From contig JAHYIT010000009.1 of the NCBI GenBank assembly GCA_019429205.1, positions 1-64,000 of the forward strand: a stretch of DNA of 64,000 nucleotides, read 5' to 3'. This document shows positions 1 through 64,000 of this stretch, piece after piece; positions within the stretch are counted from its first letter, which is position 1; the number at the start of each line of letters is the position of its first letter. Below the pieces are notes generated by a model. The model worked only from the letters and a program-made list of their open reading frames with translations. It did not search any database and was not told the origin of the DNA. This DNA comes from Mariniphaga sp. (lineage in GTDB: Bacteria > Bacteroidota > Bacteroidia > Bacteroidales > Prolixibacteraceae). Made by a program: the position numbers and the translations under genes.

Positions 1-487
1 TATCCGAAATATAGAACTCAGGTTTGTCCAAGACGGAATAGATTTTACGAACTATTTTCTTCAGAAAATCAAGGTTGCGTTCTTCTTTTGAGACCACCCG
101 TTCCCAATCCCACTGGTCAACATAAAGCGAGTGAATGTTGGTTAGCTCTTCATCCGGGCGTATGGCATTCATGTCGGTGTAAAGGCCGTATCCTTTTCCC
201 ATTTTCAGGTCGGCCAGCGCCATGCGCTTCCATTTGGCCAGCGACTGCACAATTTCAGCCACCTGGTCGTCCATTTCTTTCATGGGGAACGAAACCGGTC
301 GTTCGATACCGTTCAAATCGTCGTTAATTCCTGTTCCTTGTTTTACAAATAACGGCGCAGTAACCCTGCGCAATCTCAGCTCGGCTGCCAGGCTCAGCTG
401 GAAAAAATCTTTTATCAGTTTAATGGCCTGCTCGGTTTTATTTACATCTAAAACCGACCTGTAGTTTTTTGGAATAAATAATTTCAT
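1..487 (-). CDS. asnA: Aspartate-ammonia ligase (asparagine synthetase A), C-terminus cut by window edge
   Basis: This gene makes asparagine from aspartate, ammonia and ATP in the cytoplasm. The minus strand reads open from an ATG at 487 to the window edge, giving the first 162 codons of a protein that is about 330-345 residues long in the family. It begins MKLFIPKNYRSVLDV. Recognisable AsnA signatures are SLAKWKRMAL, LYTDMNAIRPDE and HSLYVDQWDWERV, which belong to the class II tRNA-synthetase-like fold. It is divergently oriented to the MFS gene, with a 195-bp shared upstream region that holds a good -7 element for this gene. No frameshift is visible in the part present. The identification is firm; the remaining half lies outside the window. 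Confidence 0.93.
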   Translation of the reverse strand, partial: MKLFIPKNYRSVLDVNKTEQAIKLIKDFFQLSLAAELRLRRVTAPLFVKQGTGINDDLNGIERPVSFPMKEMDDQVAEIVQSLAKWKRMALADLKMGKGYGLYTDMNAIRPDEELTNIHSLYVDQWDWERVVSKEERNLDFLKKIVRKIYSVLDKPEFYISD

Positions 488-534
488 TTTCTTCTATTTT
501 TTTGAATTTCTGTAATTTTCTTTTCAATTGCTTG

Positions 535-542
535 CAAAAATA
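535..542 (-). promoter_or_regulatory. Candidate -7 element of asnA
   Basis: On the minus strand this reads TATTTTTG, a full match to the Bacteroidota -7 consensus TAnnTTTG, about 48 nt upstream of the asnA start. A TTTC sits 18 nt further upstream, a weak -33 match. Predicted from sequence only. Confidence 0.5.
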
Positions 543-682
543 CAATTGTGATTGCAATTTGAAAGAAAAACTGATAAAATTTGCTCAAAATATTTCATTT
601 TATTTAAAATTCATAAAATATTGTAAAACTTCACTAAGTTTTCATTTCTTTTTGATTTCTATTTTTACAGCTCAATTTTAAT

Positions 683-1855
683 ATGGCTCAGTTCAGTAAA
701 AATATTGCACGTTTATACGGAATTAAAATCTCGAAATGGTTTAACCTGGTGATGCCAGTTGTTGTGCTGTTTTACCAGGACAACGGCATGGGCATGCATG
801 AAATTTTTATTCTGAAATCAATTTATTCACTGGCCATAGTTGCACTCGAACTTCCCTCTGGTTGGATGGCCGATGTGTGGGGACGCAAAAAAACATTACT
901 CCTTGGAGCAGTTTTGGGAAGCGCCGGATTTTTGATGTACAGCTTTTCTTATGGGTTTTGGGCTTTTGTGACGGCTGAAATAGTTTTGGGCGCCGGCCAT
1001 TCCTTTGTTTCAGGTGCAGATTCGGCCATGCTTTACGAAAGCCTGAAAGCCGACAAAAAATCAGACCAGTATGTAAAGCACGAAGGACGCATTACATCAA
1101 CCGGAAATTTTGCCGAAGCTTTTGCCGGAATTGCCGCCGGATTTTTGGCTGCCATTAGTTTGCGCACCCCGTTTTATTTTCAGTTTGTGGTGGCTACTTT
1201 GGCTATCCCGGCTGCACTAACTTTAAAAGAGCCTCTGGTTCAGGCCACTGCACAAATGCACTCGATAAAGCAAATGGCGCTTACCATCAAAAACACCCTG
1301 TGGAAAGAAACAGATTTGAGAGTGGCCATTTTGCTATCGGCTGCAACCGGCACGGCAACCCTCACTTTTGCGTGGCTGGTGCAACCTTTTTTTAAAGCCA
1401 TCGGTTTGCCGGTGGAATGGTTTGGCATTTTATGGACGGCACTGAACCTGAGTGTGGGTGTTTCGTCGGCCTTTGCATTTCGGTTCGAAGGCAGGTTAAA
1501 CAGGCGAAAAGAAGTGTTTTTTATTATTCTGCTTTTAACATTGGGATATTTGTTATCGGGCATGACAATCTTATACGAAGGACTAATTTTTCTTTTTGTA
1601 TTTTATCTCGTTCGCGGTTTGGCCACAGTGGTTTTTAAAAATTATATAAATCTTTATACGCCAAACGAAATAAGGGCCACCATTTTATCTGTCCGGAATT
1701 TTATTATCCGTATTAGTTTTGCAGTAATCGGACCGCTGCTGGGCTGGATGACTGACCATATCAGCTTGAAAATGGCATTTATACTTGCCGGAGTTATCTA
1801 TTTTGGGGCGGCTGTTGCAGCAGCCTGGCCCTGGTTGAAGCGAAAGAGACAATAG
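683..1855 (+). CDS. MFS transporter
   Basis: A 390-residue integral membrane protein with about 12 hydrophobic helices, typical in length for the major facilitator superfamily. The loop 2-3 signature is visible as GWMADVWGRKKTLL near residue 65, with an acidic and a basic cluster as in motif A. The C-terminus (WLKRKRQ) is positively charged, as expected for a cytoplasmic tail. It is probably a drug/H+ antiporter-like exporter, but no residue fixes the substrate. It stands alone: asnA is divergent upstream, and tex follows after 62 bp with its own promoter-like element. Nothing links it to the pectin genes further along. Confidence 0.8.
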   Translation: MAQFSKNIARLYGIKISKWFNLVMPVVVLFYQDNGMGMHEIFILKSIYSLAIVALELPSGWMADVWGRKKTLLLGAVLGSAGFLMYSFSYGFWAFVTAEIVLGAGHSFVSGADSAMLYESLKADKKSDQYVKHEGRITSTGNFAEAFAGIAAGFLAAISLRTPFYFQFVVATLAIPAALTLKEPLVQATAQMHSIKQMALTIKNTLWKETDLRVAILLSAATGTATLTFAWLVQPFFKAIGLPVEWFGILWTALNLSVGVSSAFAFRFEGRLNRRKEVFFIILLLTLGYLLSGMTILYEGLIFLFVFYLVRGLATVVFKNYINLYTPNEIRATILSVRNFIIRISFAVIGPLLGWMTDHISLKMAFILAGVIYFGAAVAAAWPWLKRKRQ

Positions 1856-1889
1856 AACAGTTTAGCAGGCTTTCCACAAAATATCTTTT

Positions 1890-1897
1890 TACCTTTG
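1890..1897 (+). promoter_or_regulatory. Candidate -7 element of tex
   Basis: TACCTTTG matches TAnnTTTG exactly and lies 20 nt before the tex start codon at 1918, implying a very short 5' leader. The -33 region is not convincing. Confidence 0.5.
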
Positions 1898-1917
1898 TTC
1901 AACAAAACAAAAATGGA

Positions 1918-4053
1918 ATGAATCCACATATTCTTGAAATCATAGCCCAACAGCTAAGGGTAAAAAATAACCAGGTAAAAAATACACTGGAACTGTTGAA
2001 CGAAGGCGCTACCGTTCCATTCATTTCGCGGTACCGGAAAGAGCGAACCGGAAGTCTCGATGAAGTGCAGGTGCTTCAGATTAAAGAGTTGGGAGAAAAA
2101 TTTAATGAACTGGAAAAACGCAGGGAAACGGTTCTGAAAACCATAAAAGAACAGGAAAATCTTACTCCTGAATTGAAGGATCGGATTGAAAACTGCTACG
2201 ATCCGGTGGAATTGGAAGACATTTACCTGCCATACAAACCTAAACGGCGAACCAAAGCTACCATTGCACGCGAACGTGGACTTGAACCGCTGGCCAAAAT
2301 CATAATAAAACAGTTTGAACGCGATCCTGAATCGCGTGCTGCCGTTTTCCTGAATGAAGACGTGGAAACAGTTGAAGATGCCCTTTCCGGCGCCCGCGAT
2401 ATTATGGCCGAGTGGATAAGCGAAAATGAAAAAGCCCGGAATATTGTGCGGCGTGAGTTTGAAAGAAATGCAGCAATTGCTTCGAAAGTGGTTAAAGGAA
2501 AAGAGGACGAAGCCGAAAAATACCGCGATTATTTCGACTGGAATGAGCCGCTGAAAAAATGTCCGTCGCACAGGCTGCTGGCCATGCGCCGTGGTGAAAA
2601 CGAAGGTTTTTTAAGGGTTTCGGTAAAACCGGACGAAACCAAGCCGCTGGAAAACCTCACACGATTTTTTGTAAAAGGGAACAATGCCAGTGCGCAGCAG
2701 GTTGAACTGGCCGTAAAAGACAGTTTCAAGCGGCTGATTGAACCTTCCATTGAAACTGAATTTGCAGCCCTTTCAAAAGAAAAAGCCGACGAGGAAGCCA
2801 TCAAAGTTTTTGCTGAAAACCTGCGGCAATTGCTGCTGGCCCCGCCGCTGGGGCAAAAACGGATTCTGGCCATCGACCCAGGTTACCGCACCGGTTGCAA
2901 AGTGGTGTGTCTCGACGAACAGGGAAACCTGTTGCACAATGACACTATTTATCCGCACAAACCACAGGAAGACAGAAAAATGGCCGCTAAAAAACTAAGC
3001 TCCATGGTTGAAGTTTATAAAATTGAAGCCCTGGCCATTGGAAACGGAACGGCCAGTCGTGAAACGGAGGCTTTTGTAAAAAAGCTGCGTTACAACCGGG
3101 AAATCAGAGTGTATGTTGTAAGCGAAGACGGCGCTTCTGTTTATTCGGCATCATCTGTTGCAAGACAGGAATTTCCGCAATACGATGTTACGGTGCGCGG
3201 AGCAATTTCCATTGGCCGGCGATTGATGGATCCGCTGGCCGAGCTGGTAAAAATCGACCCGAAAAGTATTGGTGTGGGTCAGTACCAGCACGATGTGGAT
3301 CAGAAAAAACTGAAAAACAGCCTCGATTCAGTAGTGGAACTGAGCGTGAACGCGGTGGGCGTAAACCTGAATACGGCCAGCCAGCATTTACTCACCTACA
3401 TTTCGGGGCTTGGCCCGCAATTGGCGCAAAACATTGTGGATTACCGCAAAAAAAACGGCTTGTTTAAATCGCGCGAAGAGCTGAAAAAAGTAGCACGGAT
3501 GGGACCCAAAGCCTTCGAACAGGCGGCCGGATTCTTACGTATTCCCGAAGCGGAAAATCCGTTGGACAACTCGGCTGTGCACCCTGAATCGTACCACATT
3601 GTGCAACAAATGGCTGCCGATTTAAATGGAGAACTAACTGATTTGGTGCGGAATGAAGAACGGGTTTCAAAAATCGATCTCACAAAATATGTAACCGCAG
3701 AAATTGGATTGCCCACTTTAAACGACATCAAAAACGAACTGCTAAAACCCGGACGCGATCCGCGAAAACCCATCAAGGTTTTTGAGTTTGCCGAAGGAAT
3801 TTTTTCCATTGAAGACCTGAAAGAAGGCATGGTTTTGCCGGGAATTGTAAATAACATTACCAAATTTGGCGCTTTTGTGGATGTTGGCGTAAAACAATCG
3901 GGACTCATTCACATTTCGGAACTGGCCGACCGGTTTATTTCTGATCCCAACGAAATTGTTAAACTGCACCAGCACATTAAAGTGCGGGTAAAAGAGGTGG
4001 ACGTTTCCAGAAAACGCATTCAGCTTTCGTTAAAAGGTGTAGAACAAGGGTAA
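1918..4053 (+). CDS. tex: Tex-family RNA-binding transcription accessory protein
   Basis: A 711-residue cytoplasmic nucleic-acid-binding protein, slightly shorter than the usual 720-780. Domains in order are the Tex N-terminal helical region (about 1-200), a YqgF/RNase H-like fold beginning at ILAIDPGYRTGCKVV near residue 318, a helix-hairpin-helix segment containing NTASQHLLTYISGLGP near 485, and a C-terminal S1 domain (about 635-710) with FGAFVDVGVKQSGLIHISEL. Family members bind RNA and influence transcription and mRNA handling. The start at 1918 is supported by the -7 element just upstream; an earlier ATG at 1914 hits a stop after two codons. It is a single gene with no operon partner. 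Confidence 0.92.
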   Translation: MNPHILEIIAQQLRVKNNQVKNTLELLNEGATVPFISRYRKERTGSLDEVQVLQIKELGEKFNELEKRRETVLKTIKEQENLTPELKDRIENCYDPVELEDIYLPYKPKRRTKATIARERGLEPLAKIIIKQFERDPESRAAVFLNEDVETVEDALSGARDIMAEWISENEKARNIVRREFERNAAIASKVVKGKEDEAEKYRDYFDWNEPLKKCPSHRLLAMRRGENEGFLRVSVKPDETKPLENLTRFFVKGNNASAQQVELAVKDSFKRLIEPSIETEFAALSKEKADEEAIKVFAENLRQLLLAPPLGQKRILAIDPGYRTGCKVVCLDEQGNLLHNDTIYPHKPQEDRKMAAKKLSSMVEVYKIEALAIGNGTASRETEAFVKKLRYNREIRVYVVSEDGASVYSASSVARQEFPQYDVTVRGAISIGRRLMDPLAELVKIDPKSIGVGQYQHDVDQKKLKNSLDSVVELSVNAVGVNLNTASQHLLTYISGLGPQLAQNIVDYRKKNGLFKSREELKKVARMGPKAFEQAAGFLRIPEAENPLDNSAVHPESYHIVQQMAADLNGELTDLVRNEERVSKIDLTKYVTAEIGLPTLNDIKNELLKPGRDPRKPIKVFEFAEGIFSIEDLKEGMVLPGIVNNITKFGAFVDVGVKQSGLIHISELADRFISDPNEIVKLHQHIKVRVKEVDVSRKRIQLSLKGVEQG

Positions 4054-4136
4054 ATATATTTTACAATATCAGGAGTTTTTTTCAGCCAGAATTTAATATT
4101 ATACTAAAAACGGGATAAATTTATACATTTATGTAA

Positions 4137-4235
4137 GTTGGCAAAAAGCAATTGGTCCCGAGTAATCGGGAGCAAGTCCTTTTGCCAACTGCACTTTTGC
4201 TCCCGAATGCTCGGGACCAACTAAATTTGGTTGGC
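4137..4235. repeat. Nested inverted-repeat intergenic element (REP/MITE-like)
   Basis: This lies in the 354-bp gap between tex and pntAA. Two 24-nt arms, 4152-4175 and 4197-4220, are near-perfect inverted copies of each other. Each arm is itself a palindrome: TCCCGA-GTAA-TCGGGA at 4156-4171 and TCCCGA-ATGC-TCGGGA at 4201-4216. A further pair, GTTGGCAAAA (4137-4146) and TTTTGCCAAC (4180-4189), encloses the first arm. The layout resembles a dispersed palindromic repeat. A 62-codon frame across it on the minus strand is judged non-coding. Confidence 0.7.
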
Positions 4236-4339
4236 ACATTTTATCCCATGCGAAGTATAGAAAGCATTTATATGAATTGGTCTTAAAATATTTAGGATAA
4301 AAGTTAAATTTTCCCAAAAAATATTTTTAAAAATATACC

Positions 4340-4355
4340 CCGTTAACGTTAACGG
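4340..4355. promoter_or_regulatory. Perfect 16-bp palindrome, candidate operator of the pnt operon
   Basis: CCGTTAACGTTAACGG is a perfect palindrome centred 22-23 bp upstream of a TAnnTTTG element. It would overlap the -33 region, a position typical of a repressor site. The regulator is unknown. Confidence 0.5.
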
Positions 4356-4369
4356 TAAATAAAATTTAT

Positions 4370-4377
4370 TAGCTTTG
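4370..4377 (+). promoter_or_regulatory. Candidate -7 element of pntAA
   Basis: TAGCTTTG matches TAnnTTTG exactly, 30 nt before the pntAA start at 4408. It sits immediately downstream of the 4340-4355 palindrome. Confidence 0.6.
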
Positions 4378-4407
4378 CACTTAAAATTCATCTAAATCAA
4401 AATATTT

Positions 4408-5538
4408 ATGATTCTTGGTTTATTAAAAGAGCATGGCAACGAAACCCGTGTTGCTTTATTACCAGACATTGCACAAAACCTTACTGAACTTAAAGTGGAG
4501 GTTTTGGTGGAACAATCAGCCGGTGAAAAAGCATTCGCATCTGATTCAGATTATAAGGAAGCAGGTGCTGCAGTGGTTTCCCGAAAAGAAATTTTCGAAA
4601 AGGCAGAGGTGTTGTTACAAATTCAACCACCTGCCGTAGAAGATGTGAAAAACCTGAAAAATTCCCAGGTTTGGATTAGTGCATTTAATCCGCTATGGGA
4701 AACTGACCTGGTAAAAACATTCAGAAAAAATGGAATTACAACGTTCAGTCTCGATTCCATCCCGCGCACCTCAAGGGCACAGGCTATGGACATTCTTTCG
4801 TCGATGGCAACCGTTGCAGGCTACAAAGCCACACTTGAAGCTGCATTAAGATTACCTACCTTCTTCCCTATGTTTATGACGGCTGCCGGAACCATACGGC
4901 CCGCAAACGTATTGATTTTGGGCGCTGGAGTTGCAGGATTGCAAGCTGTGGCTACCGCCCGGAAACTGGGCGCCCAGGTTTATGTATTCGATGTTCGCTC
5001 TGCTGTTAAGGAAGAAGTAAAAAGTTTGGGAGGTAAATTTGTTGAAGTGGAAGGTGCCACTGAGGATAAAGATGCCGGTGGATATGCTGTTGAGCAAACC
5101 GAAGAGTATAAAAAGAAACAGCAGGAAGCCATTGATGCGCAGGCTGTAAAATCTGATGTGATTATATGCACAGCACAAATTCCCGGGCGAAAAGCCCCGT
5201 TGCTGGTTTCAAAAGATACGGTTGAAAAAATGAAAAAGGGTGCCGTTATCGTTGACCTGGCAGCATCGTCAGGAGGAAACTGCGAAGTGACCAAAAACGA
5301 TGAAGTTGTTCAATTCCAGGGAAAAACCATTATCGGGCAATCGAATTACCCGGCACAAACTCCGCTTGATGCCAGCCGTATGTTTGGCAAGAATGTATTT
5401 AACTTCTTAAAGCTTATTATCGGCGAAGAAGGTGCATTGAATCTCAATTTTGAAGATGAAATTGTAAAAGGAACCTGTATCACACATAAAGGCGAACTTT
5501 ATAATGAACGTGTAAAATCAGTTATAGAAAACAACTAA
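4408..5538 (+). CDS. pntAA: NAD(P) transhydrogenase subunit alpha part 1
   Basis: A 376-residue NAD(H)-binding domain I of the proton-translocating transhydrogenase, which couples hydride transfer between NADH and NADP+ to proton movement across the inner membrane. The N-terminal half resembles alanine dehydrogenase (starts MILGLLKEHGNETRVALLP). The Rossmann dinucleotide site is GAGVAGLQAVATARKLGA near residue 173, followed by an acidic strand end VYVFDVR. The membrane helices found in two-subunit PntA are absent and are supplied by the next gene, so this is the split three-subunit arrangement known from Rhodospirillum. First gene of pntAA-pntAB-pntB, with an 11-bp gap to the next. Confidence 0.94.
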   Translation: MILGLLKEHGNETRVALLPDIAQNLTELKVEVLVEQSAGEKAFASDSDYKEAGAAVVSRKEIFEKAEVLLQIQPPAVEDVKNLKNSQVWISAFNPLWETDLVKTFRKNGITTFSLDSIPRTSRAQAMDILSSMATVAGYKATLEAALRLPTFFPMFMTAAGTIRPANVLILGAGVAGLQAVATARKLGAQVYVFDVRSAVKEEVKSLGGKFVEVEGATEDKDAGGYAVEQTEEYKKKQQEAIDAQAVKSDVIICTAQIPGRKAPLLVSKDTVEKMKKGAVIVDLAASSGGNCEVTKNDEVVQFQGKTIIGQSNYPAQTPLDASRMFGKNVFNFLKLIIGEEGALNLNFEDEIVKGTCITHKGELYNERVKSVIENN

Positions 5539-5549
5539 AAATACCTGGT

Positions 5550-5864
5550 ATGGAACAAATTTTACAGTATTTTTTCGAATACAAAGAAGCCATTTTTATT
5601 ATCGCACTATCCATTTTTTTGGGTATTGAAGTGATTTCCAACGTCCCCGCAGTGCTGCATACCCCGCTCATGTCGGGTGCCAATGCCATTAGCGGTGTAA
5701 TTATTATTGGAGGAATCATCCTGGTTGGCCACGCCGATCTTTCCGGATTTTCACTGGAACTGGTGCTTGGAATTCTGGCACTCATTTTTGGAACGCTTAA
5801 CGTGGTGGGCGGTTTTGCCGTTACCGACAGGATGCTCGAAATGTTTAAAAAGAAAAAAAAGTAG
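5550..5864 (+). CDS. pntAB: NAD(P) transhydrogenase subunit alpha part 2
   Basis: A 104-residue membrane protein with three hydrophobic segments, the small transmembrane part of split transhydrogenase alpha. The segment ISNVPAVLHTPLMSGANAISG near residues 29-49 carries the conserved HTPLMSGANA signature of this subunit. It ends in a lysine-rich tail (FKKKKK), consistent with a cytoplasmic C-terminus. It is packed between pntAA (11 bp) and pntB (6 bp), so translational coupling is likely. Together with PntB it forms the proton channel. Confidence 0.94.
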   Translation: MEQILQYFFEYKEAIFIIALSIFLGIEVISNVPAVLHTPLMSGANAISGVIIIGGIILVGHADLSGFSLELVLGILALIFGTLNVVGGFAVTDRMLEMFKKKKK

Positions 5865-5870
5865 GAAATC

Positions 5871-7310
5871 ATGGATAAAGGAATAACATTACTGAATGTA
5901 GCCGGTTTTACAGTTGGCGATACATTACTTGAATTAAGCTACCTGGTTTCAGCGTTGCTGTTTGTTGTTGGATTAAAAATGCTTTCACACCCCGAAACTG
6001 CCCGCCGTGGAAACCTTTGGGCATTTGGCGGCATGGCCCTGGCCATGCTGACAACCATCTTGCTGCATAAAGACGGTGAAGGGAAAGGCATTTCATTAAC
6101 CAATATATGGATTATTCTGGCAGCAATTGGTGTTGGTGCAGCCATTGGATGGATGGTGGCCCGAAGAGTAAAAATGACAGCCATGCCGCAATTGGTATCA
6201 TTGTTCAATGCCACGGGTGGCGGCGCTTCTATGCTGGTTGCATTGCTGGAATATCCGGCCGCAGCAGCAGGCGATGTCGGATCCATTATTGTGACGGTTT
6301 TGGGATTAATTATAGGTTCAATTGCATTCAGCGGTAGTTTAATTGCCTTCGGAAAACTCGACGGACGTGTTGGGGATATTATGAAACCATTTATGACCTA
6401 CATCAATCTGGTATTAATGGTTTTAACGTTCGGTTTGGGAGCATATATTGTAGCCTCCCCCAACCCACCAACTGAAATGGGTTGGGCCATTTACGCTTTG
6501 TTTGGACTTTCACTGGTTTACGGTGTTATGTTTGTTATGCCCATTGGCGGCGCCGATATGCCGGTTGTTATTTCCCTGCTGAACTCTTTTACCGGGATTG
6601 CAGCCGCCATGGCCGGTTTTATATACAATAACCAGGCAATGATTTTGGGCGGTATTCTGGTTGGCGCAGCCGGTATGATTCTTACATTACTTATGTGCAA
6701 AGCCATGAACCGCTCACTCATCAACGTAATTATTGGTTCTTTTGGCGGAGGTGTTTCGGCTGCCGGAGGCGAACAGGGAACCATTAAGGAAATTACTCTG
6801 AGCGATGCTGCCGTGTTGCTGAGTTATTCCCAACGGATAGTAATCATTCCGGGTTACGGACTTGCAGTTGCACAGGCACAACATATTACTCAGGAATTGG
6901 AGGAATTGCTCGAAGGCAAGGATGTAGATGTTAAATATGCCATCCATCCGGTGGCAGGTCGTATGCCCGGTCACATGAACGTATTGCTGGCCGAAGCCGA
7001 TGTTCCTTATGAAAAACTGGTTGAAATGGACGATATCAACCCGGATATGCCCAACGTGGATGTGGCCATTGTGGTTGGCGCCAACGATGTGGTAAACCCG
7101 GCAGCTTACAACGACCCGGGAAGCCCGATTTACGGTATGCCGATTATTGATGCCCACCTGGCCAAAAACATCATTATTATGAAACGAGGCATGGGGAAAG
7201 GCTATGCAGGCATTGAAAATGAACTGTTCTTTAACGACAAAACCCGAATGTTGTTCGGCGATGCTAAAAATTCCATTCAAAAACTGGTTACCGAAATAAA
7301 AACCATGTAG
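5871..7310 (+). CDS. pntB: NAD(P) transhydrogenase subunit beta
   Basis: A 479-residue subunit with about nine transmembrane helices (1-300) followed by the NADP(H)-binding domain III (about 300-479). The NADP site shows IIPGYGLAVAQAQH near residue 324, and the distal loops VVGANDVVNPAAYNDPGSPIYGMP and MKRGMGKGYAGIENELF are characteristic. It completes the transhydrogenase and supplies NADPH. The stop is followed by a clear terminator at 7333. Nothing is unusual in length or key residues. Confidence 0.95.
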   Translation: MDKGITLLNVAGFTVGDTLLELSYLVSALLFVVGLKMLSHPETARRGNLWAFGGMALAMLTTILLHKDGEGKGISLTNIWIILAAIGVGAAIGWMVARRVKMTAMPQLVSLFNATGGGASMLVALLEYPAAAAGDVGSIIVTVLGLIIGSIAFSGSLIAFGKLDGRVGDIMKPFMTYINLVLMVLTFGLGAYIVASPNPPTEMGWAIYALFGLSLVYGVMFVMPIGGADMPVVISLLNSFTGIAAAMAGFIYNNQAMILGGILVGAAGMILTLLMCKAMNRSLINVIIGSFGGGVSAAGGEQGTIKEITLSDAAVLLSYSQRIVIIPGYGLAVAQAQHITQELEELLEGKDVDVKYAIHPVAGRMPGHMNVLLAEADVPYEKLVEMDDINPDMPNVDVAIVVGANDVVNPAAYNDPGSPIYGMPIIDAHLAKNIIIMKRGMGKGYAGIENELFFNDKTRMLFGDAKNSIQKLVTEIKTM

Positions 7311-7332
7311 GCGGAAAAAAATTTAATATAGA

Positions 7333-7359
7333 AGCTCTGCATTTGCAGGGCTTTTTTTT
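7333..7359 (+). terminator. Rho-independent terminator of the pnt operon
   Basis: The stem AGCTCTGC (7333-7340) pairs with GCAGGGCT (7345-7352, one G-U pair) across a 4-nt loop, followed by a run of T residues to 7359. It lies 23 nt past the pntB stop. Confidence 0.85.
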
Positions 7360-7438
7360 CGCCTGTAAATAAATTTAATTTTGTCAAAAACCAAAACCCA
7401 ACTATATTGCGTGGTTTATTATAAACATTGTATATTCA

Positions 7439-8581
7439 ATGCCAGAAAAAATTAAAACCCGCTTTGCACCGGCCGAGCGAGCTGATTATGCTCAAATAAA
7501 AGGAGATGCCCAATTATTTGAAAATAATATCATACTGAATATAATCGCAAATGCCGTTTCCTCCATGTTGGTTATTTTAAACCAGCAAAGGCAAATTATT
7601 TATGCCAACAAATTATTCCTTGATTTTTTAGATGTTACAAACAGTCACGCGGTTTTAGGAAAAAGGCCTGGGGAGGCAGTAAATTGTATTCATGCATTTG
7701 CAGAAGAAGGTGGGTGCGGCACAAGCGAATTTTGCCGTACATGCGGGGCAATTGGTGCCATTCTTGAATCGCAAATGGGAAAAAAATCGGAAAAGGAATG
7801 CCGGATTGTTACTTGCTCACAAGATGCGCTCGATTTACGTGTTACTGCAACGCCATATACCGATGAAAATGGAGAATATACCATTTATGCCCTACATGAC
7901 ATCAGCCACGAAAAACGACGGGAAATCCTCGAAAGGGTTTTCTTTCATGATGTATTGAATAGTGCCGGAGGTATTTCGGGACTTTCTTCAATCCTTCAGG
8001 ATGTAAATGACTCCGGAGATATGAAAAAAATTGCAAAAACAATAAACAGGGCTGCCAACAACATGGTTGATGAAATCCAAGCTCAGCGACAGATAATTGC
8101 AGCAGAAAGAGGCAACCTTGAACCGGTTTTATCGTTTACAACTTCAATGACTTTGCTAAATGATGTGGCAGATCTTTTTTCAAAACATGAAATTATTAAG
8201 GATAAAGAACTTTATATCAGTGAATATCTCGCTGATATCTCAATTTACACTGATCCGGTAATTTTAAGAAGAATTTTAGGTAACATGGTTAAAAATGCTT
8301 TGGAGGCATCACCCTCAAAAGCTACTGTTTCGCTTTCGTTTCACGAAAACAAAGATTCCATACAATTTTCGGTACACAACAGTACCTGGATTGAACGGAA
8401 GGTTCAATTACAACTTTTTAAACGTTCATTTTCAACCAAAGGAACTGGACGGGGAATCGGTTCATACAGCATGAAACTGTTTGGAGAAAAATACCTGAAA
8501 GGAAAAGTGTGGTTTCAAAGTTCTCCGGAAAACGGTACTACTTTTTTTATTGCTGTTCCCAAAAAATTGAATTTAAAGTAA
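7439..8581 (+). CDS. Orphan PAS-domain sensor histidine kinase with Cys-rich motif
   Basis: A 380-residue soluble kinase without membrane segments. A PAS domain covers about residues 30-155 and contains an unusual cysteine cluster, CIHAFAEEGGCGTSEFCRTCG, spanning about 82-102. A phosphoacceptor region follows with ERVFFHDVLNSAGG near 162, in which the His of FFHD is the likely site. The HATPase region has an N box ILGNMVKNALEAS near 278 and a glycine-rich lid STKGTGRGIGSYSMKLF near 335. No response regulator or other effector gene adjoins it. A weak TTTG / TATATTGC promoter pair (7380-7383, 7403-7410, 19-bp spacer) precedes it. The signal sensed is unknown; redox or metal sensing is inferred from the cysteines. 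Confidence 0.82.
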   Translation: MPEKIKTRFAPAERADYAQIKGDAQLFENNIILNIIANAVSSMLVILNQQRQIIYANKLFLDFLDVTNSHAVLGKRPGEAVNCIHAFAEEGGCGTSEFCRTCGAIGAILESQMGKKSEKECRIVTCSQDALDLRVTATPYTDENGEYTIYALHDISHEKRREILERVFFHDVLNSAGGISGLSSILQDVNDSGDMKKIAKTINRAANNMVDEIQAQRQIIAAERGNLEPVLSFTTSMTLLNDVADLFSKHEIIKDKELYISEYLADISIYTDPVILRRILGNMVKNALEASPSKATVSLSFHENKDSIQFSVHNSTWIERKVQLQLFKRSFSTKGTGRGIGSYSMKLFGEKYLKGKVWFQSSPENGTTFFIAVPKKLNLK

Positions 8582-8814
8582 CAACCTCGGGAAATATCTT
8601 CCGGTATCCCTGATTATAGTCCCAGTTTTCTAATGCACCTGAACATTGATCAACCTTATATAGTTTTATCAAAAACTGGTCATTGAAGTCTTAAATTTAC
8701 TGACGGAATCAACCAATGCTGTTGAATGGAAATATAGCCCGCAAAATGAGAATTCCAAACCCCTAAAATTGCGATACTGTTTATATTTTTATCACGAAAT
8801 TAATATTCTTAAAA

Positions 8815-9990
8815 ATGAAACTATATACAACAATCCTGTCCATTGCATTAATTTCGGGTTGTTTACAGCCAAATAAAAATGAAGAAAAGGAAAAGTACTT
8901 TTCGTGGGCTTTAAAATTTTCCAATGCAGTTATGCATCGCAGCGACAGTTTAATTTATTACGACAGGGAAATACCCAAATACGAGTACGATTATGCTTTT
9001 CTGGCATCAGCCATCGGCAAAATAGGTGTACACGATAAAAAATACTCGGATTATGCACAGGCATACATCGACTATTTTGTGCAGGATGACGGCTCCATTT
9101 CCACCTACCAAATATCGAATTTTAACATCGACCGTGTAAGGCCGGGTCTGAATATGCTGGTCCTTTATGAAAGTACAGGTGAAGAAAAATATAAAATAGC
9201 CGCTGAAACCTTGGTTCGCCAAATGGAAGAACATCCGCGTACCAAATCGAACGGATTTTGGCACAAAAAAGCTTACCCCTGGCAAATGTGGCTCGACGGC
9301 CTGTACATGGCTTCCCCGTTTCTGGCAAAGTATGCCCAAATGTTTGATAAACCTGAATGTTACGATGAAGTTACGTTTCAACTGCAACATGTCTATGAAA
9401 AAACGCTGGATGAAAAAACAGGACTGCTTTACCACGCCTGGGATGAAAGCCGTGAACAAGAATGGTGCAATCCCGAAACCGGGCAATCGAAACACTTTTG
9501 GAGCCGCGCAACCGGTTGGTATATGATGGCCCTGGTAGATGTGCTGGATTACCTGCCCGAGAACCATTCTGACAGAAATTCAATAATAGAAATTCTAAAC
9601 GACTTAAGTGAGGCCCTGTTAAAAGTCCGGGACGAAGAAACCGGGTTGTGGTATCAGGTGCTCGATATGGGCGGACGCGAAGGAAACTATTTGGAAGCGT
9701 CTGGTTCGGCCATGTTTATTTATGCCTTTGCCAAAGGCGCCAAAAACGGGTACCTGCCTGAAAAATACCTGAACATTGCTGAAGATGCATTTGACAGTTT
9801 AATCGAAAACCTGATCATTCAGGATGAAGACGGTTACCCAACGCTCATCAATACATGCGGAGCCTGCGGCCTGGGTGGAAATCCATACCGCATGGGCGAT
9901 TACGAATATTACATTTCTGAAAAACAAATAGACAACGACCAGAAAGGTGTGGCGCCGGTTATATTGGCTGCTGTTGAACTAAGTAAATAA
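8815..9990 (+). CDS. GH105-type unsaturated rhamnogalacturonyl/glucuronyl hydrolase, lipoprotein
   Basis: A 391-residue enzyme of the GH88/GH105 (alpha/alpha)6-barrel class, which removes the unsaturated uronic acid left at the non-reducing end by pectin lyases. The N-terminus MKLYTTILSIALISGCL is a lipoprotein signal (LISGC), so it is probably periplasmic or membrane-anchored. The conserved WLDGLYMASPFLAKYA near residue 162 carries the expected catalytic Asp; HFWSRATGWYMMAL near 225 and YLEASGSAMFIYAFAKG near 292 are further family motifs. Length is as usual for YteR-like proteins. It is separated from its neighbours by 233 bp upstream and 246 bp downstream and is probably a single transcript, but its job fits the pectin loci downstream. 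Confidence 0.88.
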   Translation: MKLYTTILSIALISGCLQPNKNEEKEKYFSWALKFSNAVMHRSDSLIYYDREIPKYEYDYAFLASAIGKIGVHDKKYSDYAQAYIDYFVQDDGSISTYQISNFNIDRVRPGLNMLVLYESTGEEKYKIAAETLVRQMEEHPRTKSNGFWHKKAYPWQMWLDGLYMASPFLAKYAQMFDKPECYDEVTFQLQHVYEKTLDEKTGLLYHAWDESREQEWCNPETGQSKHFWSRATGWYMMALVDVLDYLPENHSDRNSIIEILNDLSEALLKVRDEETGLWYQVLDMGGREGNYLEASGSAMFIYAFAKGAKNGYLPEKYLNIAEDAFDSLIENLIIQDEDGYPTLINTCGACGLGGNPYRMGDYEYYISEKQIDNDQKGVAPVILAAVELSK

Positions 9991-10100
9991 TCTAATCTGA
10001 AAAAGGCAAGTCTCCTATTAATATTTTCATATTTTACTTCTTGATCAAAATTCCAGGCTATTCAAAAAAAAAAAATCCTTTTTTCAAATAAAATAATACA

Positions 10101-10125
10101 TTGGGAAAATACTACCCGCTTTTTG
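10101..10125. promoter_or_regulatory. Weak third copy of the PUL operator words
   Basis: This contains TTGGGAAA (10101-10108) and CCCGCTTTTTG (10115-10125). Both words occur, in the transcribed direction, in the operator upstream of the second susC (45983-46019). Here the second TTGGGAAA is degraded. It lies 112 bp before the gene at 10237. The match is partial and so tentative. Confidence 0.35.
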
Positions 10126-10236
10126 ATACGATAGGCAGTCATACTCCTAACCGATATTAAATCAATTATTTGTAACTTTAATTCAATATTTAATACGAAT
10201 TTTTTTATTAATAATTATTATCAAATTTTTTAGCTT

Positions 10237-11967
10237 ATGAAGAATTTTACATTTACTTTTTACGTGTTTATCCTTTTCGCTTTTTCTTATGGAAGTATAA
10301 AAGGACAGGAAGTTGTGGATCTTACCGGTATTGACAATCCAACTATTTTGGCTGATACTTTACCGGATGTAGTAAATGGGGCCATTATTTTGCTGGAACC
10401 AGGTATGGTTTACGAAACTGGCGGATATGCTTTTGACAAGTCTGTAACCCTGCAAAGCAGTGAACCATTTAACCTGAATCTCCCGCAGATTGATTGTACC
10501 TCTAACTTTAATTTTGCCGATGGGGCAGAAATTGATTCAATTGTGTTTAAAAACATCGAGTTGTGGGGTGAATATGACGCCCGTTATGTTCTAAACTCCG
10601 ATGTTGGCGCTACTATTGGAGAACTTCGGTTCGACGGTTGTTATATCCATGATTTACGTGGAGTACTCCGAATGAAAGATGCCGGGCCGGGAACACTTGA
10701 CAAATTCACTGTTGTGAATAGCTATGTTACCAGAATCAGGGATTATGGTTTACTAACAGTTGATATGGCAAACTGGGCATGCAACAACATCCTGATTGAA
10801 AATTCAACCATCTCTAAAACCCGAACTTTTATTACCAGTAAAAACAATACCGAAACGGTGGTAATAGATGGTACTACCCTCAATGAAGTTACCGCTGCCG
10901 GCCAAAGAATGTTCCGCTGGCGGGAAGGAGGACAAAACAATGTAACCGACGGAATTGTCATTAAGAATACCATTTGGGGACCTGGCTGGGATGAAAGTGA
11001 ATCGGGAAGCACCGGGTTTGATGGTTTCGACGGATTGGGAGAAACAACCTGGACTTTTGAAAATGTGTATGCCACCAGCGATTTGGTTTTTGCTGAAGGA
11101 AAAGACACCATCACCGGATTCAATTTTGTATATGACAGAACTGCCGCCGATTTGTGGGCAAACCCTGCCGAGGGTAACTTTAATTTCAAAGATGCAGACT
11201 TTACAGGAATTGGAAATGCAGGTGATCCGCGCTGGGCAGTTGCAACCGAAGACGATGGCCGTGAATGGAATATCAGCACCGAAGCATTCAGCGCTCTGGG
11301 TGAAATGGATATGACAAAAACTGTGGCTGGGTTATCTGTTTATGCACACAGTGGTAAAAAGGTTTCAATCGATGGAAATGAAAAGACACTTGATGATATG
11401 AATTTTACCCATCGATTAAAATTTGGTGGAAGCGGTGATTTTGACAACAATGGGCAACCGCTGGGAAGAGTACTTTCCATTGATGTGGAAGGAAACACGC
11501 ACATTACTGTTGCAGCGATGTCATCTTCAAGCGGAGAAGACCGTGTTTTGAATATTGCTGCAGGAAACAAAGACAATGTATTCGGCGAATTTCCTGCATT
11601 GGGAGCTTCACTTACCAAAGGAGTTTACTCATACATTGGCGGACCCACAAAAATTTATTTCTACTCGCCGAGCAGTGGAGTTAATGTTTATTACATTAAA
11701 GCCGCATCCATACCTACATCGGTAAGAGAAATTGCCGGTGATCGTTCTGATATAAAAATTTACCCCAACCCGGCAACAGATAAAGTTTATATCGATGTAC
11801 AGCAACCAACTCAGGTTGGAATTTACAACATCTCCGGAAGTTTGGTGAAACAACGAATGATAAATTCCAATACCGACTATGTTGATGTAAGCCATTTAAA
11901 ACAAGGCATGTATATTATTCGCTCACTCGACAGTAATCTTTTTGTTAAAAAATTAATCGTAAAATAA
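10237..11967 (+). CDS. Secreted right-handed beta-helix protein (DUF4957/DUF5123-like) with T9SS tail
   Basis: A 576-residue exported protein. A signal peptide (MKNFTFTFYVFILFAFSYGSIKG) is followed by a beta-helix region (about 24-370) of the type annotated DUF4957/DUF5123, then a segment of about 120 residues resembling a carbohydrate-interacting beta-sandwich. The C-terminal tail starts near IKIYPNPATDKVYIDV and is a type A T9SS sorting domain, so surface delivery is likely. The first half is clearly paralogous to the lipoprotein at 26171 (shared VDLTGID, DKSV, IDC-SNFN and FRWR-GGQ-N segments). The catalytic activity is unknown; pectin binding or lyase-like action is inferred from fold and context. 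A terminator follows at 11986. Confidence 0.75.
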   Translation: MKNFTFTFYVFILFAFSYGSIKGQEVVDLTGIDNPTILADTLPDVVNGAIILLEPGMVYETGGYAFDKSVTLQSSEPFNLNLPQIDCTSNFNFADGAEIDSIVFKNIELWGEYDARYVLNSDVGATIGELRFDGCYIHDLRGVLRMKDAGPGTLDKFTVVNSYVTRIRDYGLLTVDMANWACNNILIENSTISKTRTFITSKNNTETVVIDGTTLNEVTAAGQRMFRWREGGQNNVTDGIVIKNTIWGPGWDESESGSTGFDGFDGLGETTWTFENVYATSDLVFAEGKDTITGFNFVYDRTAADLWANPAEGNFNFKDADFTGIGNAGDPRWAVATEDDGREWNISTEAFSALGEMDMTKTVAGLSVYAHSGKKVSIDGNEKTLDDMNFTHRLKFGGSGDFDNNGQPLGRVLSIDVEGNTHITVAAMSSSSGEDRVLNIAAGNKDNVFGEFPALGASLTKGVYSYIGGPTKIYFYSPSSGVNVYYIKAASIPTSVREIAGDRSDIKIYPNPATDKVYIDVQQPTQVGIYNISGSLVKQRMINSNTDYVDVSHLKQGMYIIRSLDSNLFVKKLIVK

Positions 11968-11985
11968 ATAGTTTTTTAGGTTAAT

Positions 11986-12020
11986 AAAAGGGCTGGTTGC
12001 ATTGTCAATCAGCCCTTTTT
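11986..12020 (+). terminator. Rho-independent terminator
   Basis: The left arm AAAAGGGCTGGTTG (11986-11999) pairs with CAATCAGCCCTTTT (12006-12019, one G-U pair) around a 6-nt loop and ends in T residues. It closes the transcript of the beta-helix gene. Confidence 0.85.
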
Positions 12021-12120
12021 CATTTTCGCCACAAAAGCTTATTTATATGAAAACTGCATTATTTAAGAATCCTGCAATACTGAATTTCGTATAATAAGTT
12101 GTTTTTTAAATGAACAGAAA

Positions 12121-13332
12121 ATGAACTTTTTTTATACAACCATGGCTTTTATTATAATCATGGCAACTGATACAGTATCAGGGAATACACAATACGATAA
12201 GCGTATGTCAACAAATTCGATAAATTCAAAAACTGCTTCTGTACAGCTTTTTCTGTGTGGCGATGTGATGACCGGACGGGGAATTGATCAGGCTCTGCCC
12301 CATCCTGTGCATCCGGTTTTATACGAATCGTGGGTAAAAAATGCTCAGGTTTATCTCAAGCTTGCAGAACAGAAAAACGGAAAAATTGAAATTCCGGTTT
12401 CATGGGATTACATTTGGGGAGATGCAATGAAAATCTGGGATGAAAATCAGCCTAACCTGAAATTGATAAATCTTGAAACAAGCATTACAACCTTCCCGGA
12501 ACCCTGGCCCGGAAAAGGAATCAATTACCGTATGAATCCCAAAAATATACAGGTGCTTAAGGTTGCCGGAATTGATCACTGCAGCCTGGCGAACAACCAT
12601 ACCCTGGACTGGGGTCGCCCGGGACTTAAAGAAACCCTAAAAACGCTGGAAACTGCAAATATCCGGTATTCGGGGGCAGGAATGAATTCTGAGGAGGCTG
12701 CCAAACCTTCTGTTTTTCATTTAAATACGGGGCGTGTGCTTGTGTTTTCTTATGTGGCTTCGGGCAGCGGTGTGCCCGAAATGTGGCAGGCAAAATCCGG
12801 CCTGCCGGGTGTAAACTTTTTACCCGGTTTGGGAGAAACAGAAATTTCACACATTAAACAAACAATAGAAAAAACAAGGAAGGCCGGCGATGTGGTTGTT
12901 TTTTCCATTCACTGGGGTGGAAACTGGGGTTACTCCATTCCGGCTGAACACCGTGAGTTTGCACACAATCTTTTGGATGAAGCCGGCGTAGATTTGATTT
13001 TCGGCCACTCATCTCACCATCCTTTGAGTTTGGAAGTTTACAATAACAAACTGATAATATACGGCGCCGGAGATTTTATCAATGATTACGAAGGAATTTC
13101 AGGACATGAAGAGTACCGCGGAGAACTCACTTTAATGTATTTCCTGGAAATCGATATAAACTCAGGGCAATTGAAATCCCTGAAAATGGTACCCATGAAA
13201 ATGAAAAATTTCCGTTTGAACTATCCGAAAATAAAAGATGTCAGGTGGCTGCAAAAAACACTTGACCGTGAAAGTCAAAAACTTGGAGCCAGGGTACAAA
13301 TAAGAACCGACAATTTTCTTTGGCTGAAATGA
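12121..13332 (+). CDS. CapA-family metallophosphatase-like protein
   Basis: A 403-residue protein of the CapA/poly-gamma-glutamate-synthesis family, which has a calcineurin-like metallophosphatase fold. Metal-site motifs visible are LFLCGDVMTGRGIDQ near residue 43, INLETSITT near 119, LANNHTLDWG near 160 and VFSIHWGGNWG with IFGHSSHHP further on. A hydrophobic N-terminus (MNFFYTTMAFIIIMATDTVSG) suggests export. It is convergent with the large pectin operon (40 bp between stops), and no capsule genes are nearby. The biochemical role of such stand-alone CapA proteins is unclear; involvement with pectin would be speculation from position. Confidence 0.8.
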   Translation: MNFFYTTMAFIIIMATDTVSGNTQYDKRMSTNSINSKTASVQLFLCGDVMTGRGIDQALPHPVHPVLYESWVKNAQVYLKLAEQKNGKIEIPVSWDYIWGDAMKIWDENQPNLKLINLETSITTFPEPWPGKGINYRMNPKNIQVLKVAGIDHCSLANNHTLDWGRPGLKETLKTLETANIRYSGAGMNSEEAAKPSVFHLNTGRVLVFSYVASGSGVPEMWQAKSGLPGVNFLPGLGETEISHIKQTIEKTRKAGDVVVFSIHWGGNWGYSIPAEHREFAHNLLDEAGVDLIFGHSSHHPLSLEVYNNKLIIYGAGDFINDYEGISGHEEYRGELTLMYFLEIDINSGQLKSLKMVPMKMKNFRLNYPKIKDVRWLQKTLDRESQKLGARVQIRTDNFLWLK

Positions 13333-13372
13333 TATTTATTTCAGGATAATAAAAGGGGTAATATTCATTTTT

Positions 13373-16300
13373 TTAACGCTTGATGAATTTCTCTGAATAT
13401 TTTCGGTTTTCAGCATCGCGAACCGAAACAATGTAAATGCCGCTTTTCAGGCCTGAGATATCCAGTCTTACCTGTTCCCTGTTTTCATTCCGACTTAACA
13501 ACTGTTGCCCTGTAATTCCATATACCACAACATTTAATAAAGGTTTTTTATGCGAAATAACCAGTCTGTTTTCCGTGTTGCTGAAATAAACATTTATATT
13601 TTCTTTCTCCTTTTTATTCAGGAAAATACTGTTGGCTGAAGTTGAGATGGCATCCTGGTTTTGAGCCCCGGTAATGTGAGCCACCAGGCTGTTGATGTAA
13701 ACTTCCACGTTGGGATATTTCCCGTCAACTGTTGTTAGTTGTGCATCCGCAGCGTCATACGGATTTAAACCGTTCGCAATTTCCCAATCATCGGGCATTC
13801 CGTCTTCATCCGAATCAACCGGGGCTCCAAGTGTTTGCAAAGCAGGCCAACCGTTAACGGCATCCTGGGTATCGATAATTCCATTTTTACTTCCATTACC
13901 ACCATCCATAAAAGTGGCAGTACCTGTTGAAACATCATGGATAATCCGCTTATCAACCGAATCGGTTACCAGGCTGGCGCCAGCAAAATCAAGTACTTTT
14001 TCATACGCCGTTTCGGCAGTGTGCGTTGTAACTTTTCCAGGATTTAATGGCTCTGATAAACGCATGGCTTCTTTTTCCGTTGCCGTAACCGTATATTTTG
14101 AATGAAACTGGTTATATACGCCGTATGTCCAGTTATCATTCGTTGCCCTTTCTGAAGCTGTGAGCACGTTCCCGTCAATATAAAATTTTCCCCAGATATT
14201 TGTAATGGCATAACCTGGATCGGTAAGTTTATCAATTGAAATAATCCTTTCTTTTTTGGTGGTTGCCGGTCCTGGCTTATAGTAACAATTCACAATATTC
14301 ACATTCATTGCTTCGGCGCCATAAGCGCTGTTTCCCATCCAGTTGTATATCACATTATTTCTCAGGTCAACCAGGTCGGTTAAAGCAAAAGCTTCTCCTT
14401 TCTTTTCACCAAGTCTTGGATTTCGGCTGTCATGGTGGGCTAACAGGTTGTGGTGAAAAGAAGCGTTTTCACCTCCCCAAATTCCGCCATATCCGTGAGA
14501 CCCTTTGCCATGAACCGAATTCCGTAAACTTTCGGATATAATGCACCATTGAACTGTTGTGTTTTCATTGTGATAAAAGGAAACACATTCATCGGTTGAC
14601 CAACTCATGGAGCAGTGGTCGATTATCACATTTTTAACCTCCCTTCCTTCCAGAGCATCGGCTTCCTGCTGAGCGGCATCGCCCATTCTGAACCGCAAAT
14701 AGCGAATGATTACGTTATCGGCTTTAACTACCACCGGGTAATCGCGCAGTGTAATACCGTCTCCGGGGGCAGTTTGTCCTGCAATGGTTATATCGCCTTT
14801 GGAAATGTTTAACCTCGATTTCAACTGAATGGTACCTGAAACTTTAAAAAGAATTATTCTTGGGCCGGATTGATTAACTGCCCAGCGCAATGAACCCGGA
14901 TTGCTATTGTCTTCCAAATTGGTTACATAAATTACCTGACCGCCGCGACCTCCGGTAACGTAGCGGCCATGTCCCTCTGCACCCGGAAAAGCCGGTAAAT
15001 CCTCATCCGGTTCTACATCTCCGCCCGATTCACCCACCATAATTTTTCCAACTCCTTCAAAAAATTCAAGATGAGTTGCCTCAGAATATTCGCCTGCTTC
15101 AAGCGAAATTCCATTTAAAATCATTTTTTTTACATGAACAGTTGCATTTAGTACAGCTTTGGCGTCGTCATTTAAAGTTAAAACCAAAGAATCTCCGGCT
15201 GCCTTGGAGTGACTGAAAATAACTTTGTTTTCGAGTTCGGCGACAATTTTTCCTTTCCCAAAAGCATTTTCACTGTTGCCTTCTATAGTTGTAACATATC
15301 CAGATACCGATGGGTATTTCTGACTATACACCGATAAATCCCATGTTCCTGAAAATCCGGAATTATCTCCTGTCAATAAAAGTTTGCCTTCATTCACGGT
15401 TCCTTTTCCGTTGTTTAGTGCCGTAACTTTTACAGAACCTGATATTGGGCCACTCAGCGTCATCGTGCTTCCGGCATTATTGTCACTTTCCATCATCAGA
15501 ATTACATTGCCGGCAACCGCAACAGGGGCATCCAAAGCCATTCCTATTCCTCCGGTATTGTATTTGATTGATGTACCGTTTTCCATCGTAATTGTTCCTG
15601 TGCAGGTGTGGTTTCCTCTTAACCTGAGGTTCCCGGCGCCCCGAATTATAATATCAGCCCCGAATACAGTGGACGTCGTTTCCATTTCTTCTTCTACAAT
15701 TACGGTTTCACCAGCCTGGGGAACCAATGAAGGAGAAAAATGAGCAGGATTGTCCCAATTCCCGTTTGCTCCCCGGTGAAAAGTAAATATTTCAGGACGT
15801 CCAACTATGATTTTCCCTTCACCACTAATTAAGCCTGAATTTGATTCAGCATCATATTCTCCAACGTTTTGTATCTGTTCGTCAATGTAAAACTCGCTGG
15901 TAATAATATCGGCATTAAGAACCAGCAAAGCGCCGGTTTCCACTTTCAACTTTGATTTGGCATGAAATGCATTATCGTGGCCTGCAATTAAAGTTGAACC
16001 GTTTGGTAAAAATACAGAGCTTTTTCCAAGAGAACCAGAACTACCGGCTTCAATTGCTCCTTCCGCAATGTTAATATTCCCGGAAAAATTACTGTTATCG
16101 GTATTTAATGTCAATTTCCCGCCACTCGTTTTTGTTAACGGATGTATTCCGGTTAATTCTGCATCGAGGTTTAATATTCCTTCAACAGTAAAGAAGATGG
16201 AATCTTTGGTTGCAATTTTACCATTCAGACTAACTTCAGCGGATGAAGAAATTATGGCATTTCTGACTGAAATATATGTTGCAACACTATTTTGCGAAAC

Positions 16301-17533
16301 ATCGAGAACTGCTTTATTTTTAAGTATAAGGTCTGCCGGAAATGTATCTCCATCAGCAATAACTACGAAAGCGCCGTCCACCTCAGCAAGCTCTCCCAAC
16401 GATGGAATTCCTTCTGGATTCCAGTTTTGTGCATCCTTCCAACTACCGGTATTTCCGTTGCCAGTCCATTGATAGGTTTGTACCACTGATATTTCGGCAG
16501 TTGGGTCCCAGCCATCGTTGCCGGTCAACACTTTTTGTACGGTGTAATCGAGTGCCTCCTCATCGGTTAATTCCTTTAACCCTGCCCAGTTGGCACGTTG
16601 GCTCATGTCGGCGCCGGGGCCGGTATTTTTGTATTCGTATAAATGCAAATCCTCGCTGGTATCGGCATAGTCCATGTTCCATTTGTCGCCCCAACCTTGC
16701 GGGTGGATCATATCAGTCATTTCACAATTAAGCCACGTTACTTTGGGATAATTGTGCCACGGCCGGCCCAAACGTACCAGGGCACCATCGTCTCCGCCAC
16801 GTGGACTGTTTACTGCATAAGTTAGTTGACATTCATTAAAAACATATCCGTACGGCTGGGTTTTTCCTGTTGAAGGAGCTGTAATCCATCCCCCTCCCCA
16901 GCTTCTGATTTCACAATCCTGAAAAAAAACTGTTCCACCACCGTAAATGTAGTCGGTGCGGCCAACTACCAAACATCCTTTAAAATAGCTGCGTTTTCCG
17001 TTGCTCCAAAAATACATGGTGTCCTGATATCCGTAAAAATCGACGTTGATAAATATGCATTTATCAGAACGGATCGTAATTGCCTGCGCCTGACCAACCG
17101 GCCCCGCCGTGTTTTGAATGGTCATGTTTTCAGCGCGAAAACCATCGGACAAAATGGTCAATGTTGCCGAAGTCCGGATGTTATCTCCTGTCCACAAAGC
17201 AGCATCGTCCACCGGGCACTTGCCATTGGCACAGTCGTAAATGTGGTAGCTGATTATTGTTTCTTCGCGACTTTCACCAATCAGTGTCAGATTAATTTTA
17301 TCTCCGGGAATAATCAGCTTTTCTGTATTGTATAATCCTCTTTTGATATAAATTACAGTTCTTCTTTCGCTGTTTGCCGGGGCTGCGTCGATTGCCGCCT
17401 GAATGCTTGTAAAATCACCGCTTCCATCGGCAGCCACCACCATATCGGCATTTACAGGATTTTCCTGTGACGAACCGGAAATACTTAGCATTGTGAACCA
17501 TGCAAGAATTATTGAGGTATAAATCAATTTCAT
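13373..17533 (-). CDS. Pectinesterase-pectate lyase fusion with T9SS tail
   Basis: A 1386-residue mosaic enzyme. After a signal peptide comes a CE8 pectin methylesterase (about 28-335) with QDTMYF, TDYIYGGG and LGRPWHNYPK motifs. A beta-rich module follows (about 350-555), opening with TGSWKDAQNWNPEGIPS, then a second related module (about 560-850) opening GNWDNPAHFSPS. A PL1-type pectate lyase follows (about 865-1200) with GRGGQVIYVTNLEDN, IAGQTAPGDGITLRDY and HHNLLAHHDSRNPRLGE. Then come a calcium-binding DSDEDGMPDDWE segment and a T9SS-like tail ending YSEKFIKR. Demethylation and backbone cleavage are thus joined in one surface enzyme. From residue 560 on it is paralogous to the next gene upstream (19292-21751). 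Last gene of the operon. Confidence 0.9.
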   Translation of the reverse strand: MKLIYTSIILAWFTMLSISGSSQENPVNADMVVAADGSGDFTSIQAAIDAAPANSERRTVIYIKRGLYNTEKLIIPGDKINLTLIGESREETIISYHIYDCANGKCPVDDAALWTGDNIRTSATLTILSDGFRAENMTIQNTAGPVGQAQAITIRSDKCIFINVDFYGYQDTMYFWSNGKRSYFKGCLVVGRTDYIYGGGTVFFQDCEIRSWGGGWITAPSTGKTQPYGYVFNECQLTYAVNSPRGGDDGALVRLGRPWHNYPKVTWLNCEMTDMIHPQGWGDKWNMDYADTSEDLHLYEYKNTGPGADMSQRANWAGLKELTDEEALDYTVQKVLTGNDGWDPTAEISVVQTYQWTGNGNTGSWKDAQNWNPEGIPSLGELAEVDGAFVVIADGDTFPADLILKNKAVLDVSQNSVATYISVRNAIISSSAEVSLNGKIATKDSIFFTVEGILNLDAELTGIHPLTKTSGGKLTLNTDNSNFSGNINIAEGAIEAGSSGSLGKSSVFLPNGSTLIAGHDNAFHAKSKLKVETGALLVLNADIITSEFYIDEQIQNVGEYDAESNSGLISGEGKIIVGRPEIFTFHRGANGNWDNPAHFSPSLVPQAGETVIVEEEMETTSTVFGADIIIRGAGNLRLRGNHTCTGTITMENGTSIKYNTGGIGMALDAPVAVAGNVILMMESDNNAGSTMTLSGPISGSVKVTALNNGKGTVNEGKLLLTGDNSGFSGTWDLSVYSQKYPSVSGYVTTIEGNSENAFGKGKIVAELENKVIFSHSKAAGDSLVLTLNDDAKAVLNATVHVKKMILNGISLEAGEYSEATHLEFFEGVGKIMVGESGGDVEPDEDLPAFPGAEGHGRYVTGGRGGQVIYVTNLEDNSNPGSLRWAVNQSGPRIILFKVSGTIQLKSRLNISKGDITIAGQTAPGDGITLRDYPVVVKADNVIIRYLRFRMGDAAQQEADALEGREVKNVIIDHCSMSWSTDECVSFYHNENTTVQWCIISESLRNSVHGKGSHGYGGIWGGENASFHHNLLAHHDSRNPRLGEKKGEAFALTDLVDLRNNVIYNWMGNSAYGAEAMNVNIVNCYYKPGPATTKKERIISIDKLTDPGYAITNIWGKFYIDGNVLTASERATNDNWTYGVYNQFHSKYTVTATEKEAMRLSEPLNPGKVTTHTAETAYEKVLDFAGASLVTDSVDKRIIHDVSTGTATFMDGGNGSKNGIIDTQDAVNGWPALQTLGAPVDSDEDGMPDDWEIANGLNPYDAADAQLTTVDGKYPNVEVYINSLVAHITGAQNQDAISTSANSIFLNKKEKENINVYFSNTENRLVISHKKPLLNVVVYGITGQQLLSRNENREQVRLDISGLKSGIYIVSVRDAENRKYSEKFIKR

Positions 17534-17553
17534 GTTTACCTGTTTTATTTGAG

Positions 17554-19254
17554 TTATTTTATCTTAAATGAAACTGTTCCCTCCGGAACCTCGTCACCTA
17601 TTGTTGAATAATTCTTCAGATTTACTCCGCCAGCGGGCATAATTTTGATGTTGTTTGAACCGGGCCCGTTAACCGTAATTGCATTTTTTGTCTCGAAGTT
17701 GTAAATCAAATTCTTTATTTCTACATTTTTTGAATTGTAAAACTCGATTCCTGTTTTGTTTTTGGTAATAAGTTCCACATTTTCAATTATTATATTATCA
17801 GCATCAACAATTGAAAAACCGTTTTCGGCTTCAAGCAGCATGTTGCTTATTTTAATATTTTCGAGGTTCATTTCCGGCAGTCCCTGAAGAAATACTGCGT
17901 GCTGAGCGCCTTTCAGCACCACATCGCTGATAAAAATATTTTTAAACTGAGGCGTTTCAAAGGTAACCGGCGCTTCCTGTGCCAAAGCATCCTGTCCACC
18001 TTCCGCAAGCATTTCGGAAACAGATTTTCCACCATAATACAGGTCGAACGAAATGGCCTGGGTGGGTATATTTGTCATCCGGATGTCGGAAATATAAATA
18101 TTTTCAACTACGCCACCCCGTCCCCTCACACTTTTAAAACGGAGGCCCACATCGGTTCCCATAAAGGTACAGCCGGAAACATGCATGTTGCGCACCCCGC
18201 CAGACATTTCGCTGCCTACGGTAACTCCGCCATGCCCATGGTAAACAATATTGTTGCGAATGACCAGATTTTCGCACGGAACACCGCGCCGTCGCCCATC
18301 CTCGTCTTTTCCGGATTTAATGCAAATTGCATCGTCGCCTACATCGAAATTGGAATTGTAAACCATCACATTTTTGCAGGATTCAATGTCAATTCCATCA
18401 CCGTTTTGTGAGTACCAGGGATTGCGAACGGTAATATTCCTTACGGTAAGGTCTTCAACCATAAGCGGATGAATGCACCATGCCGGTGAATTTTGAAAGG
18501 TCGGGCCGTCGAGCAGTACTTTTTTGCTGTTTTGGATGCTCACCATCACCGGGCGTAAAAAATCACGGATGGCTTCGTATTCTTCTTTGGTGGTTAGCCC
18601 GGTGGGAACGTTCATGTTGGCTGTTTCATGGGCAATTTTGAATTGTTCCGAAGGATACCATTCATTCTCCCGCTCATTTACAACACCTCCCGAAGCCACC
18701 AACTCTTTCCATTGATTGGCAGTAAGTTTACCTCTTTTTACAAAACGCCAGGCATCGCCCGAGCCATCCCAAACTCCATGTCCGGTAAAGGCAATATTTT
18801 CCAAACCTTTTCCGTAAATGGGCGAAATGCACCGCCAGGTATCCAGTCCTTCGAAACTGGTTTCAATAACCGGATAAAGATCTTTGTCGGTGGAAAAAAT
18901 AACCAGAGCACCAGGTTCTGTATAAAGTTCCAGGTTGCTTTTCAGAATAATAGGGCCCGTAAGCCATATTCCGGCAGGAATGACCACTTTTCCCCCACCT
19001 TTTTGTGAAACAGCTTCAATGGCATCTGCAAAGGCCTTACTGTTTAAAACCTGGCCCCCGCTAACTGCACCAAAATCTTTAATATTTACAGAATAATCGG
19101 GAATAACCGGCTCCTGAACACGGGGCATATCAAATTCCAGCCCTTCGTAAATATCAAAGTTTAATTGGCTTTTCGGCATCTGAGACTGGGCACAACCTTC
19201 TGCCATTAAAAAGATTACAAATAAAAATACTGCAACTGATTTTATATTCTTCAT
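17554..19254 (-). CDS. GH28 polygalacturonase, lipoprotein
   Basis: A 566-residue right-handed beta-helix hydrolase that cleaves alpha-1,4 galacturonosyl bonds. The N-terminus (MKNIKSVAVFLFVIFLMAEGCAQ) has a lipobox MAEGC. GH28 catalytic signatures are all present: NGDGIDIESCKN (about 283), VGDDAICIKSG (about 301), GHGGVTVGSEMSGG (about 332) and GLRFKSVRGRGG (about 360). Length is somewhat above the family core because of an N-terminal extension with IKDFGAVSGG. It lies 20 bp before the fusion gene and 37 bp after the lyase at 21751, inside the long operon. Whether it acts endo or exo cannot be read from sequence. Confidence 0.92.
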   Translation of the reverse strand: MKNIKSVAVFLFVIFLMAEGCAQSQMPKSQLNFDIYEGLEFDMPRVQEPVIPDYSVNIKDFGAVSGGQVLNSKAFADAIEAVSQKGGGKVVIPAGIWLTGPIILKSNLELYTEPGALVIFSTDKDLYPVIETSFEGLDTWRCISPIYGKGLENIAFTGHGVWDGSGDAWRFVKRGKLTANQWKELVASGGVVNERENEWYPSEQFKIAHETANMNVPTGLTTKEEYEAIRDFLRPVMVSIQNSKKVLLDGPTFQNSPAWCIHPLMVEDLTVRNITVRNPWYSQNGDGIDIESCKNVMVYNSNFDVGDDAICIKSGKDEDGRRRGVPCENLVIRNNIVYHGHGGVTVGSEMSGGVRNMHVSGCTFMGTDVGLRFKSVRGRGGVVENIYISDIRMTNIPTQAISFDLYYGGKSVSEMLAEGGQDALAQEAPVTFETPQFKNIFISDVVLKGAQHAVFLQGLPEMNLENIKISNMLLEAENGFSIVDADNIIIENVELITKNKTGIEFYNSKNVEIKNLIYNFETKNAITVNGPGSNNIKIMPAGGVNLKNYSTIGDEVPEGTVSFKIK

Positions 19255-19291
19255 TTATTCAAGTTTTGACTATTAAACATTCTGTCGAAAT

Positions 19292-21751
19292 TTAATGGAT
19301 AGCAATTTTTTTACTGAATCCATGCTGGTTTTCATCGATGATTCGAATCAGAATAATTCCTTTTTCTTTTATGTATAATTCTGCCTGATGTTCCCGAACA
19401 GGTTCAGATAAAATCAGGGAGCCGGTTACAGTAAATGCCTGCACCAGGTGAATCCTGCTTTGATGTTTGATTTCCAGTTTCCCGGTAAATGAGTTGAATA
19501 AAATTTCAGGTTCCGGTTCAGATGCAAAAAGCCTGAGGGTATTTGAAACCGGTCCTTCTTCCTGTTGGCTTGCCGTAATTTCCGCCACCAGGCTGTTGAT
19601 ATAAACTTCAATGTTGGGGTATTTTCCGTCAACGGTGGTTAATTGTGCATCATCGGGATTATACTTATTCAATCCGTTGGCATCTTCCCAAAAGTCGGGC
19701 ATTCCATCGTTATCCGAATCAAGCGGTGCTTCGGAAGAATAAAGTTCGGGCCAACCATCCACTGCTGCCTGTGTATCAATCAATCCGTTGGTACTTCCGT
19801 TTCCTCCGTCGGTAAAAGTTGCAGTTCCTGTGCTAACATCTTTAATAATACGGAAATCAACCTCATCCCGAAACAGACTTGCACCGGCCAGTTCAAGCAC
19901 TTTTTCATAACCAAATTCAGCAGAATGGGTGGTTACATCTCCCTTGTCAAATTCTGAATCGGAACGGATATCGTTAAGGGTGATACCATTTGGGAATGAA
20001 GAGTGCATATTCACACCCAGCCAGTTGTTGTTAGTATTTGCAGCACTTGCTGTTACATAGTTCCCGGTGATATAAAATGTTCCGTATGTACCGGCAGGCT
20101 GGTTGTTAGAGCCATCGTCGGCATAGGGTTGCAAAATCCGGCTTCTGTTTGATGACGTTGCAGGCCCGGCTTTATAATAGTTATTCACAATGTTGTATCG
20201 CCCCCCCTCTGCCGCATAGGCGCTGTTGCTGCCCCAGTTGTAAATAGTGTTGTTCCTGAAATCCACCAGTTCGTTATCTGCCTGGTTTGAATAACGGCTA
20301 CCGTTAAACCGCGGATTCCTGCTGTCGTGATGTGCAAGAAGATTATGGTGAAAAGATGCTTTTCTTCCACCCCATATTCCCGCATAGCCGTGCCTTCCCT
20401 TTTCATGAATGGAATTTCGGAGGCTTTCAGACAAAATACACCACTGCAGGGTGAAATTTTCATTATCGTAAAAAGATGCAACTTCATCGGTGGCCCAGCT
20501 CATGGAACAATGGTCAATTATAATATCTTTCTGGTTTCTACCCCAAATGGCGTCGTTTATCTGGTTGGTTTCATCTCCCATTCGGAAGCGGAGATAGCGT
20601 AAAATAACATTATCAGAATTTACATAAACCGTATAATCGCGAAGCGTAATTCCATCGCCCGGGGCTGTTTGTCCGGCAATGGTAACATCGCCCTGATTGA
20701 TATTCAGGTTACTTTTCAATTGAATGTTGCCCGAAACCTTAAACAGGATTATGCGCGGTCCGGCCTGGTTGATGGCATATCGTAAAGAACCTTCATTATT
20801 GTCGTCATTCAGGTTTGTAACGTAAATTACCCTTCCTCCGCGTCCGCCGGTAACATATTTTCCGTGTCCTTCAGCTCCGGGAAAAGCAGGAAGCTGCTCA
20901 GGTTCAGGCGTGTCTTCACCCACAATTAAAACCCCGGCACCTTCAAAAATGGCAACATCGGTGGAAACAGAGTATTGTCCGTCGGGAACAGGAGTACCAT
21001 TCAGTATAAACTCCTTTACTATTAAATTCGTTTGCAGAACAGCTTTTGCATCACCGGAAATATCCAAAGTCAGTGTTTCTGAAACGGCTGCCTGATGATT
21101 AAAAATGACTTTGTTATTATGGGCGACAGTAATTTTCCCATGGCCAAAAGCATTTTTGCTGTTTCCTTCGGCCAGCGAAATATATCCGGGTTCATCCGGG
21201 TACTTGATGCTGAGTGCTGCAAGGTTCCAGACTCCTGAAAAACCCGTATTATCTCCTGTGAGCAGCAATTTGCCTGTATTGGGAACTCCTTTTCCGTTGT
21301 TAATTACCATAATTGTATCGTTCCCTGAAACCGGCCCCGAAAGCGTTAATATACTTCCACCGGCATTATCACTTTCCATCAACAGGAGAATATTGCCATC
21401 AGCAGAAATCGGTGCATCAAGGGCCATACCAGTTCCTCCGGTGTTGTAGCGCATAAAAGTTCCTTCTTCCAAATATATTGTTCCGGTTGATTTATGATTT
21501 CCCCGAAGCCGGAGACTTCCTGCACCCCTTATTATGATTTCCGCCTCGAATATTGTTGAGGTGGTTTCCATTTCCACTTCGCAAATAACTGTGTCGCCAA
21601 CTACAGGCAGCCTCGAAGGGGTATAATTGGCCACGTTATCCCAATTGCCGTTGCTGGTGCGGCTGAATATCAATACTTCAGCCTGTGCAACGCCAACAAC
21701 CAAAAACAAGGTGATTAAAACCCCACTAACCCATCCATAAATTTTTTTCAT
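19292..21751 (-). CDS. Pectate lyase with N-terminal beta-rich module and T9SS tail
   Basis: An 819-residue enzyme. After a signal peptide ending near VAQAEV, a beta-rich module (about 28-285) opens with SNGNWDNVANYTPSRLP. A PL1-type lyase domain (about 293-640) has GRGGRVIYVTNLNDDNNEGSLR, IAGQTAPGDGITLRDY, IIDHCSMSWATDE and HHNLLAHHDSRNPRF. A DSDNDGMPDFWED calcium motif and a degenerate T9SS sorting tail follow. It cleaves demethylated homogalacturonan by calcium-dependent beta-elimination. It is collinear with residues 560 to the end of the fusion protein downstream, so the two genes come from a tandem duplication. It sits mid-operon, 28 bp from the preceding gene. Confidence 0.9.
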   Translation of the reverse strand: MKKIYGWVSGVLITLFLVVGVAQAEVLIFSRTSNGNWDNVANYTPSRLPVVGDTVICEVEMETTSTIFEAEIIIRGAGSLRLRGNHKSTGTIYLEEGTFMRYNTGGTGMALDAPISADGNILLLMESDNAGGSILTLSGPVSGNDTIMVINNGKGVPNTGKLLLTGDNTGFSGVWNLAALSIKYPDEPGYISLAEGNSKNAFGHGKITVAHNNKVIFNHQAAVSETLTLDISGDAKAVLQTNLIVKEFILNGTPVPDGQYSVSTDVAIFEGAGVLIVGEDTPEPEQLPAFPGAEGHGKYVTGGRGGRVIYVTNLNDDNNEGSLRYAINQAGPRIILFKVSGNIQLKSNLNINQGDVTIAGQTAPGDGITLRDYTVYVNSDNVILRYLRFRMGDETNQINDAIWGRNQKDIIIDHCSMSWATDEVASFYDNENFTLQWCILSESLRNSIHEKGRHGYAGIWGGRKASFHHNLLAHHDSRNPRFNGSRYSNQADNELVDFRNNTIYNWGSNSAYAAEGGRYNIVNNYYKAGPATSSNRSRILQPYADDGSNNQPAGTYGTFYITGNYVTASAANTNNNWLGVNMHSSFPNGITLNDIRSDSEFDKGDVTTHSAEFGYEKVLELAGASLFRDEVDFRIIKDVSTGTATFTDGGNGSTNGLIDTQAAVDGWPELYSSEAPLDSDNDGMPDFWEDANGLNKYNPDDAQLTTVDGKYPNIEVYINSLVAEITASQQEEGPVSNTLRLFASEPEPEILFNSFTGKLEIKHQSRIHLVQAFTVTGSLILSEPVREHQAELYIKEKGIILIRIIDENQHGFSKKIAIH

Positions 21752-21779
21752 GTTTTCTCCTTTGTCACAGTGTTTTCGT

Positions 21780-23177
21780 TTACTGTATTATATGCTCAAC
21801 CAGCGAATTCAGATAAACTTCGAGGTTGGTGTAATTTTTATCCAGTGTAAATGCATTGCCATCGGATGAATCATTGGGATTGAGTCCATTGGATGTTTCC
21901 CATTCATCAGGAATGCCGTCATTGTCAGTATCTTTTGGAGCAGATGCGCTATTTAGATTTGGCCATCCGCCTACATCATTCTGTGAATCGATAATGCCGC
22001 TTTTCCTGAATGGATCAGCCTCGGGATGATCTTGTTTGTATGTCCCGCCGGCATAAGTTGCATAACCGCTACGGGTCTCTTTAATTATCCTGGAATCGAC
22101 AGTATCTCTCCGTGGCAAAGTGGCTCCGGCATTTTCGAGTACTAATTGATAAGCTTCTTCTGCCGTTTGTTGATGGATGGGCATCGATGGCCAGGGTTTC
22201 TCAAGTTTAATTTTTTTGAAGGCGATCTTGGTTTGTACGCCTCCGTCCCAGTTATCCGCTGAGACCCGTGCATTACCTTCGACAACATTATCGGCTATGT
22301 ACCATTTCCCATAATCTGTTTCACTTCTATAGGAAGGATTAGCGATGCGGTAAGATACCTCACCTGGTCTTGTAGCCGGACCGGGTTTGTAATAGTTGGC
22401 TACAATATTAAATTCCGAAAAATTATACTTTTCGTTTCCAACTTGTTGTTTTTCACCACCATAACAACTGTTATATCCCCAATTATAAATGACGTTATTT
22501 CTGTAATCGGTAAAACCGGCGCCTGAGGCCATTCGCGGATTACGGCTGCTGTGATGGGCCAATAAGTTGTGGTGATAAGTGCTTTTATTTGAGCCCCAGA
22601 TACCGCCAAAACCATGATGACCTTTTTCATGATGTGAGTCATACAAACTTTCAGCAACTAAACACCATTGAACGGTAATACTGTCGCAATGGTAAATGGA
22701 CATACATTCATCAATGCTCCAACTGGCTGATACGTGATCCACTATGATATGCTTTGTGTACCGGCTGGAAACCGCATCATAATCCTTCCCCGATACATCC
22801 CCCGGTCTTACCCTGATATATCTTACAATTACCTGGTCGGCGCCGATATTCAGGGGATAGCCCTTGAGACAGATGCCATCGCCGGGAGCTGTCTGACCTG
22901 CAATGGTAATGTAAGGATTCCTAATGGTAATCGGACTTTCAAGCTCTATGTTTCCTGACACCCTGAAAACCACTGTTCTCGGCCCGGATGCATTGACTGC
23001 AGCACGGAGACTTCCCTGACCGTCATCGTTCAGGTTTGTGACTTCGTAAACTTTTCCGCCACGGCCTCCCACCGTATATTTTCCGTAACCTTCGGCAGTT
23101 GGGAAAGCCAATTGTTGGGCATTGATTCCAGTTCCAAAAAAAACAATGGAAAAAATTGAAATGAGAATTTTTTTCAT
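21780..23177 (-). CDS. Pectate lyase (PL1-type)
   Basis: A 465-residue lyase with signal peptide MKKILISIFSIVFFGTGINAQ. The catalytic beta-helix starts at once with YTVGGRGGKVYEVTNLNDDGQGSLR and has IAGQTAPGDGICLKGYP, IVDHVSASWSIDECMS and HHNLLAHHSSRNPRMASG; the Arg-Pro-Arg region is the expected active site. A DTDNDGIPDEWE calcium motif lies near the C-terminus, and the protein stops soon after (LNSLVEHIIQ) with no T9SS tail. It is therefore probably periplasmic, in contrast to its two larger paralogues. It lies 33 bp after the DUF1593 gene. Confidence 0.9.
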   Translation of the reverse strand: MKKILISIFSIVFFGTGINAQQLAFPTAEGYGKYTVGGRGGKVYEVTNLNDDGQGSLRAAVNASGPRTVVFRVSGNIELESPITIRNPYITIAGQTAPGDGICLKGYPLNIGADQVIVRYIRVRPGDVSGKDYDAVSSRYTKHIIVDHVSASWSIDECMSIYHCDSITVQWCLVAESLYDSHHEKGHHGFGGIWGSNKSTYHHNLLAHHSSRNPRMASGAGFTDYRNNVIYNWGYNSCYGGEKQQVGNEKYNFSEFNIVANYYKPGPATRPGEVSYRIANPSYRSETDYGKWYIADNVVEGNARVSADNWDGGVQTKIAFKKIKLEKPWPSMPIHQQTAEEAYQLVLENAGATLPRRDTVDSRIIKETRSGYATYAGGTYKQDHPEADPFRKSGIIDSQNDVGGWPNLNSASAPKDTDNDGIPDEWETSNGLNPNDSSDGNAFTLDKNYTNLEVYLNSLVEHIIQ

Positions 23178-23210
23178 AACATTTTACCTTTTAAAAGTTA
23201 AGTAACTATA

Positions 23211-24665
23211 TCATTTTATAACAGTTACAATTGTGCGCTGATAACGAGTCAACTGAGGACTTCCATTATCTTTTACTTCACAGATAATGTGAATTATTTC
23301 TCCAATAGAAGTATCTTCCGGCACTGTAAATAAAGCGTCTTGTTGATCGGCATTTTGTAAATCGATATTTCCTTTGTATGTTCCAGCTTCTAAGTATTGC
23401 CACCATTTGTAGCTCAGTTCATCTCCATCAGGATCAGAGGTTCCTTTGGCACTTAGTTGAATTGTGCTACCAGGTTTTGCCTTTTGTTCTGGTGCATTAG
23501 ACAGTTTAACAACAGGAGCATGGTTGGCGTCTTTGTAAGATTGTACGCACCAGTCGGCTCTGGCTGCAAAATCCTTTTGAATAGCATCGGTCCATCGCGC
23601 CAGAGGTTTGAAATATTCCCTCATCAGGGCCTGGTTCTCAGGATATTCCTTTCGCATATACAATCTACCCCAGGCAGACCCGGTGTACCATCTGCCTTCC
23701 GGATACTCGTAATCTGAAACAGGCACAGGATCGAGCCATGTATTGTCGCGAACCTTCACATAACGGCCGCCCCATCCACCCCAGTCCGGGTGTTCCATAT
23801 TACGCAATCCCGTAAGAATAGTATGTAAAAATGCTGGAGAATCACCCTCTGACCTGAAATCTCCATCATTAAAGTTTGTATCGCCCGCCAGTCCGTGGCT
23901 TCCGGGAACATGTGCCTTGTATAGCGAACACAACGCACCATGTCCTTCCAAGATATTTTTTTTCATCCAATCTGCCCTAAAATAGTCTTTTTTGCCCTCG
24001 GGTAAAATCTTATTCCATTGATAGGCAATGGCCCAGAATTGGTCAGATATAATCGTCTGAATATTATATTTGCCCCAGCTTGGCCTGATATAAGCCTGAT
24101 AGGTAGAATCCTGTTCCCAAATAAAGAAAAACCGTATCTTCTTTGCTACTTCTTCCATCTTCTCCGGATGCTCCTCCTCAATCGTTTTCAGCGCCCGGGC
24201 GATCGTATTGGTTCCGCCCCAGGCCTGTAGCCAAACCGGACGTTTATCCGTATCGTCCAGCAGGACATCAACAATAAGCAGAGAACCGGCCGTAACTTCC
24301 TCCATCTCCCCTTCTGCTTTTACATTTCCAAGAACCGTACGCTCACGCAGGTATTCCGGTTTGGGATAATTCGGATCGTGTTTGCTTAAATTTGGATAAA
24401 CCTGTGCATAAGCCTCCAGATATGGATCTGCCCAACCATCACCGGCCCAACGGTGCCCCTGCCAGTGGTACTGCGAACTCGAAGTAATAATGCCTTCAAC
24501 ATCCCATTCGTTGGTGTATAATAAAAACCTTACCAAAGAACATTCATCATCTATTTCCCCATCACTCGTAACAATTACACGTGGTTTTAATATGCTATTT
24601 TGAGCAAACATTTCACCTGCAAACATCAGAAAAAAGAGACTCATTAAAATGAAATAATTTTTCAT
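23211..24665 (-). CDS. DUF1593 nucleoside-hydrolase-like exported protein
   Basis: A 484-residue exported protein with a signal peptide ending near MFAGEMFAQN. The N-terminal two thirds match the DUF1593 class, with a nucleoside-hydrolase-like start RVIVTSDGEIDDECSLVRFL, in which the DGEIDDE acidic cluster resembles the metal/ribose site of nucleoside hydrolases. The last 90 residues form an Ig/cadherin-like beta-sandwich (PGSTIQLSAKGTSDPDGDELSYKWWQY). The substrate is unknown. It is embedded between two pectate lyases with gaps of 7 and 33 bp, so a role in pectin breakdown is inferred from context only. Confidence 0.8.
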   Translation of the reverse strand: MKNYFILMSLFFLMFAGEMFAQNSILKPRVIVTSDGEIDDECSLVRFLLYTNEWDVEGIITSSSQYHWQGHRWAGDGWADPYLEAYAQVYPNLSKHDPNYPKPEYLRERTVLGNVKAEGEMEEVTAGSLLIVDVLLDDTDKRPVWLQAWGGTNTIARALKTIEEEHPEKMEEVAKKIRFFFIWEQDSTYQAYIRPSWGKYNIQTIISDQFWAIAYQWNKILPEGKKDYFRADWMKKNILEGHGALCSLYKAHVPGSHGLAGDTNFNDGDFRSEGDSPAFLHTILTGLRNMEHPDWGGWGGRYVKVRDNTWLDPVPVSDYEYPEGRWYTGSAWGRLYMRKEYPENQALMREYFKPLARWTDAIQKDFAARADWCVQSYKDANHAPVVKLSNAPEQKAKPGSTIQLSAKGTSDPDGDELSYKWWQYLEAGTYKGNIDLQNADQQDALFTVPEDTSIGEIIHIICEVKDNGSPQLTRYQRTIVTVIK

Positions 24666-24672
24666 ACGTATA

Positions 24673-26046
24673 TTAATTTATGCCGTTGATATATTTTTCC
24701 AACATCGTGTATCCATCTTCTGCAACCTTATTTCTATCAGATGCATCGTTTGGGTTAAGACCGTTCTGCTTTTCCCAATCATCGGGCATGCCGTCATTGT
24801 CAATATCTTTTGGGGGTTGGGTGCTTTTGAGAACAGGCCAGCCCCCAACATCTTCGGGGGAATCAATGATTCCTTTTTTGCCGCCGGAAAATGTAGCGCC
24901 GAATTGTTCCTTTCCGGTAAGAGTTTCATCTATAATCCGTTTATCAACTATATCTCTTTGGAGTGAAGCACCTACCGAACGAAGAACACTTTTAAACGCA
25001 TCTTCTGCGGTTTCTGTTTTTATTTGTGCAAACGGAATCGGTTGGTTCAGTTTTGAAAAAGATTTCGTTTTTTCATTCACTCCCTTTCCCTGAATTCCTT
25101 TTCCCCAGTTATCTTTTGTAACTTCAGGATAGCCTTCCATAAAGTTACCTTCAATAAAAAATTTGCCTGGTCCCAACGTGTCCGTATTATGCTGCGGATT
25201 GAAAAAAGACTGGGTAAGATCGAGAATCCGGTATCTGACATTTTTATTGGTTGCCGGGCCGGGCTTGAAGTAATTGTTAACGATATTGTAATTTCCCTCT
25301 TCTCCACCGTAAATGCTGTTGTGGCCCCAGTTGTAAATCACATTGTTTCGGAAATCAACCTGTTCCGAATCCGGATTATTGTTATAGCGCGAACCGTGAA
25401 ATCTTGGATTCCGGCTGGTATGATCGCAAATCAGGTTATGATGGAACGTTGCATTTTTTCCGCCCCAGATTCCTCCGTAGCCATGATTTCCCTTGCTGTG
25501 CACAGACTGGTCCAAACTTTCGCTGACAATACACCACTGGAGGGTGAAATTTTCGGTTTCATAAAAGGAGGCTGCTTCATCGGTTCCCCAGCTAAAACTG
25601 CAGTGGTCGATAATAATATCTTTGATTCGAATGCCTGAAATGGCATCCAGTTCCTTTCCTGATTTATCGCCAGGGCGGACCCTGATGTAGCGAATGATAA
25701 TGTTATCAGCATCAATTCTGATTCCGAAGTTTTTCAAACAAATTCCGTCTCCGGGAGCCGTCTGTCCGGCAATGGTTAAATCGCCATTTATTATGTGGAT
25801 AGGCTTTTGCAATTCAATAGTACCTGACACCCTGAAAACAATAGTTCGAGAACCTTTTTCTTCAATTGCTGACCTAAAACTGCCTTCTCCTTTATCATTT
25901 AGGTTATCTACAAAAAGTACCTTCCCTTCGCGTCCACCTGTAGTAAACATACCTCCTCCCCCGGCTGCGGGAAAAGCAGGAACCTGTGAATTTGCTAAAT
26001 TCAGTACAAAAACAAAAAATATCAACAATAAAAAAAACTGTTTCAT
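24673..26046 (-). CDS. Pectate lyase (PL1-type)
   Basis: About 457 residues from the ATG at 26046, chosen because it opens a standard signal peptide (MKQFFLLLIFFVFVLNLANSQ). An upstream in-frame ATG at 26088 would add 14 unlikely residues. The lyase domain shows GREGKVLFVDNLNDKGEGSFR, IAGQTAPGDGICLKNFG, IIDHCSFSWGTDEAASFYE and HHNLICDHTSRNPRFHGS. The familiar GGRGG is GGREG here, a small variation. It ends with a DIDNDGMPDDWEKQNG calcium motif and no T9SS tail, so it is probably periplasmic. There is a 7-bp gap to the DUF1593 gene. Confidence 0.9.
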   Translation of the reverse strand: MKQFFLLLIFFVFVLNLANSQVPAFPAAGGGGMFTTGGREGKVLFVDNLNDKGEGSFRSAIEEKGSRTIVFRVSGTIELQKPIHIINGDLTIAGQTAPGDGICLKNFGIRIDADNIIIRYIRVRPGDKSGKELDAISGIRIKDIIIDHCSFSWGTDEAASFYETENFTLQWCIVSESLDQSVHSKGNHGYGGIWGGKNATFHHNLICDHTSRNPRFHGSRYNNNPDSEQVDFRNNVIYNWGHNSIYGGEEGNYNIVNNYFKPGPATNKNVRYRILDLTQSFFNPQHNTDTLGPGKFFIEGNFMEGYPEVTKDNWGKGIQGKGVNEKTKSFSKLNQPIPFAQIKTETAEDAFKSVLRSVGASLQRDIVDKRIIDETLTGKEQFGATFSGGKKGIIDSPEDVGGWPVLKSTQPPKDIDNDGMPDDWEKQNGLNPNDASDRNKVAEDGYTMLEKYINGIN

Positions 26047-26170
26047 TATAAAGGTTTTTGTTTTCAAGGAAATTCTGCAAATTTCCATGGCGGACTATGC
26101 AGAATTTCCTGTGATAAACAAACTAACTAAACTATGAATCAAAAAATCTACCCTTTTCAATTTTTTTAAA

Positions 26171-27811
26171 CTACAAACCAACTCTCCAGCGTGGATCCCC
26201 TGAATCTCCCTTGCCAGGGAAAGCCGCATCTTTAAATTCAAAAATGCTGTTGTAAGGATCTGTCCATAGGTCGGTAACCAATCCGGGATATGTAACTGAA
26301 GGGAAACCAGGTATTTCATCCTTCCCTTCGCCGTAGCTGAATTCACTGGTGGCATAGGTATTAGTAATTAACCAGTTTGTATCGCCAAGCCCGTCAAAGC
26401 CATCAATTGCCACATTTCCGGAATCATCCTCATCCCATCCATGTCCCCAAATGGTATTTCTTATGGTAATACCGTCCAGCACATTGTCTTGTCCACCGGT
26501 TCTCCAGCGGAAAATCTGACGTCCGAACGAAGGAGTTTCATGAATGGTGCAACCATCTATAACAATCGAATTTGAGTTGTTCCTGCTAACCAGGAAAGAC
26601 CTGGCTTTTGAGATGGTAGAATTTTCAATTAAAATATCGTTGCAAATCCATTGATCCCTGTCCTGGGTGAAAATGGCATAATCCCTGATGCTGTCAATGG
26701 CGCAACCTGTAATCGTAAATTTATCAAGAGTTCCTTCCCCACCTTTAATTCTTCCAATTCCGCGGAATAGCCTTAAAACGCAGGATTCAAACTTAATTTC
26801 ACCAATTGTTCCACTTGCATCGATATTAAACACATATCTGGCATTGAAACCGTCGGCAGATGCTGTAAGGTGGATATCCTTAAAATGAACAAATTCAATG
26901 TTGCTGCCATCGGCAATATTGAAATTGGAGCTGCAGTCGATGACCGGCAATGCAGGTACAAAACTGTAGCCGCTCATAAATGACACGGATTTATCCAATT
27001 TGTATCCACCCGCAAGATAGGTTTTTCCACCTTCCAGTAACAAAACACTTCCGTCTTCCACATCCGGCAAAATATCGGCCAGGTTTACCGTGCTGTCTAT
27101 GCCGGTAAGGTTAACCACATTATCACCCGATACCAAAGGTTCTCTGGTGGTATAAACCTCCCAGCCACGTATCACATCGTTACTGAAAATAGCTACCTGA
27201 TAAGTAGTTGAAGGTTCAAGTCCTGCAATAATTTTCAGACCTTCCTCCCGCTCTTCCGGAGTAACTGAAAATTCCTCCAATGGTGTTGTCAGGCGTTCAT
27301 CGGTACCAGCATATACTTTGATACCTGTGATTGGCTCACCTGCAGGAGTCCAGAATACTTTTGCCTGATTATCGAGCACATCGAAAAAAGTTGGAGTACC
27401 CATGTTCGAAGGAAATTTTTGTGTTCTTACACTTCCAAGGAATGAGGGAAGACTGTTATACTGCGGATCGTCTGCAATGGCAGTTACCCTGACCTGGTAA
27501 ACCGTAAACCAGAGCAATTCCTCTCCCACTGTTTCGCTGTTAATAACCACGTAATTTGTATCGGTTTCAAAAGTATAATCCATGGTTAAAAATGTATCTC
27601 TGCTGACTTCAATAATGTATCTTTCAGCAGCCTTCATTTTACCTAGGTTTACCAATATGGTATTGTCAACCGCTTGAAGAGATTCGTTCAGAACCGGCTG
27701 AAAAAGGCGGGTTCTTGGATAATCCTCTTCTTCTTTGCAGGCATGAAAAATAAGCAGTCCTGCCACAAAAAGAAGGATAATAAATCTGATATTTAATTTT
27801 TCTATTTTCAT
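26171..27811 (-). CDS. DUF4957/DUF5123-type beta-helix lipoprotein
   Basis: A 546-residue lipoprotein (LLIFHACKEEEDYP, lipobox with Cys near 26) directly after SusD. Two fibronectin-III-like stretches (about 35-215) precede a right-handed beta-helix domain (about 230-545) of the DUF4957/DUF5123 type. The position downstream of SusCD and the acidic residues after the lipid Cys suggest a surface glycan-binding lipoprotein. The helix domain is paralogous to the T9SS-tailed protein at 10237. There is no T9SS tail here, so the same module is displayed by two routes. Activity is unknown; it may bind or cleave pectin. Confidence 0.78.
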   Translation of the reverse strand: MKIEKLNIRFIILLFVAGLLIFHACKEEEDYPRTRLFQPVLNESLQAVDNTILVNLGKMKAAERYIIEVSRDTFLTMDYTFETDTNYVVINSETVGEELLWFTVYQVRVTAIADDPQYNSLPSFLGSVRTQKFPSNMGTPTFFDVLDNQAKVFWTPAGEPITGIKVYAGTDERLTTPLEEFSVTPEEREEGLKIIAGLEPSTTYQVAIFSNDVIRGWEVYTTREPLVSGDNVVNLTGIDSTVNLADILPDVEDGSVLLLEGGKTYLAGGYKLDKSVSFMSGYSFVPALPVIDCSSNFNIADGSNIEFVHFKDIHLTASADGFNARYVFNIDASGTIGEIKFESCVLRLFRGIGRIKGGEGTLDKFTITGCAIDSIRDYAIFTQDRDQWICNDILIENSTISKARSFLVSRNNSNSIVIDGCTIHETPSFGRQIFRWRTGGQDNVLDGITIRNTIWGHGWDEDDSGNVAIDGFDGLGDTNWLITNTYATSEFSYGEGKDEIPGFPSVTYPGLVTDLWTDPYNSIFEFKDAAFPGKGDSGDPRWRVGL

Positions 27812-27858
27812 TTCGATACTTTTAATAGTTTTTACTCATATTGGAATTGAAATTCAGA

Positions 27859-29682
27859 TTAAAATCCAAAACCATATCCATCATTCTTCAATAATCCTTT
27901 ACTGTTATCGATCCCAATAGTAGGAATCGGGAAAATATACCTGACGATTCCATTTGGAACACCAATATTCGAACCGTTTATGTAATTATCCCAGTCGCGG
28001 GTAATCCATTCGGCAAATCCGTCGGGTCTTGTTTCGCTGTACATAGCAATCAGCCATGTTTGTCGTTCCCAGGTTTCGTCTGGTGCAGCCAAAACTTTTT
28101 CATGCGTATTATAAATTATCAGGTCACCGTTTTCATCAAGTTTTGTATAAACATAGTCGGGCAAATCCCCGGTTCCGTTAAAAGCATCCAAAGCCATCTG
28201 CTTACAGCCGTCCACTGTTTCTTTAACTTTTTCATAATAGAGGTTCCAGCGAATCAATTCATATTTGCGAATCATTTCACCGCCAAATTCCCATGCACGT
28301 TCATCCACGATGGCATTAAAAAAATCATCCTTGCTGCCCGAAACAGTAGCTGTGTACTGATCAACTTTTGTGGACCATAATGCCGGTTCGAATGCTCTAT
28401 GACGAACACGTTTGAAAGCATCCTGAGCCTCTCCCGTTGGTCCGTTCAGTTCATTTTCGGCTTCGGCAAACATGAGCAGCACATCAGAATAACGCATCAT
28501 GGGCCAGTTAATTCCTGTGCCTTTGGAAGTGGATGGACCGGGAGGATTATCCAAAAAATGGCGGCTCCATTTTCCCTGCGAAATGTTCATATTTCCTCTG
28601 CTTACAAGTTCCTGAATAAAATCACCGTTAATTGTATATAATCCGCAGGTAACCGGTAATCTTTTATCTTCACGATCGAACGAATAGAAATAGGTTGGCG
28701 GCATTGCCATGTAATTGCTACCCTGACCGTATGGATGATTTCCGGGATCGACGCGGATACCAATGTTCCAGCCAACATCGCCCCGACCAATTGCAAAGGG
28801 TACTTCGAAAAGCATATCGCTGTTGACAGGTGAAATGAATTTGCACTGGTTCATAAAAACCTGCCTGAAATTGGCTCCAAGTGTACGGTCTTTAAGTGTT
28901 ATGAGCTTTTTGGTGTAATCCCTTGCAATTTTATAATAGTCCTGGTAATCGGCTTCGCGGGTCATGGTTAAATCGGGTTTAAGATACCAACCTCCACGCT
29001 GGAGTGCAAGGCGTGCAATCATACCCAGGGTATATTCCCGGTTAATTTGTTCAATCCCGAACTGCAGTTCATCTGCCCACAACATTTTATTTTCAATATC
29101 AATAAGGTCTTGAATAACGGTCGATAGAATGACATTTCTGTCTTCTTTAGGGAGGTTAAATTCCACATCAACGGAGGGTGCATTTTCGGAAAACGGCACA
29201 TCTCCAAAATAAAAAATTAGCATGCTGTACCAGTATGCGCGCATGGTATAAGCTTCGCCAAGTAAGTGGTACATATTTCTGGAAAGAACAACATTCTCAG
29301 ATTCAAGGGCATCGCTTGCAAGAATACCTTCGATGGCAATATTCGCATCGCGAATAGCCTGGTAACCAATATCCCAAACATACCTTAAGTCACCATTGTT
29401 TTCCTGTGCATCGAGCCGCCAGATTTGGTATCGTGCACCGTCGCTCGAACCGCCATTGTGTTCAATATCAGTGTTACCTGTCATATTGTTCGATAGTCGT
29501 GATTGAAACCCATCGTGGCTGAAATGGACATACATGGCATTTACAGCTTTTCTGGCGTCCTCTGCATTGGAAAAAATGTATTCAGAATCGAATGTTGAAA
29601 GCGATTCGGGTTCTAAAAAATCTTGACATGCAGTAAAAGAGAAAAATACTGCAATTATTCCTGTTAAATATTTATATTTCAT
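27859..29682 (-). CDS. SusD/RagB-family outer-membrane lipoprotein (PUL 1)
   Basis: About 607 residues from the ATG at 29682, where the signal MKYKYLTGIIAVFFSFTACQDFLEP begins (lipobox FTAC). An in-frame ATG at 29703 is an alternative, 6 bp after the SusC stop. SusD motifs are the N-terminal SEYIFSNAEDARKAVNAMY, TPR-like helices with RAYWYSMLIFYFGDVPF, and the C-terminal SDVLLMFAEAENEL and FPIPTIGIDNSKGLLKND. It forms the lid of the SusC transporter and captures oligosaccharide at the cell surface. Second structural gene of the operon, directly coupled to SusC. Confidence 0.93.
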   Translation of the reverse strand: MKYKYLTGIIAVFFSFTACQDFLEPESLSTFDSEYIFSNAEDARKAVNAMYVHFSHDGFQSRLSNNMTGNTDIEHNGGSSDGARYQIWRLDAQENNGDLRYVWDIGYQAIRDANIAIEGILASDALESENVVLSRNMYHLLGEAYTMRAYWYSMLIFYFGDVPFSENAPSVDVEFNLPKEDRNVILSTVIQDLIDIENKMLWADELQFGIEQINREYTLGMIARLALQRGGWYLKPDLTMTREADYQDYYKIARDYTKKLITLKDRTLGANFRQVFMNQCKFISPVNSDMLFEVPFAIGRGDVGWNIGIRVDPGNHPYGQGSNYMAMPPTYFYSFDREDKRLPVTCGLYTINGDFIQELVSRGNMNISQGKWSRHFLDNPPGPSTSKGTGINWPMMRYSDVLLMFAEAENELNGPTGEAQDAFKRVRHRAFEPALWSTKVDQYTATVSGSKDDFFNAIVDERAWEFGGEMIRKYELIRWNLYYEKVKETVDGCKQMALDAFNGTGDLPDYVYTKLDENGDLIIYNTHEKVLAAPDETWERQTWLIAMYSETRPDGFAEWITRDWDNYINGSNIGVPNGIVRYIFPIPTIGIDNSKGLLKNDGYGFGF

Positions 29683-29709
29683 AACCATAAAATTAATATT
29701 CATTGTTTA

Positions 29710-32700
29710 TTAAAACGAAAGATTTACACCAAAGGTAAATGAACGGCTCCGCGGGAAGGACGAATAGTCGATACCCGGTGTAAGCGCTGCATAGCTGCTG
29801 CTTCTCGATGTACTCACTTCCGGATCATATCCGGAATATTTTGTCCACAGCCACAAATTGTATCCTGTGGCATAAATGCGTAAAGAAGACATTCCAATTG
29901 TGTTACTTAAACGCGATGGAAAGGTATAACCAATAGTCAGAGTATTCAGGCGAAGGAAGGAACCATCTTCGACTGCCCAGTCGGAAATTACCGTAGTGGC
30001 CTGACCAAATGAGTTGCTGCCGCTCCATATAGTTTTATCGGCATTCATTTGCCTCAGTTGATCCAGTTCGGTAACAAGTTCTCCCGGAGTGCCCGTATAT
30101 GTTCCGTCAACATCAATGTAGGTATAGCGTTTATCAGAACTCATTGAAGTTAACATATTGCCAAAACGTGTGCGGTATAACTGGTTATAATCAATTTTTC
30201 CTGTATTATACACATCGTTACCCAACGACCAGTTAAATAACACCGAAGCATCGAATCCTTTAAAAGTGGCATCGAAACCAAAACCACCTGTTGCATCGGG
30301 TAGTGCACTACCTATTATTTTTCTGTCCTGACTGTTAATCAAGCCGTCACCGTTCAGGTCTTTCAGTTTCATATATCCTGGCCGAACACTGTTTACGCCT
30401 AAAGTATTCCTGTTATCCGGAACATTTTCTTTTAACGTGTAGGTATTGGTAACCGCGTTATAACCCGTAAAATCATCTGCTGTGAACATGCCATCATTTA
30501 CATAGCCATATATCAGGCCTATTGTTTGTCCTACTGCCAGGTAATAGTCATCGCGGTCTTTCAGGTCGGTACTCGACCAGTTCGACTGAAAAAAGCGTTC
30601 GTCGGTACCATCCAGTGCATCAATTTTTGCTTTATTGATACCAAAGTTGAGGCTTGCAGAGAGTGTAAAATCGTCTTTGTCAACAATAATCGCACTCAAT
30701 AACATTTCAATACCTTTATTGGACGTACTTCCAATATTATTCCACTGGGTGTTGAAACCTGAAATAGGTGAAATTGCCGAAGCAAGCAACAGGTCTTTGG
30801 TTGTATTTTGGTAAAGGTCGATATTTCCTCTTATTCTTCCATTATAGAACATAAAATCCAGACCCATGTTTCTGTTTATTGTAGTTTCCCAAATTATATG
30901 CGGATTGTATAAGGTTGACCCGTCGGGTGAATAATAAGGATTGAATGAATTTGTTCCCATGCCGGGGCCTCTGTTGGTATTCGCCCTAAAAAGGAACTTT
31001 GTTGCATTTGCCGGAATACGGTCGTTACCTGTTGCACCATAACTGAGGCGAAGTTTCAATTCATTTATAGCATCAGCTCCCTGAAGGAAACTTTCTTCAT
31101 TAATTTTCCATCCCAATGCAATTGCGGGGAAAACACCTACCCGGTTTTCTTGTGAAAACTTACTCGAAGCATCGGAACGCAAAGTGGCAGTAAACAGGTA
31201 TTTTCCGCTATACTGGTAATTAGCGCGCGCGAAAAAAGACAGCCGGTTCTGCTCAGTCGATTGATAACTTGAATAACTATCCAATGTTCCCAATGCCATG
31301 TTGGCAAACATTTCCCCGGGCTGCATTGTTTCTCTGAAGTTTTCTACACGTACAAAATTTCCTTTTCCTCCGTTTGAATAAATCTCATTACCTAACAACA
31401 AATCAAGTTGATGTTCACCCAGATTTTGAAATGTATAATTAGCGGTATTGAGTAAACGGAAGGAATAGTTATCACGGTATTCAGATGTCCCCAAAGGCAG
31501 GCTGTTTCCTTCCTGCTGCGATTGGCTGGTTAAAGGTCCGTAGTAGCGCAACCTTTCATCAAAAGTTCTGCTGCTTGTAATGGCCGAATTCAATCTCAGG
31601 TTTTCATATGGGTTCCAAGTAAGTCCGGCCTGTAACACATAGTTCATGGTATTTCTTTGTCTCCAGTCTTGTTTTGCCAGTTCAATCGGGTTAATGAGGC
31701 TGAGCAAAAATGATTGAAAATCATCGGAAGAATCGATTTGGGCAAGGTCAATATCCAGTTCATCGGCAATTCCGTTTACCGGACGGGCAGTAATAACATT
31801 TTTAATGCGTAACTGCGCACTCCCGGCTGTTCCGGCACCGTCAACCTGTGTATCCGTTATCCTGGCCGAGGCGTCAAAAGTTAATGATTTTGCAATCTCA
31901 TGATTTAATTTGAAATTGATAACATTTCGGCGATAACCGTTTCCAATCATTATTCCATCATCAATATTATTGGTTAAACTGAGGCTGACTTTCGTTTTTT
32001 CTGTGCCTCCGCTTATACTTAAGTTATGCGATTGAGAAACCTGTGGTGTTCCAAATAATTCGTTCTGCCAGTCGTTTGGTTTTTTGTACCTGTAAAGCTC
32101 CAAATCGTCGTATTTACCGTAATAACGTTCAAAATTACGCAAATCAGACTCCGATCGAAGTTTTGCATGTTCATAATGTACCATTACAAACTCATACGGA
32201 TCGAGCACATCATAAACCCGTTCCTGTGGTAACGTTTTAACCTGTGCATACCCGTTGTAACTTACCAAAGTTCTTCCGGCCACGGGACTCCTTGTGGTAA
32301 TCAAAATTACACCGTTTGATGCCTGAGCACCGTAAATTGCTGTTGCAGCCGCATCTTTTAACACATTAATGCTGGCAATATCGGTAGGTGGTACATCCCG
32401 AATGCTTCCTACGATAAAACCATCCACCACATACAACGGAGAATTGTCCTGGGTTACAGAGCCGCCACCACGTACCCGGATTACTATTTCAGCGTCAGGC
32501 GAACCATCGGTGGTAATGATGTTTACACCAGGCAACCGGCCTTTTATTGCTTCCGCTGCATTGGCAATGGGTATTTTTTTCAACTCTTCACCCGAGATGG
32601 ATGCAACCGATCCAGTTAAATCTCTGCGGCGGGCAGTACCATAACCAACAGCCACAATTTCATCCAATTGTGTAGTTGAAATTTCAAGTTCAACGTTTAT

Positions 32701-33015
32701 TTCATTTCTTTGACCAACAGGTATTTCCTGTGTAGTATAACCAATAAATGAAAATATCAATACAGCTTCTGCCGAAGGCACTTCAATGCTGTATGTTCCG
32801 TCAACCATTGTTACTGTGCCCTGAGTTGTCCCTTTCAGAACCACGTTTACACCAGGCAGTGTTTCTCCGGTTTGAGAATCAGTAATTTTACCCGTTACCA
32901 TCCGCGTTTGTGCAAAAATGGTTGAAGCAAAAATTAGCTGAACTGCCAAAATAACAGCGAATTTGAAAAAATAATTTAATCGCTGTTTTTGAAACTTAAT
33001 TTTACAATTTGCCAT
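29710..33015 (-). CDS. SusC/RagA-family TonB-dependent transporter (PUL 1)
   Basis: An 1101-residue outer-membrane transporter. After the signal peptide (ending STIFAQ) come a carboxypeptidase-regulatory-like domain (about 38-125, GKITDSQTGETLPGVNVVLKG), a TonB box region DEIVAVGYGTARRRDLTGS, a plug domain and a 22-strand barrel ending in SRSFTFGVNLSF. It imports oligosaccharides, here presumably pectic, with SusD. It heads a nine-gene run on the minus strand (33015 to 13373) with gaps of 6-124 bp. Upstream lie a conserved 34-codon mini-gene (33077-33181) and a two-repeat operator (33261-33296). Confidence 0.95.
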   Translation of the reverse strand: MANCKIKFQKQRLNYFFKFAVILAVQLIFASTIFAQTRMVTGKITDSQTGETLPGVNVVLKGTTQGTVTMVDGTYSIEVPSAEAVLIFSFIGYTTQEIPVGQRNEINVELEISTTQLDEIVAVGYGTARRRDLTGSVASISGEELKKIPIANAAEAIKGRLPGVNIITTDGSPDAEIVIRVRGGGSVTQDNSPLYVVDGFIVGSIRDVPPTDIASINVLKDAAATAIYGAQASNGVILITTRSPVAGRTLVSYNGYAQVKTLPQERVYDVLDPYEFVMVHYEHAKLRSESDLRNFERYYGKYDDLELYRYKKPNDWQNELFGTPQVSQSHNLSISGGTEKTKVSLSLTNNIDDGIMIGNGYRRNVINFKLNHEIAKSLTFDASARITDTQVDGAGTAGSAQLRIKNVITARPVNGIADELDIDLAQIDSSDDFQSFLLSLINPIELAKQDWRQRNTMNYVLQAGLTWNPYENLRLNSAITSSRTFDERLRYYGPLTSQSQQEGNSLPLGTSEYRDNYSFRLLNTANYTFQNLGEHQLDLLLGNEIYSNGGKGNFVRVENFRETMQPGEMFANMALGTLDSYSSYQSTEQNRLSFFARANYQYSGKYLFTATLRSDASSKFSQENRVGVFPAIALGWKINEESFLQGADAINELKLRLSYGATGNDRIPANATKFLFRANTNRGPGMGTNSFNPYYSPDGSTLYNPHIIWETTINRNMGLDFMFYNGRIRGNIDLYQNTTKDLLLASAISPISGFNTQWNNIGSTSNKGIEMLLSAIIVDKDDFTLSASLNFGINKAKIDALDGTDERFFQSNWSSTDLKDRDDYYLAVGQTIGLIYGYVNDGMFTADDFTGYNAVTNTYTLKENVPDNRNTLGVNSVRPGYMKLKDLNGDGLINSQDRKIIGSALPDATGGFGFDATFKGFDASVLFNWSLGNDVYNTGKIDYNQLYRTRFGNMLTSMSSDKRYTYIDVDGTYTGTPGELVTELDQLRQMNADKTIWSGSNSFGQATTVISDWAVEDGSFLRLNTLTIGYTFPSRLSNTIGMSSLRIYATGYNLWLWTKYSGYDPEVSTSRSSSYAALTPGIDYSSFPRSRSFTFGVNLSF

Positions 33016-33045
33016 ACTGTATCTATTTAGATTTGATAATATGTA

Positions 33046-33068
33046 ATAAAATATTTATATAAATAATT
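33046..33068 (-). promoter_or_regulatory. Conserved leader motif upstream of susC (PUL 1)
   Basis: On the minus strand this reads AATTATTTATA-N5-ATTTTAT, 30 nt upstream of the susC ATG. The same two words with the same 5-nt spacer occur at 45734-45756 before the second susC. Function unknown: mRNA leader element, sRNA target or internal promoter. Confidence 0.45.
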
Positions 33069-33076
33069 TATAATTG

Positions 33077-33181
33077 TTAAGATATCAGATTGAGAAGAAA
33101 TAGCATTGCAACAACCAAAAAGATAATAGTAAAAACTATTTTAAGGTTAGTATTTTTTAGGTTCCGGTGAAATTCTTTCAT
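33077..33181 (-). CDS. 34-aa single-pass membrane mini-protein upstream of susC (PUL 1)
   Basis: A short gene in an otherwise empty intergenic region. It encodes MKEFHRNLKNTN, then a hydrophobic stretch (about residues 15-30) and NLIS. The basic N-terminus followed by one helix predicts an N-in single-pass inner-membrane peptide. An equally long homologue lies in the same place before the other susC (45793-45897). They share 15 of 34 residues, including MKE, NLK, TN, LVVA and NL. Seven of the 15 shared residues use different codons, which points to selection on protein. It starts 79 bp after the operator and ends 61 bp before susC. No known family is recognised. Confidence 0.75.
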   Translation of the reverse strand: MKEFHRNLKNTNLKIVFTIIFLVVAMLFLLNLIS

Positions 33182-33203
33182 AGCCATAAACTAATTTTGT
33201 GCA

Positions 33204-33220
33204 ATTTATCACTGATAAAT
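33204..33220. promoter_or_regulatory. Perfect 17-bp palindrome between operator and mini-gene
   Basis: ATTTATCACTGATAAAT has 8-bp perfect arms around one central base. It cannot form an RNA hairpin of normal loop size, so a protein-binding DNA site is more likely. It is not found before the second susC. Confidence 0.35.
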
Positions 33221-33260
33221 CAAATCCATGGGGTTCAGGATTCCCTAATAAAATGAAAAA

Positions 33261-33296
33261 TTTCCCAACAGGGGTTATATTTCCCAAAATACGGGA
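33261..33296. promoter_or_regulatory. Two-repeat operator upstream of PUL 1
   Basis: TTTCCCAA occurs at 33261-33268 and 33280-33287 (period 19 bp; TTGGGAAA in the susC direction). Each copy is followed by a GGG-containing inverted half: GGGG at 33271-33274 and CGGGA at 33292-33296. A near-identical block is at 45983-46019 before the other susC. Two direct repeats about two helical turns apart suit an AraC-type DNA-binding domain such as that of the HTCS at 46066. The site lies between divergent genes and could serve both. Confidence 0.65.
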
Positions 33297-33496
33297 TTTT
33301 AATATTTGAAATGCCGCGCCCTCATAAAATTTGTACTGAAAATCAAAATTAAGTGAATTTATTCGCAGAATATTAGCAGCTTTTTTTTTAAGGAAGCCTG
33401 GTAAATTGCAAAATGGTATAAACGACTCGCTAAATGAGATTTTTAAACCCTTTTAATTCTTCTGCTGTTCGTATTTTTACCATCAAAACAATAGCT

Positions 33497-34456
33497 ATGA
33501 AAAAGTTGATTATTCTTATCCCGATTATCATTTTTTACAATTTAACAGTAATGTCACAACAAAAAACGCAGGCTTACCTTGGGCAGAAGGAAGGCGGCGA
33601 ATGGAAGTGGGTAACCAAAGCCAATGGCAATGAACAATATGAATATCAGGGAGGTGAGTTCAAACCGGTTCAAAGCCTGGAACTGGACAAAAAACATACC
33701 GACCATTCATTCGACTTACAGTTTGAAGGTCCGGGCTGGGAATCGGATAAAATTGGTTACCGCATTTACCTCGACTGGCGAAATGCCATCGATATTTTTG
33801 GGAAGAAAACCGACAAAATGATTTTACACCAGGTTGGATTGGATGGTTTTGATTCGTACCACGAAATGCAGGATTGGGGCGTTGATATCCTGAAGGTGGG
33901 TTCGGCGCTGGGAATTGGTTCACTTGCCTTTTGGGATGGAGAAAAAGCAATAAGAGTTGAAAAAACCGATGACATTTTCTGTTCGGTTGAAAATGGAAAA
34001 AATTCATCGAAAGTTGACCTTACCTATTCAGGTTGGGAGATCAACAACACAAAAACAGATTTAACTACATCACTTGAAATTAATGCAGGGAGTTATCTGA
34101 CCAAATATTCAGCAGAACTTTCCAAAGATTTGCCAAACCTCGCTACCGGAATTGTAAAATTACCTGAAACCGAAACTGCCGTTTTTACTGACATTAAACC
34201 CGGTTGGAGTTGCTTTGCCACATTTGGTAAACAAAGCCTTGAAAATGATATGCTGGGAATGTGTATCTTTTTCAAAACAAGTGAGTTGATTAAGCAAACC
34301 AATGATAAAAACAGCCATGTGATTGTATTAAAACCTGTAAATAACAAGCTTACCTACTACTTTGGCGCTGCATGGGAACAGGATGCTTCGGGGGTAAAAT
34401 CGATGAATGATTTTAAGAAGTTACTAAAAGAACAGGCTAACTTTATCAAAGAATAA
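33497..34456 (+). CDS. DUF4861 exported protein
   Basis: About 319 residues from the ATG at 33497, chosen because it opens a signal peptide (MKKLIILIPIIIFYNLTVMSQQ); an upstream in-frame ATG at 33434 adds 21 unlikely residues. The body matches the DUF4861 type: WKWVTKANGNEQYEYQGGEF, HSFDLQFEGPGWESDKIGYRIYLDWRNAIDIFGKK, YHEMQDWGVDILKVG and a C-terminal LTYYFGAAWEQ. The family recurs near pectin and other uronic-acid loci, but its reaction is unknown to me. It is divergent from PUL 1 and 51 bp upstream of an esterase on the same strand, so the two probably form an operon. Confidence 0.75.
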   Translation: MKKLIILIPIIIFYNLTVMSQQKTQAYLGQKEGGEWKWVTKANGNEQYEYQGGEFKPVQSLELDKKHTDHSFDLQFEGPGWESDKIGYRIYLDWRNAIDIFGKKTDKMILHQVGLDGFDSYHEMQDWGVDILKVGSALGIGSLAFWDGEKAIRVEKTDDIFCSVENGKNSSKVDLTYSGWEINNTKTDLTTSLEINAGSYLTKYSAELSKDLPNLATGIVKLPETETAVFTDIKPGWSCFATFGKQSLENDMLGMCIFFKTSELIKQTNDKNSHVIVLKPVNNKLTYYFGAAWEQDASGVKSMNDFKKLLKEQANFIKE

Positions 34457-34507
34457 AATGGCTGTTTTACAGTTTTACAATGGCAAAAATTTTAACACTA
34501 TAAATAA

Positions 34508-35488
34508 ATGAATCTTAATAGCTTTCTGATTTTGTTGTTTTTACTACCGGTAATTGTGTATGGACAAACCCCGAAAAACGATTTCCCGCGTGATACATCG
34601 TTTAGTGTGCGGAGCGCCGGCGAAAATATCAAAAAGGAATTCCCCAATGCAATGGCTGTTAAAGAATTTCAAGGATTGAAAATTAAGTCGGAAAAAGATG
34701 TGGTTTACCGGGCGTTTAAAAACCGGGAATTACATGCCGACCTGTTTTATCCAGATAAAACACTGGACAAAAAAATCCCGGCAATTATTTTAATTCATGG
34801 CGGAGGCTGGGCTTCAGGAAATAAATCGCACCTGGTGCCAATGGCGCAAATGCTTGCTGCTCATAGCTTTTTTACGGCAACTGTGGAGCACCGCCTTTCG
34901 CCCGAAGCAAAATATCCGGCTGCAATAACCGATTTAAAAACATTTGTAAAGTGGGTAAAAACGAATGCAGAAAAATATTACACAGACACTACTAAAATTG
35001 CAGTTTTAGGCTGCTCGTCAGGGGCAACTTTGGCTACTTTGCTAGGGACCATTGGTCAAAATCCAAAATTTAATTCGCATAAATTAGAAGAAAACATTTC
35101 GGATAAGGTTCACGCCATTATCAATATCGACGGAATTGTCGATTTTACCGACCCGGCCGAAAGTGGAAAAGATGATGACCCGAATAAACCTTCAGCCGGT
35201 GCGCGTTGGTTTGGTTATACTTTTAAGCAAAATCCTGAAGTTTGGGTCGAAGCATCTCCTTTAACTTATGTAAATAACGAAACCCCTCCCACCCTTTTTA
35301 TAAACAGTTCAATACCGCGGTTTCATGCCGGACGCGATGAATTTACCGGGATCTTACAACAAAACGGAATTTACTTTGAAATACATACGATTGAAAACAC
35401 GCCTCATCCGTTTTGGCTGTTTCATCCCTGGTTTGACGAAACATGGCCTTTAATCACTCAATTTCTAACCAGGGTTTTCGAAAAATAA
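34508..35488 (+). CDS. Exported alpha/beta-hydrolase esterase
   Basis: A 326-residue alpha/beta-hydrolase with a signal peptide (ending IVYGQ). The oxyanion motif HGGGWASGNKSH is near residue 97, the nucleophile elbow GCSSGA near 168 (Gly-x-Ser-x-Gly form) and a likely catalytic His in TPHPFWLFHPW near the C-terminus. An insertion DPNKPSAGARWFGYTF is typical of BD-FAE/acetyl-xylan-esterase-like enzymes. Removal of acetyl groups from pectin is a reasonable inference from neighbours, not proven by sequence. It is convergent with the pectinesterase at 35598, and only a weak hairpin lies in the 109-bp gap. Confidence 0.8.
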   Translation: MNLNSFLILLFLLPVIVYGQTPKNDFPRDTSFSVRSAGENIKKEFPNAMAVKEFQGLKIKSEKDVVYRAFKNRELHADLFYPDKTLDKKIPAIILIHGGGWASGNKSHLVPMAQMLAAHSFFTATVEHRLSPEAKYPAAITDLKTFVKWVKTNAEKYYTDTTKIAVLGCSSGATLATLLGTIGQNPKFNSHKLEENISDKVHAIINIDGIVDFTDPAESGKDDDPNKPSAGARWFGYTFKQNPEVWVEASPLTYVNNETPPTLFINSSIPRFHAGRDEFTGILQQNGIYFEIHTIENTPHPFWLFHPWFDETWPLITQFLTRVFEK

Positions 35489-35597
35489 AAAACCATTGAA
35501 ATTGCCTTTGAAAACGGCATTCTTCATTTATGTAATGTCATTTGAAATATAAACTGAAATATTTTTCTGAATTCCGGGCAAATTCCGGACCTGTAAA

Positions 35598-36563
35598 TCA
35601 GAGTTCAATATAATGCAAGACCCAGGTTCCCAAGATATTAAAAGGAGTGTAATTTGCAGCTTCGGCATCGCTTAACTGGTGCGACCATTTTACACGATTT
35701 TCTGTTTTTGAACCTTCTCCTGTATTTTTATATTCGGCGTAAAATGTTGTAGATTCGTTTCCAACATTGCTCCATACTTTCCAACCTTCGGGATGAATAT
35801 GTTTTCCCAGTTCACATTGCATAAACACAGTTTTTGCATAAGGTCTCCATGGTCTTCCCAGAAAAACACTCTGCACTTCTTCAAGAGCCGATAATTTACA
35901 GTTCATGAATACAAAGCCGAAAGGTTTTCCTTCATTTGTGCTTGCCGCTGTTATGTACGAATCGCTTCTGCTGATAATTTTGCAATTGCTGAATACAGCG
36001 GTTGCGGAGCCAAAAATAAAATCGGTGGTGCCCTCAATTATACAGTCAATAAATAACTGATTGCTGTTTTCTCCATCAAGGTAAGCTGTGTCCTGGTTCC
36101 CCAAAAGCCGGCAGTTTTTAAACGCACACCGGTTTCCTTCCACATGCAATGCAACGGCCTGGCCAACTCTGCCTGCCGAATTTTCGATGGTCAGGTTTTC
36201 GGCATAAAAATTGTCGGCTTCAACTTTAAATGTGTAGGTAAAAAAAGTGCTGTTTCTTCCACGGTCTATTTTGTCGAAATAATCGTCCCAGACAATGATG
36301 GTCTTTTCGGCATCCTCTCCAATGATCGAAAGCATGTTATTCCACGAGGGAACCCTGACTTTTTCGCGATAAACTCCGTTTTTTATGAAGATGGTAATTC
36401 TTTTATCGGGGAAAGCTTTTGTTGCATCAATGGCATCCTGAATTTTGATGAAATCTCCAGTTCCGTCGGTGGATACTACCATCTCGTACAAAACACCCGA
36501 TTGGGCAAATATATATGTACAAAAAATCACAACTGCTGAAAAAAGACAAATTAACCGTTTCAT
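35598..36563 (-). CDS. Pectinesterase (CE8)
   Basis: About 321 residues from the ATG at 36563, chosen because the signal MKRLICLFSAVVIFCTYIFAQ starts there; a longer frame would overlap the preceding gene. It hydrolyses pectin methyl esters. CE8 motifs are GNQDTAYLDGE, EGTTDFIFGSATAVF and FLGRPWRPYAKTVF, with the catalytic Asp pair and the Arg of LGRPW present. No extra modules or T9SS tail, so it is probably periplasmic. Last gene of the PUL 2 enzyme operon, 23 bp after the CE12 gene. It is distinct from the CE8 copy at 37417, with which it shares the core motifs. Confidence 0.93.
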   Translation of the reverse strand: MKRLICLFSAVVIFCTYIFAQSGVLYEMVVSTDGTGDFIKIQDAIDATKAFPDKRITIFIKNGVYREKVRVPSWNNMLSIIGEDAEKTIIVWDDYFDKIDRGRNSTFFTYTFKVEADNFYAENLTIENSAGRVGQAVALHVEGNRCAFKNCRLLGNQDTAYLDGENSNQLFIDCIIEGTTDFIFGSATAVFSNCKIISRSDSYITAASTNEGKPFGFVFMNCKLSALEEVQSVFLGRPWRPYAKTVFMQCELGKHIHPEGWKVWSNVGNESTTFYAEYKNTGEGSKTENRVKWSHQLSDAEAANYTPFNILGTWVLHYIEL

Positions 36564-36586
36564 TTTTAGTTGAATAATTATTCTTT

Positions 36587-37324
36587 TTACCGGATATATT
36601 TTGCAAATGCTAAATTCTTTTTTTTGCACTCTTCAACTGCCAGCCGGGCAACCTCGCGTGCTCCCTTTTCCGAAAGATGTGTATCGTCTTTTCTTCCTTC
36701 CGGAAATCTGTCATCGGGTTCAGTCCACAGGAACATTTTTTTTGAAGGTTCATCGCCCAGAGAGTTTACCCAATTTTCCGTCAGCTTTTGCAAATCAATC
36801 AGTGGAACATTCATTTTTTCCGCCACTTGCCGCACAGCCACCGGATAATCGCCGTGGGTGTCGGTCAGCTTTCCGTCTGCGCCAAATTTTCTTCTTACAA
36901 TGGAAGTAAACAAAACCGGTGTTGCCCCTTTTTCGCGCGATTCAGAAACAAACTTTTCAAGGTTTTCGGAATAAGTACCAAATGGGGCTGTGTATCTTGT
37001 TGAATCCTGATATTTTTGGTCGTTGTGCCCAAACTGGATAAATACGAAATCGCCCGGTTGCAAACTATCCAGTACAGCTTTCCATCTCCCTTCATCGATA
37101 AAACTTTTGGTACTTCGGCCATTTACAGCATGATTTTTTATGGTAACCGTTTTATCGAAATAATTTTGAAGTACCTGGCCCCAGCCGGTTTCAGGGTAAA
37201 CTTCCTCTTTTTTATTGGCCATGGTTGAATCACCAATGGTAAAAATCCGGAATCCTTTTTCCTTTGGTTTACCTGCCCAAAGCAGGCAAAAACTCAATAA
37301 AATATAAATTGTCCAGCGAATCAT
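36587..37324 (-). CDS. Rhamnogalacturonan acetylesterase-like SGNH hydrolase (CE12)
   Basis: A 245-residue exported esterase (MIRWTIYILLSFCLLWAGK signal). SGNH blocks are FTIGDSTMANK (nucleophile Ser), a Gly in GWGQVLQNYF, VNGRSTKSFIDEGRW, GHNDQK (Asn) and DDTHLSEKGA (catalytic Asp and His). These fit CE12 enzymes that deacetylate rhamnogalacturonan. The length matches the single-domain family form. It sits between two pectinesterases, with a 92-bp gap upstream and 23 bp downstream, so de-esterification functions are grouped. Confidence 0.9.
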   Translation of the reverse strand: MIRWTIYILLSFCLLWAGKPKEKGFRIFTIGDSTMANKKEEVYPETGWGQVLQNYFDKTVTIKNHAVNGRSTKSFIDEGRWKAVLDSLQPGDFVFIQFGHNDQKYQDSTRYTAPFGTYSENLEKFVSESREKGATPVLFTSIVRRKFGADGKLTDTHGDYPVAVRQVAEKMNVPLIDLQKLTENWVNSLGDEPSKKMFLWTEPDDRFPEGRKDDTHLSEKGAREVARLAVEECKKKNLAFAKYIR

Positions 37325-37416
37325 TTTGAATAAATTAAATTTCCTTATTCCTTATTCGATATAATAGTTTCAACAGCAACGGAATATGCACTTATGTGAA
37401 AACCGCCCTGTTGTTA

Positions 37417-38385
37417 TTATTTGTAAAACGGATGGTCTTCCAGCCAGTCTCCCAGTATTTTTACCGGATGATATTTTTGAACTTGTTCTTCAGATAGCTG
37501 ATGCGACCAGCGAACCCTTTTTTGTGGATTTGCACCCGGTCCAAAACTTTCGTATTCGGCAAAAAAGGCTGTTTTTTCCTTTTCCGGATCGCCCCAGTTA
37601 TGCCAGCCCCCGGGTTTAATGTGGTCTCCCATTTCGCATTTTATAAAAACCGATTTTCCATAAGGACGCCATGGTCTGCCGAGATAGAATGATGCTTCAG
37701 GTGCATTTCCTGTAATTTTACATTCAAGAAATACGAATCCGAATTCTGTTTTTTCCAGAGTAGATGGTGCAGTAATATAACCGCGGTCTTTACAAAAAAT
37801 GGTACAATTGTCGAAAACAGCCGTTGACCAGCCAAAAATAAAATCAACAGTTCCTTCAATGTAACAGTTTTTATAGTACTGCCGGCTGTTTTCACCATGT
37901 GGGTACAAAGTATCTTGAAATCCCAGGAAGCGGCAGTTTTTAAAGGCAACTTTATCGCCATTAATTCTTACAGCCACTGCCTGCCCAACCTGTCCGGAAG
38001 AGTTTTCAAAGGTTATGTTTTCAGCAGAAAAGCCTTCCCCAAAAATAAAAAAAGACGAGGAACCTGTGGTGCCCATTTCTTCACCAAACCGGTTCTTTTT
38101 CGATGCAAAATCATCGTGGGTCAGAATGGTTTTTTCCACATCTTCTCCGATAAAAGACACATTTGTTTTGCTTGCCGGAAGCACCAGTTTTTCCTTGTAA
38201 ATTCCGTTTTTTATGAAAATGGTTGTCTTGTTTTTTCTGAAATCGGGAACTGCATTAATGGCCTCCTGCACTGTGGTAAAATCGCCGCTTCCGTCTTTGG
38301 CTATTACAAAATCGTATGCCATGGCGTAAATTCTGCCACTAATCAGAATAATGAATATAATACCTGAAATCCCTAATTGTTTCAT
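37417..38385 (-). CDS. Pectinesterase (CE8)
   Basis: A 322-residue pectin methylesterase with a short signal peptide (MKQLGISGIIFIILISGRIYAM). Motifs are DFTTVQEAINAVP, GFQDTLYPHGENSRQYY, EGTVDFIFGWSTAVFDNC and YLGRPWRPYGKSVF, so all catalytic elements are present. It lies 9 bp after the GH43 gene and so is translationally close to it. It differs from the 35598 copy in a Ser-rich loop (EEMGTTGSSSFF), which may reflect different pattern or ester preference. Confidence 0.93.
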   Translation of the reverse strand: MKQLGISGIIFIILISGRIYAMAYDFVIAKDGSGDFTTVQEAINAVPDFRKNKTTIFIKNGIYKEKLVLPASKTNVSFIGEDVEKTILTHDDFASKKNRFGEEMGTTGSSSFFIFGEGFSAENITFENSSGQVGQAVAVRINGDKVAFKNCRFLGFQDTLYPHGENSRQYYKNCYIEGTVDFIFGWSTAVFDNCTIFCKDRGYITAPSTLEKTEFGFVFLECKITGNAPEASFYLGRPWRPYGKSVFIKCEMGDHIKPGGWHNWGDPEKEKTAFFAEYESFGPGANPQKRVRWSHQLSEEQVQKYHPVKILGDWLEDHPFYK

Positions 38386-38394
38386 TCCTTAATA

Positions 38395-40026
38395 CTATTT
38401 TTCTATTCTGAACCAATCAATATCTACAGTACCTGCATCATTGGTTATTCCTTCGCGTAAAGCAAAGTAGCCAATTTTAGCACCAATCCACCGGCCGGGT
38501 TTTGCCTCGAATGACGGACCGGTATTTGTAAATTTTTTTCCGTCGTTACTGAAACTGAAGCTGCAAACAGCTCCTTTTTCCACTTCAACTCTGAGATAAA
38601 TATCATTTCCTTCAAATTCTTCTGAGAACAATTCGATTTCATTTCCACCGGTGCGCGCATTTTTACACTGAACTGTCCTTACAAAAAGTTTATTGTTTTT
38701 GCGAACCAGTGAAATAAACTGATAATCTTCGCCCATAACAACAAAACCAGCTTCCTCGTCGTTGTTACGTGCATTAAAAGTAAGTTTGGTTGTAGCGGTA
38801 AACTCTTCGGCCGGAAATTTTTGAAGTAAAAGATTTGGAACGTTCCATAATCCTTCAGTATTTTCAGGCCTTACAATGCAGTTTAACCTGTAAAAGCCAA
38901 GGTTACCTGGCGGAAATCCAAAAGAAATATGCGGATTAGCATGCCACTGCCATTGCAATCCCAAAGTGCTTCCATTAAATTCATCGCTTTCGGGTGGAGT
39001 GACAACCGGGTGTGTTTTTCCAACATCAGGCTTTTTAAATGTGCGTACAGGTTCTCCGGTTCCGTCGCCGTTTTTATCGGTTCCAATTACCGGCCAGCCG
39101 TTATTCCAAACCATTGGATTCAGGTGTACAATTCGGCCGTAAGCTTCCCTATCCTGAAAATGAATAAACCAGTCTTCGCCGCTTTGGGTGGCAATCCAGG
39201 CACCTTGATGCGGACCGTTGATATCGGTATTTCCCTGGGCCATAACCACTTTTTCTTCATAAGGTCCGTAAATATTTTCGGAGCGAAGCACCAGTTGCCA
39301 GCCGTGAGTAACTCCACCGGCCGGGGCAAAAATGTAATAGTATCCATCTTTTTTGTAAAACTTCGACCCTTCAACGGTAGGGTGTTCGTCATGCCCATCA
39401 AAAATCATCACTTCGTCACCGGTTATCGCAGTTCCTTCCTGATTCATTTCGTTCACAACTAAAATACTTTTTATTCCTGCCCGGCTTCCGGCAAAAGCAT
39501 GTACAAGGTAAGCTTTGCCGTCGTCATCCCATAAGGGAGAAGGATCAATGAGCCCTTTACCCGCCTTTACCAATTTAGGATCAGACCAGGGGCCTGCAGG
39601 GTCAGTCGCTTTAATAACATAGATGCCAAAATCAGGATCGCCCCAGTAAATATGGAATTGATTTTTATGAAACCGGATGCAGGGGGCCCAAACTCCGTTT
39701 CCATGTTGTGTAGTATTAAATACATCTTCAGGAATTTGTCTTTTTAAGGCATGACCAATCAGTTCCCAGTTGACCAAATCTTTTGAATGAAGTATGGGCA
39801 GGCCGGGAATACAATTGAATGAGGATGATGTCATGTAAAAATCATCACCAACACGCACCACGTCGGGGTCGGAATAATCGGCATGAATGATCGGGTTTTT
39901 AAAGGTTCCGTCGCTGTTATCGCCAACCCATACATTGGAAACCGGTAACTGGCACAAAGCAATCATCGGAACAATGTAAAAATTGCAAATTGTAATTAAA
40001 ATTTTCTTCTTATTTAAATTTTTCAT
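38395..40026 (-). CDS. GH43-family glycosidase with C-terminal beta-sandwich
   Basis: A 543-residue enzyme; a signal peptide is likely (MKNLNKKKILITICNFYIVPMIALCQ). The five-bladed GH43 domain (about 30-335) has HADYSDPDVVRVGDDFY (base Asp), GLIDPSPLWDDDGKAYL and VEGSKFYKKDGYYYIFAPAGG (acid Glu). A C-terminal GH43-associated beta-sandwich (about 345-540) follows. Likely activities are beta-xylosidase or alpha-L-arabinofuranosidase on pectin side chains; the sequence does not decide. First gene after the intra-operon terminator (40100-40139), with the pectinesterase 9 bp downstream. Confidence 0.9.
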   Translation of the reverse strand: MKNLNKKKILITICNFYIVPMIALCQLPVSNVWVGDNSDGTFKNPIIHADYSDPDVVRVGDDFYMTSSSFNCIPGLPILHSKDLVNWELIGHALKRQIPEDVFNTTQHGNGVWAPCIRFHKNQFHIYWGDPDFGIYVIKATDPAGPWSDPKLVKAGKGLIDPSPLWDDDGKAYLVHAFAGSRAGIKSILVVNEMNQEGTAITGDEVMIFDGHDEHPTVEGSKFYKKDGYYYIFAPAGGVTHGWQLVLRSENIYGPYEEKVVMAQGNTDINGPHQGAWIATQSGEDWFIHFQDREAYGRIVHLNPMVWNNGWPVIGTDKNGDGTGEPVRTFKKPDVGKTHPVVTPPESDEFNGSTLGLQWQWHANPHISFGFPPGNLGFYRLNCIVRPENTEGLWNVPNLLLQKFPAEEFTATTKLTFNARNNDEEAGFVVMGEDYQFISLVRKNNKLFVRTVQCKNARTGGNEIELFSEEFEGNDIYLRVEVEKGAVCSFSFSNDGKKFTNTGPSFEAKPGRWIGAKIGYFALREGITNDAGTVDIDWFRIEK

Positions 40027-40099
40027 TTGCAGAAATTTATTTCGATTTAAATTTTAACATAAAAGCTCCACCTCGAATATTCAAATAAAAAAAGGGAAA

Positions 40100-40139
40100 A
40101 AACTCCAGCAAAGTAAAAAAATTACTTTTCCCGGAGTTT
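40100..40139 (-). terminator. Terminator between susD and GH43 (PUL 2)
   Basis: On the minus strand, AAACTCC and GGAGTTT plus AAAGTAA and TTACTTT form a two-part stem with a small internal loop and a TTTTT apical loop. A T-rich run follows (TTTTCCCTTTTTTT). It sits in the 224-bp gap after susD. It probably makes the downstream enzyme genes less abundant than susCD. Confidence 0.7.
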
Positions 40140-40250
40140 AATTTTCATAACCCATTCATTTTTTGAGGGTATTTTTCAGAATTGATTGCATGAGAAAAAA
40201 CTCTGCAGGCATTTCGTGGTTTTCCTTTATTTCAATTGTAATACTCCTTA

Positions 40251-42308
40251 TTAATTATTTGGCAATCCGTAGCCATTCGTTACATTGCCTTTTGATTGAT
40301 CAATTAATGTAAGTGGCATCGGGTGAAAGTAACGGGGCGCGCTGTTTTCACGGCCTACTACGCCATCCAGGATAGCGGCATTTAACATCGCTTTGGCATT
40401 TGGGTCATTCCAAACCCTGATGCCCCAGTCAACTCTTGTATATCCATCCGCTTCCAGGGCTGCAGCTTCGGCTCCGTCAGGATCAATATACTCATACAAA
40501 CCTTTAATGGCCAGATTTTTGGCAGGATATGCCTCATGAGCTTCTGCACCCCAATTGTAGATACCGCGCCAGCCCGGGTAAAGTGCCGGATCATTTGGGT
40601 CGGGAGTTTGTGTAACTATAGCGGTACTGCTTCCACCAACCTGAACATATTTAGTCCAAACATAATTGGAAATGGTCCTGCCGCTCGGGAATGTGAAAAA
40701 TCCGTTAGCTTCAAGGCCTGCAATCATATCGTCCATTTCCTGACGTACGGCAATGGCTCTTTCATTAAACTTACCGGAACGAATCATATCCCAGCGAACA
40801 TCCCCTTCTCCCAATAATTCTAATTTGCGCTCATGATAAATGGCATCTAACAACGCTTCGCCCGACAATCCGGGAATGTTGTTGCCTGCATCACCAAAAG
40901 CTCTTTCGCGGATTTGGTTTACCAACGCAGCCGCACCTCCATTATCGCTTCCTGATATGGCTTTTGCTTCGGCAAGCATAAGCATGGCATCGGCCATTCT
41001 CATTATTACATAGTTTATACCTGTCGCACGGAATGATACATTTGGGTAGTCCGGCTCATCTCCTCTGTTTTTGTCCCATTTGTTAATACTCGGTCCGCCA
41101 CCGCCGATACGGGTACCTACGCCGAGCGGTACCAACGCTTCCCTTCCGGTTGCCGCGTCGCTTCCGGTTACAACCATACTCACGTCCCGACGCTTGTCGC
41201 CGGGTTCGTAAGCGTTATATAAGAACGAAGGAATAATTCGGATCGCAGCAAAGGTATTCAGGTAAGCCAAATTATTATGTCTGGCGCCAGGTCGTCCCTG
41301 ACTGTATCCCATTTCAGCATTTCCAGTACCGGGAACAGTACCAATTTCAAAAAGCGATTCGGGACTTATGCGTCTGGAGTTAATCTCTTGCCAAACCTTT
41401 TGGAAAGGATTGTCGGCTTCTCTGTTGTCTGCTGTAACCAACATTGCTGTTCCGCTATGGGTGTTTACAGCTGCGTTCAGGTATTGTTCGGCCGTTGTGA
41501 TATAAGTCAGATAATCTGTGCGACGCGCGTAAACGCACAAACCGTCATCAGAACCTTTCGTCTCAAACTGCACATCGCCATACAATCCTGGAACATCTGT
41601 GCGAATGGTTTGCCATCCACCGGCGTGAAGCGCAATCTCACCGATGAGTGCGTTGGCAAAAGTACGGCTAAGACGTTCAGCCGTAATGCCACCTTGCCCT
41701 AAAACATACATTTTACTTTCAACGGCTTTGAGTTCTTCAATAATGATATCCATAATCTCAAAACGCGAAGTCAATTCGTACTCATCCACAACCTGGTTAT
41801 CATAACCAAAAGGAACATCACCAAAGTGACGTACCAGTTCCCAGGCGCAATATGCCGACAGGGTTCTGGCTTCTCCGTAAACTTGTGTCCAGGCTGTAGG
41901 TGTGTTACCTTCAGCGTCAGCCTGATATTCTGCCTTCTCTTCTATTAAACCGGCAACACGAGAAGCGCGTGCCAGAGCAGTATTTAAACCGTTATACAGA
42001 CCCATTGCAGAATTTATAGTTGTTGCAGCAGGCTGTAATCGGGCAATTACATTGTTTGCCGTAGGAAATTCGCTCATATATTCAGCATCCGATCCCAGGG
42101 GATCTTGCCAGTTGTAGTTTCCGCCGTGTGCGGCATTTTGGCGATATTCGGCATAAGCCCATGATAACGTTTTAAAGGCTTCATCGGGACTCGACATCAC
42201 AAAGTTGTCGTCGGATTCGCCTGCATTCGATACATCCAAATAGTCATTGCACCCGCCAAATATAATCGGCAACAGTGCCAGGTATATATATTTTATTATT
42301 TTTTTCAT
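40251..42308 (-). CDS. SusD/RagB-family outer-membrane lipoprotein (PUL 2)
   Basis: A 685-residue lipoprotein, longer than the usual 500-620. The signal is MKKIIKYIYLALLPIIFGGCNDYLDVS (lipobox FGGC). SusD features include ARTLSAYCAWELVRHFGDVPFGYDNQ in the TPR region and C-terminal MRMADAMLMLAEAKAI, HERKLELLGEGDVRWDMIRSG and FHPMPLTLIDQSKGNVTNGYG. It pairs with the SusC 39 bp upstream to capture glycan at the surface. The extra length lies in the middle and C-terminal loops. A terminator follows it, before the enzymes. Confidence 0.93.
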   Translation of the reverse strand: MKKIIKYIYLALLPIIFGGCNDYLDVSNAGESDDNFVMSSPDEAFKTLSWAYAEYRQNAAHGGNYNWQDPLGSDAEYMSEFPTANNVIARLQPAATTINSAMGLYNGLNTALARASRVAGLIEEKAEYQADAEGNTPTAWTQVYGEARTLSAYCAWELVRHFGDVPFGYDNQVVDEYELTSRFEIMDIIIEELKAVESKMYVLGQGGITAERLSRTFANALIGEIALHAGGWQTIRTDVPGLYGDVQFETKGSDDGLCVYARRTDYLTYITTAEQYLNAAVNTHSGTAMLVTADNREADNPFQKVWQEINSRRISPESLFEIGTVPGTGNAEMGYSQGRPGARHNNLAYLNTFAAIRIIPSFLYNAYEPGDKRRDVSMVVTGSDAATGREALVPLGVGTRIGGGGPSINKWDKNRGDEPDYPNVSFRATGINYVIMRMADAMLMLAEAKAISGSDNGGAAALVNQIRERAFGDAGNNIPGLSGEALLDAIYHERKLELLGEGDVRWDMIRSGKFNERAIAVRQEMDDMIAGLEANGFFTFPSGRTISNYVWTKYVQVGGSSTAIVTQTPDPNDPALYPGWRGIYNWGAEAHEAYPAKNLAIKGLYEYIDPDGAEAAALEADGYTRVDWGIRVWNDPNAKAMLNAAILDGVVGRENSAPRYFHPMPLTLIDQSKGNVTNGYGLPNN

Positions 42309-42347
42309 CGTTATTATTCTTTAAAAATTAGTATCCCTTTACATGAT

Positions 42348-45300
42348 TTAGAAAGTAACATTTAATCCCAACACAAACTGACGGGCACGGGGATAGGTTC
42401 CCCAGTCAAGCCCCGGAGTTGGATAACGGGCGTTGTTCATGTTGGCATTCGCATTCACTTCAGGGTCAAGTCCTGAATAACCGGATAAGGTAAATACATT
42501 GTACACGGCTCCATATATGCGGAGGTTGTTTGCATTAACCCGGTTTAACAACATTTTCGGCAACGAGTAACCTAAAGTCAGCGTATTGAGACGAAGGTAT
42601 GAACCATCTTCGATACCGATATCGGATACATAGCCTTGTTGCAAATAGGTTGATGGCAAACTTGCATTTGCATTGGCCGCGTTCAACTGTTCGGGGGTCG
42701 TAAGCTGTACCAAATCTCCATTCTGAATTTCGAAAAGGGTATAGGAGTCATTCACGATTGACAACTTATTGCCATACAATCCACCCCCTTTATTGATGTT
42801 ATAAAGCGTTGCCAATTTATTGGCATTGTAAATGTCGTTGCCATAGCTCCAGCTAAAATACGTGCCGAGATCGAAGCTCTTATAATTTACGTTGATGTTG
42901 AAACCACCCGTATGTTTCGGGTTCATGTTGCCGATTTCGACATAGTCTTTAACATCAATCACTCCATCAACGTACGCATCTGCAAATTTCGGTAAACCCG
43001 GATAGGCCTGTTGACCGGCGGGAACCAGACCTCCCTGATAGGCAACAAATGCACTTGAAAGATCGGAAACACCTTCTTTTAATGTGTACATCCCTGTTGC
43101 AGCGTCGTAATTGAAATCGTCCGGTGTATAAAATCCTTTACCATCCATTTTGTAGCCCATTACAATACCAACGGGTTTGCCTTCCAGCAAAATGTAGTCG
43201 GAATTTGGAATTCCTTGCTGCAGGAATTGAGTTCCGTAAGCACTTTGAATTCCTTCCGCAAGTTGGTCGATATTGCCTTTATTAAAGTTGATGTTAGCGC
43301 CTCCCGAAATGTTCCAGTCCTGGTTTTTAAATAGCACGCCCGTAAGAGAGATTTCAACACCCTTATTGCTGGTTTGCCCAATGTTGGCGAAGCTGGTTGT
43401 AAATCCGGTGATAGACGGGATATCGGTCAGCATCAGCAAATCTCTAGTGGTATTTTTATAAACGTCGATGGCACCCCACAAACGATTGTTATAAAGTGTA
43501 AAGTCAAGACCAATGTTGCGTGTAATAGTAGTTTCCCATTTTAAATCCCGGTTTGCCAATTGGTCGGAAGCCAGGTTATAAGATGGCTGATGCACATTAT
43601 TTAAGCCATATTGCCAGCGTGGGTCAGTTTCTGCTGCCCACAATTGCGACCACTGGTTAGGACCAATGGCGTCATTACCAACCTCACCGTAAGACACGCG
43701 AAGTTTCAGATCATCGAGCCAGGCTTTAGTGTTTTCCATAAACGATTCTTCCGAGACGCGCCATGCAACAGAGCCAGCCGGAAAATATCCCCAACGATGC
43801 TCGGGAGAAAAGTTCGAAGAACCGTCGGCACGGAAGGTCGCGGCAACCATGTACTTATCGCGCAGCGAGTAGTTTGCTCTACCGAAATAAGATTGAATAC
43901 GGTTTGGAGTACTAACACCCGAAGAAATTACGAGGTCTGATCCGTATTGCGACATACTGGCAAAAGCATTCTCTTTGGAAAAGTTGTTAGGAAACTTTCT
44001 GCCGGCTATTCGTATGTTTTCGCCTCCTGAGTCCGTAATTTCCTGACCGACCAAAGCATTGATCCGGTGAATCTCTTGAAGCGTTATTTCATAACCCAGG
44101 GTGTTTGTCCAACGCATGCTCCAGTTGTTCGCTTTTCTGTAATCAGCATCGCCGGCATATAAATTCGTTCCATCACTACTCAGATAGCTTTCCTCGTTAC
44201 CGCTGGCAGGTGTGGGCCCTCTCCAGTTTTTCGTTTGCGAATAATTCCGCGCCAGGGTCAATTCAGTGCGATAATTCAAGCCTTCAAGCACGTTCCAGTC
44301 CAAACCGGATGTAGCACGCAGAGATTGTCTCAAACTCAGGTTCTCACGGTCTTTTATAACATTTACAGGACTATATATGTCTTCCATTACAAAATTCTCC
44401 TCGCCCAAAGAAGAATGATTTAAAATAGCCAGATCGCCTTTTATATCTTCCGTAGCGATAGGACGGAAACGATATGATCCGGAGAGAGCAGAACCGTAAC
44501 CGCTGGTTGTACCTTCGTTACCCATGTTTTCTCTGTCCGTATAACGTACATCTAAATTGAAGTCCAGCTTTTTGCTTAATTCCTGATCTAACTTGAACGA
44601 TGCCGTAGCTCTTTTGGCATAGGAGTTCAGCTTAATGCCATCTTCGTCCATGTAATTAAAGGTAAAAATGATTTTTGTTTTGTCTGTTCCGCCTGTAATG
44701 GTAAAGTCATGGTTGTGGGAGAAAGAACTGTTATACACGTCCTTTTGCAGGTTGTAAGGAGAGACATTTTTGTAAGCATCAATACCGCCGGGGTTATTTC
44801 CGGTGTAAGCTCCAATGCCAAACAATTGCTGAAAAGGTTCTGTATAAGTTTCTCCGAAATAGACATCGAGAAGTCCCCATCTGCTTACCAGGTAATCATA
44901 GGGGTTTAAAGCGTCCATATACCCCGTGGGAGTATTAAATTTTGCATAACTGCTATAGCTTACGGTAGCCTCGCCTTCTTTGCCTCTTTTGGTCGTCACA
45001 AGGATAACGCCATTGGCACCGCGCGCACCAAAAATAGCCGTAGAAGAGGCATCCTTCAGCACGTCAATGCTTTCTATCATTTCAGCCGGAATATCGCTAA
45101 TGTTGCCAGGTATTCCATCAATCAAAACCAGCGGTTCATTGGTTTGAGAAATAGAACCTCCACCACGTACGCGAATAGAAATAGTCGCATCGGGACGGCC
45201 GTCCTGAGAAGTTATATTCACACCGGGAAGCCGTCCTTGAAGTGCTTGTGCCACGTTGGCAACAGGAACGTCGGAAAGTTGTTCTCCGGAAACGGAAGCA

Positions 45301-45713
45301 ACTGACCCGGTTACATCCCGTTTTCTCATGGTACCATATCCAATTGCCACCACTTCGTCAATACCAAATGAAGTCATTTGCATTTCCACATTAATGGTTG
45401 TTTGTCCGGCTACCGGAATTTCCTGTTCTGAAAAACCAATAAACCTAAAAATGAGAACATCGGTTTGCGGGTTATTTACATTTAATCGAAAGTTGCCGTT
45501 CACATCGGTTACGGTACCTGTTGTAGTACCTTTAATCACAATATTTACGCCCGGCAAAGCTTCTCTTGTATCTGCCTCAGTTACTTTTCCTGTTACCGTT
45601 TGCTGTTGTGAAAAGGCTGAAAATGTAAAAAATAACTGAACAACTACCAGAAAAGCAATCCATTGGAATTTTTTCCAAAGTTTTTTTCTGTTTTTACAAT
45701 TTATAATTACCAT
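42348..45713 (-). CDS. SusC/RagA-family TonB-dependent transporter (PUL 2)
   Basis: An 1121-residue outer-membrane transporter. The signal ends near TFSAFSQQ. A regulatory-like domain (GKVTEADTREALPGVNIVIKG), TonB box region DEVVAIGYGTMRKRDVTGS, plug and barrel (C-terminus ARQFVLGLNVTF) follow. It is clearly homologous to the PUL 1 SusC but divergent in the barrel, consistent with a different pectic substrate. It lies 352 bp downstream of the HTCS gene on the same strand; that gap holds a conserved 34-codon mini-gene, an operator and a leader motif. Confidence 0.95.
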   Translation of the reverse strand: MVIINCKNRKKLWKKFQWIAFLVVVQLFFTFSAFSQQQTVTGKVTEADTREALPGVNIVIKGTTTGTVTDVNGNFRLNVNNPQTDVLIFRFIGFSEQEIPVAGQTTINVEMQMTSFGIDEVVAIGYGTMRKRDVTGSVASVSGEQLSDVPVANVAQALQGRLPGVNITSQDGRPDATISIRVRGGGSISQTNEPLVLIDGIPGNISDIPAEMIESIDVLKDASSTAIFGARGANGVILVTTKRGKEGEATVSYSSYAKFNTPTGYMDALNPYDYLVSRWGLLDVYFGETYTEPFQQLFGIGAYTGNNPGGIDAYKNVSPYNLQKDVYNSSFSHNHDFTITGGTDKTKIIFTFNYMDEDGIKLNSYAKRATASFKLDQELSKKLDFNLDVRYTDRENMGNEGTTSGYGSALSGSYRFRPIATEDIKGDLAILNHSSLGEENFVMEDIYSPVNVIKDRENLSLRQSLRATSGLDWNVLEGLNYRTELTLARNYSQTKNWRGPTPASGNEESYLSSDGTNLYAGDADYRKANNWSMRWTNTLGYEITLQEIHRINALVGQEITDSGGENIRIAGRKFPNNFSKENAFASMSQYGSDLVISSGVSTPNRIQSYFGRANYSLRDKYMVAATFRADGSSNFSPEHRWGYFPAGSVAWRVSEESFMENTKAWLDDLKLRVSYGEVGNDAIGPNQWSQLWAAETDPRWQYGLNNVHQPSYNLASDQLANRDLKWETTITRNIGLDFTLYNNRLWGAIDVYKNTTRDLLMLTDIPSITGFTTSFANIGQTSNKGVEISLTGVLFKNQDWNISGGANINFNKGNIDQLAEGIQSAYGTQFLQQGIPNSDYILLEGKPVGIVMGYKMDGKGFYTPDDFNYDAATGMYTLKEGVSDLSSAFVAYQGGLVPAGQQAYPGLPKFADAYVDGVIDVKDYVEIGNMNPKHTGGFNINVNYKSFDLGTYFSWSYGNDIYNANKLATLYNINKGGGLYGNKLSIVNDSYTLFEIQNGDLVQLTTPEQLNAANANASLPSTYLQQGYVSDIGIEDGSYLRLNTLTLGYSLPKMLLNRVNANNLRIYGAVYNVFTLSGYSGLDPEVNANANMNNARYPTPGLDWGTYPRARQFVLGLNVTF

Positions 45714-45733
45714 ACTCTTAAAAATTAGGTTCG

Positions 45734-45756
45734 ATAAAATTTATCTATAAATAATT
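45734..45756 (-). promoter_or_regulatory. Conserved leader motif upstream of susC (PUL 2)
   Basis: Minus-strand AATTATTTATA-N5-ATTTTAT, 20 nt upstream of the susC ATG. The words and spacer equal those at 33046-33068. Function unknown. Confidence 0.45.
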
Positions 45757-45792
45757 CTCTTTAGTTAATTCTGTCGGTCTGATTATTGTCTG

Positions 45793-45897
45793 TTACAGCA
45801 ACAGATTCATCATAATTATAATTGCCACCACCAGTATCAGGGCCAAAACAATAATAAGTCTGTTCGTTCTTTTTAAATTTTTTTGAATTTCTTTCAT
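45793..45897 (-). CDS. 34-aa single-pass membrane mini-protein upstream of susC (PUL 2)
   Basis: It encodes MKEIQKNLKRTNRL, then a strongly hydrophobic stretch (about residues 14-30) and NLLL. It has the same length, position and topology as the mini-gene at 33077-33181, and 15 of 34 residues are identical. Synonymous differences at shared Asn7, Leu8, Thr11, Ile15, Leu22, Val23 and Val24 argue for a translated product. It starts 85 bp after the operator and ends 79 bp before susC. No known family is recognised. Possible roles are a membrane partner of the HTCS or TonB machinery, or a leader peptide tuning susC translation. Confidence 0.75.
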   Translation of the reverse strand: MKEIQKNLKRTNRLIIVLALILVVAIIIMMNLLL

Positions 45898-45982
45898 TGG
45901 CAATAATAAATTTAACACTCTTGCAAGTTAGCCGGATTATTAAATGCCATATACATTTATATTCCCATAACCTGCTGTTCTT

Positions 45983-46019
45983 TTTCCCAACAGGGGGAAA
46001 TATTTCCCAAAAAGCGGGA
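45983..46019. promoter_or_regulatory. Two-repeat operator upstream of PUL 2
   Basis: TTTCCCAA occurs at 45983-45990 and 46003-46010 (period 20 bp), each followed by a GGG half (GGGGG at 45993-45997, GCGGGA at 46014-46019). It matches the PUL 1 block at 33261-33296 except for a 1-bp spacer difference and a few bases. It is a likely HTCS binding site, 47 bp past the HTCS stop. Confidence 0.65.
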
Positions 46020-46065
46020 AATTTTTCTTGAAAAATATTTGAGTTAGAGTTTACAATAAAGAATA

Positions 46066-49000
46066 TCAGGAGTTTACATTATTTTTTTTGTTTTGTTCGC
46101 TGGCAATAAATTCTGTTCCACTCATTCCATATTCGCGTTTAAAACATTTTCTGAAATGCGAAAGATCTTTGAATCCAACCTCATAAGCTACTTCTGAAAT
46201 GTTCAATTTATTTTGTACCAGTAATTGGGCTGCTCGTTTTAATCTGATGTGCCTTATAAACTCTTTTACCGTCATGTTGGTTAAAGCATGAAGCTTCCGG
46301 TAAAGCTGCATCCGGCTAACACCCACTTTTTCGGAAAAGGTTTCAATATCCAGATCGCAGTCTGAAATGTTTTCTTCCACTACTTTTATGGCTTTTTGCA
46401 GAAACCGTTCATCGGGCGAGGTAATTTCCACATGTGTTGGTTCGAGCATAACACTTCGGCTGAATTTCTGTTTCAGCGATTCCCTGATCGAAAGCATATT
46501 CTCCACTTTGGCCTGAAGGATTGACAAATCGAATGGTTTGGTAATGTAATCGTCGGCACCGGTTGTAATGCCTCTTATCTCTTGTTCTTTTGAATGAAGA
46601 GCGGTGAGTAGAAGCACGGGGATATGTGAGGTTCGCTCGTCATTTTTCACGAGTTCGCACAATTCATAACCATTTTTATTCGGCATAATTACATCGCTGA
46701 TGATGATATCGGGAATATGCTCCAGCGCTTTTTCCCAGCCTTCTTCACCATTCCGGGCTTCAATAATCTGAAACACAGAATTAAAATGCCCTGCAATGAA
46801 TTGTCTTACATCGGCATTGTCTTCAACCACAAGCATTATTTTTGTGTGCAGGTTTTCATCAGGTTGAAGGAATTCACCATTTATTTTCATGGTGGTTTTT
46901 TCCAAATGAACGGGCTCACTGGTTTCATTCTCAGCTATTTTTGCAAATGCCTGCAAATAGGGAATACGAACTGTAAATTTTGTGCCTTTTCCGGGTTTGC
47001 TTGCCACAAAAATATTTCCCTTATGAATTGAAACTAACTCTTTTACCAGTGCCAGCCCAATGCCGGTACCAGAATCTTTGGCTTCATCATCAGACTGAAA
47101 AAACCGATGGAATATTTTATTCAGATTTCCAGATGGAATTCCCCGTCCGGTATCTTTTACCACAATTTCCACAAACTGTTTTTCTTTTTCAGAAGCCAAA
47201 AAATCATCATCTTCGGTATCGAAAATCAAAGAAAGATTAACAGAAACACTACCCCCGGCGTCAGTAAATTTAAATGCGTTGGAAAGCAGATTGTTCAATA
47301 TCTTTTCAATTTTATCGGGGTCGAAGGAAGTGAAAAGCTGTTTTTTTAATGTAATGAAACGCAACTTCACCTGTTTTTCCAAAGCTAAGTCGTTAAAAGA
47401 ATCCACAATGTTTCGGGTAAATTCTACGATGTCGCCTTCCACCAAATCGAGTTTCAGGTTTCCCGCTTCCAGTTTTCTGAAATCGAGCAACTGGCTGATA
47501 AGTTTGTTCAGATTTTTCGCATTACGATTTACCAGTTTCAGGTTTTCCCGAATTTCTTCCTTAGGGAGATCATTCGACAATATTTTTTCCAATGGACCTA
47601 CAATAAGAGTTAACGGAGTTCGAATTTCATGTGAAATATTGGTAAAAAACTTCAGTTTCATCATGTCGAGTTCGTGCAGTTTTCGTGCATTTACCCGTTC
47701 CATAACCAGTTGGTTTTTAATTTTTTCACGATTTACAATAAATTTAAGAAGCGAGTAAATCATAAACAGGATAAAAACAAGCAGCAGCGAAAGAAACCAG
47801 GTGGTTTTCCAAAAAGGAGGCAATACCGAAATTTTCAATTGAAGTTCTTCTCCCGGATTTTCAATTCCCGGAACTACCCTTTTTATTCGGAGCGTATAGT
47901 CCCCGGGATTCAGGTTGGTGAAAGTAGCTGTGCGATTTGTTCCGGGTTCGTTCCAGTTTCGGTTAAATCCTTCCAATATATAAGAATACAGATTTTTGTC
48001 GCTGTTGACAAAATTGAGGGCGGCAAATTCCACGGTAAACATGTTCTGATCGTAATTCAGCACCAGATGCCCGGTTTCAGCGATACTTTTCTTCAACACC
48101 GGTTTTTTCCCTTCGCCAATGGGAACCGATTTATTGAAAATCTTAAAATCAGTAAAAACCATTGAAACATTATTTTCTTCCAGAATAACCTCTTCAGGAT
48201 TAAACAGGTTAAAACCAGAAATTGAACCAAACAGCATTTCTCCAGATCGGGTTTTATATCCGGCCCGGTAACAAAACTGGTTGTTGCTTAAACCGTCCTG
48301 CCGGGTAAAGTTCCGGAAAAATTCCTTTTCGGTATTAAACATGGAAAGGCCATTGTTAGTGCTAATCCACAGGTTATTATTCTGGTCTTCCAAAATTGAT
48401 AACGTATGATTATTAGCCAAACCATCCTTTTCCCCATAATATTTTAATGGTCCGTTTTCGAGTGAATAAAGTGCAATACCCTTATCGAAAGTTGCAATCC
48501 AAATGCGTTTCCCTGAATCTTCAAACAGGGTATGCGATTGCTCAGGAAAGCGGGTGACTATATTTTCTTCCGGATTGAAAACAATGACTTCATCAAGTCC
48601 ACCCATCCACAAATTTCCTTTGGAATCGGGTTCAATCCACGAAACCTGATTTTCGCCATTAAGCTGCGGAAAGTGTTCAAATGAATTGGTATTCCTGTTG
48701 TATTTATCTACACCTTTTGAGGTTGCCACCCAAATTTCGTTGTTTCTGCCGAGGCAAAAATCCCACACCCGGTTATCCGAAAGTGAACCAGGCTTTCCGG
48801 GTTCATGGTAAAAGTGGGTAATATCAGAGGTTTCAAGGTTAATAACATCAATCCCTCCCAAATAAGTGCCAATCCACAAGTTGCCTCTCTGGTCGTTAAG
48901 AAAAGCTTTTATACAATTCTGGGAAATGGAATTGGGATTATTTTGATGCGCAGTGAGGTATTCATATTTTCCGGTTTCCGGATTAAAAATATTCACCCCG

Positions 49001-50181
49001 CCATCTTCGGTGCCAATCCATATTTTACCGTCGTCATCAATCCAAAAAGCATAAATAATGCTGCTATTCAGGTAATTATCATCTCCTGGCAACGCTCCGA
49101 AATGATGAAATACCTGTTTGCTTTTGGCCAGCAGGTTAAGACCGCCGCGCGTACCAATCCATGTTTCGCCGCGGGCATCGTTAAAAACAGAAAGGATTGA
49201 ATTGTTGGAAATGCTGCGCGGATCACGTTCGTCGTGCCTGTAAAAACCGGTAACTCCTCTTATTTTCGAATAGGTATAAAGTCCGCCCCGGGTACCAATC
49301 CAAAATTCGCCAAAAATACCTTTCGATACCGAACGAACAGTTTCTGTGCGTTCCACCTTGAGATCGAGTTTTATTTTTTGTACGGTAAAATCTTCAGGCG
49401 AAATCAAGAAAAGACCGGCTGCATAGGTTCCAACCCAAAGCATGTTTTCATCGTCAAGATAAATTTCCCATATTTCATGATTCTGATTTTCCTCAAATGG
49501 AAGAACAAAACTTTCTATTACCCGGGTTTCCGGATCAAGTGTGTATAACCCGCTATTGGTGCCCATCCACAATATTCCGTTATGATCAAACTGCAGGTTT
49601 CTGACAAAATTTCCTTCGAATTTTTCCTTTTCGTTTTGAAAATTAAACTCAAACGGTTCAATTCTGCCCAGAGAGTCCATTACAAGAATATTAAAATCGG
49701 TTCCGAGGTAAAATTCTCCATGCTTACCTGGTTCAAGATCGTTAACAGAAATATCTCTATATCTGAAATTTGAAATCTCTTTTAACGGATGAGAAAACTT
49801 TCCTGTTTCGCGGTTAAAAACATTCAGTCCTCCGTTTTCTGTTCCCACCAGAAGGTTTCCGTTTCTGTCCTCTTTAATAACCCTCACCAAATTTCCGTTT
49901 AAACTGGCACTGTCATCAGAATTTGGTAAAAAATTTACAAAAGAATAACCATCAAATCTGCTCATTCCCTGGCTGGTACCAATCCATATCCACCCCTTAC
50001 TATCCTGATAAATGCATTGAATATGGTTGTTTGGCAGTCCGTCTTCCTGAGTAAATATATCAAAAGTAAGTTCTGAAAAGGAAGCGTGGGCATCGTTAAA
50101 AATGAAAGTAATACTTATAAGCAAGAGGATTACCCTATTCCTCATTACGTTTTTAATAATTTGTAATAAATTGATTTTCAT
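46066..50181 (-). CDS. Hybrid two-component system regulator (HTCS)
   Basis: About 1371 residues from the ATG at 50181, chosen over an upstream TTG because a GAGGGGAG ribosome-binding-like sequence lies just before it. In order: signal/anchor region; a periplasmic two-propeller sensor with many W-x-G-T repeats (about 35-700); a Y_Y_Y domain (about 720-790); a transmembrane helix (WFLSLLLVFILFMIYSLL, about 800); HisKA with FFTNISHEIRTPLT; HATPase with DTGRGIPSG and GTGIGLALVKELV; a receiver domain (MLVVEDNADVRQF, IIISDVIMPNKNG, TKPFD); and a C-terminal AraC-type HTH. It senses a glycan fragment and activates PUL genes. It is the only such regulator in the window. Confidence 0.95.
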   Translation of the reverse strand: MKINLLQIIKNVMRNRVILLLISITFIFNDAHASFSELTFDIFTQEDGLPNNHIQCIYQDSKGWIWIGTSQGMSRFDGYSFVNFLPNSDDSASLNGNLVRVIKEDRNGNLLVGTENGGLNVFNRETGKFSHPLKEISNFRYRDISVNDLEPGKHGEFYLGTDFNILVMDSLGRIEPFEFNFQNEKEKFEGNFVRNLQFDHNGILWMGTNSGLYTLDPETRVIESFVLPFEENQNHEIWEIYLDDENMLWVGTYAAGLFLISPEDFTVQKIKLDLKVERTETVRSVSKGIFGEFWIGTRGGLYTYSKIRGVTGFYRHDERDPRSISNNSILSVFNDARGETWIGTRGGLNLLAKSKQVFHHFGALPGDDNYLNSSIIYAFWIDDDGKIWIGTEDGGVNIFNPETGKYEYLTAHQNNPNSISQNCIKAFLNDQRGNLWIGTYLGGIDVINLETSDITHFYHEPGKPGSLSDNRVWDFCLGRNNEIWVATSKGVDKYNRNTNSFEHFPQLNGENQVSWIEPDSKGNLWMGGLDEVIVFNPEENIVTRFPEQSHTLFEDSGKRIWIATFDKGIALYSLENGPLKYYGEKDGLANNHTLSILEDQNNNLWISTNNGLSMFNTEKEFFRNFTRQDGLSNNQFCYRAGYKTRSGEMLFGSISGFNLFNPEEVILEENNVSMVFTDFKIFNKSVPIGEGKKPVLKKSIAETGHLVLNYDQNMFTVEFAALNFVNSDKNLYSYILEGFNRNWNEPGTNRTATFTNLNPGDYTLRIKRVVPGIENPGEELQLKISVLPPFWKTTWFLSLLLVFILFMIYSLLKFIVNREKIKNQLVMERVNARKLHELDMMKLKFFTNISHEIRTPLTLIVGPLEKILSNDLPKEEIRENLKLVNRNAKNLNKLISQLLDFRKLEAGNLKLDLVEGDIVEFTRNIVDSFNDLALEKQVKLRFITLKKQLFTSFDPDKIEKILNNLLSNAFKFTDAGGSVSVNLSLIFDTEDDDFLASEKEKQFVEIVVKDTGRGIPSGNLNKIFHRFFQSDDEAKDSGTGIGLALVKELVSIHKGNIFVASKPGKGTKFTVRIPYLQAFAKIAENETSEPVHLEKTTMKINGEFLQPDENLHTKIMLVVEDNADVRQFIAGHFNSVFQIIEARNGEEGWEKALEHIPDIIISDVIMPNKNGYELCELVKNDERTSHIPVLLLTALHSKEQEIRGITTGADDYITKPFDLSILQAKVENMLSIRESLKQKFSRSVMLEPTHVEITSPDERFLQKAIKVVEENISDCDLDIETFSEKVGVSRMQLYRKLHALTNMTVKEFIRHIRLKRAAQLLVQNKLNISEVAYEVGFKDLSHFRKCFKREYGMSGTEFIASEQNKKNNVNS

Positions 50182-50251
50182 AACTGTCTCCCCTCGATCC
50201 AATACAAATTAAAGTTTATTTTCAATCAAAACCAAGAACTTATGTTTCATA

Positions 50252-50289
50252 AAAAAACCGAAAGCATTTAAATAAGTGCTTCCGGTTTT
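50252..50289 (-). terminator. Terminator after the TRAP operon
   Basis: On the minus strand a hairpin pairs AAAACCG-type arms (50254-50260 with 50283-50289) and AAGCA/TGCTT inner arms, with a 7-T run after it. It lies between the dctM stop (50313) and the HTCS start. Confidence 0.7.
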
Positions 50290-50312
50290 CTATTTATTTA
50301 GTTCGAAATAAA

Positions 50313-51776
50313 TCAGAATCCGAATCTTGCCGGTAACCACAAACTAATTTGCGGGAAATAGGTAACCAACAACAGCACAACAACCATTGCAATGAACATG
50401 GGCAACAGCGGTTTTACTACCTTATCGATACTTAGCCCTGCCACACTGCACCCGATGAACAATACTGAACCAACAGGCGGAGTACAAAGTCCAACACTTA
50501 GGTTTAATACCATAATAATTCCAAAGTGAATCGGATCAACACCCATAGCGGTTACAATTGGAAGGAAAATGGGGGTGAAAATCAAAACGGCTGGTGTCAT
50601 ATCCATAAATATTCCTACAAAAAGCAACAGCATGTTGATAATCAGTAAAATCATAAACGGATTGCTGGTAAGCGCTAATAAACCGGCACTCACATTCTGC
50701 GGAATGTTTTCGTAGGCCATAATCCACGACAGACCCAAACAGGTTGCAACCAGAAGCATCACAATTCCGGTGGTTTTTACTGAGCGAAGAATAATATCCG
50801 GAAGATGCCTGAAGCTAACTTCGCCATATATAAAAGCCAAAATCAAAGAGTAAAGCACTGCAATGGCAGAAGCTTCGGTGGCGGTAAAATATCCGGCAAC
50901 AATCCCGCCAATTACAATCACCAGCATCATTAAACTGGGAATGGCATCCAAAAATTTTTTCGTTCCTTCAAGCGCTTTTTTCCTGTTGTTTTTGGTTCTG
51001 ATAAATCCCCAGACAGCAATTCCTGCAAGAATAACGTATAGGAAAACCCGGTTTACAAGTGGTGAAATGTTGGCCTGTGAAAACGAAACACCCTGGTAGA
51101 AGATCACAAGGCCAATTGCAATCATTGAAACCACACCAAGCGCTTTAACCGCTGCCTTTGTTCCTTTCTTCTTGTAAATGAGCATGGTAACAGCGGTAAT
51201 GATAATACCTAAACCTGTGAGAATGCCAGGCAGATACCCTGCAAGAAACAGCGCCGTAATTGAAACTCCGCCACTTGCCAGCGAATACACAATGAGAATA
51301 TTGCTGGGTGGAATCGACAACCCGGTTGTTGCTGAAGTGATGTTCACTGCTGCACTGAAATTTTCAGGATATCCTTCCTTTTTCATTTCAGGCTGCATGA
51401 TGCTTCCGATGGCCGACGCCGAAGCGGCTGCTGAACCTGAAATGGCGCCAAACAGCATGTTGGCCAAAACATTTACCATGGCCACTCCGCCAGGAATTCC
51501 GCCCACCAAAACGCGGGCAAAGTCAATGAGCCGAATGGCAATACCTCCGCTGTTCATAATGTTCCCCGCCAAAATAAAGAAAGGGATAGCCAGCAACGCA
51601 AAACTGTTGAGTCCGGTTCCCATACGCTGAGAAAATGTTGTTAACGCAGGTATCATATCTATACTAACCAGCATGGTTAATATACCTGAAATGCCAATGC
51701 TAAACGCTATGGGAACACCAATTATCAGTAAAATAATAAAACTAAAAACGAGTACAAATACTTCAAGAAATTCCAT
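50313..51776 (-). CDS. dctM: TRAP transporter large permease (DctM)
   Basis: A 487-residue inner-membrane protein with about 12-14 helices, the sodium-driven channel part of a TRAP transporter. The DctM signatures GVPIAFSIGISGIL, VLVGGIPGGVAMVNVLANMLFGAISGSAAASASAIG and PPVGSVLFIG are visible. It is longer than the usual 425-440 because of an inserted segment around residues 190-285 with extra hydrophobic helices. Last gene of kdgK-eda-dctP-dctQ-dctM, 2 bp after dctQ. The substrate is inferred to be a hexuronate from operon context. Confidence 0.92.
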   Translation of the reverse strand: MEFLEVFVLVFSFIILLIIGVPIAFSIGISGILTMLVSIDMIPALTTFSQRMGTGLNSFALLAIPFFILAGNIMNSGGIAIRLIDFARVLVGGIPGGVAMVNVLANMLFGAISGSAAASASAIGSIMQPEMKKEGYPENFSAAVNITSATTGLSIPPSNILIVYSLASGGVSITALFLAGYLPGILTGLGIIITAVTMLIYKKKGTKAAVKALGVVSMIAIGLVIFYQGVSFSQANISPLVNRVFLYVILAGIAVWGFIRTKNNRKKALEGTKKFLDAIPSLMMLVIVIGGIVAGYFTATEASAIAVLYSLILAFIYGEVSFRHLPDIILRSVKTTGIVMLLVATCLGLSWIMAYENIPQNVSAGLLALTSNPFMILLIINMLLLFVGIFMDMTPAVLIFTPIFLPIVTAMGVDPIHFGIIMVLNLSVGLCTPPVGSVLFIGCSVAGLSIDKVVKPLLPMFIAMVVVLLLVTYFPQISLWLPARFGF

Positions 51777-51778
51777 AG

Positions 51779-52261
51779 CTATAGTTTTTTCCGGTTGGCT
51801 TTAACCATGTTAAACATATTGTCAATATCGAAATAAGCGATAAGAACGCCGCTCACTGGCATTACGAGGTAAACAAAACCAAGTGGTATTCCAAGGGCTG
51901 AAGATTTTACCGAAAGAAGAAACCGCGTGTAAACCAGAGAGGTTCCACCTATTATCAATACAGTAATGGCAAAAATGACAATTATAACGCTGATAAACAT
52001 TTCAAGTTTGAATTTTCGTTCAGGGGAACTTCGCTGTATGAGCAAATCGATTGCGAGGTGTTCGCGTTTGCCTGCCACATAAGCCGCACCGAACATTCCC
52101 ACCCAAATCAGCAGATACCCGGCCAATTCATCGGTGTAGCTGCTGGGATTATTTAAAACGTAACGGCTGAATACCTGCCACAATACATCAATTACCAGCA
52201 CACTCATTAAAAAAACGAGGAACCATTCTAAAGTTTTGTCAATAATCTTTCGTATAGTCAT
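51779..52261 (-). CDS. dctQ: TRAP transporter small permease (DctQ)
   Basis: A 160-residue membrane protein with four helices. The family signature WQVFSRYVLNNPSSYTDELAGYLLIWVGMFGAAYVAGKREHLAID is seen in parts around residues 29-72, including the WVG-x-GAA and K-x-HL segments. It anchors and couples the large permease. It lies 2 bp from dctM and 11 bp from dctP, so the three are co-translated. Confidence 0.92.
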   Translation of the reverse strand: MTIRKIIDKTLEWFLVFLMSVLVIDVLWQVFSRYVLNNPSSYTDELAGYLLIWVGMFGAAYVAGKREHLAIDLLIQRSSPERKFKLEMFISVIIVIFAITVLIIGGTSLVYTRFLLSVKSSALGIPLGFVYLVMPVSGVLIAYFDIDNMFNMVKANRKKL

Positions 52262-52272
52262 GGTTATAAATT

Positions 52273-53256
52273 TTATTCAACTGCCTGTATTCTTTTAATA
52301 TATGAATAGATGATCGCATTATCTCTGTAAGTTTCCAAAAAGGGTTGTACTTTTTGAATGAAAGGTTCTTTGTCTGGCCGGTTGATTTCAACACCGGCTT
52401 TTTTAACTTCTTCCATCGACTTTTCCTCTGATTCGGCCCATAATTTACGCTGCAAAACAGCCGACTCATCGGCAGCCTGCTGAATCCACTCTTGTTCCTG
52501 TTTAGAAAGTTTATCCCATATTACCTGACTGATTACCAGTACATCGGGAATTGTGGTGTGTTCATCGAGCGAATAATATTTACAGACCTCATAATGCCTT
52601 GAAGTGTACAAACTTGGAGGATTATTCTCTGCACCGTCAACCACTCCGCTTTGCAATGCAGTGTAAAGCTCCCCCCACGAAATGGGCGTGGCAGATCCAC
52701 CCAAAGCCCTGACCATACCAACGGCCGTAACACTATTCATAACCCTGATTTTCATTCCAGCCAGATCATCAGGATGGTTAATGGGTTTGGCTATGGTATA
52801 AAAACTTCGCGAACCGGCATCATAATAACAAAGCCCGCGAAGTCTTTTATCGGCGGTACTAAGCAATAAATCATTACCTATTTCTCCATCAAAAACCTTG
52901 TAGGCATGTTTTTTCGACCGGAAAATGTATGGAAGGCCGAAAACTTTGTAATCTTCTACAAAGCTTTCCATTACAGCAGCGGAAACTTTTGTAATGGCCA
53001 GGCTGCCTATTTGTAAAAGTTCAACACATTGTTGTTCCGAACCGAGTTGCTCAGCCGGATAAATATCGATTAACAGTTTTCCGTCAGATAATTCACTGGC
53101 TCTTTGCGCCATGAACATCATAGCCTCATGCACCGGGTGATCGGTAGGAAGACCGTGTGCCAGCTTTAACTCCGTTTTTTCTGAAGGTCCGATGCACGAA
53201 ACGGTTACCAAAAGCAAAACACCTCCGAAAAATCGTTTCAATTTATTGTATTTCAT
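52273..53256 (-). CDS. dctP: TRAP transporter solute-binding lipoprotein (DctP)
   Basis: A 327-residue binding protein with a lipoprotein signal (LLLVTVSCIGP), so it is probably tethered rather than free as in most Proteobacteria. DctP features are LKLAHGLPTDHPVHEAM, a conserved Arg in GMKIRVMNS near residue 168 that binds the substrate carboxylate, PISWGELYTALQSGVVDGAENNPPS near 192, and a C-terminal helix. With eda and kdgK in the same operon the ligand is most likely galacturonate, glucuronate or a close uronate. Specificity is not readable from sequence. Confidence 0.9.
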   Translation of the reverse strand: MKYNKLKRFFGGVLLLVTVSCIGPSEKTELKLAHGLPTDHPVHEAMMFMAQRASELSDGKLLIDIYPAEQLGSEQQCVELLQIGSLAITKVSAAVMESFVEDYKVFGLPYIFRSKKHAYKVFDGEIGNDLLLSTADKRLRGLCYYDAGSRSFYTIAKPINHPDDLAGMKIRVMNSVTAVGMVRALGGSATPISWGELYTALQSGVVDGAENNPPSLYTSRHYEVCKYYSLDEHTTIPDVLVISQVIWDKLSKQEQEWIQQAADESAVLQRKLWAESEEKSMEEVKKAGVEINRPDKEPFIQKVQPFLETYRDNAIIYSYIKRIQAVE

Positions 53257-53270
53257 TCTAATACAGTTGA

Positions 53271-53942
53271 TTATTTTTTATACATGCTTATAATTCTCAA
53301 CGCCTCTTCACATTTTTGCGTAATGTAGGAATAATTTTTATTGGCCAAAACTTCTTTTGGGAATAATTTTGAGCCCATTCCCACGCAGGTAACTCCAGCT
53401 TCGAACCATGCTTTAAGATTTTCTTCGTTGGGCGAAACACCGCCGGTTGGCATAATACTTGTCCATGGCATGGGGCCTTTTACTGCTTTCACAAAACCAG
53501 GGCCGCCAACTTCCGAGCCGGGGAAAATTTTCACCACTTCGGCGCCCAGTTCATGCGCGCGGCCAATTTCGGTAACTGTTCCGCAGCCCGGACTCCATGC
53601 AATTTTTCGCTTGTTACACACCCGGGCTGTTGCCTCGTCAATGATTGGAGAAACGATAAAATTTGCACCCAGGGCTATGTACATGGCGGCTGTACCTTCG
53701 TCAACCACCGAACCCACGCCCATAATCAATTCAGGGCATTCCTGCAGCGCCCATTTGTTCAATTCCGCAAAAAGGAGTGTTGCAAAATCGCCGCGGTTGG
53801 TAAATTCAAACAACCGGACTCCCCCGTCGTAACAGGCTTTTACCACCCTTTTACACACTTCTGCATCAGCATTGTAAAACACCGGAATCATTCCGGTTTC
53901 CTTCATTTTCAATGCTACTTCTATTCTTGTAAATCGTGACAT
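53271..53942 (-). CDS. eda: KDPG aldolase
   Basis: A 223-residue cytoplasmic enzyme that splits 2-keto-3-deoxy-6-phosphogluconate into pyruvate and glyceraldehyde 3-phosphate. Active-site segments are FEFTNRGD (Glu), GVGSVVDEGTA, the Schiff-base Lys in VVKIFPGSEVGGPGF near 137, and IMPTGGVSPNEENLKAW. Length and motifs are standard for class I Eda/KHG aldolases. It follows kdgK by 100 bp (a repeat lies between) and precedes dctP by 14 bp. Confidence 0.93.
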   Translation of the reverse strand: MSRFTRIEVALKMKETGMIPVFYNADAEVCKRVVKACYDGGVRLFEFTNRGDFATLLFAELNKWALQECPELIMGVGSVVDEGTAAMYIALGANFIVSPIIDEATARVCNKRKIAWSPGCGTVTEIGRAHELGAEVVKIFPGSEVGGPGFVKAVKGPMPWTSIMPTGGVSPNEENLKAWFEAGVTCVGMGSKLFPKEVLANKNYSYITQKCEEALRIISMYKK

Positions 53943-53945
53943 ATC

Positions 53946-54029
53946 AGTTTAAAGTTTCGAGTTTAAAGTTTAAAGTTGGGTGCGGCGAATTCCGATTCGC
54001 CGATTACAAAAATGCGCGGTTCGGAAACC
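53946..54029. repeat. Intergenic repeat cluster between kdgK and eda
   Basis: Two AGTTTAAAGTTT copies (53946-53957 and 53960-53971) are followed by a perfect hairpin GGCGAAT-TCCG-ATTCGCC (53984-54001) and a smaller GGTT-CGGA-AACC (54018-54029). No run of T follows. It looks like a dispersed palindromic element or mRNA-processing hairpin rather than a terminator. Confidence 0.55.
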
Positions 54030-54042
54030 ACGCCACCCGGAT

Positions 54043-55089
54043 TTATCGCGCTACCCTTCCGGAGGCATCGCCGTCCATCAGTTTTTCCACTTCGTCAACG
54101 GCAACCTGGTTGAAGTCGCCATAAATAGTATGTTTCAGGCAAGATGCAGCTACTGCAAAGTTCAGCGCTTTCTGATCGTCGCCTTCGTAGGTCAGCAAGC
54201 CGTAAATGAGTCCGCCCATAAATGAGTCGCCGCCTCCCACGCGGTCAACAATGTGTGTGATTTGGTAAGTTGGAGCTTCATAAAGTTTTTTTCCGTCCCA
54301 AAGCACCCCCGACCATCTATTGTGGTTGGCATTTACTGAGCCGCGTAAAGTGGTAATCACTTTTTTACACCTCGGAAAACGTTCCATAATTTGTTGAGAA
54401 ACAGACTCATAAGCGGCTCCTTCCACATGTCCGCCGGTTACGTCAACACCTACGGGTTTAATGCCCAGCACTTTTTCAGCATCTTCTTCATTTCCCAATA
54501 CAATGTCGGTTCCAGTAACCAGTTCAGGCATCACTTCGCCTGCAGTTTTACCGTATTTCCAGAGGTTTTTCCGGTAGTTCAAATCGCACGAAACGGTAAC
54601 TCCCAGTTCATTGGCTTTTTTGATTGCTTCCAGACAAACATCCGCAGCATTTTGCGAAATGGCCGGTGTGATGCCTGTCCAGTGAAACCAGGCAGCGCCG
54701 TCAAAAACAACATTCCAGTCAATCATTCCCGCTTTTATTTCTGAAACGGCTGAATGGGCACGATCATAAACTACTTTACTGCCTCGGCTTACAGCGCCGG
54801 TTTCCAGAAAATAAATACCTATTCGTTCGCCACCCCAAACAATTTTGTCGGTTCCAACACCATGCTTGCGCAAATCCATCATACAGGCGCGGCCAATATC
54901 GTTTTTTGGCAGCCGGGTAACAAAGTCAACCGGAATACCATAGTTGGCCAGAGAAACCGCCACATTGGCTTCCCCTCCTCCAAAAGTTGCAGTTAATTCA
55001 TTACTTTGCGAAAAACGTAAATATCCGGGGGTAGCTAATCGTAGCATGATTTCTCCAAACGTAACTACTTTTTTCTTCATCGGGTTCAA
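54043..55089 (-). CDS. kdgK: 2-keto-3-deoxygluconate kinase (PfkB family)
   Basis: A 348-residue cytoplasmic sugar kinase that phosphorylates KDG to KDPG. PfkB signatures are the N-terminal GGGEANVAVSLANYGIPV near residue 35 and the C-terminal DRVGGGDSFMGGLIYGL near 285, with the catalytic Asp. Further support is the sugar-site GIYFLETGAVSRGSKVVYDRAHSA typical of KDG kinases. First gene of kdgK-eda-dctPQM. Its promoter has a -7 element overlapped by a perfect palindrome (55102-55117), pointing to repression by a LacI-type factor. Confidence 0.92.
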   Translation of the reverse strand: MNPMKKKVVTFGEIMLRLATPGYLRFSQSNELTATFGGGEANVAVSLANYGIPVDFVTRLPKNDIGRACMMDLRKHGVGTDKIVWGGERIGIYFLETGAVSRGSKVVYDRAHSAVSEIKAGMIDWNVVFDGAAWFHWTGITPAISQNAADVCLEAIKKANELGVTVSCDLNYRKNLWKYGKTAGEVMPELVTGTDIVLGNEEDAEKVLGIKPVGVDVTGGHVEGAAYESVSQQIMERFPRCKKVITTLRGSVNANHNRWSGVLWDGKKLYEAPTYQITHIVDRVGGGDSFMGGLIYGLLTYEGDDQKALNFAVAASCLKHTIYGDFNQVAVDEVEKLMDGDASGRVAR

Positions 55090-55101
55090 TTTAAGTTAAA
55101 A

Positions 55102-55117
55102 TTGCAATCGATTGCAA
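55102..55117. promoter_or_regulatory. Perfect palindromic operator (LacI-like) of kdgK
   Basis: TTGCAATCGATTGCAA is a perfect 16-bp palindrome with the central CG typical of LacI-family operators. It shares bases with the -7 element at 55115-55122 and ends 13 bp before the kdgK ATG. No LacI regulator gene is in the window. Confidence 0.65.
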
Positions 55118-55122
55118 ATATA
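55115..55122 (-). promoter_or_regulatory. -7 element of the kdgK operon
   Basis: Minus-strand TATATTTG matches TAnnTTTG exactly. The position predicts a leader of roughly 20-25 nt. Confidence 0.6.
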
Positions 55123-55157
55123 CAATTCTGCCGGAAATAAAAAAGATATCCGGTATG

Positions 55158-56561
55158 TTATTCGAAATTAAAATAGTCTTTTGCATTGTTAAAACAGATA
55201 TTCTCTACCATTTGTCCCAGCAACTCCAAGTCATTGGGTATTTCTCCGTTTTCCACGTCATTTCCAATTAAATTGCACAGTGTTCTGCGGAAATATTCGT
55301 GTCGGGGATAAGACAAAAAGCTTCTGGAATCGGTAAGCATTCCCACAAAACGGCTAAGTAAACCAAGATTCGACAAAGCATTCATCTGTTTTTCCATCCC
55401 GTCTTTTTGATCGAGGAACCACCAACCCGAGCCGAACTGCATTTTTCCCGGAACCGAACCATCCTGGAAATTACCCATCATGGTTGCAATAAGTTCATTA
55501 TCACGCGGATTCAGGTTGTATATAATAGTTTTTGCCAATTTGTTTTCCATATCGAGTTTGTCCAGAAACTTTGAAAGCGGGCGGGCCATTTCAAAATCGC
55601 CAATGGAATCCAGGCCGGTATCAGGCCCAAGTTTTGTGAACAGCCGGGTGCTGTTGTTGCGGACTGCTCCCAGGTGAAATTGCTGTGTCCAGCCGCGTGC
55701 ATGATCCATAATACCAAATTCGTACAACATGCACGATTTAAACTTTAATATTTCCAGTTTGGTTAAATCATTTCCTCCTTTTATTTTCTCAAAAATATCC
55801 CTGATTTCCTTTTCTGTGTAATCCTCGGCAATAGCGGTTTCCAGTCCATGGTCGGACAACCGGCAACCGTTTTCGTGAAAAAACCGGTGACGGGCGTCAA
55901 TGGCATCCATAAAACTGGTATAGCTATCAATGGAAACTCCTGAAACTTCGGCCAGTTTATCCACATACTGATTAAACAAGATTGTATTTTCAACTGCCAT
56001 AGCTTTGTCGGGCCGCCATGCAGGCAAAACCGAAACCTCAAAACCGCTTTCTTTTATTTGCCTGTGGTATTCCAATGAATCCACCGGATCGTCGGTTGTG
56101 CAAATTGTATGCACATGGGCCATATGGATAATGTTTCGCACTGAATATTCCGGTGTTTGCAGTTTGGCATTGCATTCGTCCCAAATCTCTTTAGCCGTAT
56201 AAGGATTCAATATTTTATCAATTCCGAAAAACCGTTTCAGTTCCAAATGAGTCCAGTGGTACAGCGGATTCCGGAGGGTATTCGGGACCGTTTCGGCCCA
56301 TTTTTCAAATTTTTCCCAGTCGGAAGCATCGCCGGTGCAATATCGTTCGTCAACGCCATTGGCACGCATGGCCCGCCATTTGTAGTGGTCGCCATATAAC
56401 CAGATTTGGGCCATATTTTCAAATTGTTTGTCTTCAGCAATTTCATTCGGAGGAATGTGGCAATGGTAGTCGAAAACAGGCATTTTTGCGGCGTGTTGGT
56501 GATACAGTTTCTGCGCTGTTTCCGTTTGTAGCAGAAAATTTTCATCCATAAATTTTTTCAT
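55158..56561 (-). CDS. uxaC: Uronate isomerase
   Basis: A 467-residue cytoplasmic isomerase of the amidohydrolase superfamily that turns D-galacturonate into D-tagaturonate (and D-glucuronate into D-fructuronate). Metal-site and family motifs are VFDYHCHIPPNEIAED near residue 29, ICTTDDPVDSLEYH near 151, SVLPAWRPDKAM near 177 and GMLTDSRSFLSYPRHEYFRR near the end. The length equals that of standard UxaC. It lies 80 bp after the epimerase gene, with an inverted repeat between, and 68 bp before kdgK. Confidence 0.95.
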   Translation of the reverse strand: MKKFMDENFLLQTETAQKLYHQHAAKMPVFDYHCHIPPNEIAEDKQFENMAQIWLYGDHYKWRAMRANGVDERYCTGDASDWEKFEKWAETVPNTLRNPLYHWTHLELKRFFGIDKILNPYTAKEIWDECNAKLQTPEYSVRNIIHMAHVHTICTTDDPVDSLEYHRQIKESGFEVSVLPAWRPDKAMAVENTILFNQYVDKLAEVSGVSIDSYTSFMDAIDARHRFFHENGCRLSDHGLETAIAEDYTEKEIRDIFEKIKGGNDLTKLEILKFKSCMLYEFGIMDHARGWTQQFHLGAVRNNSTRLFTKLGPDTGLDSIGDFEMARPLSKFLDKLDMENKLAKTIIYNLNPRDNELIATMMGNFQDGSVPGKMQFGSGWWFLDQKDGMEKQMNALSNLGLLSRFVGMLTDSRSFLSYPRHEYFRRTLCNLIGNDVENGEIPNDLELLGQMVENICFNNAKDYFNFE

Positions 56562-56579
56562 CGTTCTTTGGTTTTCTGT

Positions 56580-56635
56580 TGTGTTCTAAATGCCTGTGTG
56601 TTGAATAATAAACCACAACAGGCACACAGAACACA
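56580..56635. repeat. Intercistronic inverted repeat between uxaE and uxaC
   Basis: TGTGTTCT (56580-56587) pairs with AGAACACA (56628-56635), and TGCCTGT (56591-56597) with ACAGGCA (56618-56624), around a 20-nt loop. No T run follows, so it is probably a stabilising or processing hairpin, or a dispersed repeat. Confidence 0.6.
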
Positions 56636-56641
56636 TAGGTT

Positions 56642-57889
56642 TTACAAATTGAATAATCTTTTTAGGTGGCGGTCGTAAATGTTTTCTTCCACACAACTAC
56701 CTACCACTCCGTCATATTTTTTTAAAAGTCCGGTATAATTTTCACCCATTTCGGCAGCTACTTTATATCCCACATGAATCAACTGCCTGAAATTGGGATT
56801 GTAATCGGGGTGTCCGGGAATGTGACGCAATGTATTGGCAAACTTTTCACCGGTCCAGCCGGCAACAACTTCAGGTGGCGGAAGTTGCGATTCATCAATA
56901 TCAATTACATCGGCATAAGGCGCACATAATTCTTCCTTACGTTCCATTGCTCGGGCGTAAATGGCATTGGCTACCAGCAAACCTTCTTCTCCTGAAATAG
57001 CCAAACCAATCACCTCTTCGAGCCAGGTGGTTCCGGCAGTTTTTACGTGAAGGCCTTTATCGTGTTTTTTTATGATTTCGGCCATAACAGGATAAATGGT
57101 GAATTTATCGGAACCGGAATGAACACTGAGTTTCAGATTTTCCGGAAGGCCGAACGTTTTTACGGCGTAATCAATCACCAGCACATCCTGCTCAAATTCT
57201 TTGGCAAACTGATCAACATCGCCCACATAGTCCACTCCTTTGTTAAACCGCCCGGTAAATTTCGGAGCTATGGTTTCAGCCGGAATGTTTTCATCGGCAA
57301 TCATTTTTAAAATAAAAAACATATCAACCGGCGTTTGCGGCGCTTCCACCTCGTCCATAGAAACTTCGGTTACAAAATTGCCTGCACCCTTTTTGGCTTC
57401 AATGTGCCGGTAAATTTTCCCAGCTTCTTTAATTGCTGCCAGGTATTTTCCGGCAACTTCTTCCAGTTGTTCATCTGAAATAGGAATGGGTTCCGGAATT
57501 CCCGGAATATTTACTTCTGAACCAAGCGAAGAACAGGATTTTTTGAACGCAACAACGTCCTCCTGAGAAGATTCATTTCCGATATACATGGCCACATCGA
57601 GCGTAAAAAAGTCGGCATAGTCAATAAACCGGTCCACATTGGACAAATTAATGTGGTCGGCATCTACAAAATAGGAACCCTCCCATCCTAAATTATTAAC
57701 TGCGGCATCCGCTTCCAGGCGTGTACCAATCGGTTCGGAATGAACGATATTATGTTCCCGATTCGATTTATTCCAAACAGGTGTTACTTCCACTCCTTCT
57801 GAAGTAGCTGTAATTAATGCACTTAACTGAGCTTCTCCTTCATGATTAAAGCGGTCTCCCACTCCAAAACTGTACTTTCCCAAGTTCAT
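56642..57889 (-). CDS. uxaE: Tagaturonate epimerase family protein (UxaE-like)
   Basis: A 415-residue protein of the family typified by Thermotoga UxaE, which interconverts D-tagaturonate and D-fructuronate. Supporting segments are SFGVGDRFNHEGEAQLSA at the start, YFVDADHINLSNVDRF near residue 72, EVSMDEVEAPQTPVDMF near 175, KLSVHSGSDKFTIYP near 258 and FRQLIHVGYKVAAEMG near the end; His and Asp residues in these would bind the metal. Its presence lets galacturonate enter the glucuronate branch. The promoter has a TACGTTTG element and a palindrome (57930-57950). Confidence 0.85.
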   Translation of the reverse strand: MNLGKYSFGVGDRFNHEGEAQLSALITATSEGVEVTPVWNKSNREHNIVHSEPIGTRLEADAAVNNLGWEGSYFVDADHINLSNVDRFIDYADFFTLDVAMYIGNESSQEDVVAFKKSCSSLGSEVNIPGIPEPIPISDEQLEEVAGKYLAAIKEAGKIYRHIEAKKGAGNFVTEVSMDEVEAPQTPVDMFFILKMIADENIPAETIAPKFTGRFNKGVDYVGDVDQFAKEFEQDVLVIDYAVKTFGLPENLKLSVHSGSDKFTIYPVMAEIIKKHDKGLHVKTAGTTWLEEVIGLAISGEEGLLVANAIYARAMERKEELCAPYADVIDIDESQLPPPEVVAGWTGEKFANTLRHIPGHPDYNPNFRQLIHVGYKVAAEMGENYTGLLKKYDGVVGSCVEENIYDRHLKRLFNL

Positions 57890-57915
57890 TTTTCAATATT
57901 TAAAGTTTTTGATTT

Positions 57916-57923
57916 CAAACGTA
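57916..57923 (-). promoter_or_regulatory. -7 element of uxaE
   Basis: Minus-strand TACGTTTG matches TAnnTTTG exactly, 26 nt upstream of the uxaE ATG. Confidence 0.6.
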
Positions 57924-57929
57924 TTTAAG

Positions 57930-57950
57930 TTTCCGTGTACGAACACGAAA
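57930..57950. promoter_or_regulatory. Imperfect palindrome, candidate operator of uxaE
   Basis: CGTGT-ACGA-ACACG arms flanked by TTTC and AAA, located where the -33 element would be. It differs from the kdgK palindrome, so a different regulator is implied. Confidence 0.4.
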
Positions 57951-57990
57951 GTAAAAATATATTTTAAATATTCAAAGAAAAATGGAATTT

Positions 57991-59037
57991 TTACCTGAAA
58001 TCCAGCAGCACCTTCAAATATTTCTCTTTTTCTTTCTGCAACATTTCAAACGCTTTTTGAATTTCCGAACCGGGCATCACTTTCGAAATCAAAACATCGG
58101 GTTTCAGGTTTCCGGCATTCAAATGTTCAATTACCTCGGTAAATTCACCGTCGCTTACACGTGAAGTGATGATTTGTGCTTCCTTCCAAATCAACTCTTT
58201 AAACACTATCGGCGAAGGTTCGTCGCTCAGTCCAAGCACACAAACTTTACCGCCGCCACGCAAACTTTGAATGCAACTTCGCACCGGCGTGTAAACACCT
58301 TCAATATCATCGGCATGACCAACAGCTTCAAAAGCAATGTCAACGCCTTTGCCGCTGGTATGCCGTTTAATAGCCTCTACCGGATTTTCTTTTTTGGGAT
58401 TAATACCGATAAGATTTTCATAATATTTTTCAGCTATTTGCAACCGGTTTTCCAGCGGATCGACCATAAAAATGGTTCCATTGGTTTTAGTGCGGGCAGC
58501 TTGTAAAATAACCTGCCCTACTCTGCCGGCACCCCATATAGCCAACGTGTCTCCTTCTTTTGTTTTCGCCCGGTTATTGGCATGGAAACCGATTCCATAA
58601 ATTTCTACCAGTGCCACGTGTTCGTCGGGCAAATGCGGTGCTGTTTTAAAAAGCATGTGCGGAGGCACTGAAATGTATTCAGCAAAACCGCCGTCCATGT
58701 CCACGCCCAGTAATTTCAGGCTGGTACAGGCCGGGTAGTGCTTCCGCTGGCAGGCAGGACATTCGCCACACCAGATGATCGGATCAACAGCCACTTTATC
58801 GCCCGGTTCAAAATCCGATACGTTTTCACCCACTTCGGCAACTACCCCGCCCATTTCGTGGCCGGGAATAAATGGCACCTGTGTTCGCGGATGAAAATCG
58901 CCGGGAAAAATGTGCATGTCAGTGCCGCAAATACTGGCAAACTGAATGCGCACTAATACCTCGCCGGGCTTTACTTTCGGGGTTTCAACATCTTTCCATT
59001 CAAAATGGTTGTAGGATTCCAAAACGGCTGCTTTCAT
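57991..59037 (-). CDS. Zinc-dependent alcohol dehydrogenase family oxidoreductase
   Basis: A 348-residue MDR-type dehydrogenase. Catalytic zinc ligands are CGTDMH (Cys near 37) and GHEMGG (His-Glu near 60). The structural zinc site is CGECPACQRKHYPAC near 92-106. The NAD(P) Rossmann motif is GAGRVGQVILQAA near 170. It resembles threonine/sorbitol dehydrogenase-type enzymes. It lies 101 bp upstream of uxaE on the same strand and 12 bp after the restriction gene. Its place in the uronate cluster suggests a hexuronate or hexonate redox step, possibly replacing the missing UxuB; this is inference only. Confidence 0.85.
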   Translation of the reverse strand: MKAAVLESYNHFEWKDVETPKVKPGEVLVRIQFASICGTDMHIFPGDFHPRTQVPFIPGHEMGGVVAEVGENVSDFEPGDKVAVDPIIWCGECPACQRKHYPACTSLKLLGVDMDGGFAEYISVPPHMLFKTAPHLPDEHVALVEIYGIGFHANNRAKTKEGDTLAIWGAGRVGQVILQAARTKTNGTIFMVDPLENRLQIAEKYYENLIGINPKKENPVEAIKRHTSGKGVDIAFEAVGHADDIEGVYTPVRSCIQSLRGGGKVCVLGLSDEPSPIVFKELIWKEAQIITSRVSDGEFTEVIEHLNAGNLKPDVLISKVMPGSEIQKAFEMLQKEKEKYLKVLLDFR

Positions 59038-59049
59038 AATATTGTATTT

Positions 59050-61599
59050 TTATTCAAAAATCTTGTTTATTTTGTTTTGCCATTCACCCTCAAAAACCAC
59101 CTGAAAGTTTACTTTTTTATCCGGGAAGTCCAGTCCGAGTTCTTTCCAGGCTTTTTTTGTTCCCAATTCATTGCACAATTCAAATACATCCTGTTTATAA
59201 GCGGTATCTTCATTTTTAAGGTGCAAGCCTTTTGTTTCCAAAACATAAACAGCGCCGTAATCTTCTTCGTTAACGGTGTTTATTTCCGAGGCAATAAAAT
59301 CAGGATAAATTTTATTTCTCTTCCACCCCTGAATATGGTAATCCTGCTTAGACAGGTTGCGGTACCACCAGAGTAATTTTTCCTGTTTGTCGAGGTAAAT
59401 GGCTACCGATTTTTCGAGCGTATTGATGTTTTCTTCGGGAACCTGATCGAAAAGACTTCGCTGAATGGCAGTATTGTCGTCGCGTACCAGTTGACGGTTG
59501 CTTCTTACTTTAATTCGGGGTGGAATTCTAAATCCACCCTTATCGGTAATTAAAAAGAAATGCAGTTTTTTATCCTTAACAAGCTTTTTAAAAACCTGTT
59601 CGGCAGCAAAATCCCGTTCTTTTTCCAATAACTTTTTAAGCTCTTCGATGATATAAACGAAATTGGATGAAACGGTTTCTTCATCGTATTTTTCAAGAAA
59701 CAGCGCGATTGCTTTCTGTCCAATCGCATGTCCAATCCACGGGTTTGGAACAATGTCGAGAATTTGTTTTGTAAGAAAAGTCACACTGATTTCCAGTCTG
59801 CCAGTTTTTTCAAATCTGCCTTTTTCTCTTACCAGTTCCTTCTCTTCATCAGATAATCCCAGCAATATTTCCTGCTCCTGCTTTCGGATACCGGATAAAG
59901 AAATTTCTGTTATTTTTTCAATATCGAAATTTTCATAATCAATCTTACCCAAAATATCGGCTTCAAAATTTAAATCGCGCCAGCCTCCTGTTTCATTTTC
60001 CTGAACAACAAACTTGGGCAGGTAAATTTTGCCTTCAAATTTTTTAAACTTTTCCCGGTATTGAAGTACTTTCTCTTTCAAAGTTTCTCCACCTTCGTCG
60101 TCGCCGCTGTCCACATTTATGCGGCCGGCAATATCGCCCAATCCTTCGCTTTCAAGGTTGTTTTTTATACTTTTTACCAGGGTTGCCGCGTTTTGCCGGA
60201 ACGTGTAAACATAACACTCATCGAGCAGTTGTACCTTCGTTTTTTGCGCATAGGGCTGACGAAGAATCCGGCCAATTAGCTGGGTTATGCCGGTTTGTGA
60301 ACCGGGATTGGTAAGAATGGTTAAAATGTAAGCAAACGGGCAATCCCAACCTTCCTGCAGTGCCTGTTTGGTAATAATGTAGCGAATGGGGCATTCCCTT
60401 TCCAACAAATCAATGCCTTCAATATCATCTTTTTCACTGCTTTTAATGGCTATGTGATTTTCAGGAATATTACACTTCTTTATTAAAAATTCTTTGACAT
60501 CTTCGGCATGGATAAACTTTCCACCGCGCTGATCTTTCCCGGTTCGTTCAACCTGGATTAAATTTATTGGCCGGATATAAACCCCCGTGTTTTGCTCAAA
60601 ATTACCGGCCGCTTGTTCCAGTGCTTTCCGTTTTTCAATGGAGCAAAGCATGGAGTCTTTCCAATCGAGGCTGGTTTTGTTAGTCAAATGAATATCGAGT
60701 TTGATCATCTCTTCCTCATTGAGTTCACGGCCTGCAATCTCAACCAGTTTGTTCGTGTTTTTAGGAGGTGTGGCCGACAGTTCAACTACAACTGAGGGAT
60801 TAAAATTACGGATGGTTTCACGAGCATTCACACTGTATGCTTTATGTCCTTCATCGATTATTATAATCGGTTTAAGAACGCGTAATGTATTTCCCAGCGA
60901 GGTTTTGGGTTGTGTGATGTGAACAGAACCTGCCGATTCTGTTTCCAGTTCCAAACCCAAAGTGGTGTAGCAATCGATGTTTGGAACTTCTCTCAATAGC
61001 CTGGCATTTAACTCGTAGTTGTCTTCCTGAGGGAAAAAATCGGTAAAACCGCCTGCATCCTGAAATATTTTTAATGTTTCTTTATTCTGACGATTGGCCG
61101 AAGGCAGCATCAGCATTAAAATAACGAGGTTTTCCTCAACATCCAGGCGATTGAAATGGTCGGTTTTTTCTTTGATTAAGGTACGTCCGCCGCTGGAAAT
61201 ATCCAATGCCTGGCGGTAAGGATGCTCCCTGTTTTTGAGGCTCAGCAAGGTCTGACGGTAGATTTGGGTAGTAGGTACAATCCATAAAACCAGTCCTGTT
61301 TGCTTTTTCAGGTAAGTTTTGTTTATCAGGTCGATGGAATGGCAGGCCAGAATTGTTTTCCCGCCCCCGGTAGGTACTTTCAGATAAAACTCGGGTAGCG
61401 GTTCTCCAATTCCGTTTTTATGGGAAAAGTAAACCCCGTTTACGGCTTTTTCCCAGGCACGGCGCGGAAAATTGTAATCCAGTGCCATTTCTGGGTCAAA
61501 CTCTACGGCTTTTCTGAATTTCTCCCTGAACTCTGAAAGAGCGGTGAGATACGCTTTCAGTTTTGCAACAACTTTTATCTGGTATTCTTTTAATTCCAT
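59050..61599 (-). CDS. res: Type III restriction enzyme, Res subunit
   Basis: An 849-residue ATP-dependent helicase-nuclease. Superfamily 2 motifs are VPTGGGKTILACHS (Walker A, about 75), IIDEGHKAYS (DEAD-like, about 248), ELSATPP (about 274) and GITQLIGRILRQPY (motif VI, about 435). A C-terminal PD-(D/E)xK nuclease is seen as YPDFIAS followed by VLETKG near 795-815. It cleaves foreign DNA with the Mod subunit. It overlaps the mod stop by one base (TGATG). It ends 12 bp before the Zn-dehydrogenase, without an evident terminator. Confidence 0.92.
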   Translation of the reverse strand: MELKEYQIKVVAKLKAYLTALSEFREKFRKAVEFDPEMALDYNFPRRAWEKAVNGVYFSHKNGIGEPLPEFYLKVPTGGGKTILACHSIDLINKTYLKKQTGLVLWIVPTTQIYRQTLLSLKNREHPYRQALDISSGGRTLIKEKTDHFNRLDVEENLVILMLMLPSANRQNKETLKIFQDAGGFTDFFPQEDNYELNARLLREVPNIDCYTTLGLELETESAGSVHITQPKTSLGNTLRVLKPIIIIDEGHKAYSVNARETIRNFNPSVVVELSATPPKNTNKLVEIAGRELNEEEMIKLDIHLTNKTSLDWKDSMLCSIEKRKALEQAAGNFEQNTGVYIRPINLIQVERTGKDQRGGKFIHAEDVKEFLIKKCNIPENHIAIKSSEKDDIEGIDLLERECPIRYIITKQALQEGWDCPFAYILTILTNPGSQTGITQLIGRILRQPYAQKTKVQLLDECYVYTFRQNAATLVKSIKNNLESEGLGDIAGRINVDSGDDEGGETLKEKVLQYREKFKKFEGKIYLPKFVVQENETGGWRDLNFEADILGKIDYENFDIEKITEISLSGIRKQEQEILLGLSDEEKELVREKGRFEKTGRLEISVTFLTKQILDIVPNPWIGHAIGQKAIALFLEKYDEETVSSNFVYIIEELKKLLEKERDFAAEQVFKKLVKDKKLHFFLITDKGGFRIPPRIKVRSNRQLVRDDNTAIQRSLFDQVPEENINTLEKSVAIYLDKQEKLLWWYRNLSKQDYHIQGWKRNKIYPDFIASEINTVNEEDYGAVYVLETKGLHLKNEDTAYKQDVFELCNELGTKKAWKELGLDFPDKKVNFQVVFEGEWQNKINKIFE

Positions 61600-63224
61600 C
61601 AGCCTTTGAGTTTATAAATTTCAAAAGGAAGCTGGCAAAATTCGATGCGCAATTCGGTAAGGGTATGGTTATCGACAAATTTAGCAGGCGCAAACACAAG
61701 TCTTTTTTTTCCGTTGTGCCGCCCCAGGGCTTTGGCTTTTTCAAGCGTAAGGGCTGTCGATTTCAGGTAATTTAAATCGGGTTTATAAAAAAGGTAAATT
61801 TCATAATCCCGGCTTGCACCAATGTAATTTGTTTCTTCATTGATTCTTAACGGGTCGAATTCTTCGCCGGTGGCCGTGTAAAAGAGGTATTTGGCAATTT
61901 CCCCGTAGGCCGGAAGACTTTCGCCCTGCAATATACTTTCCATTTCAATGGCTGGGCCTAATTCAAAATAACTAAATGTGCCTCCAGTGCCTTCCTTAAA
62001 TTTTTTTGAACCGGAAACGCCTTTGATTACCCTGCGGACACGTTCGGCGGTAATGCTGTCGGCATAATCTTCCATTTCCACCAAAATGAATTTTCGGTTT
62101 CCACCGTCTTCTTTGTTCAGGTCGAGCACGGCGTGGGCAGTTGTACCGGAGCCTGCGAAAGAGTCGAGGATTATGTCGTTTTTTGAAGTACTAATCTTGA
62201 TAATTCTTTTTAATAATTTTAAAGGTTTTGGAGTATTAAATGCATTTGTATCATTAAATATTTCATTTACTTCATTTTTTGAAGTCCTATTGCTACCTAC
62301 ATCCCTATTATACCAGATAGTCATAGGAGGTCTACCTTTTGAATTTTCTGCATAAATTCGGAAATAAGGTGTCCATCCACTTTTTCCTTGAATCCATTCA
62401 ATTCTATCTTTTTCTTTCTCAACTTTTTTCGAGCTCCACCTCCAAGCTCCATCCCCCCCATCTTTTAATTTAGGAAAGACTTCGGTATTATCAGGGGCTA
62501 ATAAAGAATAATAAAGGGCTGGTCTTGATTCTCGAGTTTCACCTTGACCTCCCATAGCTCTTAAAGGTTTCAAATAAAACTTTCGCCCTTTTTCATCTAT
62601 TTTGGTATAGTGCTTTAAATCTTTTTCATCCAATATCAATCTATTAATAGAATAAAATTCCTCATTTTTAGCATACATCAATGTATTATCATGACTTGTT
62701 GAAAAATAATCTGCATCCATTTTAGGACTATCTGCTTTTTCCCAAATTATATTAGATATAAAATTTTTTTCTCCAAATATCTCATCTAATAAAACTCTTA
62801 TCCTATGCTGTTCTGTATCATCAATAGAAATAAAAATGACCCCATCTTCTGACAGCAATTCTCTTAACAATTTCAACCGGGGCATCATCATACACAACCA
62901 TTTATCATGCCGGGTCAGGTCGTCTTTATCCACTACTTTACCTAACCAATCTTTAATCATCGGGCTGTTTACGTTATCGTTGTATGCCCAACCTTCGTTT
63001 CCGGTGTTATATGGCGGATCAATGTAAATGCATTTTATTTTCCCGGAATAAGTAGGTAAGAGTGCTTTTAAGGCTTTCAGGTTGTCGCCCTGAATGATTA
63101 AGTTGTCGTGTAACGATAATTTATCGGTAAGGCTTTTCTCCTTTTGCGGCACCAACTGATGAAAAGGAACCGCCAAATGGTGGTTTTGTACAAACGATTT
63201 TCCTTTGAAGTTGAGTGTTGGCAT
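61599..63224 (-). CDS. mod: Type III site-specific DNA methyltransferase, Mod subunit
   Basis: About 541 residues from the ATG at 63224 (MPTLNFKGKSFVQNHH), which lies 4 bp after the preceding stop; an earlier ATG at 63254 would overlap that gene. Beta-class order: catalytic motif IV YIDPPYNTGNEG near residue 69, then the target-recognition region, then the AdoMet motif LDSFAGSGTTAHAV near 364. N6-adenine methylation is expected. The recognition region (about 62160-62860) is visibly more AT-rich than the flanks. It is followed by res with a one-base overlap. Confidence 0.92.
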   Translation of the reverse strand: MPTLNFKGKSFVQNHHLAVPFHQLVPQKEKSLTDKLSLHDNLIIQGDNLKALKALLPTYSGKIKCIYIDPPYNTGNEGWAYNDNVNSPMIKDWLGKVVDKDDLTRHDKWLCMMMPRLKLLRELLSEDGVIFISIDDTEQHRIRVLLDEIFGEKNFISNIIWEKADSPKMDADYFSTSHDNTLMYAKNEEFYSINRLILDEKDLKHYTKIDEKGRKFYLKPLRAMGGQGETRESRPALYYSLLAPDNTEVFPKLKDGGDGAWRWSSKKVEKEKDRIEWIQGKSGWTPYFRIYAENSKGRPPMTIWYNRDVGSNRTSKNEVNEIFNDTNAFNTPKPLKLLKRIIKISTSKNDIILDSFAGSGTTAHAVLDLNKEDGGNRKFILVEMEDYADSITAERVRRVIKGVSGSKKFKEGTGGTFSYFELGPAIEMESILQGESLPAYGEIAKYLFYTATGEEFDPLRINEETNYIGASRDYEIYLFYKPDLNYLKSTALTLEKAKALGRHNGKKRLVFAPAKFVDNHTLTELRIEFCQLPFEIYKLKG

Positions 63225-63228
63225 AGTT

Positions 63229-63720
63229 TTACCCTTTAAAAGATTTATAGGCAACTGTAATGTTAACTGCTTTATCGCTTATTCGCGTTAATTTATAATC
63301 TACAATAAACTGGTCATATTGAGCATATTCAGTACATTTTATTTCAACATATTCCAGAATAAGTTCCTTTAATTCATAGGGAACAGTCATTTTATATATT
63401 CCAAGTGATTCGAGCATCGCCTCTTCGCCTTTTTTTTCTTTAATTATACCTAAGTTCCAGGCCACGACACCCATGCCAACTATATTTTGTCGTTCCTTGA
63501 AACTTTCTGCATTTTCCATTAGTGGATCAATCATTTCAGAAAACACCTCTGAAATTTTTACTTTTGCATTATTTATTCTAATTTCTACAGGCTTTTCAAA
63601 TTGCCTGGTTAATCTTTGTTGCATCTCGGATTTTCCAAAAATGACATTGTTTTTTAACGCTTCTTTATTTTGTTTCCGATACGTATTTCTGCCCATCCTG
63701 TTTTTCTTTAAGGTATTCAA
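63229..63720 (-). CDS. Unknown protein in the restriction-modification operon
   Basis: 163 residues (or 155 from the ATG at 63696), not recognised. It is basic at the start (KKNRMGRNTYRKQNKEALKNN) and mostly helical, with an acidic C-terminal half containing LKELILEYVEIKCTEYAQYDQF. There is no signal peptide or membrane segment. It overlaps the XRE gene by 56 bp and precedes mod by 4 bp, so it is part of that operon. It might be an accessory or control factor of the system; nothing in the sequence proves this. Confidence 0.7.
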   Translation of the reverse strand: MNTLKKNRMGRNTYRKQNKEALKNNVIFGKSEMQQRLTRQFEKPVEIRINNAKVKISEVFSEMIDPLMENAESFKERQNIVGMGVVAWNLGIIKEKKGEEAMLESLGIYKMTVPYELKELILEYVEIKCTEYAQYDQFIVDYKLTRISDKAVNITVAYKSFKG

Positions 63721-63994
63721 TTTTTGCTTCTGCCACTTTCAAAGCTTTATCGGCAAATTCCTCGTCTGCCAATTCATATACAATTTTATCAGAGAGCCAG
63801 GCCACCAAAAGTTTTTCCTGCTCTACATTAAAATATTCAGCTAATTTTTTTACCTGTTCTCTGGAAGCTTTTCGTTGTCCGCGTTCAATTTTACTCAAAA
63901 TGGCCTGGTCGGTATCGAGAAAACCCGCCACAATACGCAGCGGCAATCCTTTCTCTTCTCTTTTTTGTCTGATAATATCTCCCAGCGACTCCAT
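63665..63994 (-). CDS. XRE-family HTH transcriptional regulator
   Basis: A 109-residue protein. The helix-turn-helix covers residues 5-62 (IIRQKREEKGLPLRIVAGFLDTDQAILSKIERGQR in part), with a typical recognition helix SKIERGQRKAS, followed by a C-terminal helical tail rich in Ala, Glu and Lys (about 70-105) that may dimerise. It is the first visible gene of the restriction operon and may time expression like a controller protein. The start at 63994 is 6 bp from the window edge, so its promoter is outside. Confidence 0.88.
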   Translation of the reverse strand: MESLGDIIRQKREEKGLPLRIVAGFLDTDQAILSKIERGQRKASREQVKKLAEYFNVEQEKLLVAWLSDKIVYELADEEFADKALKVAEAKIEYLKEKQDGQKYVSETK

Positions 63995-64000
63995 TTTTGA

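Follow-up and report, generated by a model that had tools for sequence, protein, structure and literature searches.

A family of predicted single-helix mini-proteins linked to one HTCS clade and an operator-like repeat at the head of pectin-type operons

A mini-ORF of 34 codons, present twice in the 64,000-nucleotide stretch of DNA analyzed here (hereafter called the window), belongs to a mini-protein family that is tied to one clade of hybrid two-component sensors (HTCSs) and to an operator-like repeat, and not to susC as such. The mini-ORF encodes a genuine protein under purifying selection. The reading we favor, to which we assign a probability of about 0.5, is that the product is a selected single-helix inner-membrane mini-protein, encoded by the first gene of operons belonging to a pectin-type HTCS clade, which would be induced by that HTCS and would in turn tune it. 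This reading draws on four computed results, namely selection at the protein level, a predicted helix, the first position behind the repeat and the association with the HTCS clade.

Two mini-ORFs in the window and their protein family

Both copies are encoded on the minus strand. Mini-protein 1 (33077..33181, 34 aa, MKEFHRNLKNTNLKIVFTIIFLVVAMLFLLNLIS-stop) is the first ORF of PUL 1 and ends 61 nt before the SusC gene, and mini-protein 2 (45793..45897, 34 aa, MKEIQKNLKRTNRLIIVLALILVVAIIIMMNLLL-stop) is the first ORF of PUL 2, with a gap of 79 nt to SusC. The initial annotation of this DNA had placed a 34-residue peptide at the first of these positions, naming no strand, and a second copy of identical length at the same place before the other susC. 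Both statements hold for the minus strand, and translation revealed no open frame on the plus strand at 33077-33181. The alignment of the two peptides also reproduced the 15 identical residues out of 34 that had been counted, Met1 included, and 7 of the 14 identities that are left without Met1 are written with different codons, as had been described. Mini-protein 1 might alternatively begin at an in-frame ATG two codons upstream (33187), yielding 36 aa, but the start at 33181 is preferred because the homologues align from there. Mini-protein 2 sits within a 41-codon frame with a GTG start. Both peptides are predicted to form a single helix.

The surroundings of the two mini-ORFs consist of two pectin-type loci, one HTCS and, beyond it, a TRAP transporter. 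In PUL 1 the genes for SusC (29710..33015, minus strand) and SusD (27859..29703, minus strand) are followed by a segment (13373..27811, minus strand) encoding a pectinesterase with a Por secretion tail, a GH28, a Sde182-like protein, a beta-helix protein and three ORFs without Pfam match. The pectinesterase (13373-17533) measures 1386 aa, of which its pectinesterase domain spans residues 30-339 only, and the three ORFs lacking a match at the Pfam thresholds used (19292-21751, 21780-23177, and 24673-26088) are all large. PUL 2 comprises SusC (42348..45713), SusD (40251..42308) and a remainder (35598..40026) with two pectinesterases, a GDSL esterase and a GH43, again all on the minus strand. The HTCS (46066..50202, minus strand) contains Reg_prop, Y_Y_Y, HisKA, HATPase, receiver and AraC-type HTH domains and is the presumed activator of both operons as well as the presumed partner of the mini-protein. 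Immediately upstream of it, on the same strand, lie the genes for DctM, DctQ, and DctP of the TRAP transporter (50313-53256).

Homologues were searched for with a single sequence in 140 Prolixibacteraceae genomes, then with a profile, and also order-wide in 393 genomes. The single-sequence search returned true members together with chance matches, and rows were kept on the basis of a short open frame, near-full length and neighborhood. With the profile, 75 of the 140 Prolixibacteraceae genomes gave a match at E<=0.05, and members were accepted from 52 of them; partial matches and rows lying in long frames were excluded, as was the locus L176, whose match falls inside a 472-aa frame. In the order-wide profile search, 159 genomes were among the matches listed at E<=0.1, and five loci from four genomes were accepted (G203 twice, G274, G360, and G458). 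A class-wide search (295 genomes, E<=0.005) matched 10 non-host genomes, in frames that ranged from 53 to 922 aa and of which the shortest contains a stop; none was accepted. The family thus assembled has 62 loci, i.e., 60 plus the two of the window, some of them doubtful, each read with up to 10 kb on either side; it covers 52 of the 140 Prolixibacteraceae genomes and 4 genomes outside. In the host genome the profile finds just the two copies of the window. The peptides are 34 aa long at 45 loci, 35 aa at 15 and 33 aa at 2. No family in Pfam or NCBIfam was matched by mini-protein 1, and a scan of 18 members against both collections yielded weak and scattered matches, none of them convincing (best Pfam E 0.0034, EssA, one member). 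The earlier suggestion that the pair may define an undescribed family of PUL-linked mini-proteins is consistent with this outcome, no description of such a family having been found.

The ratio dN/dS, summed over 15 non-overlapping pairs of relatives (a sixteenth was left out for unequal length), is 0.164 in frame, with 163.4 synonymous differences on 350.9 sites and 125.6 non-synonymous differences on 1140.1 sites. In-frame pS is accordingly about four times pN, and the shifted frames give pN/pS values of 0.80 and 1.93. Over all 16 pairs, the mean nucleotide identity reaches 82% within the mini-ORF, compared to 66% in the 40 nt behind it, 69% in the 30 nt before it and 66% in the repeat region. 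Selection on the protein rather than on the DNA, which the initial annotation had deduced from the differing codons, is therefore borne out, and dN/dS, which it had proposed to determine on homologues, came out low.

As to the anatomy of the peptides, residues 1-13 have a mean net charge of +2.76 (62 peptides), and 49 of the 62 contain no charged residue after position 13; by the positive-inside rule, the basic head would be located in the cytoplasm. AlphaFold2 predicted one helix (residues 2-33, pLDDT 91.5) from an input alignment of two sequences. A conservation profile of 56 distinct peptides (effective number 31.5; three peptides with a shifted alignment were left out) ranks positions 15 (I 94%), 29 (L 89%) and 22 (L 85%) highest after the start, followed by 20 (I 70%) and 8 (L 68%), so that the frame conserved across the family reads L8-[KR]-[KR], I15, I20, L22, L29. 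The motif MKExxxNLKxTN, which had been put forward as a search profile, is true of a subgroup but does not extend to the whole family. The mean entropy at positions 8, 15, 22, and 29, which are spaced by seven, amounts to 0.85 bits versus 2.23 bits at the other compared positions. A test against any four positions gave p 0.00015 before allowing for seven registers, the register having been picked after the profile was seen, and helical periodicity gave p 0.032. The Ile and Leu residues at these four positions would mark one face of the helix, as for packing on another helix, with the partner left unspecified by the pattern; the conserved position 20 falls off this stripe.

Linkage to an HTCS clade and an operator-like repeat

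At 46 of the 62 family loci, a same-strand HTCS2-like ORF lies upstream at a distance of at most 900 bp. The remaining 16 have no HTCS within this distance, which is explained by a contig end in just one case (L129). When HTCS2 was matched against 32 Prolixibacteraceae genomes, the hits separated into two score groups, one of 20 HTCSs scoring at least 1112 bits and the rest of the list at 869 bits or less. Among the high-scoring HTCSs with a readable next gene, 18 of 19 have a mini-ORF in between (shuffles average 0.79, with a maximum of 5), and for the twentieth (in G034) the contig stops 273 bp past the HTCS. None of the 68 lower-scoring loci carries a family member by profile, L224 being one without downstream sequence. 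In a midpoint-rooted tree of 155 HTCS proteins, the 19 with an adjacent mini-ORF (18 from the set of 32 genomes and one from G203) all fall into one clade of 21 with a support of 0.874. The other two members of the clade come from G067, where the repeat is present without a mini-ORF, and from G136, where the contig stops 452 bp past the HTCS. For G136, G145, and G034, whose contigs end 273-452 bp after the HTCS, no family member was found in the available bases. A second high-scoring HTCS of G203 is 50% identical and lies outside the clade; its next ORF is on the reverse strand and no mini-ORF is present. Divergence of the mini-protein correlates with that of the whole HTCS (r = 0.71), with no excess for the transmembrane segment. 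Two further candidates were rejected, namely a mini-ORF behind L231, which is probably due to chance since close relatives of that HTCS have none, and a weak own-genome candidate behind L279 that overlaps SusC. At one family locus (L154 in G027), a truncated-looking HTCS of 365 aa directly precedes the mini-ORF in the usual place of the promoter; the repeat is absent there and the GH105-like operon start is retained.

A general linkage to susC, as the initial annotation had implied, was not borne out. In the host genome, the mini-ORF accompanies SusC at only 2 of the 30 loci read; this sample was fetched against 57 listed TIGR04056 rows, and three of the 30 have less than 300 nt upstream. Across the family, SusC is the gene after the mini-ORF at 23 of 62 loci and a GH105-like gene, defined by a motif match (MADSE/MAESE), at 28. 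A Pfam analysis of five example next genes returned GH88 (Glyco_hydro_88) for two, GH43 for one, a GDSL esterase for one and no match for the fifth, and one of the two confirmed Glyco_hydro_88 genes had been scored as ‘other’ in the motif-based count.

The family mini-ORFs are preceded by direct repeats of the form CCCGCNNTTTGGGAA ... GGGAA. In the window, on the minus strand, the operator-like repeat before mini-protein 1 lies at 33262..33295 (CCCGTATTTTGGGAA-N14-GGGAA, with a third GGGAA at 33241-33245) and the one before mini-protein 2 at 45984..46018 (CCCGCTTTTTGGGAA-N15-GGGAA, third GGGAA at 45962-45966). Each is followed on the same strand by an element resembling the -7 consensus TAnnTTTG, i.e., TAAATTGC at 33201..33208, about 20 nt before the ATG at 33181, and TAACTTGC at 45923..45930, about 25 nt before the ATG of mini-protein 2. 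In the 5.12-Mb host genome there are exactly two matches to the strict form of the repeat pattern, one ahead of each mini-ORF, and none to its reversed control. GGGAA-like units are phased at 18-23 bp, and phased pairs are found at 55 of 62 loci (200 shuffles: mean 0.8, maximum 3), an enrichment that is partly circular, as the units were picked after the loci had been read; this does not apply to the genome-wide counts. The distance from the end of the repeat core to the ATG is 103-109 nt at 40 of the 52 loci having a core, and a -7-like element is situated 10-55 nt before the ATG at 52 of 62 loci (shuffles: mean 17.9, maximum 28). Neither operator measure was found at L120, L132, L139, L144, and L154.

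A looser repeat pattern matched 30 sites in 63 genomes, 52 with and 11 without the family, and its reversed control matched twice. Of these sites, 24 lead to an ATG-start mini-ORF 81-90 nt further on and one (in G138) to a mini-ORF starting with GTG. Three matches (L378, L386, and L396) were dropped, neither an HTCS nor SusC being visible in the sequence read around them, and 25 of the 27 sites in PUL context, counting exact-pattern sites only, lead into the mini-ORF. The single match among the 11 genomes without the family (in G069) is itself one of the three that were dropped. Among the 52 family genomes, 25 contain a PUL-context match and 27 lack an exact match altogether, which indicates that many members escape so strict a pattern. 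In G035 and G067 (L379 and L385), the HTCS-adjacent SusC operon keeps the repeat without a mini-ORF, and a family copy precedes another SusC elsewhere in the genome (L168 and L173). This arrangement would argue for a product acting in trans.

Proposed role of the mini-protein and alternative explanations

According to the favored reading, a pectin fragment in the periplasm would be sensed by the HTCS, which would then bind the direct GGGAA repeats that lie some 105 nt ahead of the mini-ORF. As the predicted transcription start is no more than about 20 nt away from the ATG, the mini-protein would be the first product translated and would insert into the inner membrane with its basic head in the cytoplasm. 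Its helix face formed by L8, I15, L22, and L29 might then pack on the transmembrane helices of the HTCS, or on another copy of the mini-protein, and the kinase would be tuned in this way, most likely as negative feedback or as adjustment of a set-point, even though the sign could equally be positive. Nearly all operons found through the repeat carry their own copy, which counts against a regulator acting purely in trans, as such a regulator would need none.

Besides tuning the HTCS, the mini-protein could serve the envelope, i.e., it could be an inner-membrane peptide that aids pectin uptake by SusCD/TonB, periplasmic enzymes or a transporter, and be encoded first so that it is made early. Such a role is possible, if rather doubtful, and we consider it a stronger rival than the leader peptide discussed below. 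The mini-ORF heads pectin-type operons wherever genes were checked, and the presence of a copy in each operon would be fitting for a component that serves the products of that operon. However, no constant gene lies directly behind it, this place being taken by SusCs of different types, GH88/105, GH43 or an esterase, whereas the HTCS clade stays constant. The rarity of the mini-ORF at the SusC loci of the host likewise speaks against it.

The initial annotation had named an HTCS membrane partner and a leader peptide among the possible roles, of which the former is favored by the linkage to clade and repeat and the latter has been weakened. As a cis-acting leader peptide, the mini-ORF would control the next gene, or couple to it, by being translated or by targeting the ribosome to the membrane, with its product otherwise without a role. 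The mini-ORF does follow the repeat as the first ORF, its predicted leader is short, and both host sites are among the 25 of 27 PUL-context repeat sites that lead into it; the explanation also retains some weight because a copy is present in nearly every operon that the repeat identified. Nevertheless, the operons of G035 and G067 retain repeat, HTCS and SusC without it, the distance from its stop to the next start is variable (14 to 263 nt at 61 of 62 loci and 1277 nt at one), and the gene that follows changes between loci. The RNA structure of the two leaders folded, those of the window, is not unusual (z 0.61 and -0.96 versus shuffles), no Rfam family was found in the window at gathering score, and conservation resides in the amino acids, with a helix-face pattern. 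Taken together, a leader peptide appears unlikely. Far less probable still is that the operon carries along a selfish element or the small hydrophobic toxin of a toxin-antitoxin system, for which just size and hydrophobicity speak: the mini-ORF is tied to one regulator clade and to a repeat at near-fixed spacing, and the window gave no Rfam match.

Other mini-ORFs behind HTCSs and comparison with known systems

Other ATG-start mini membrane ORFs were present in 10 of 89 gaps behind HTCSs outside the high-scoring group, with about 2 expected from shuffles. Six of these belong to the 47 gaps in the family of the host and four to the 42 outside it, the shuffle maxima being 5 and 4, respectively, so that the four outside the host’s family equal the highest shuffle and are weak when taken alone. 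Two of these mini-ORF families recur in the same slot. Members of the first (F2) are 36-38 aa long, for instance MNKKKNIPKGLFAFRAINVILYLMLIAIVILLFMFL (L281, 1501-1608, with relatives at L282-L287, L289, L294, and L298). A search of 140 genomes gave 18 matches among those listed, 12 of which were read; ten of these loci precede SusC, with a detectable HTCS upstream in 9 of the 10, and dN/dS is 0.15-0.16 over four pairs. The second (F3) consists of 43-aa mini membrane ORFs directly behind related HTCSs (L331 and L302), one of them with a GTG start, in G203 and G197, which belong to two different GTDB families; their mutual similarity has a z of 10.5. Scored against the profile of the 34-aa family (F1), F2 reaches at most 9.1 bits and F3 remains below zero, and a distant kinship of F1 and F2 may exist. 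At L316, L345, L263, and L257, the gap between the HTCS and the following gene holds a mini membrane ORF of which no second example was seen. Some of the remaining seven mini-ORF gaps are probably due to chance. We tentatively put forward the possibility that HTCSs of Bacteroidota often have a dedicated, inducible single-helix membrane subunit, with several families, each heading the operon of its own HTCS and overlooked by annotation, that tune glycan sensing.

In Bacteroidota, HTCSs rank among the major sensors of glycans. Should the mini-protein indeed tune its HTCS, the control of PULs would have a feedback layer that has been missing from the picture, and promoter-proximal ORFs of under about 40 codons, which are easily missed by annotation, would be recurrent PUL parts. 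No small membrane protein tied to an HTCS was found among the papers listed by searches of the open-licence PMC literature, a scope to which most subscription papers and all bioRxiv preprints do not belong. One report mentions HTCSs and small proteins, in the part of the text available in separate contexts only (PMC13037399).

In transcription attenuation, leader peptides are the first ORF in the transcript. The same position is predicted for the mini-ORF, which differs in being conserved as a protein, in lacking unusual RNA structure in the two folded copies and in its absence from two otherwise similar operons. In Bacteroides thetaiotaomicron, 409 sORFs have been predicted, some of them in long 5′ UTRs and likened to leader peptides (PMC7366714). 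Like the mini-ORFs, these are short and are placed in the transcript leaders of a member of the Bacteroidota, but they are single-genome predictions, and the accessible part of that source describes no HTCS-linked family.

The HTCS motifs of a published reconstruction of Bacteroides regulons are direct repeats with a mean distance of 21 bp, close to the phasing of 18-23 bp in the mini-protein family, and HTCS_Rgu-1 of that reconstruction covers pectin genes; in contrast to the operons described here, no mini-protein at operon heads is mentioned in the portion of the paper at hand (PMC3878776).

The nearest parallel in function would be MgrB, an inner-membrane peptide of 47 aa under the control of PhoP; it interacts with PhoQ and provides negative feedback (PMC2789325). 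Like MgrB, the mini-protein would be a short membrane peptide whose gene lies in the regulon of its target kinase; a single helix with a basic head and its topology are predicted for the family, and the contact with the HTCS is presumed. Unlike MgrB, whose system has a separate regulator, the family goes with a hybrid sensor that itself contains an HTH, and it is encoded by the first gene of catabolic operons. MgrB has conserved cysteines in the periplasm, whereas cysteine is absent from all 62 peptides of the family, and no MgrB model was among the Pfam and NCBIfam matches listed at E<=1 for the 18 members scanned. The parallel with MgrB would accordingly be a likeness in working and not one of family membership.
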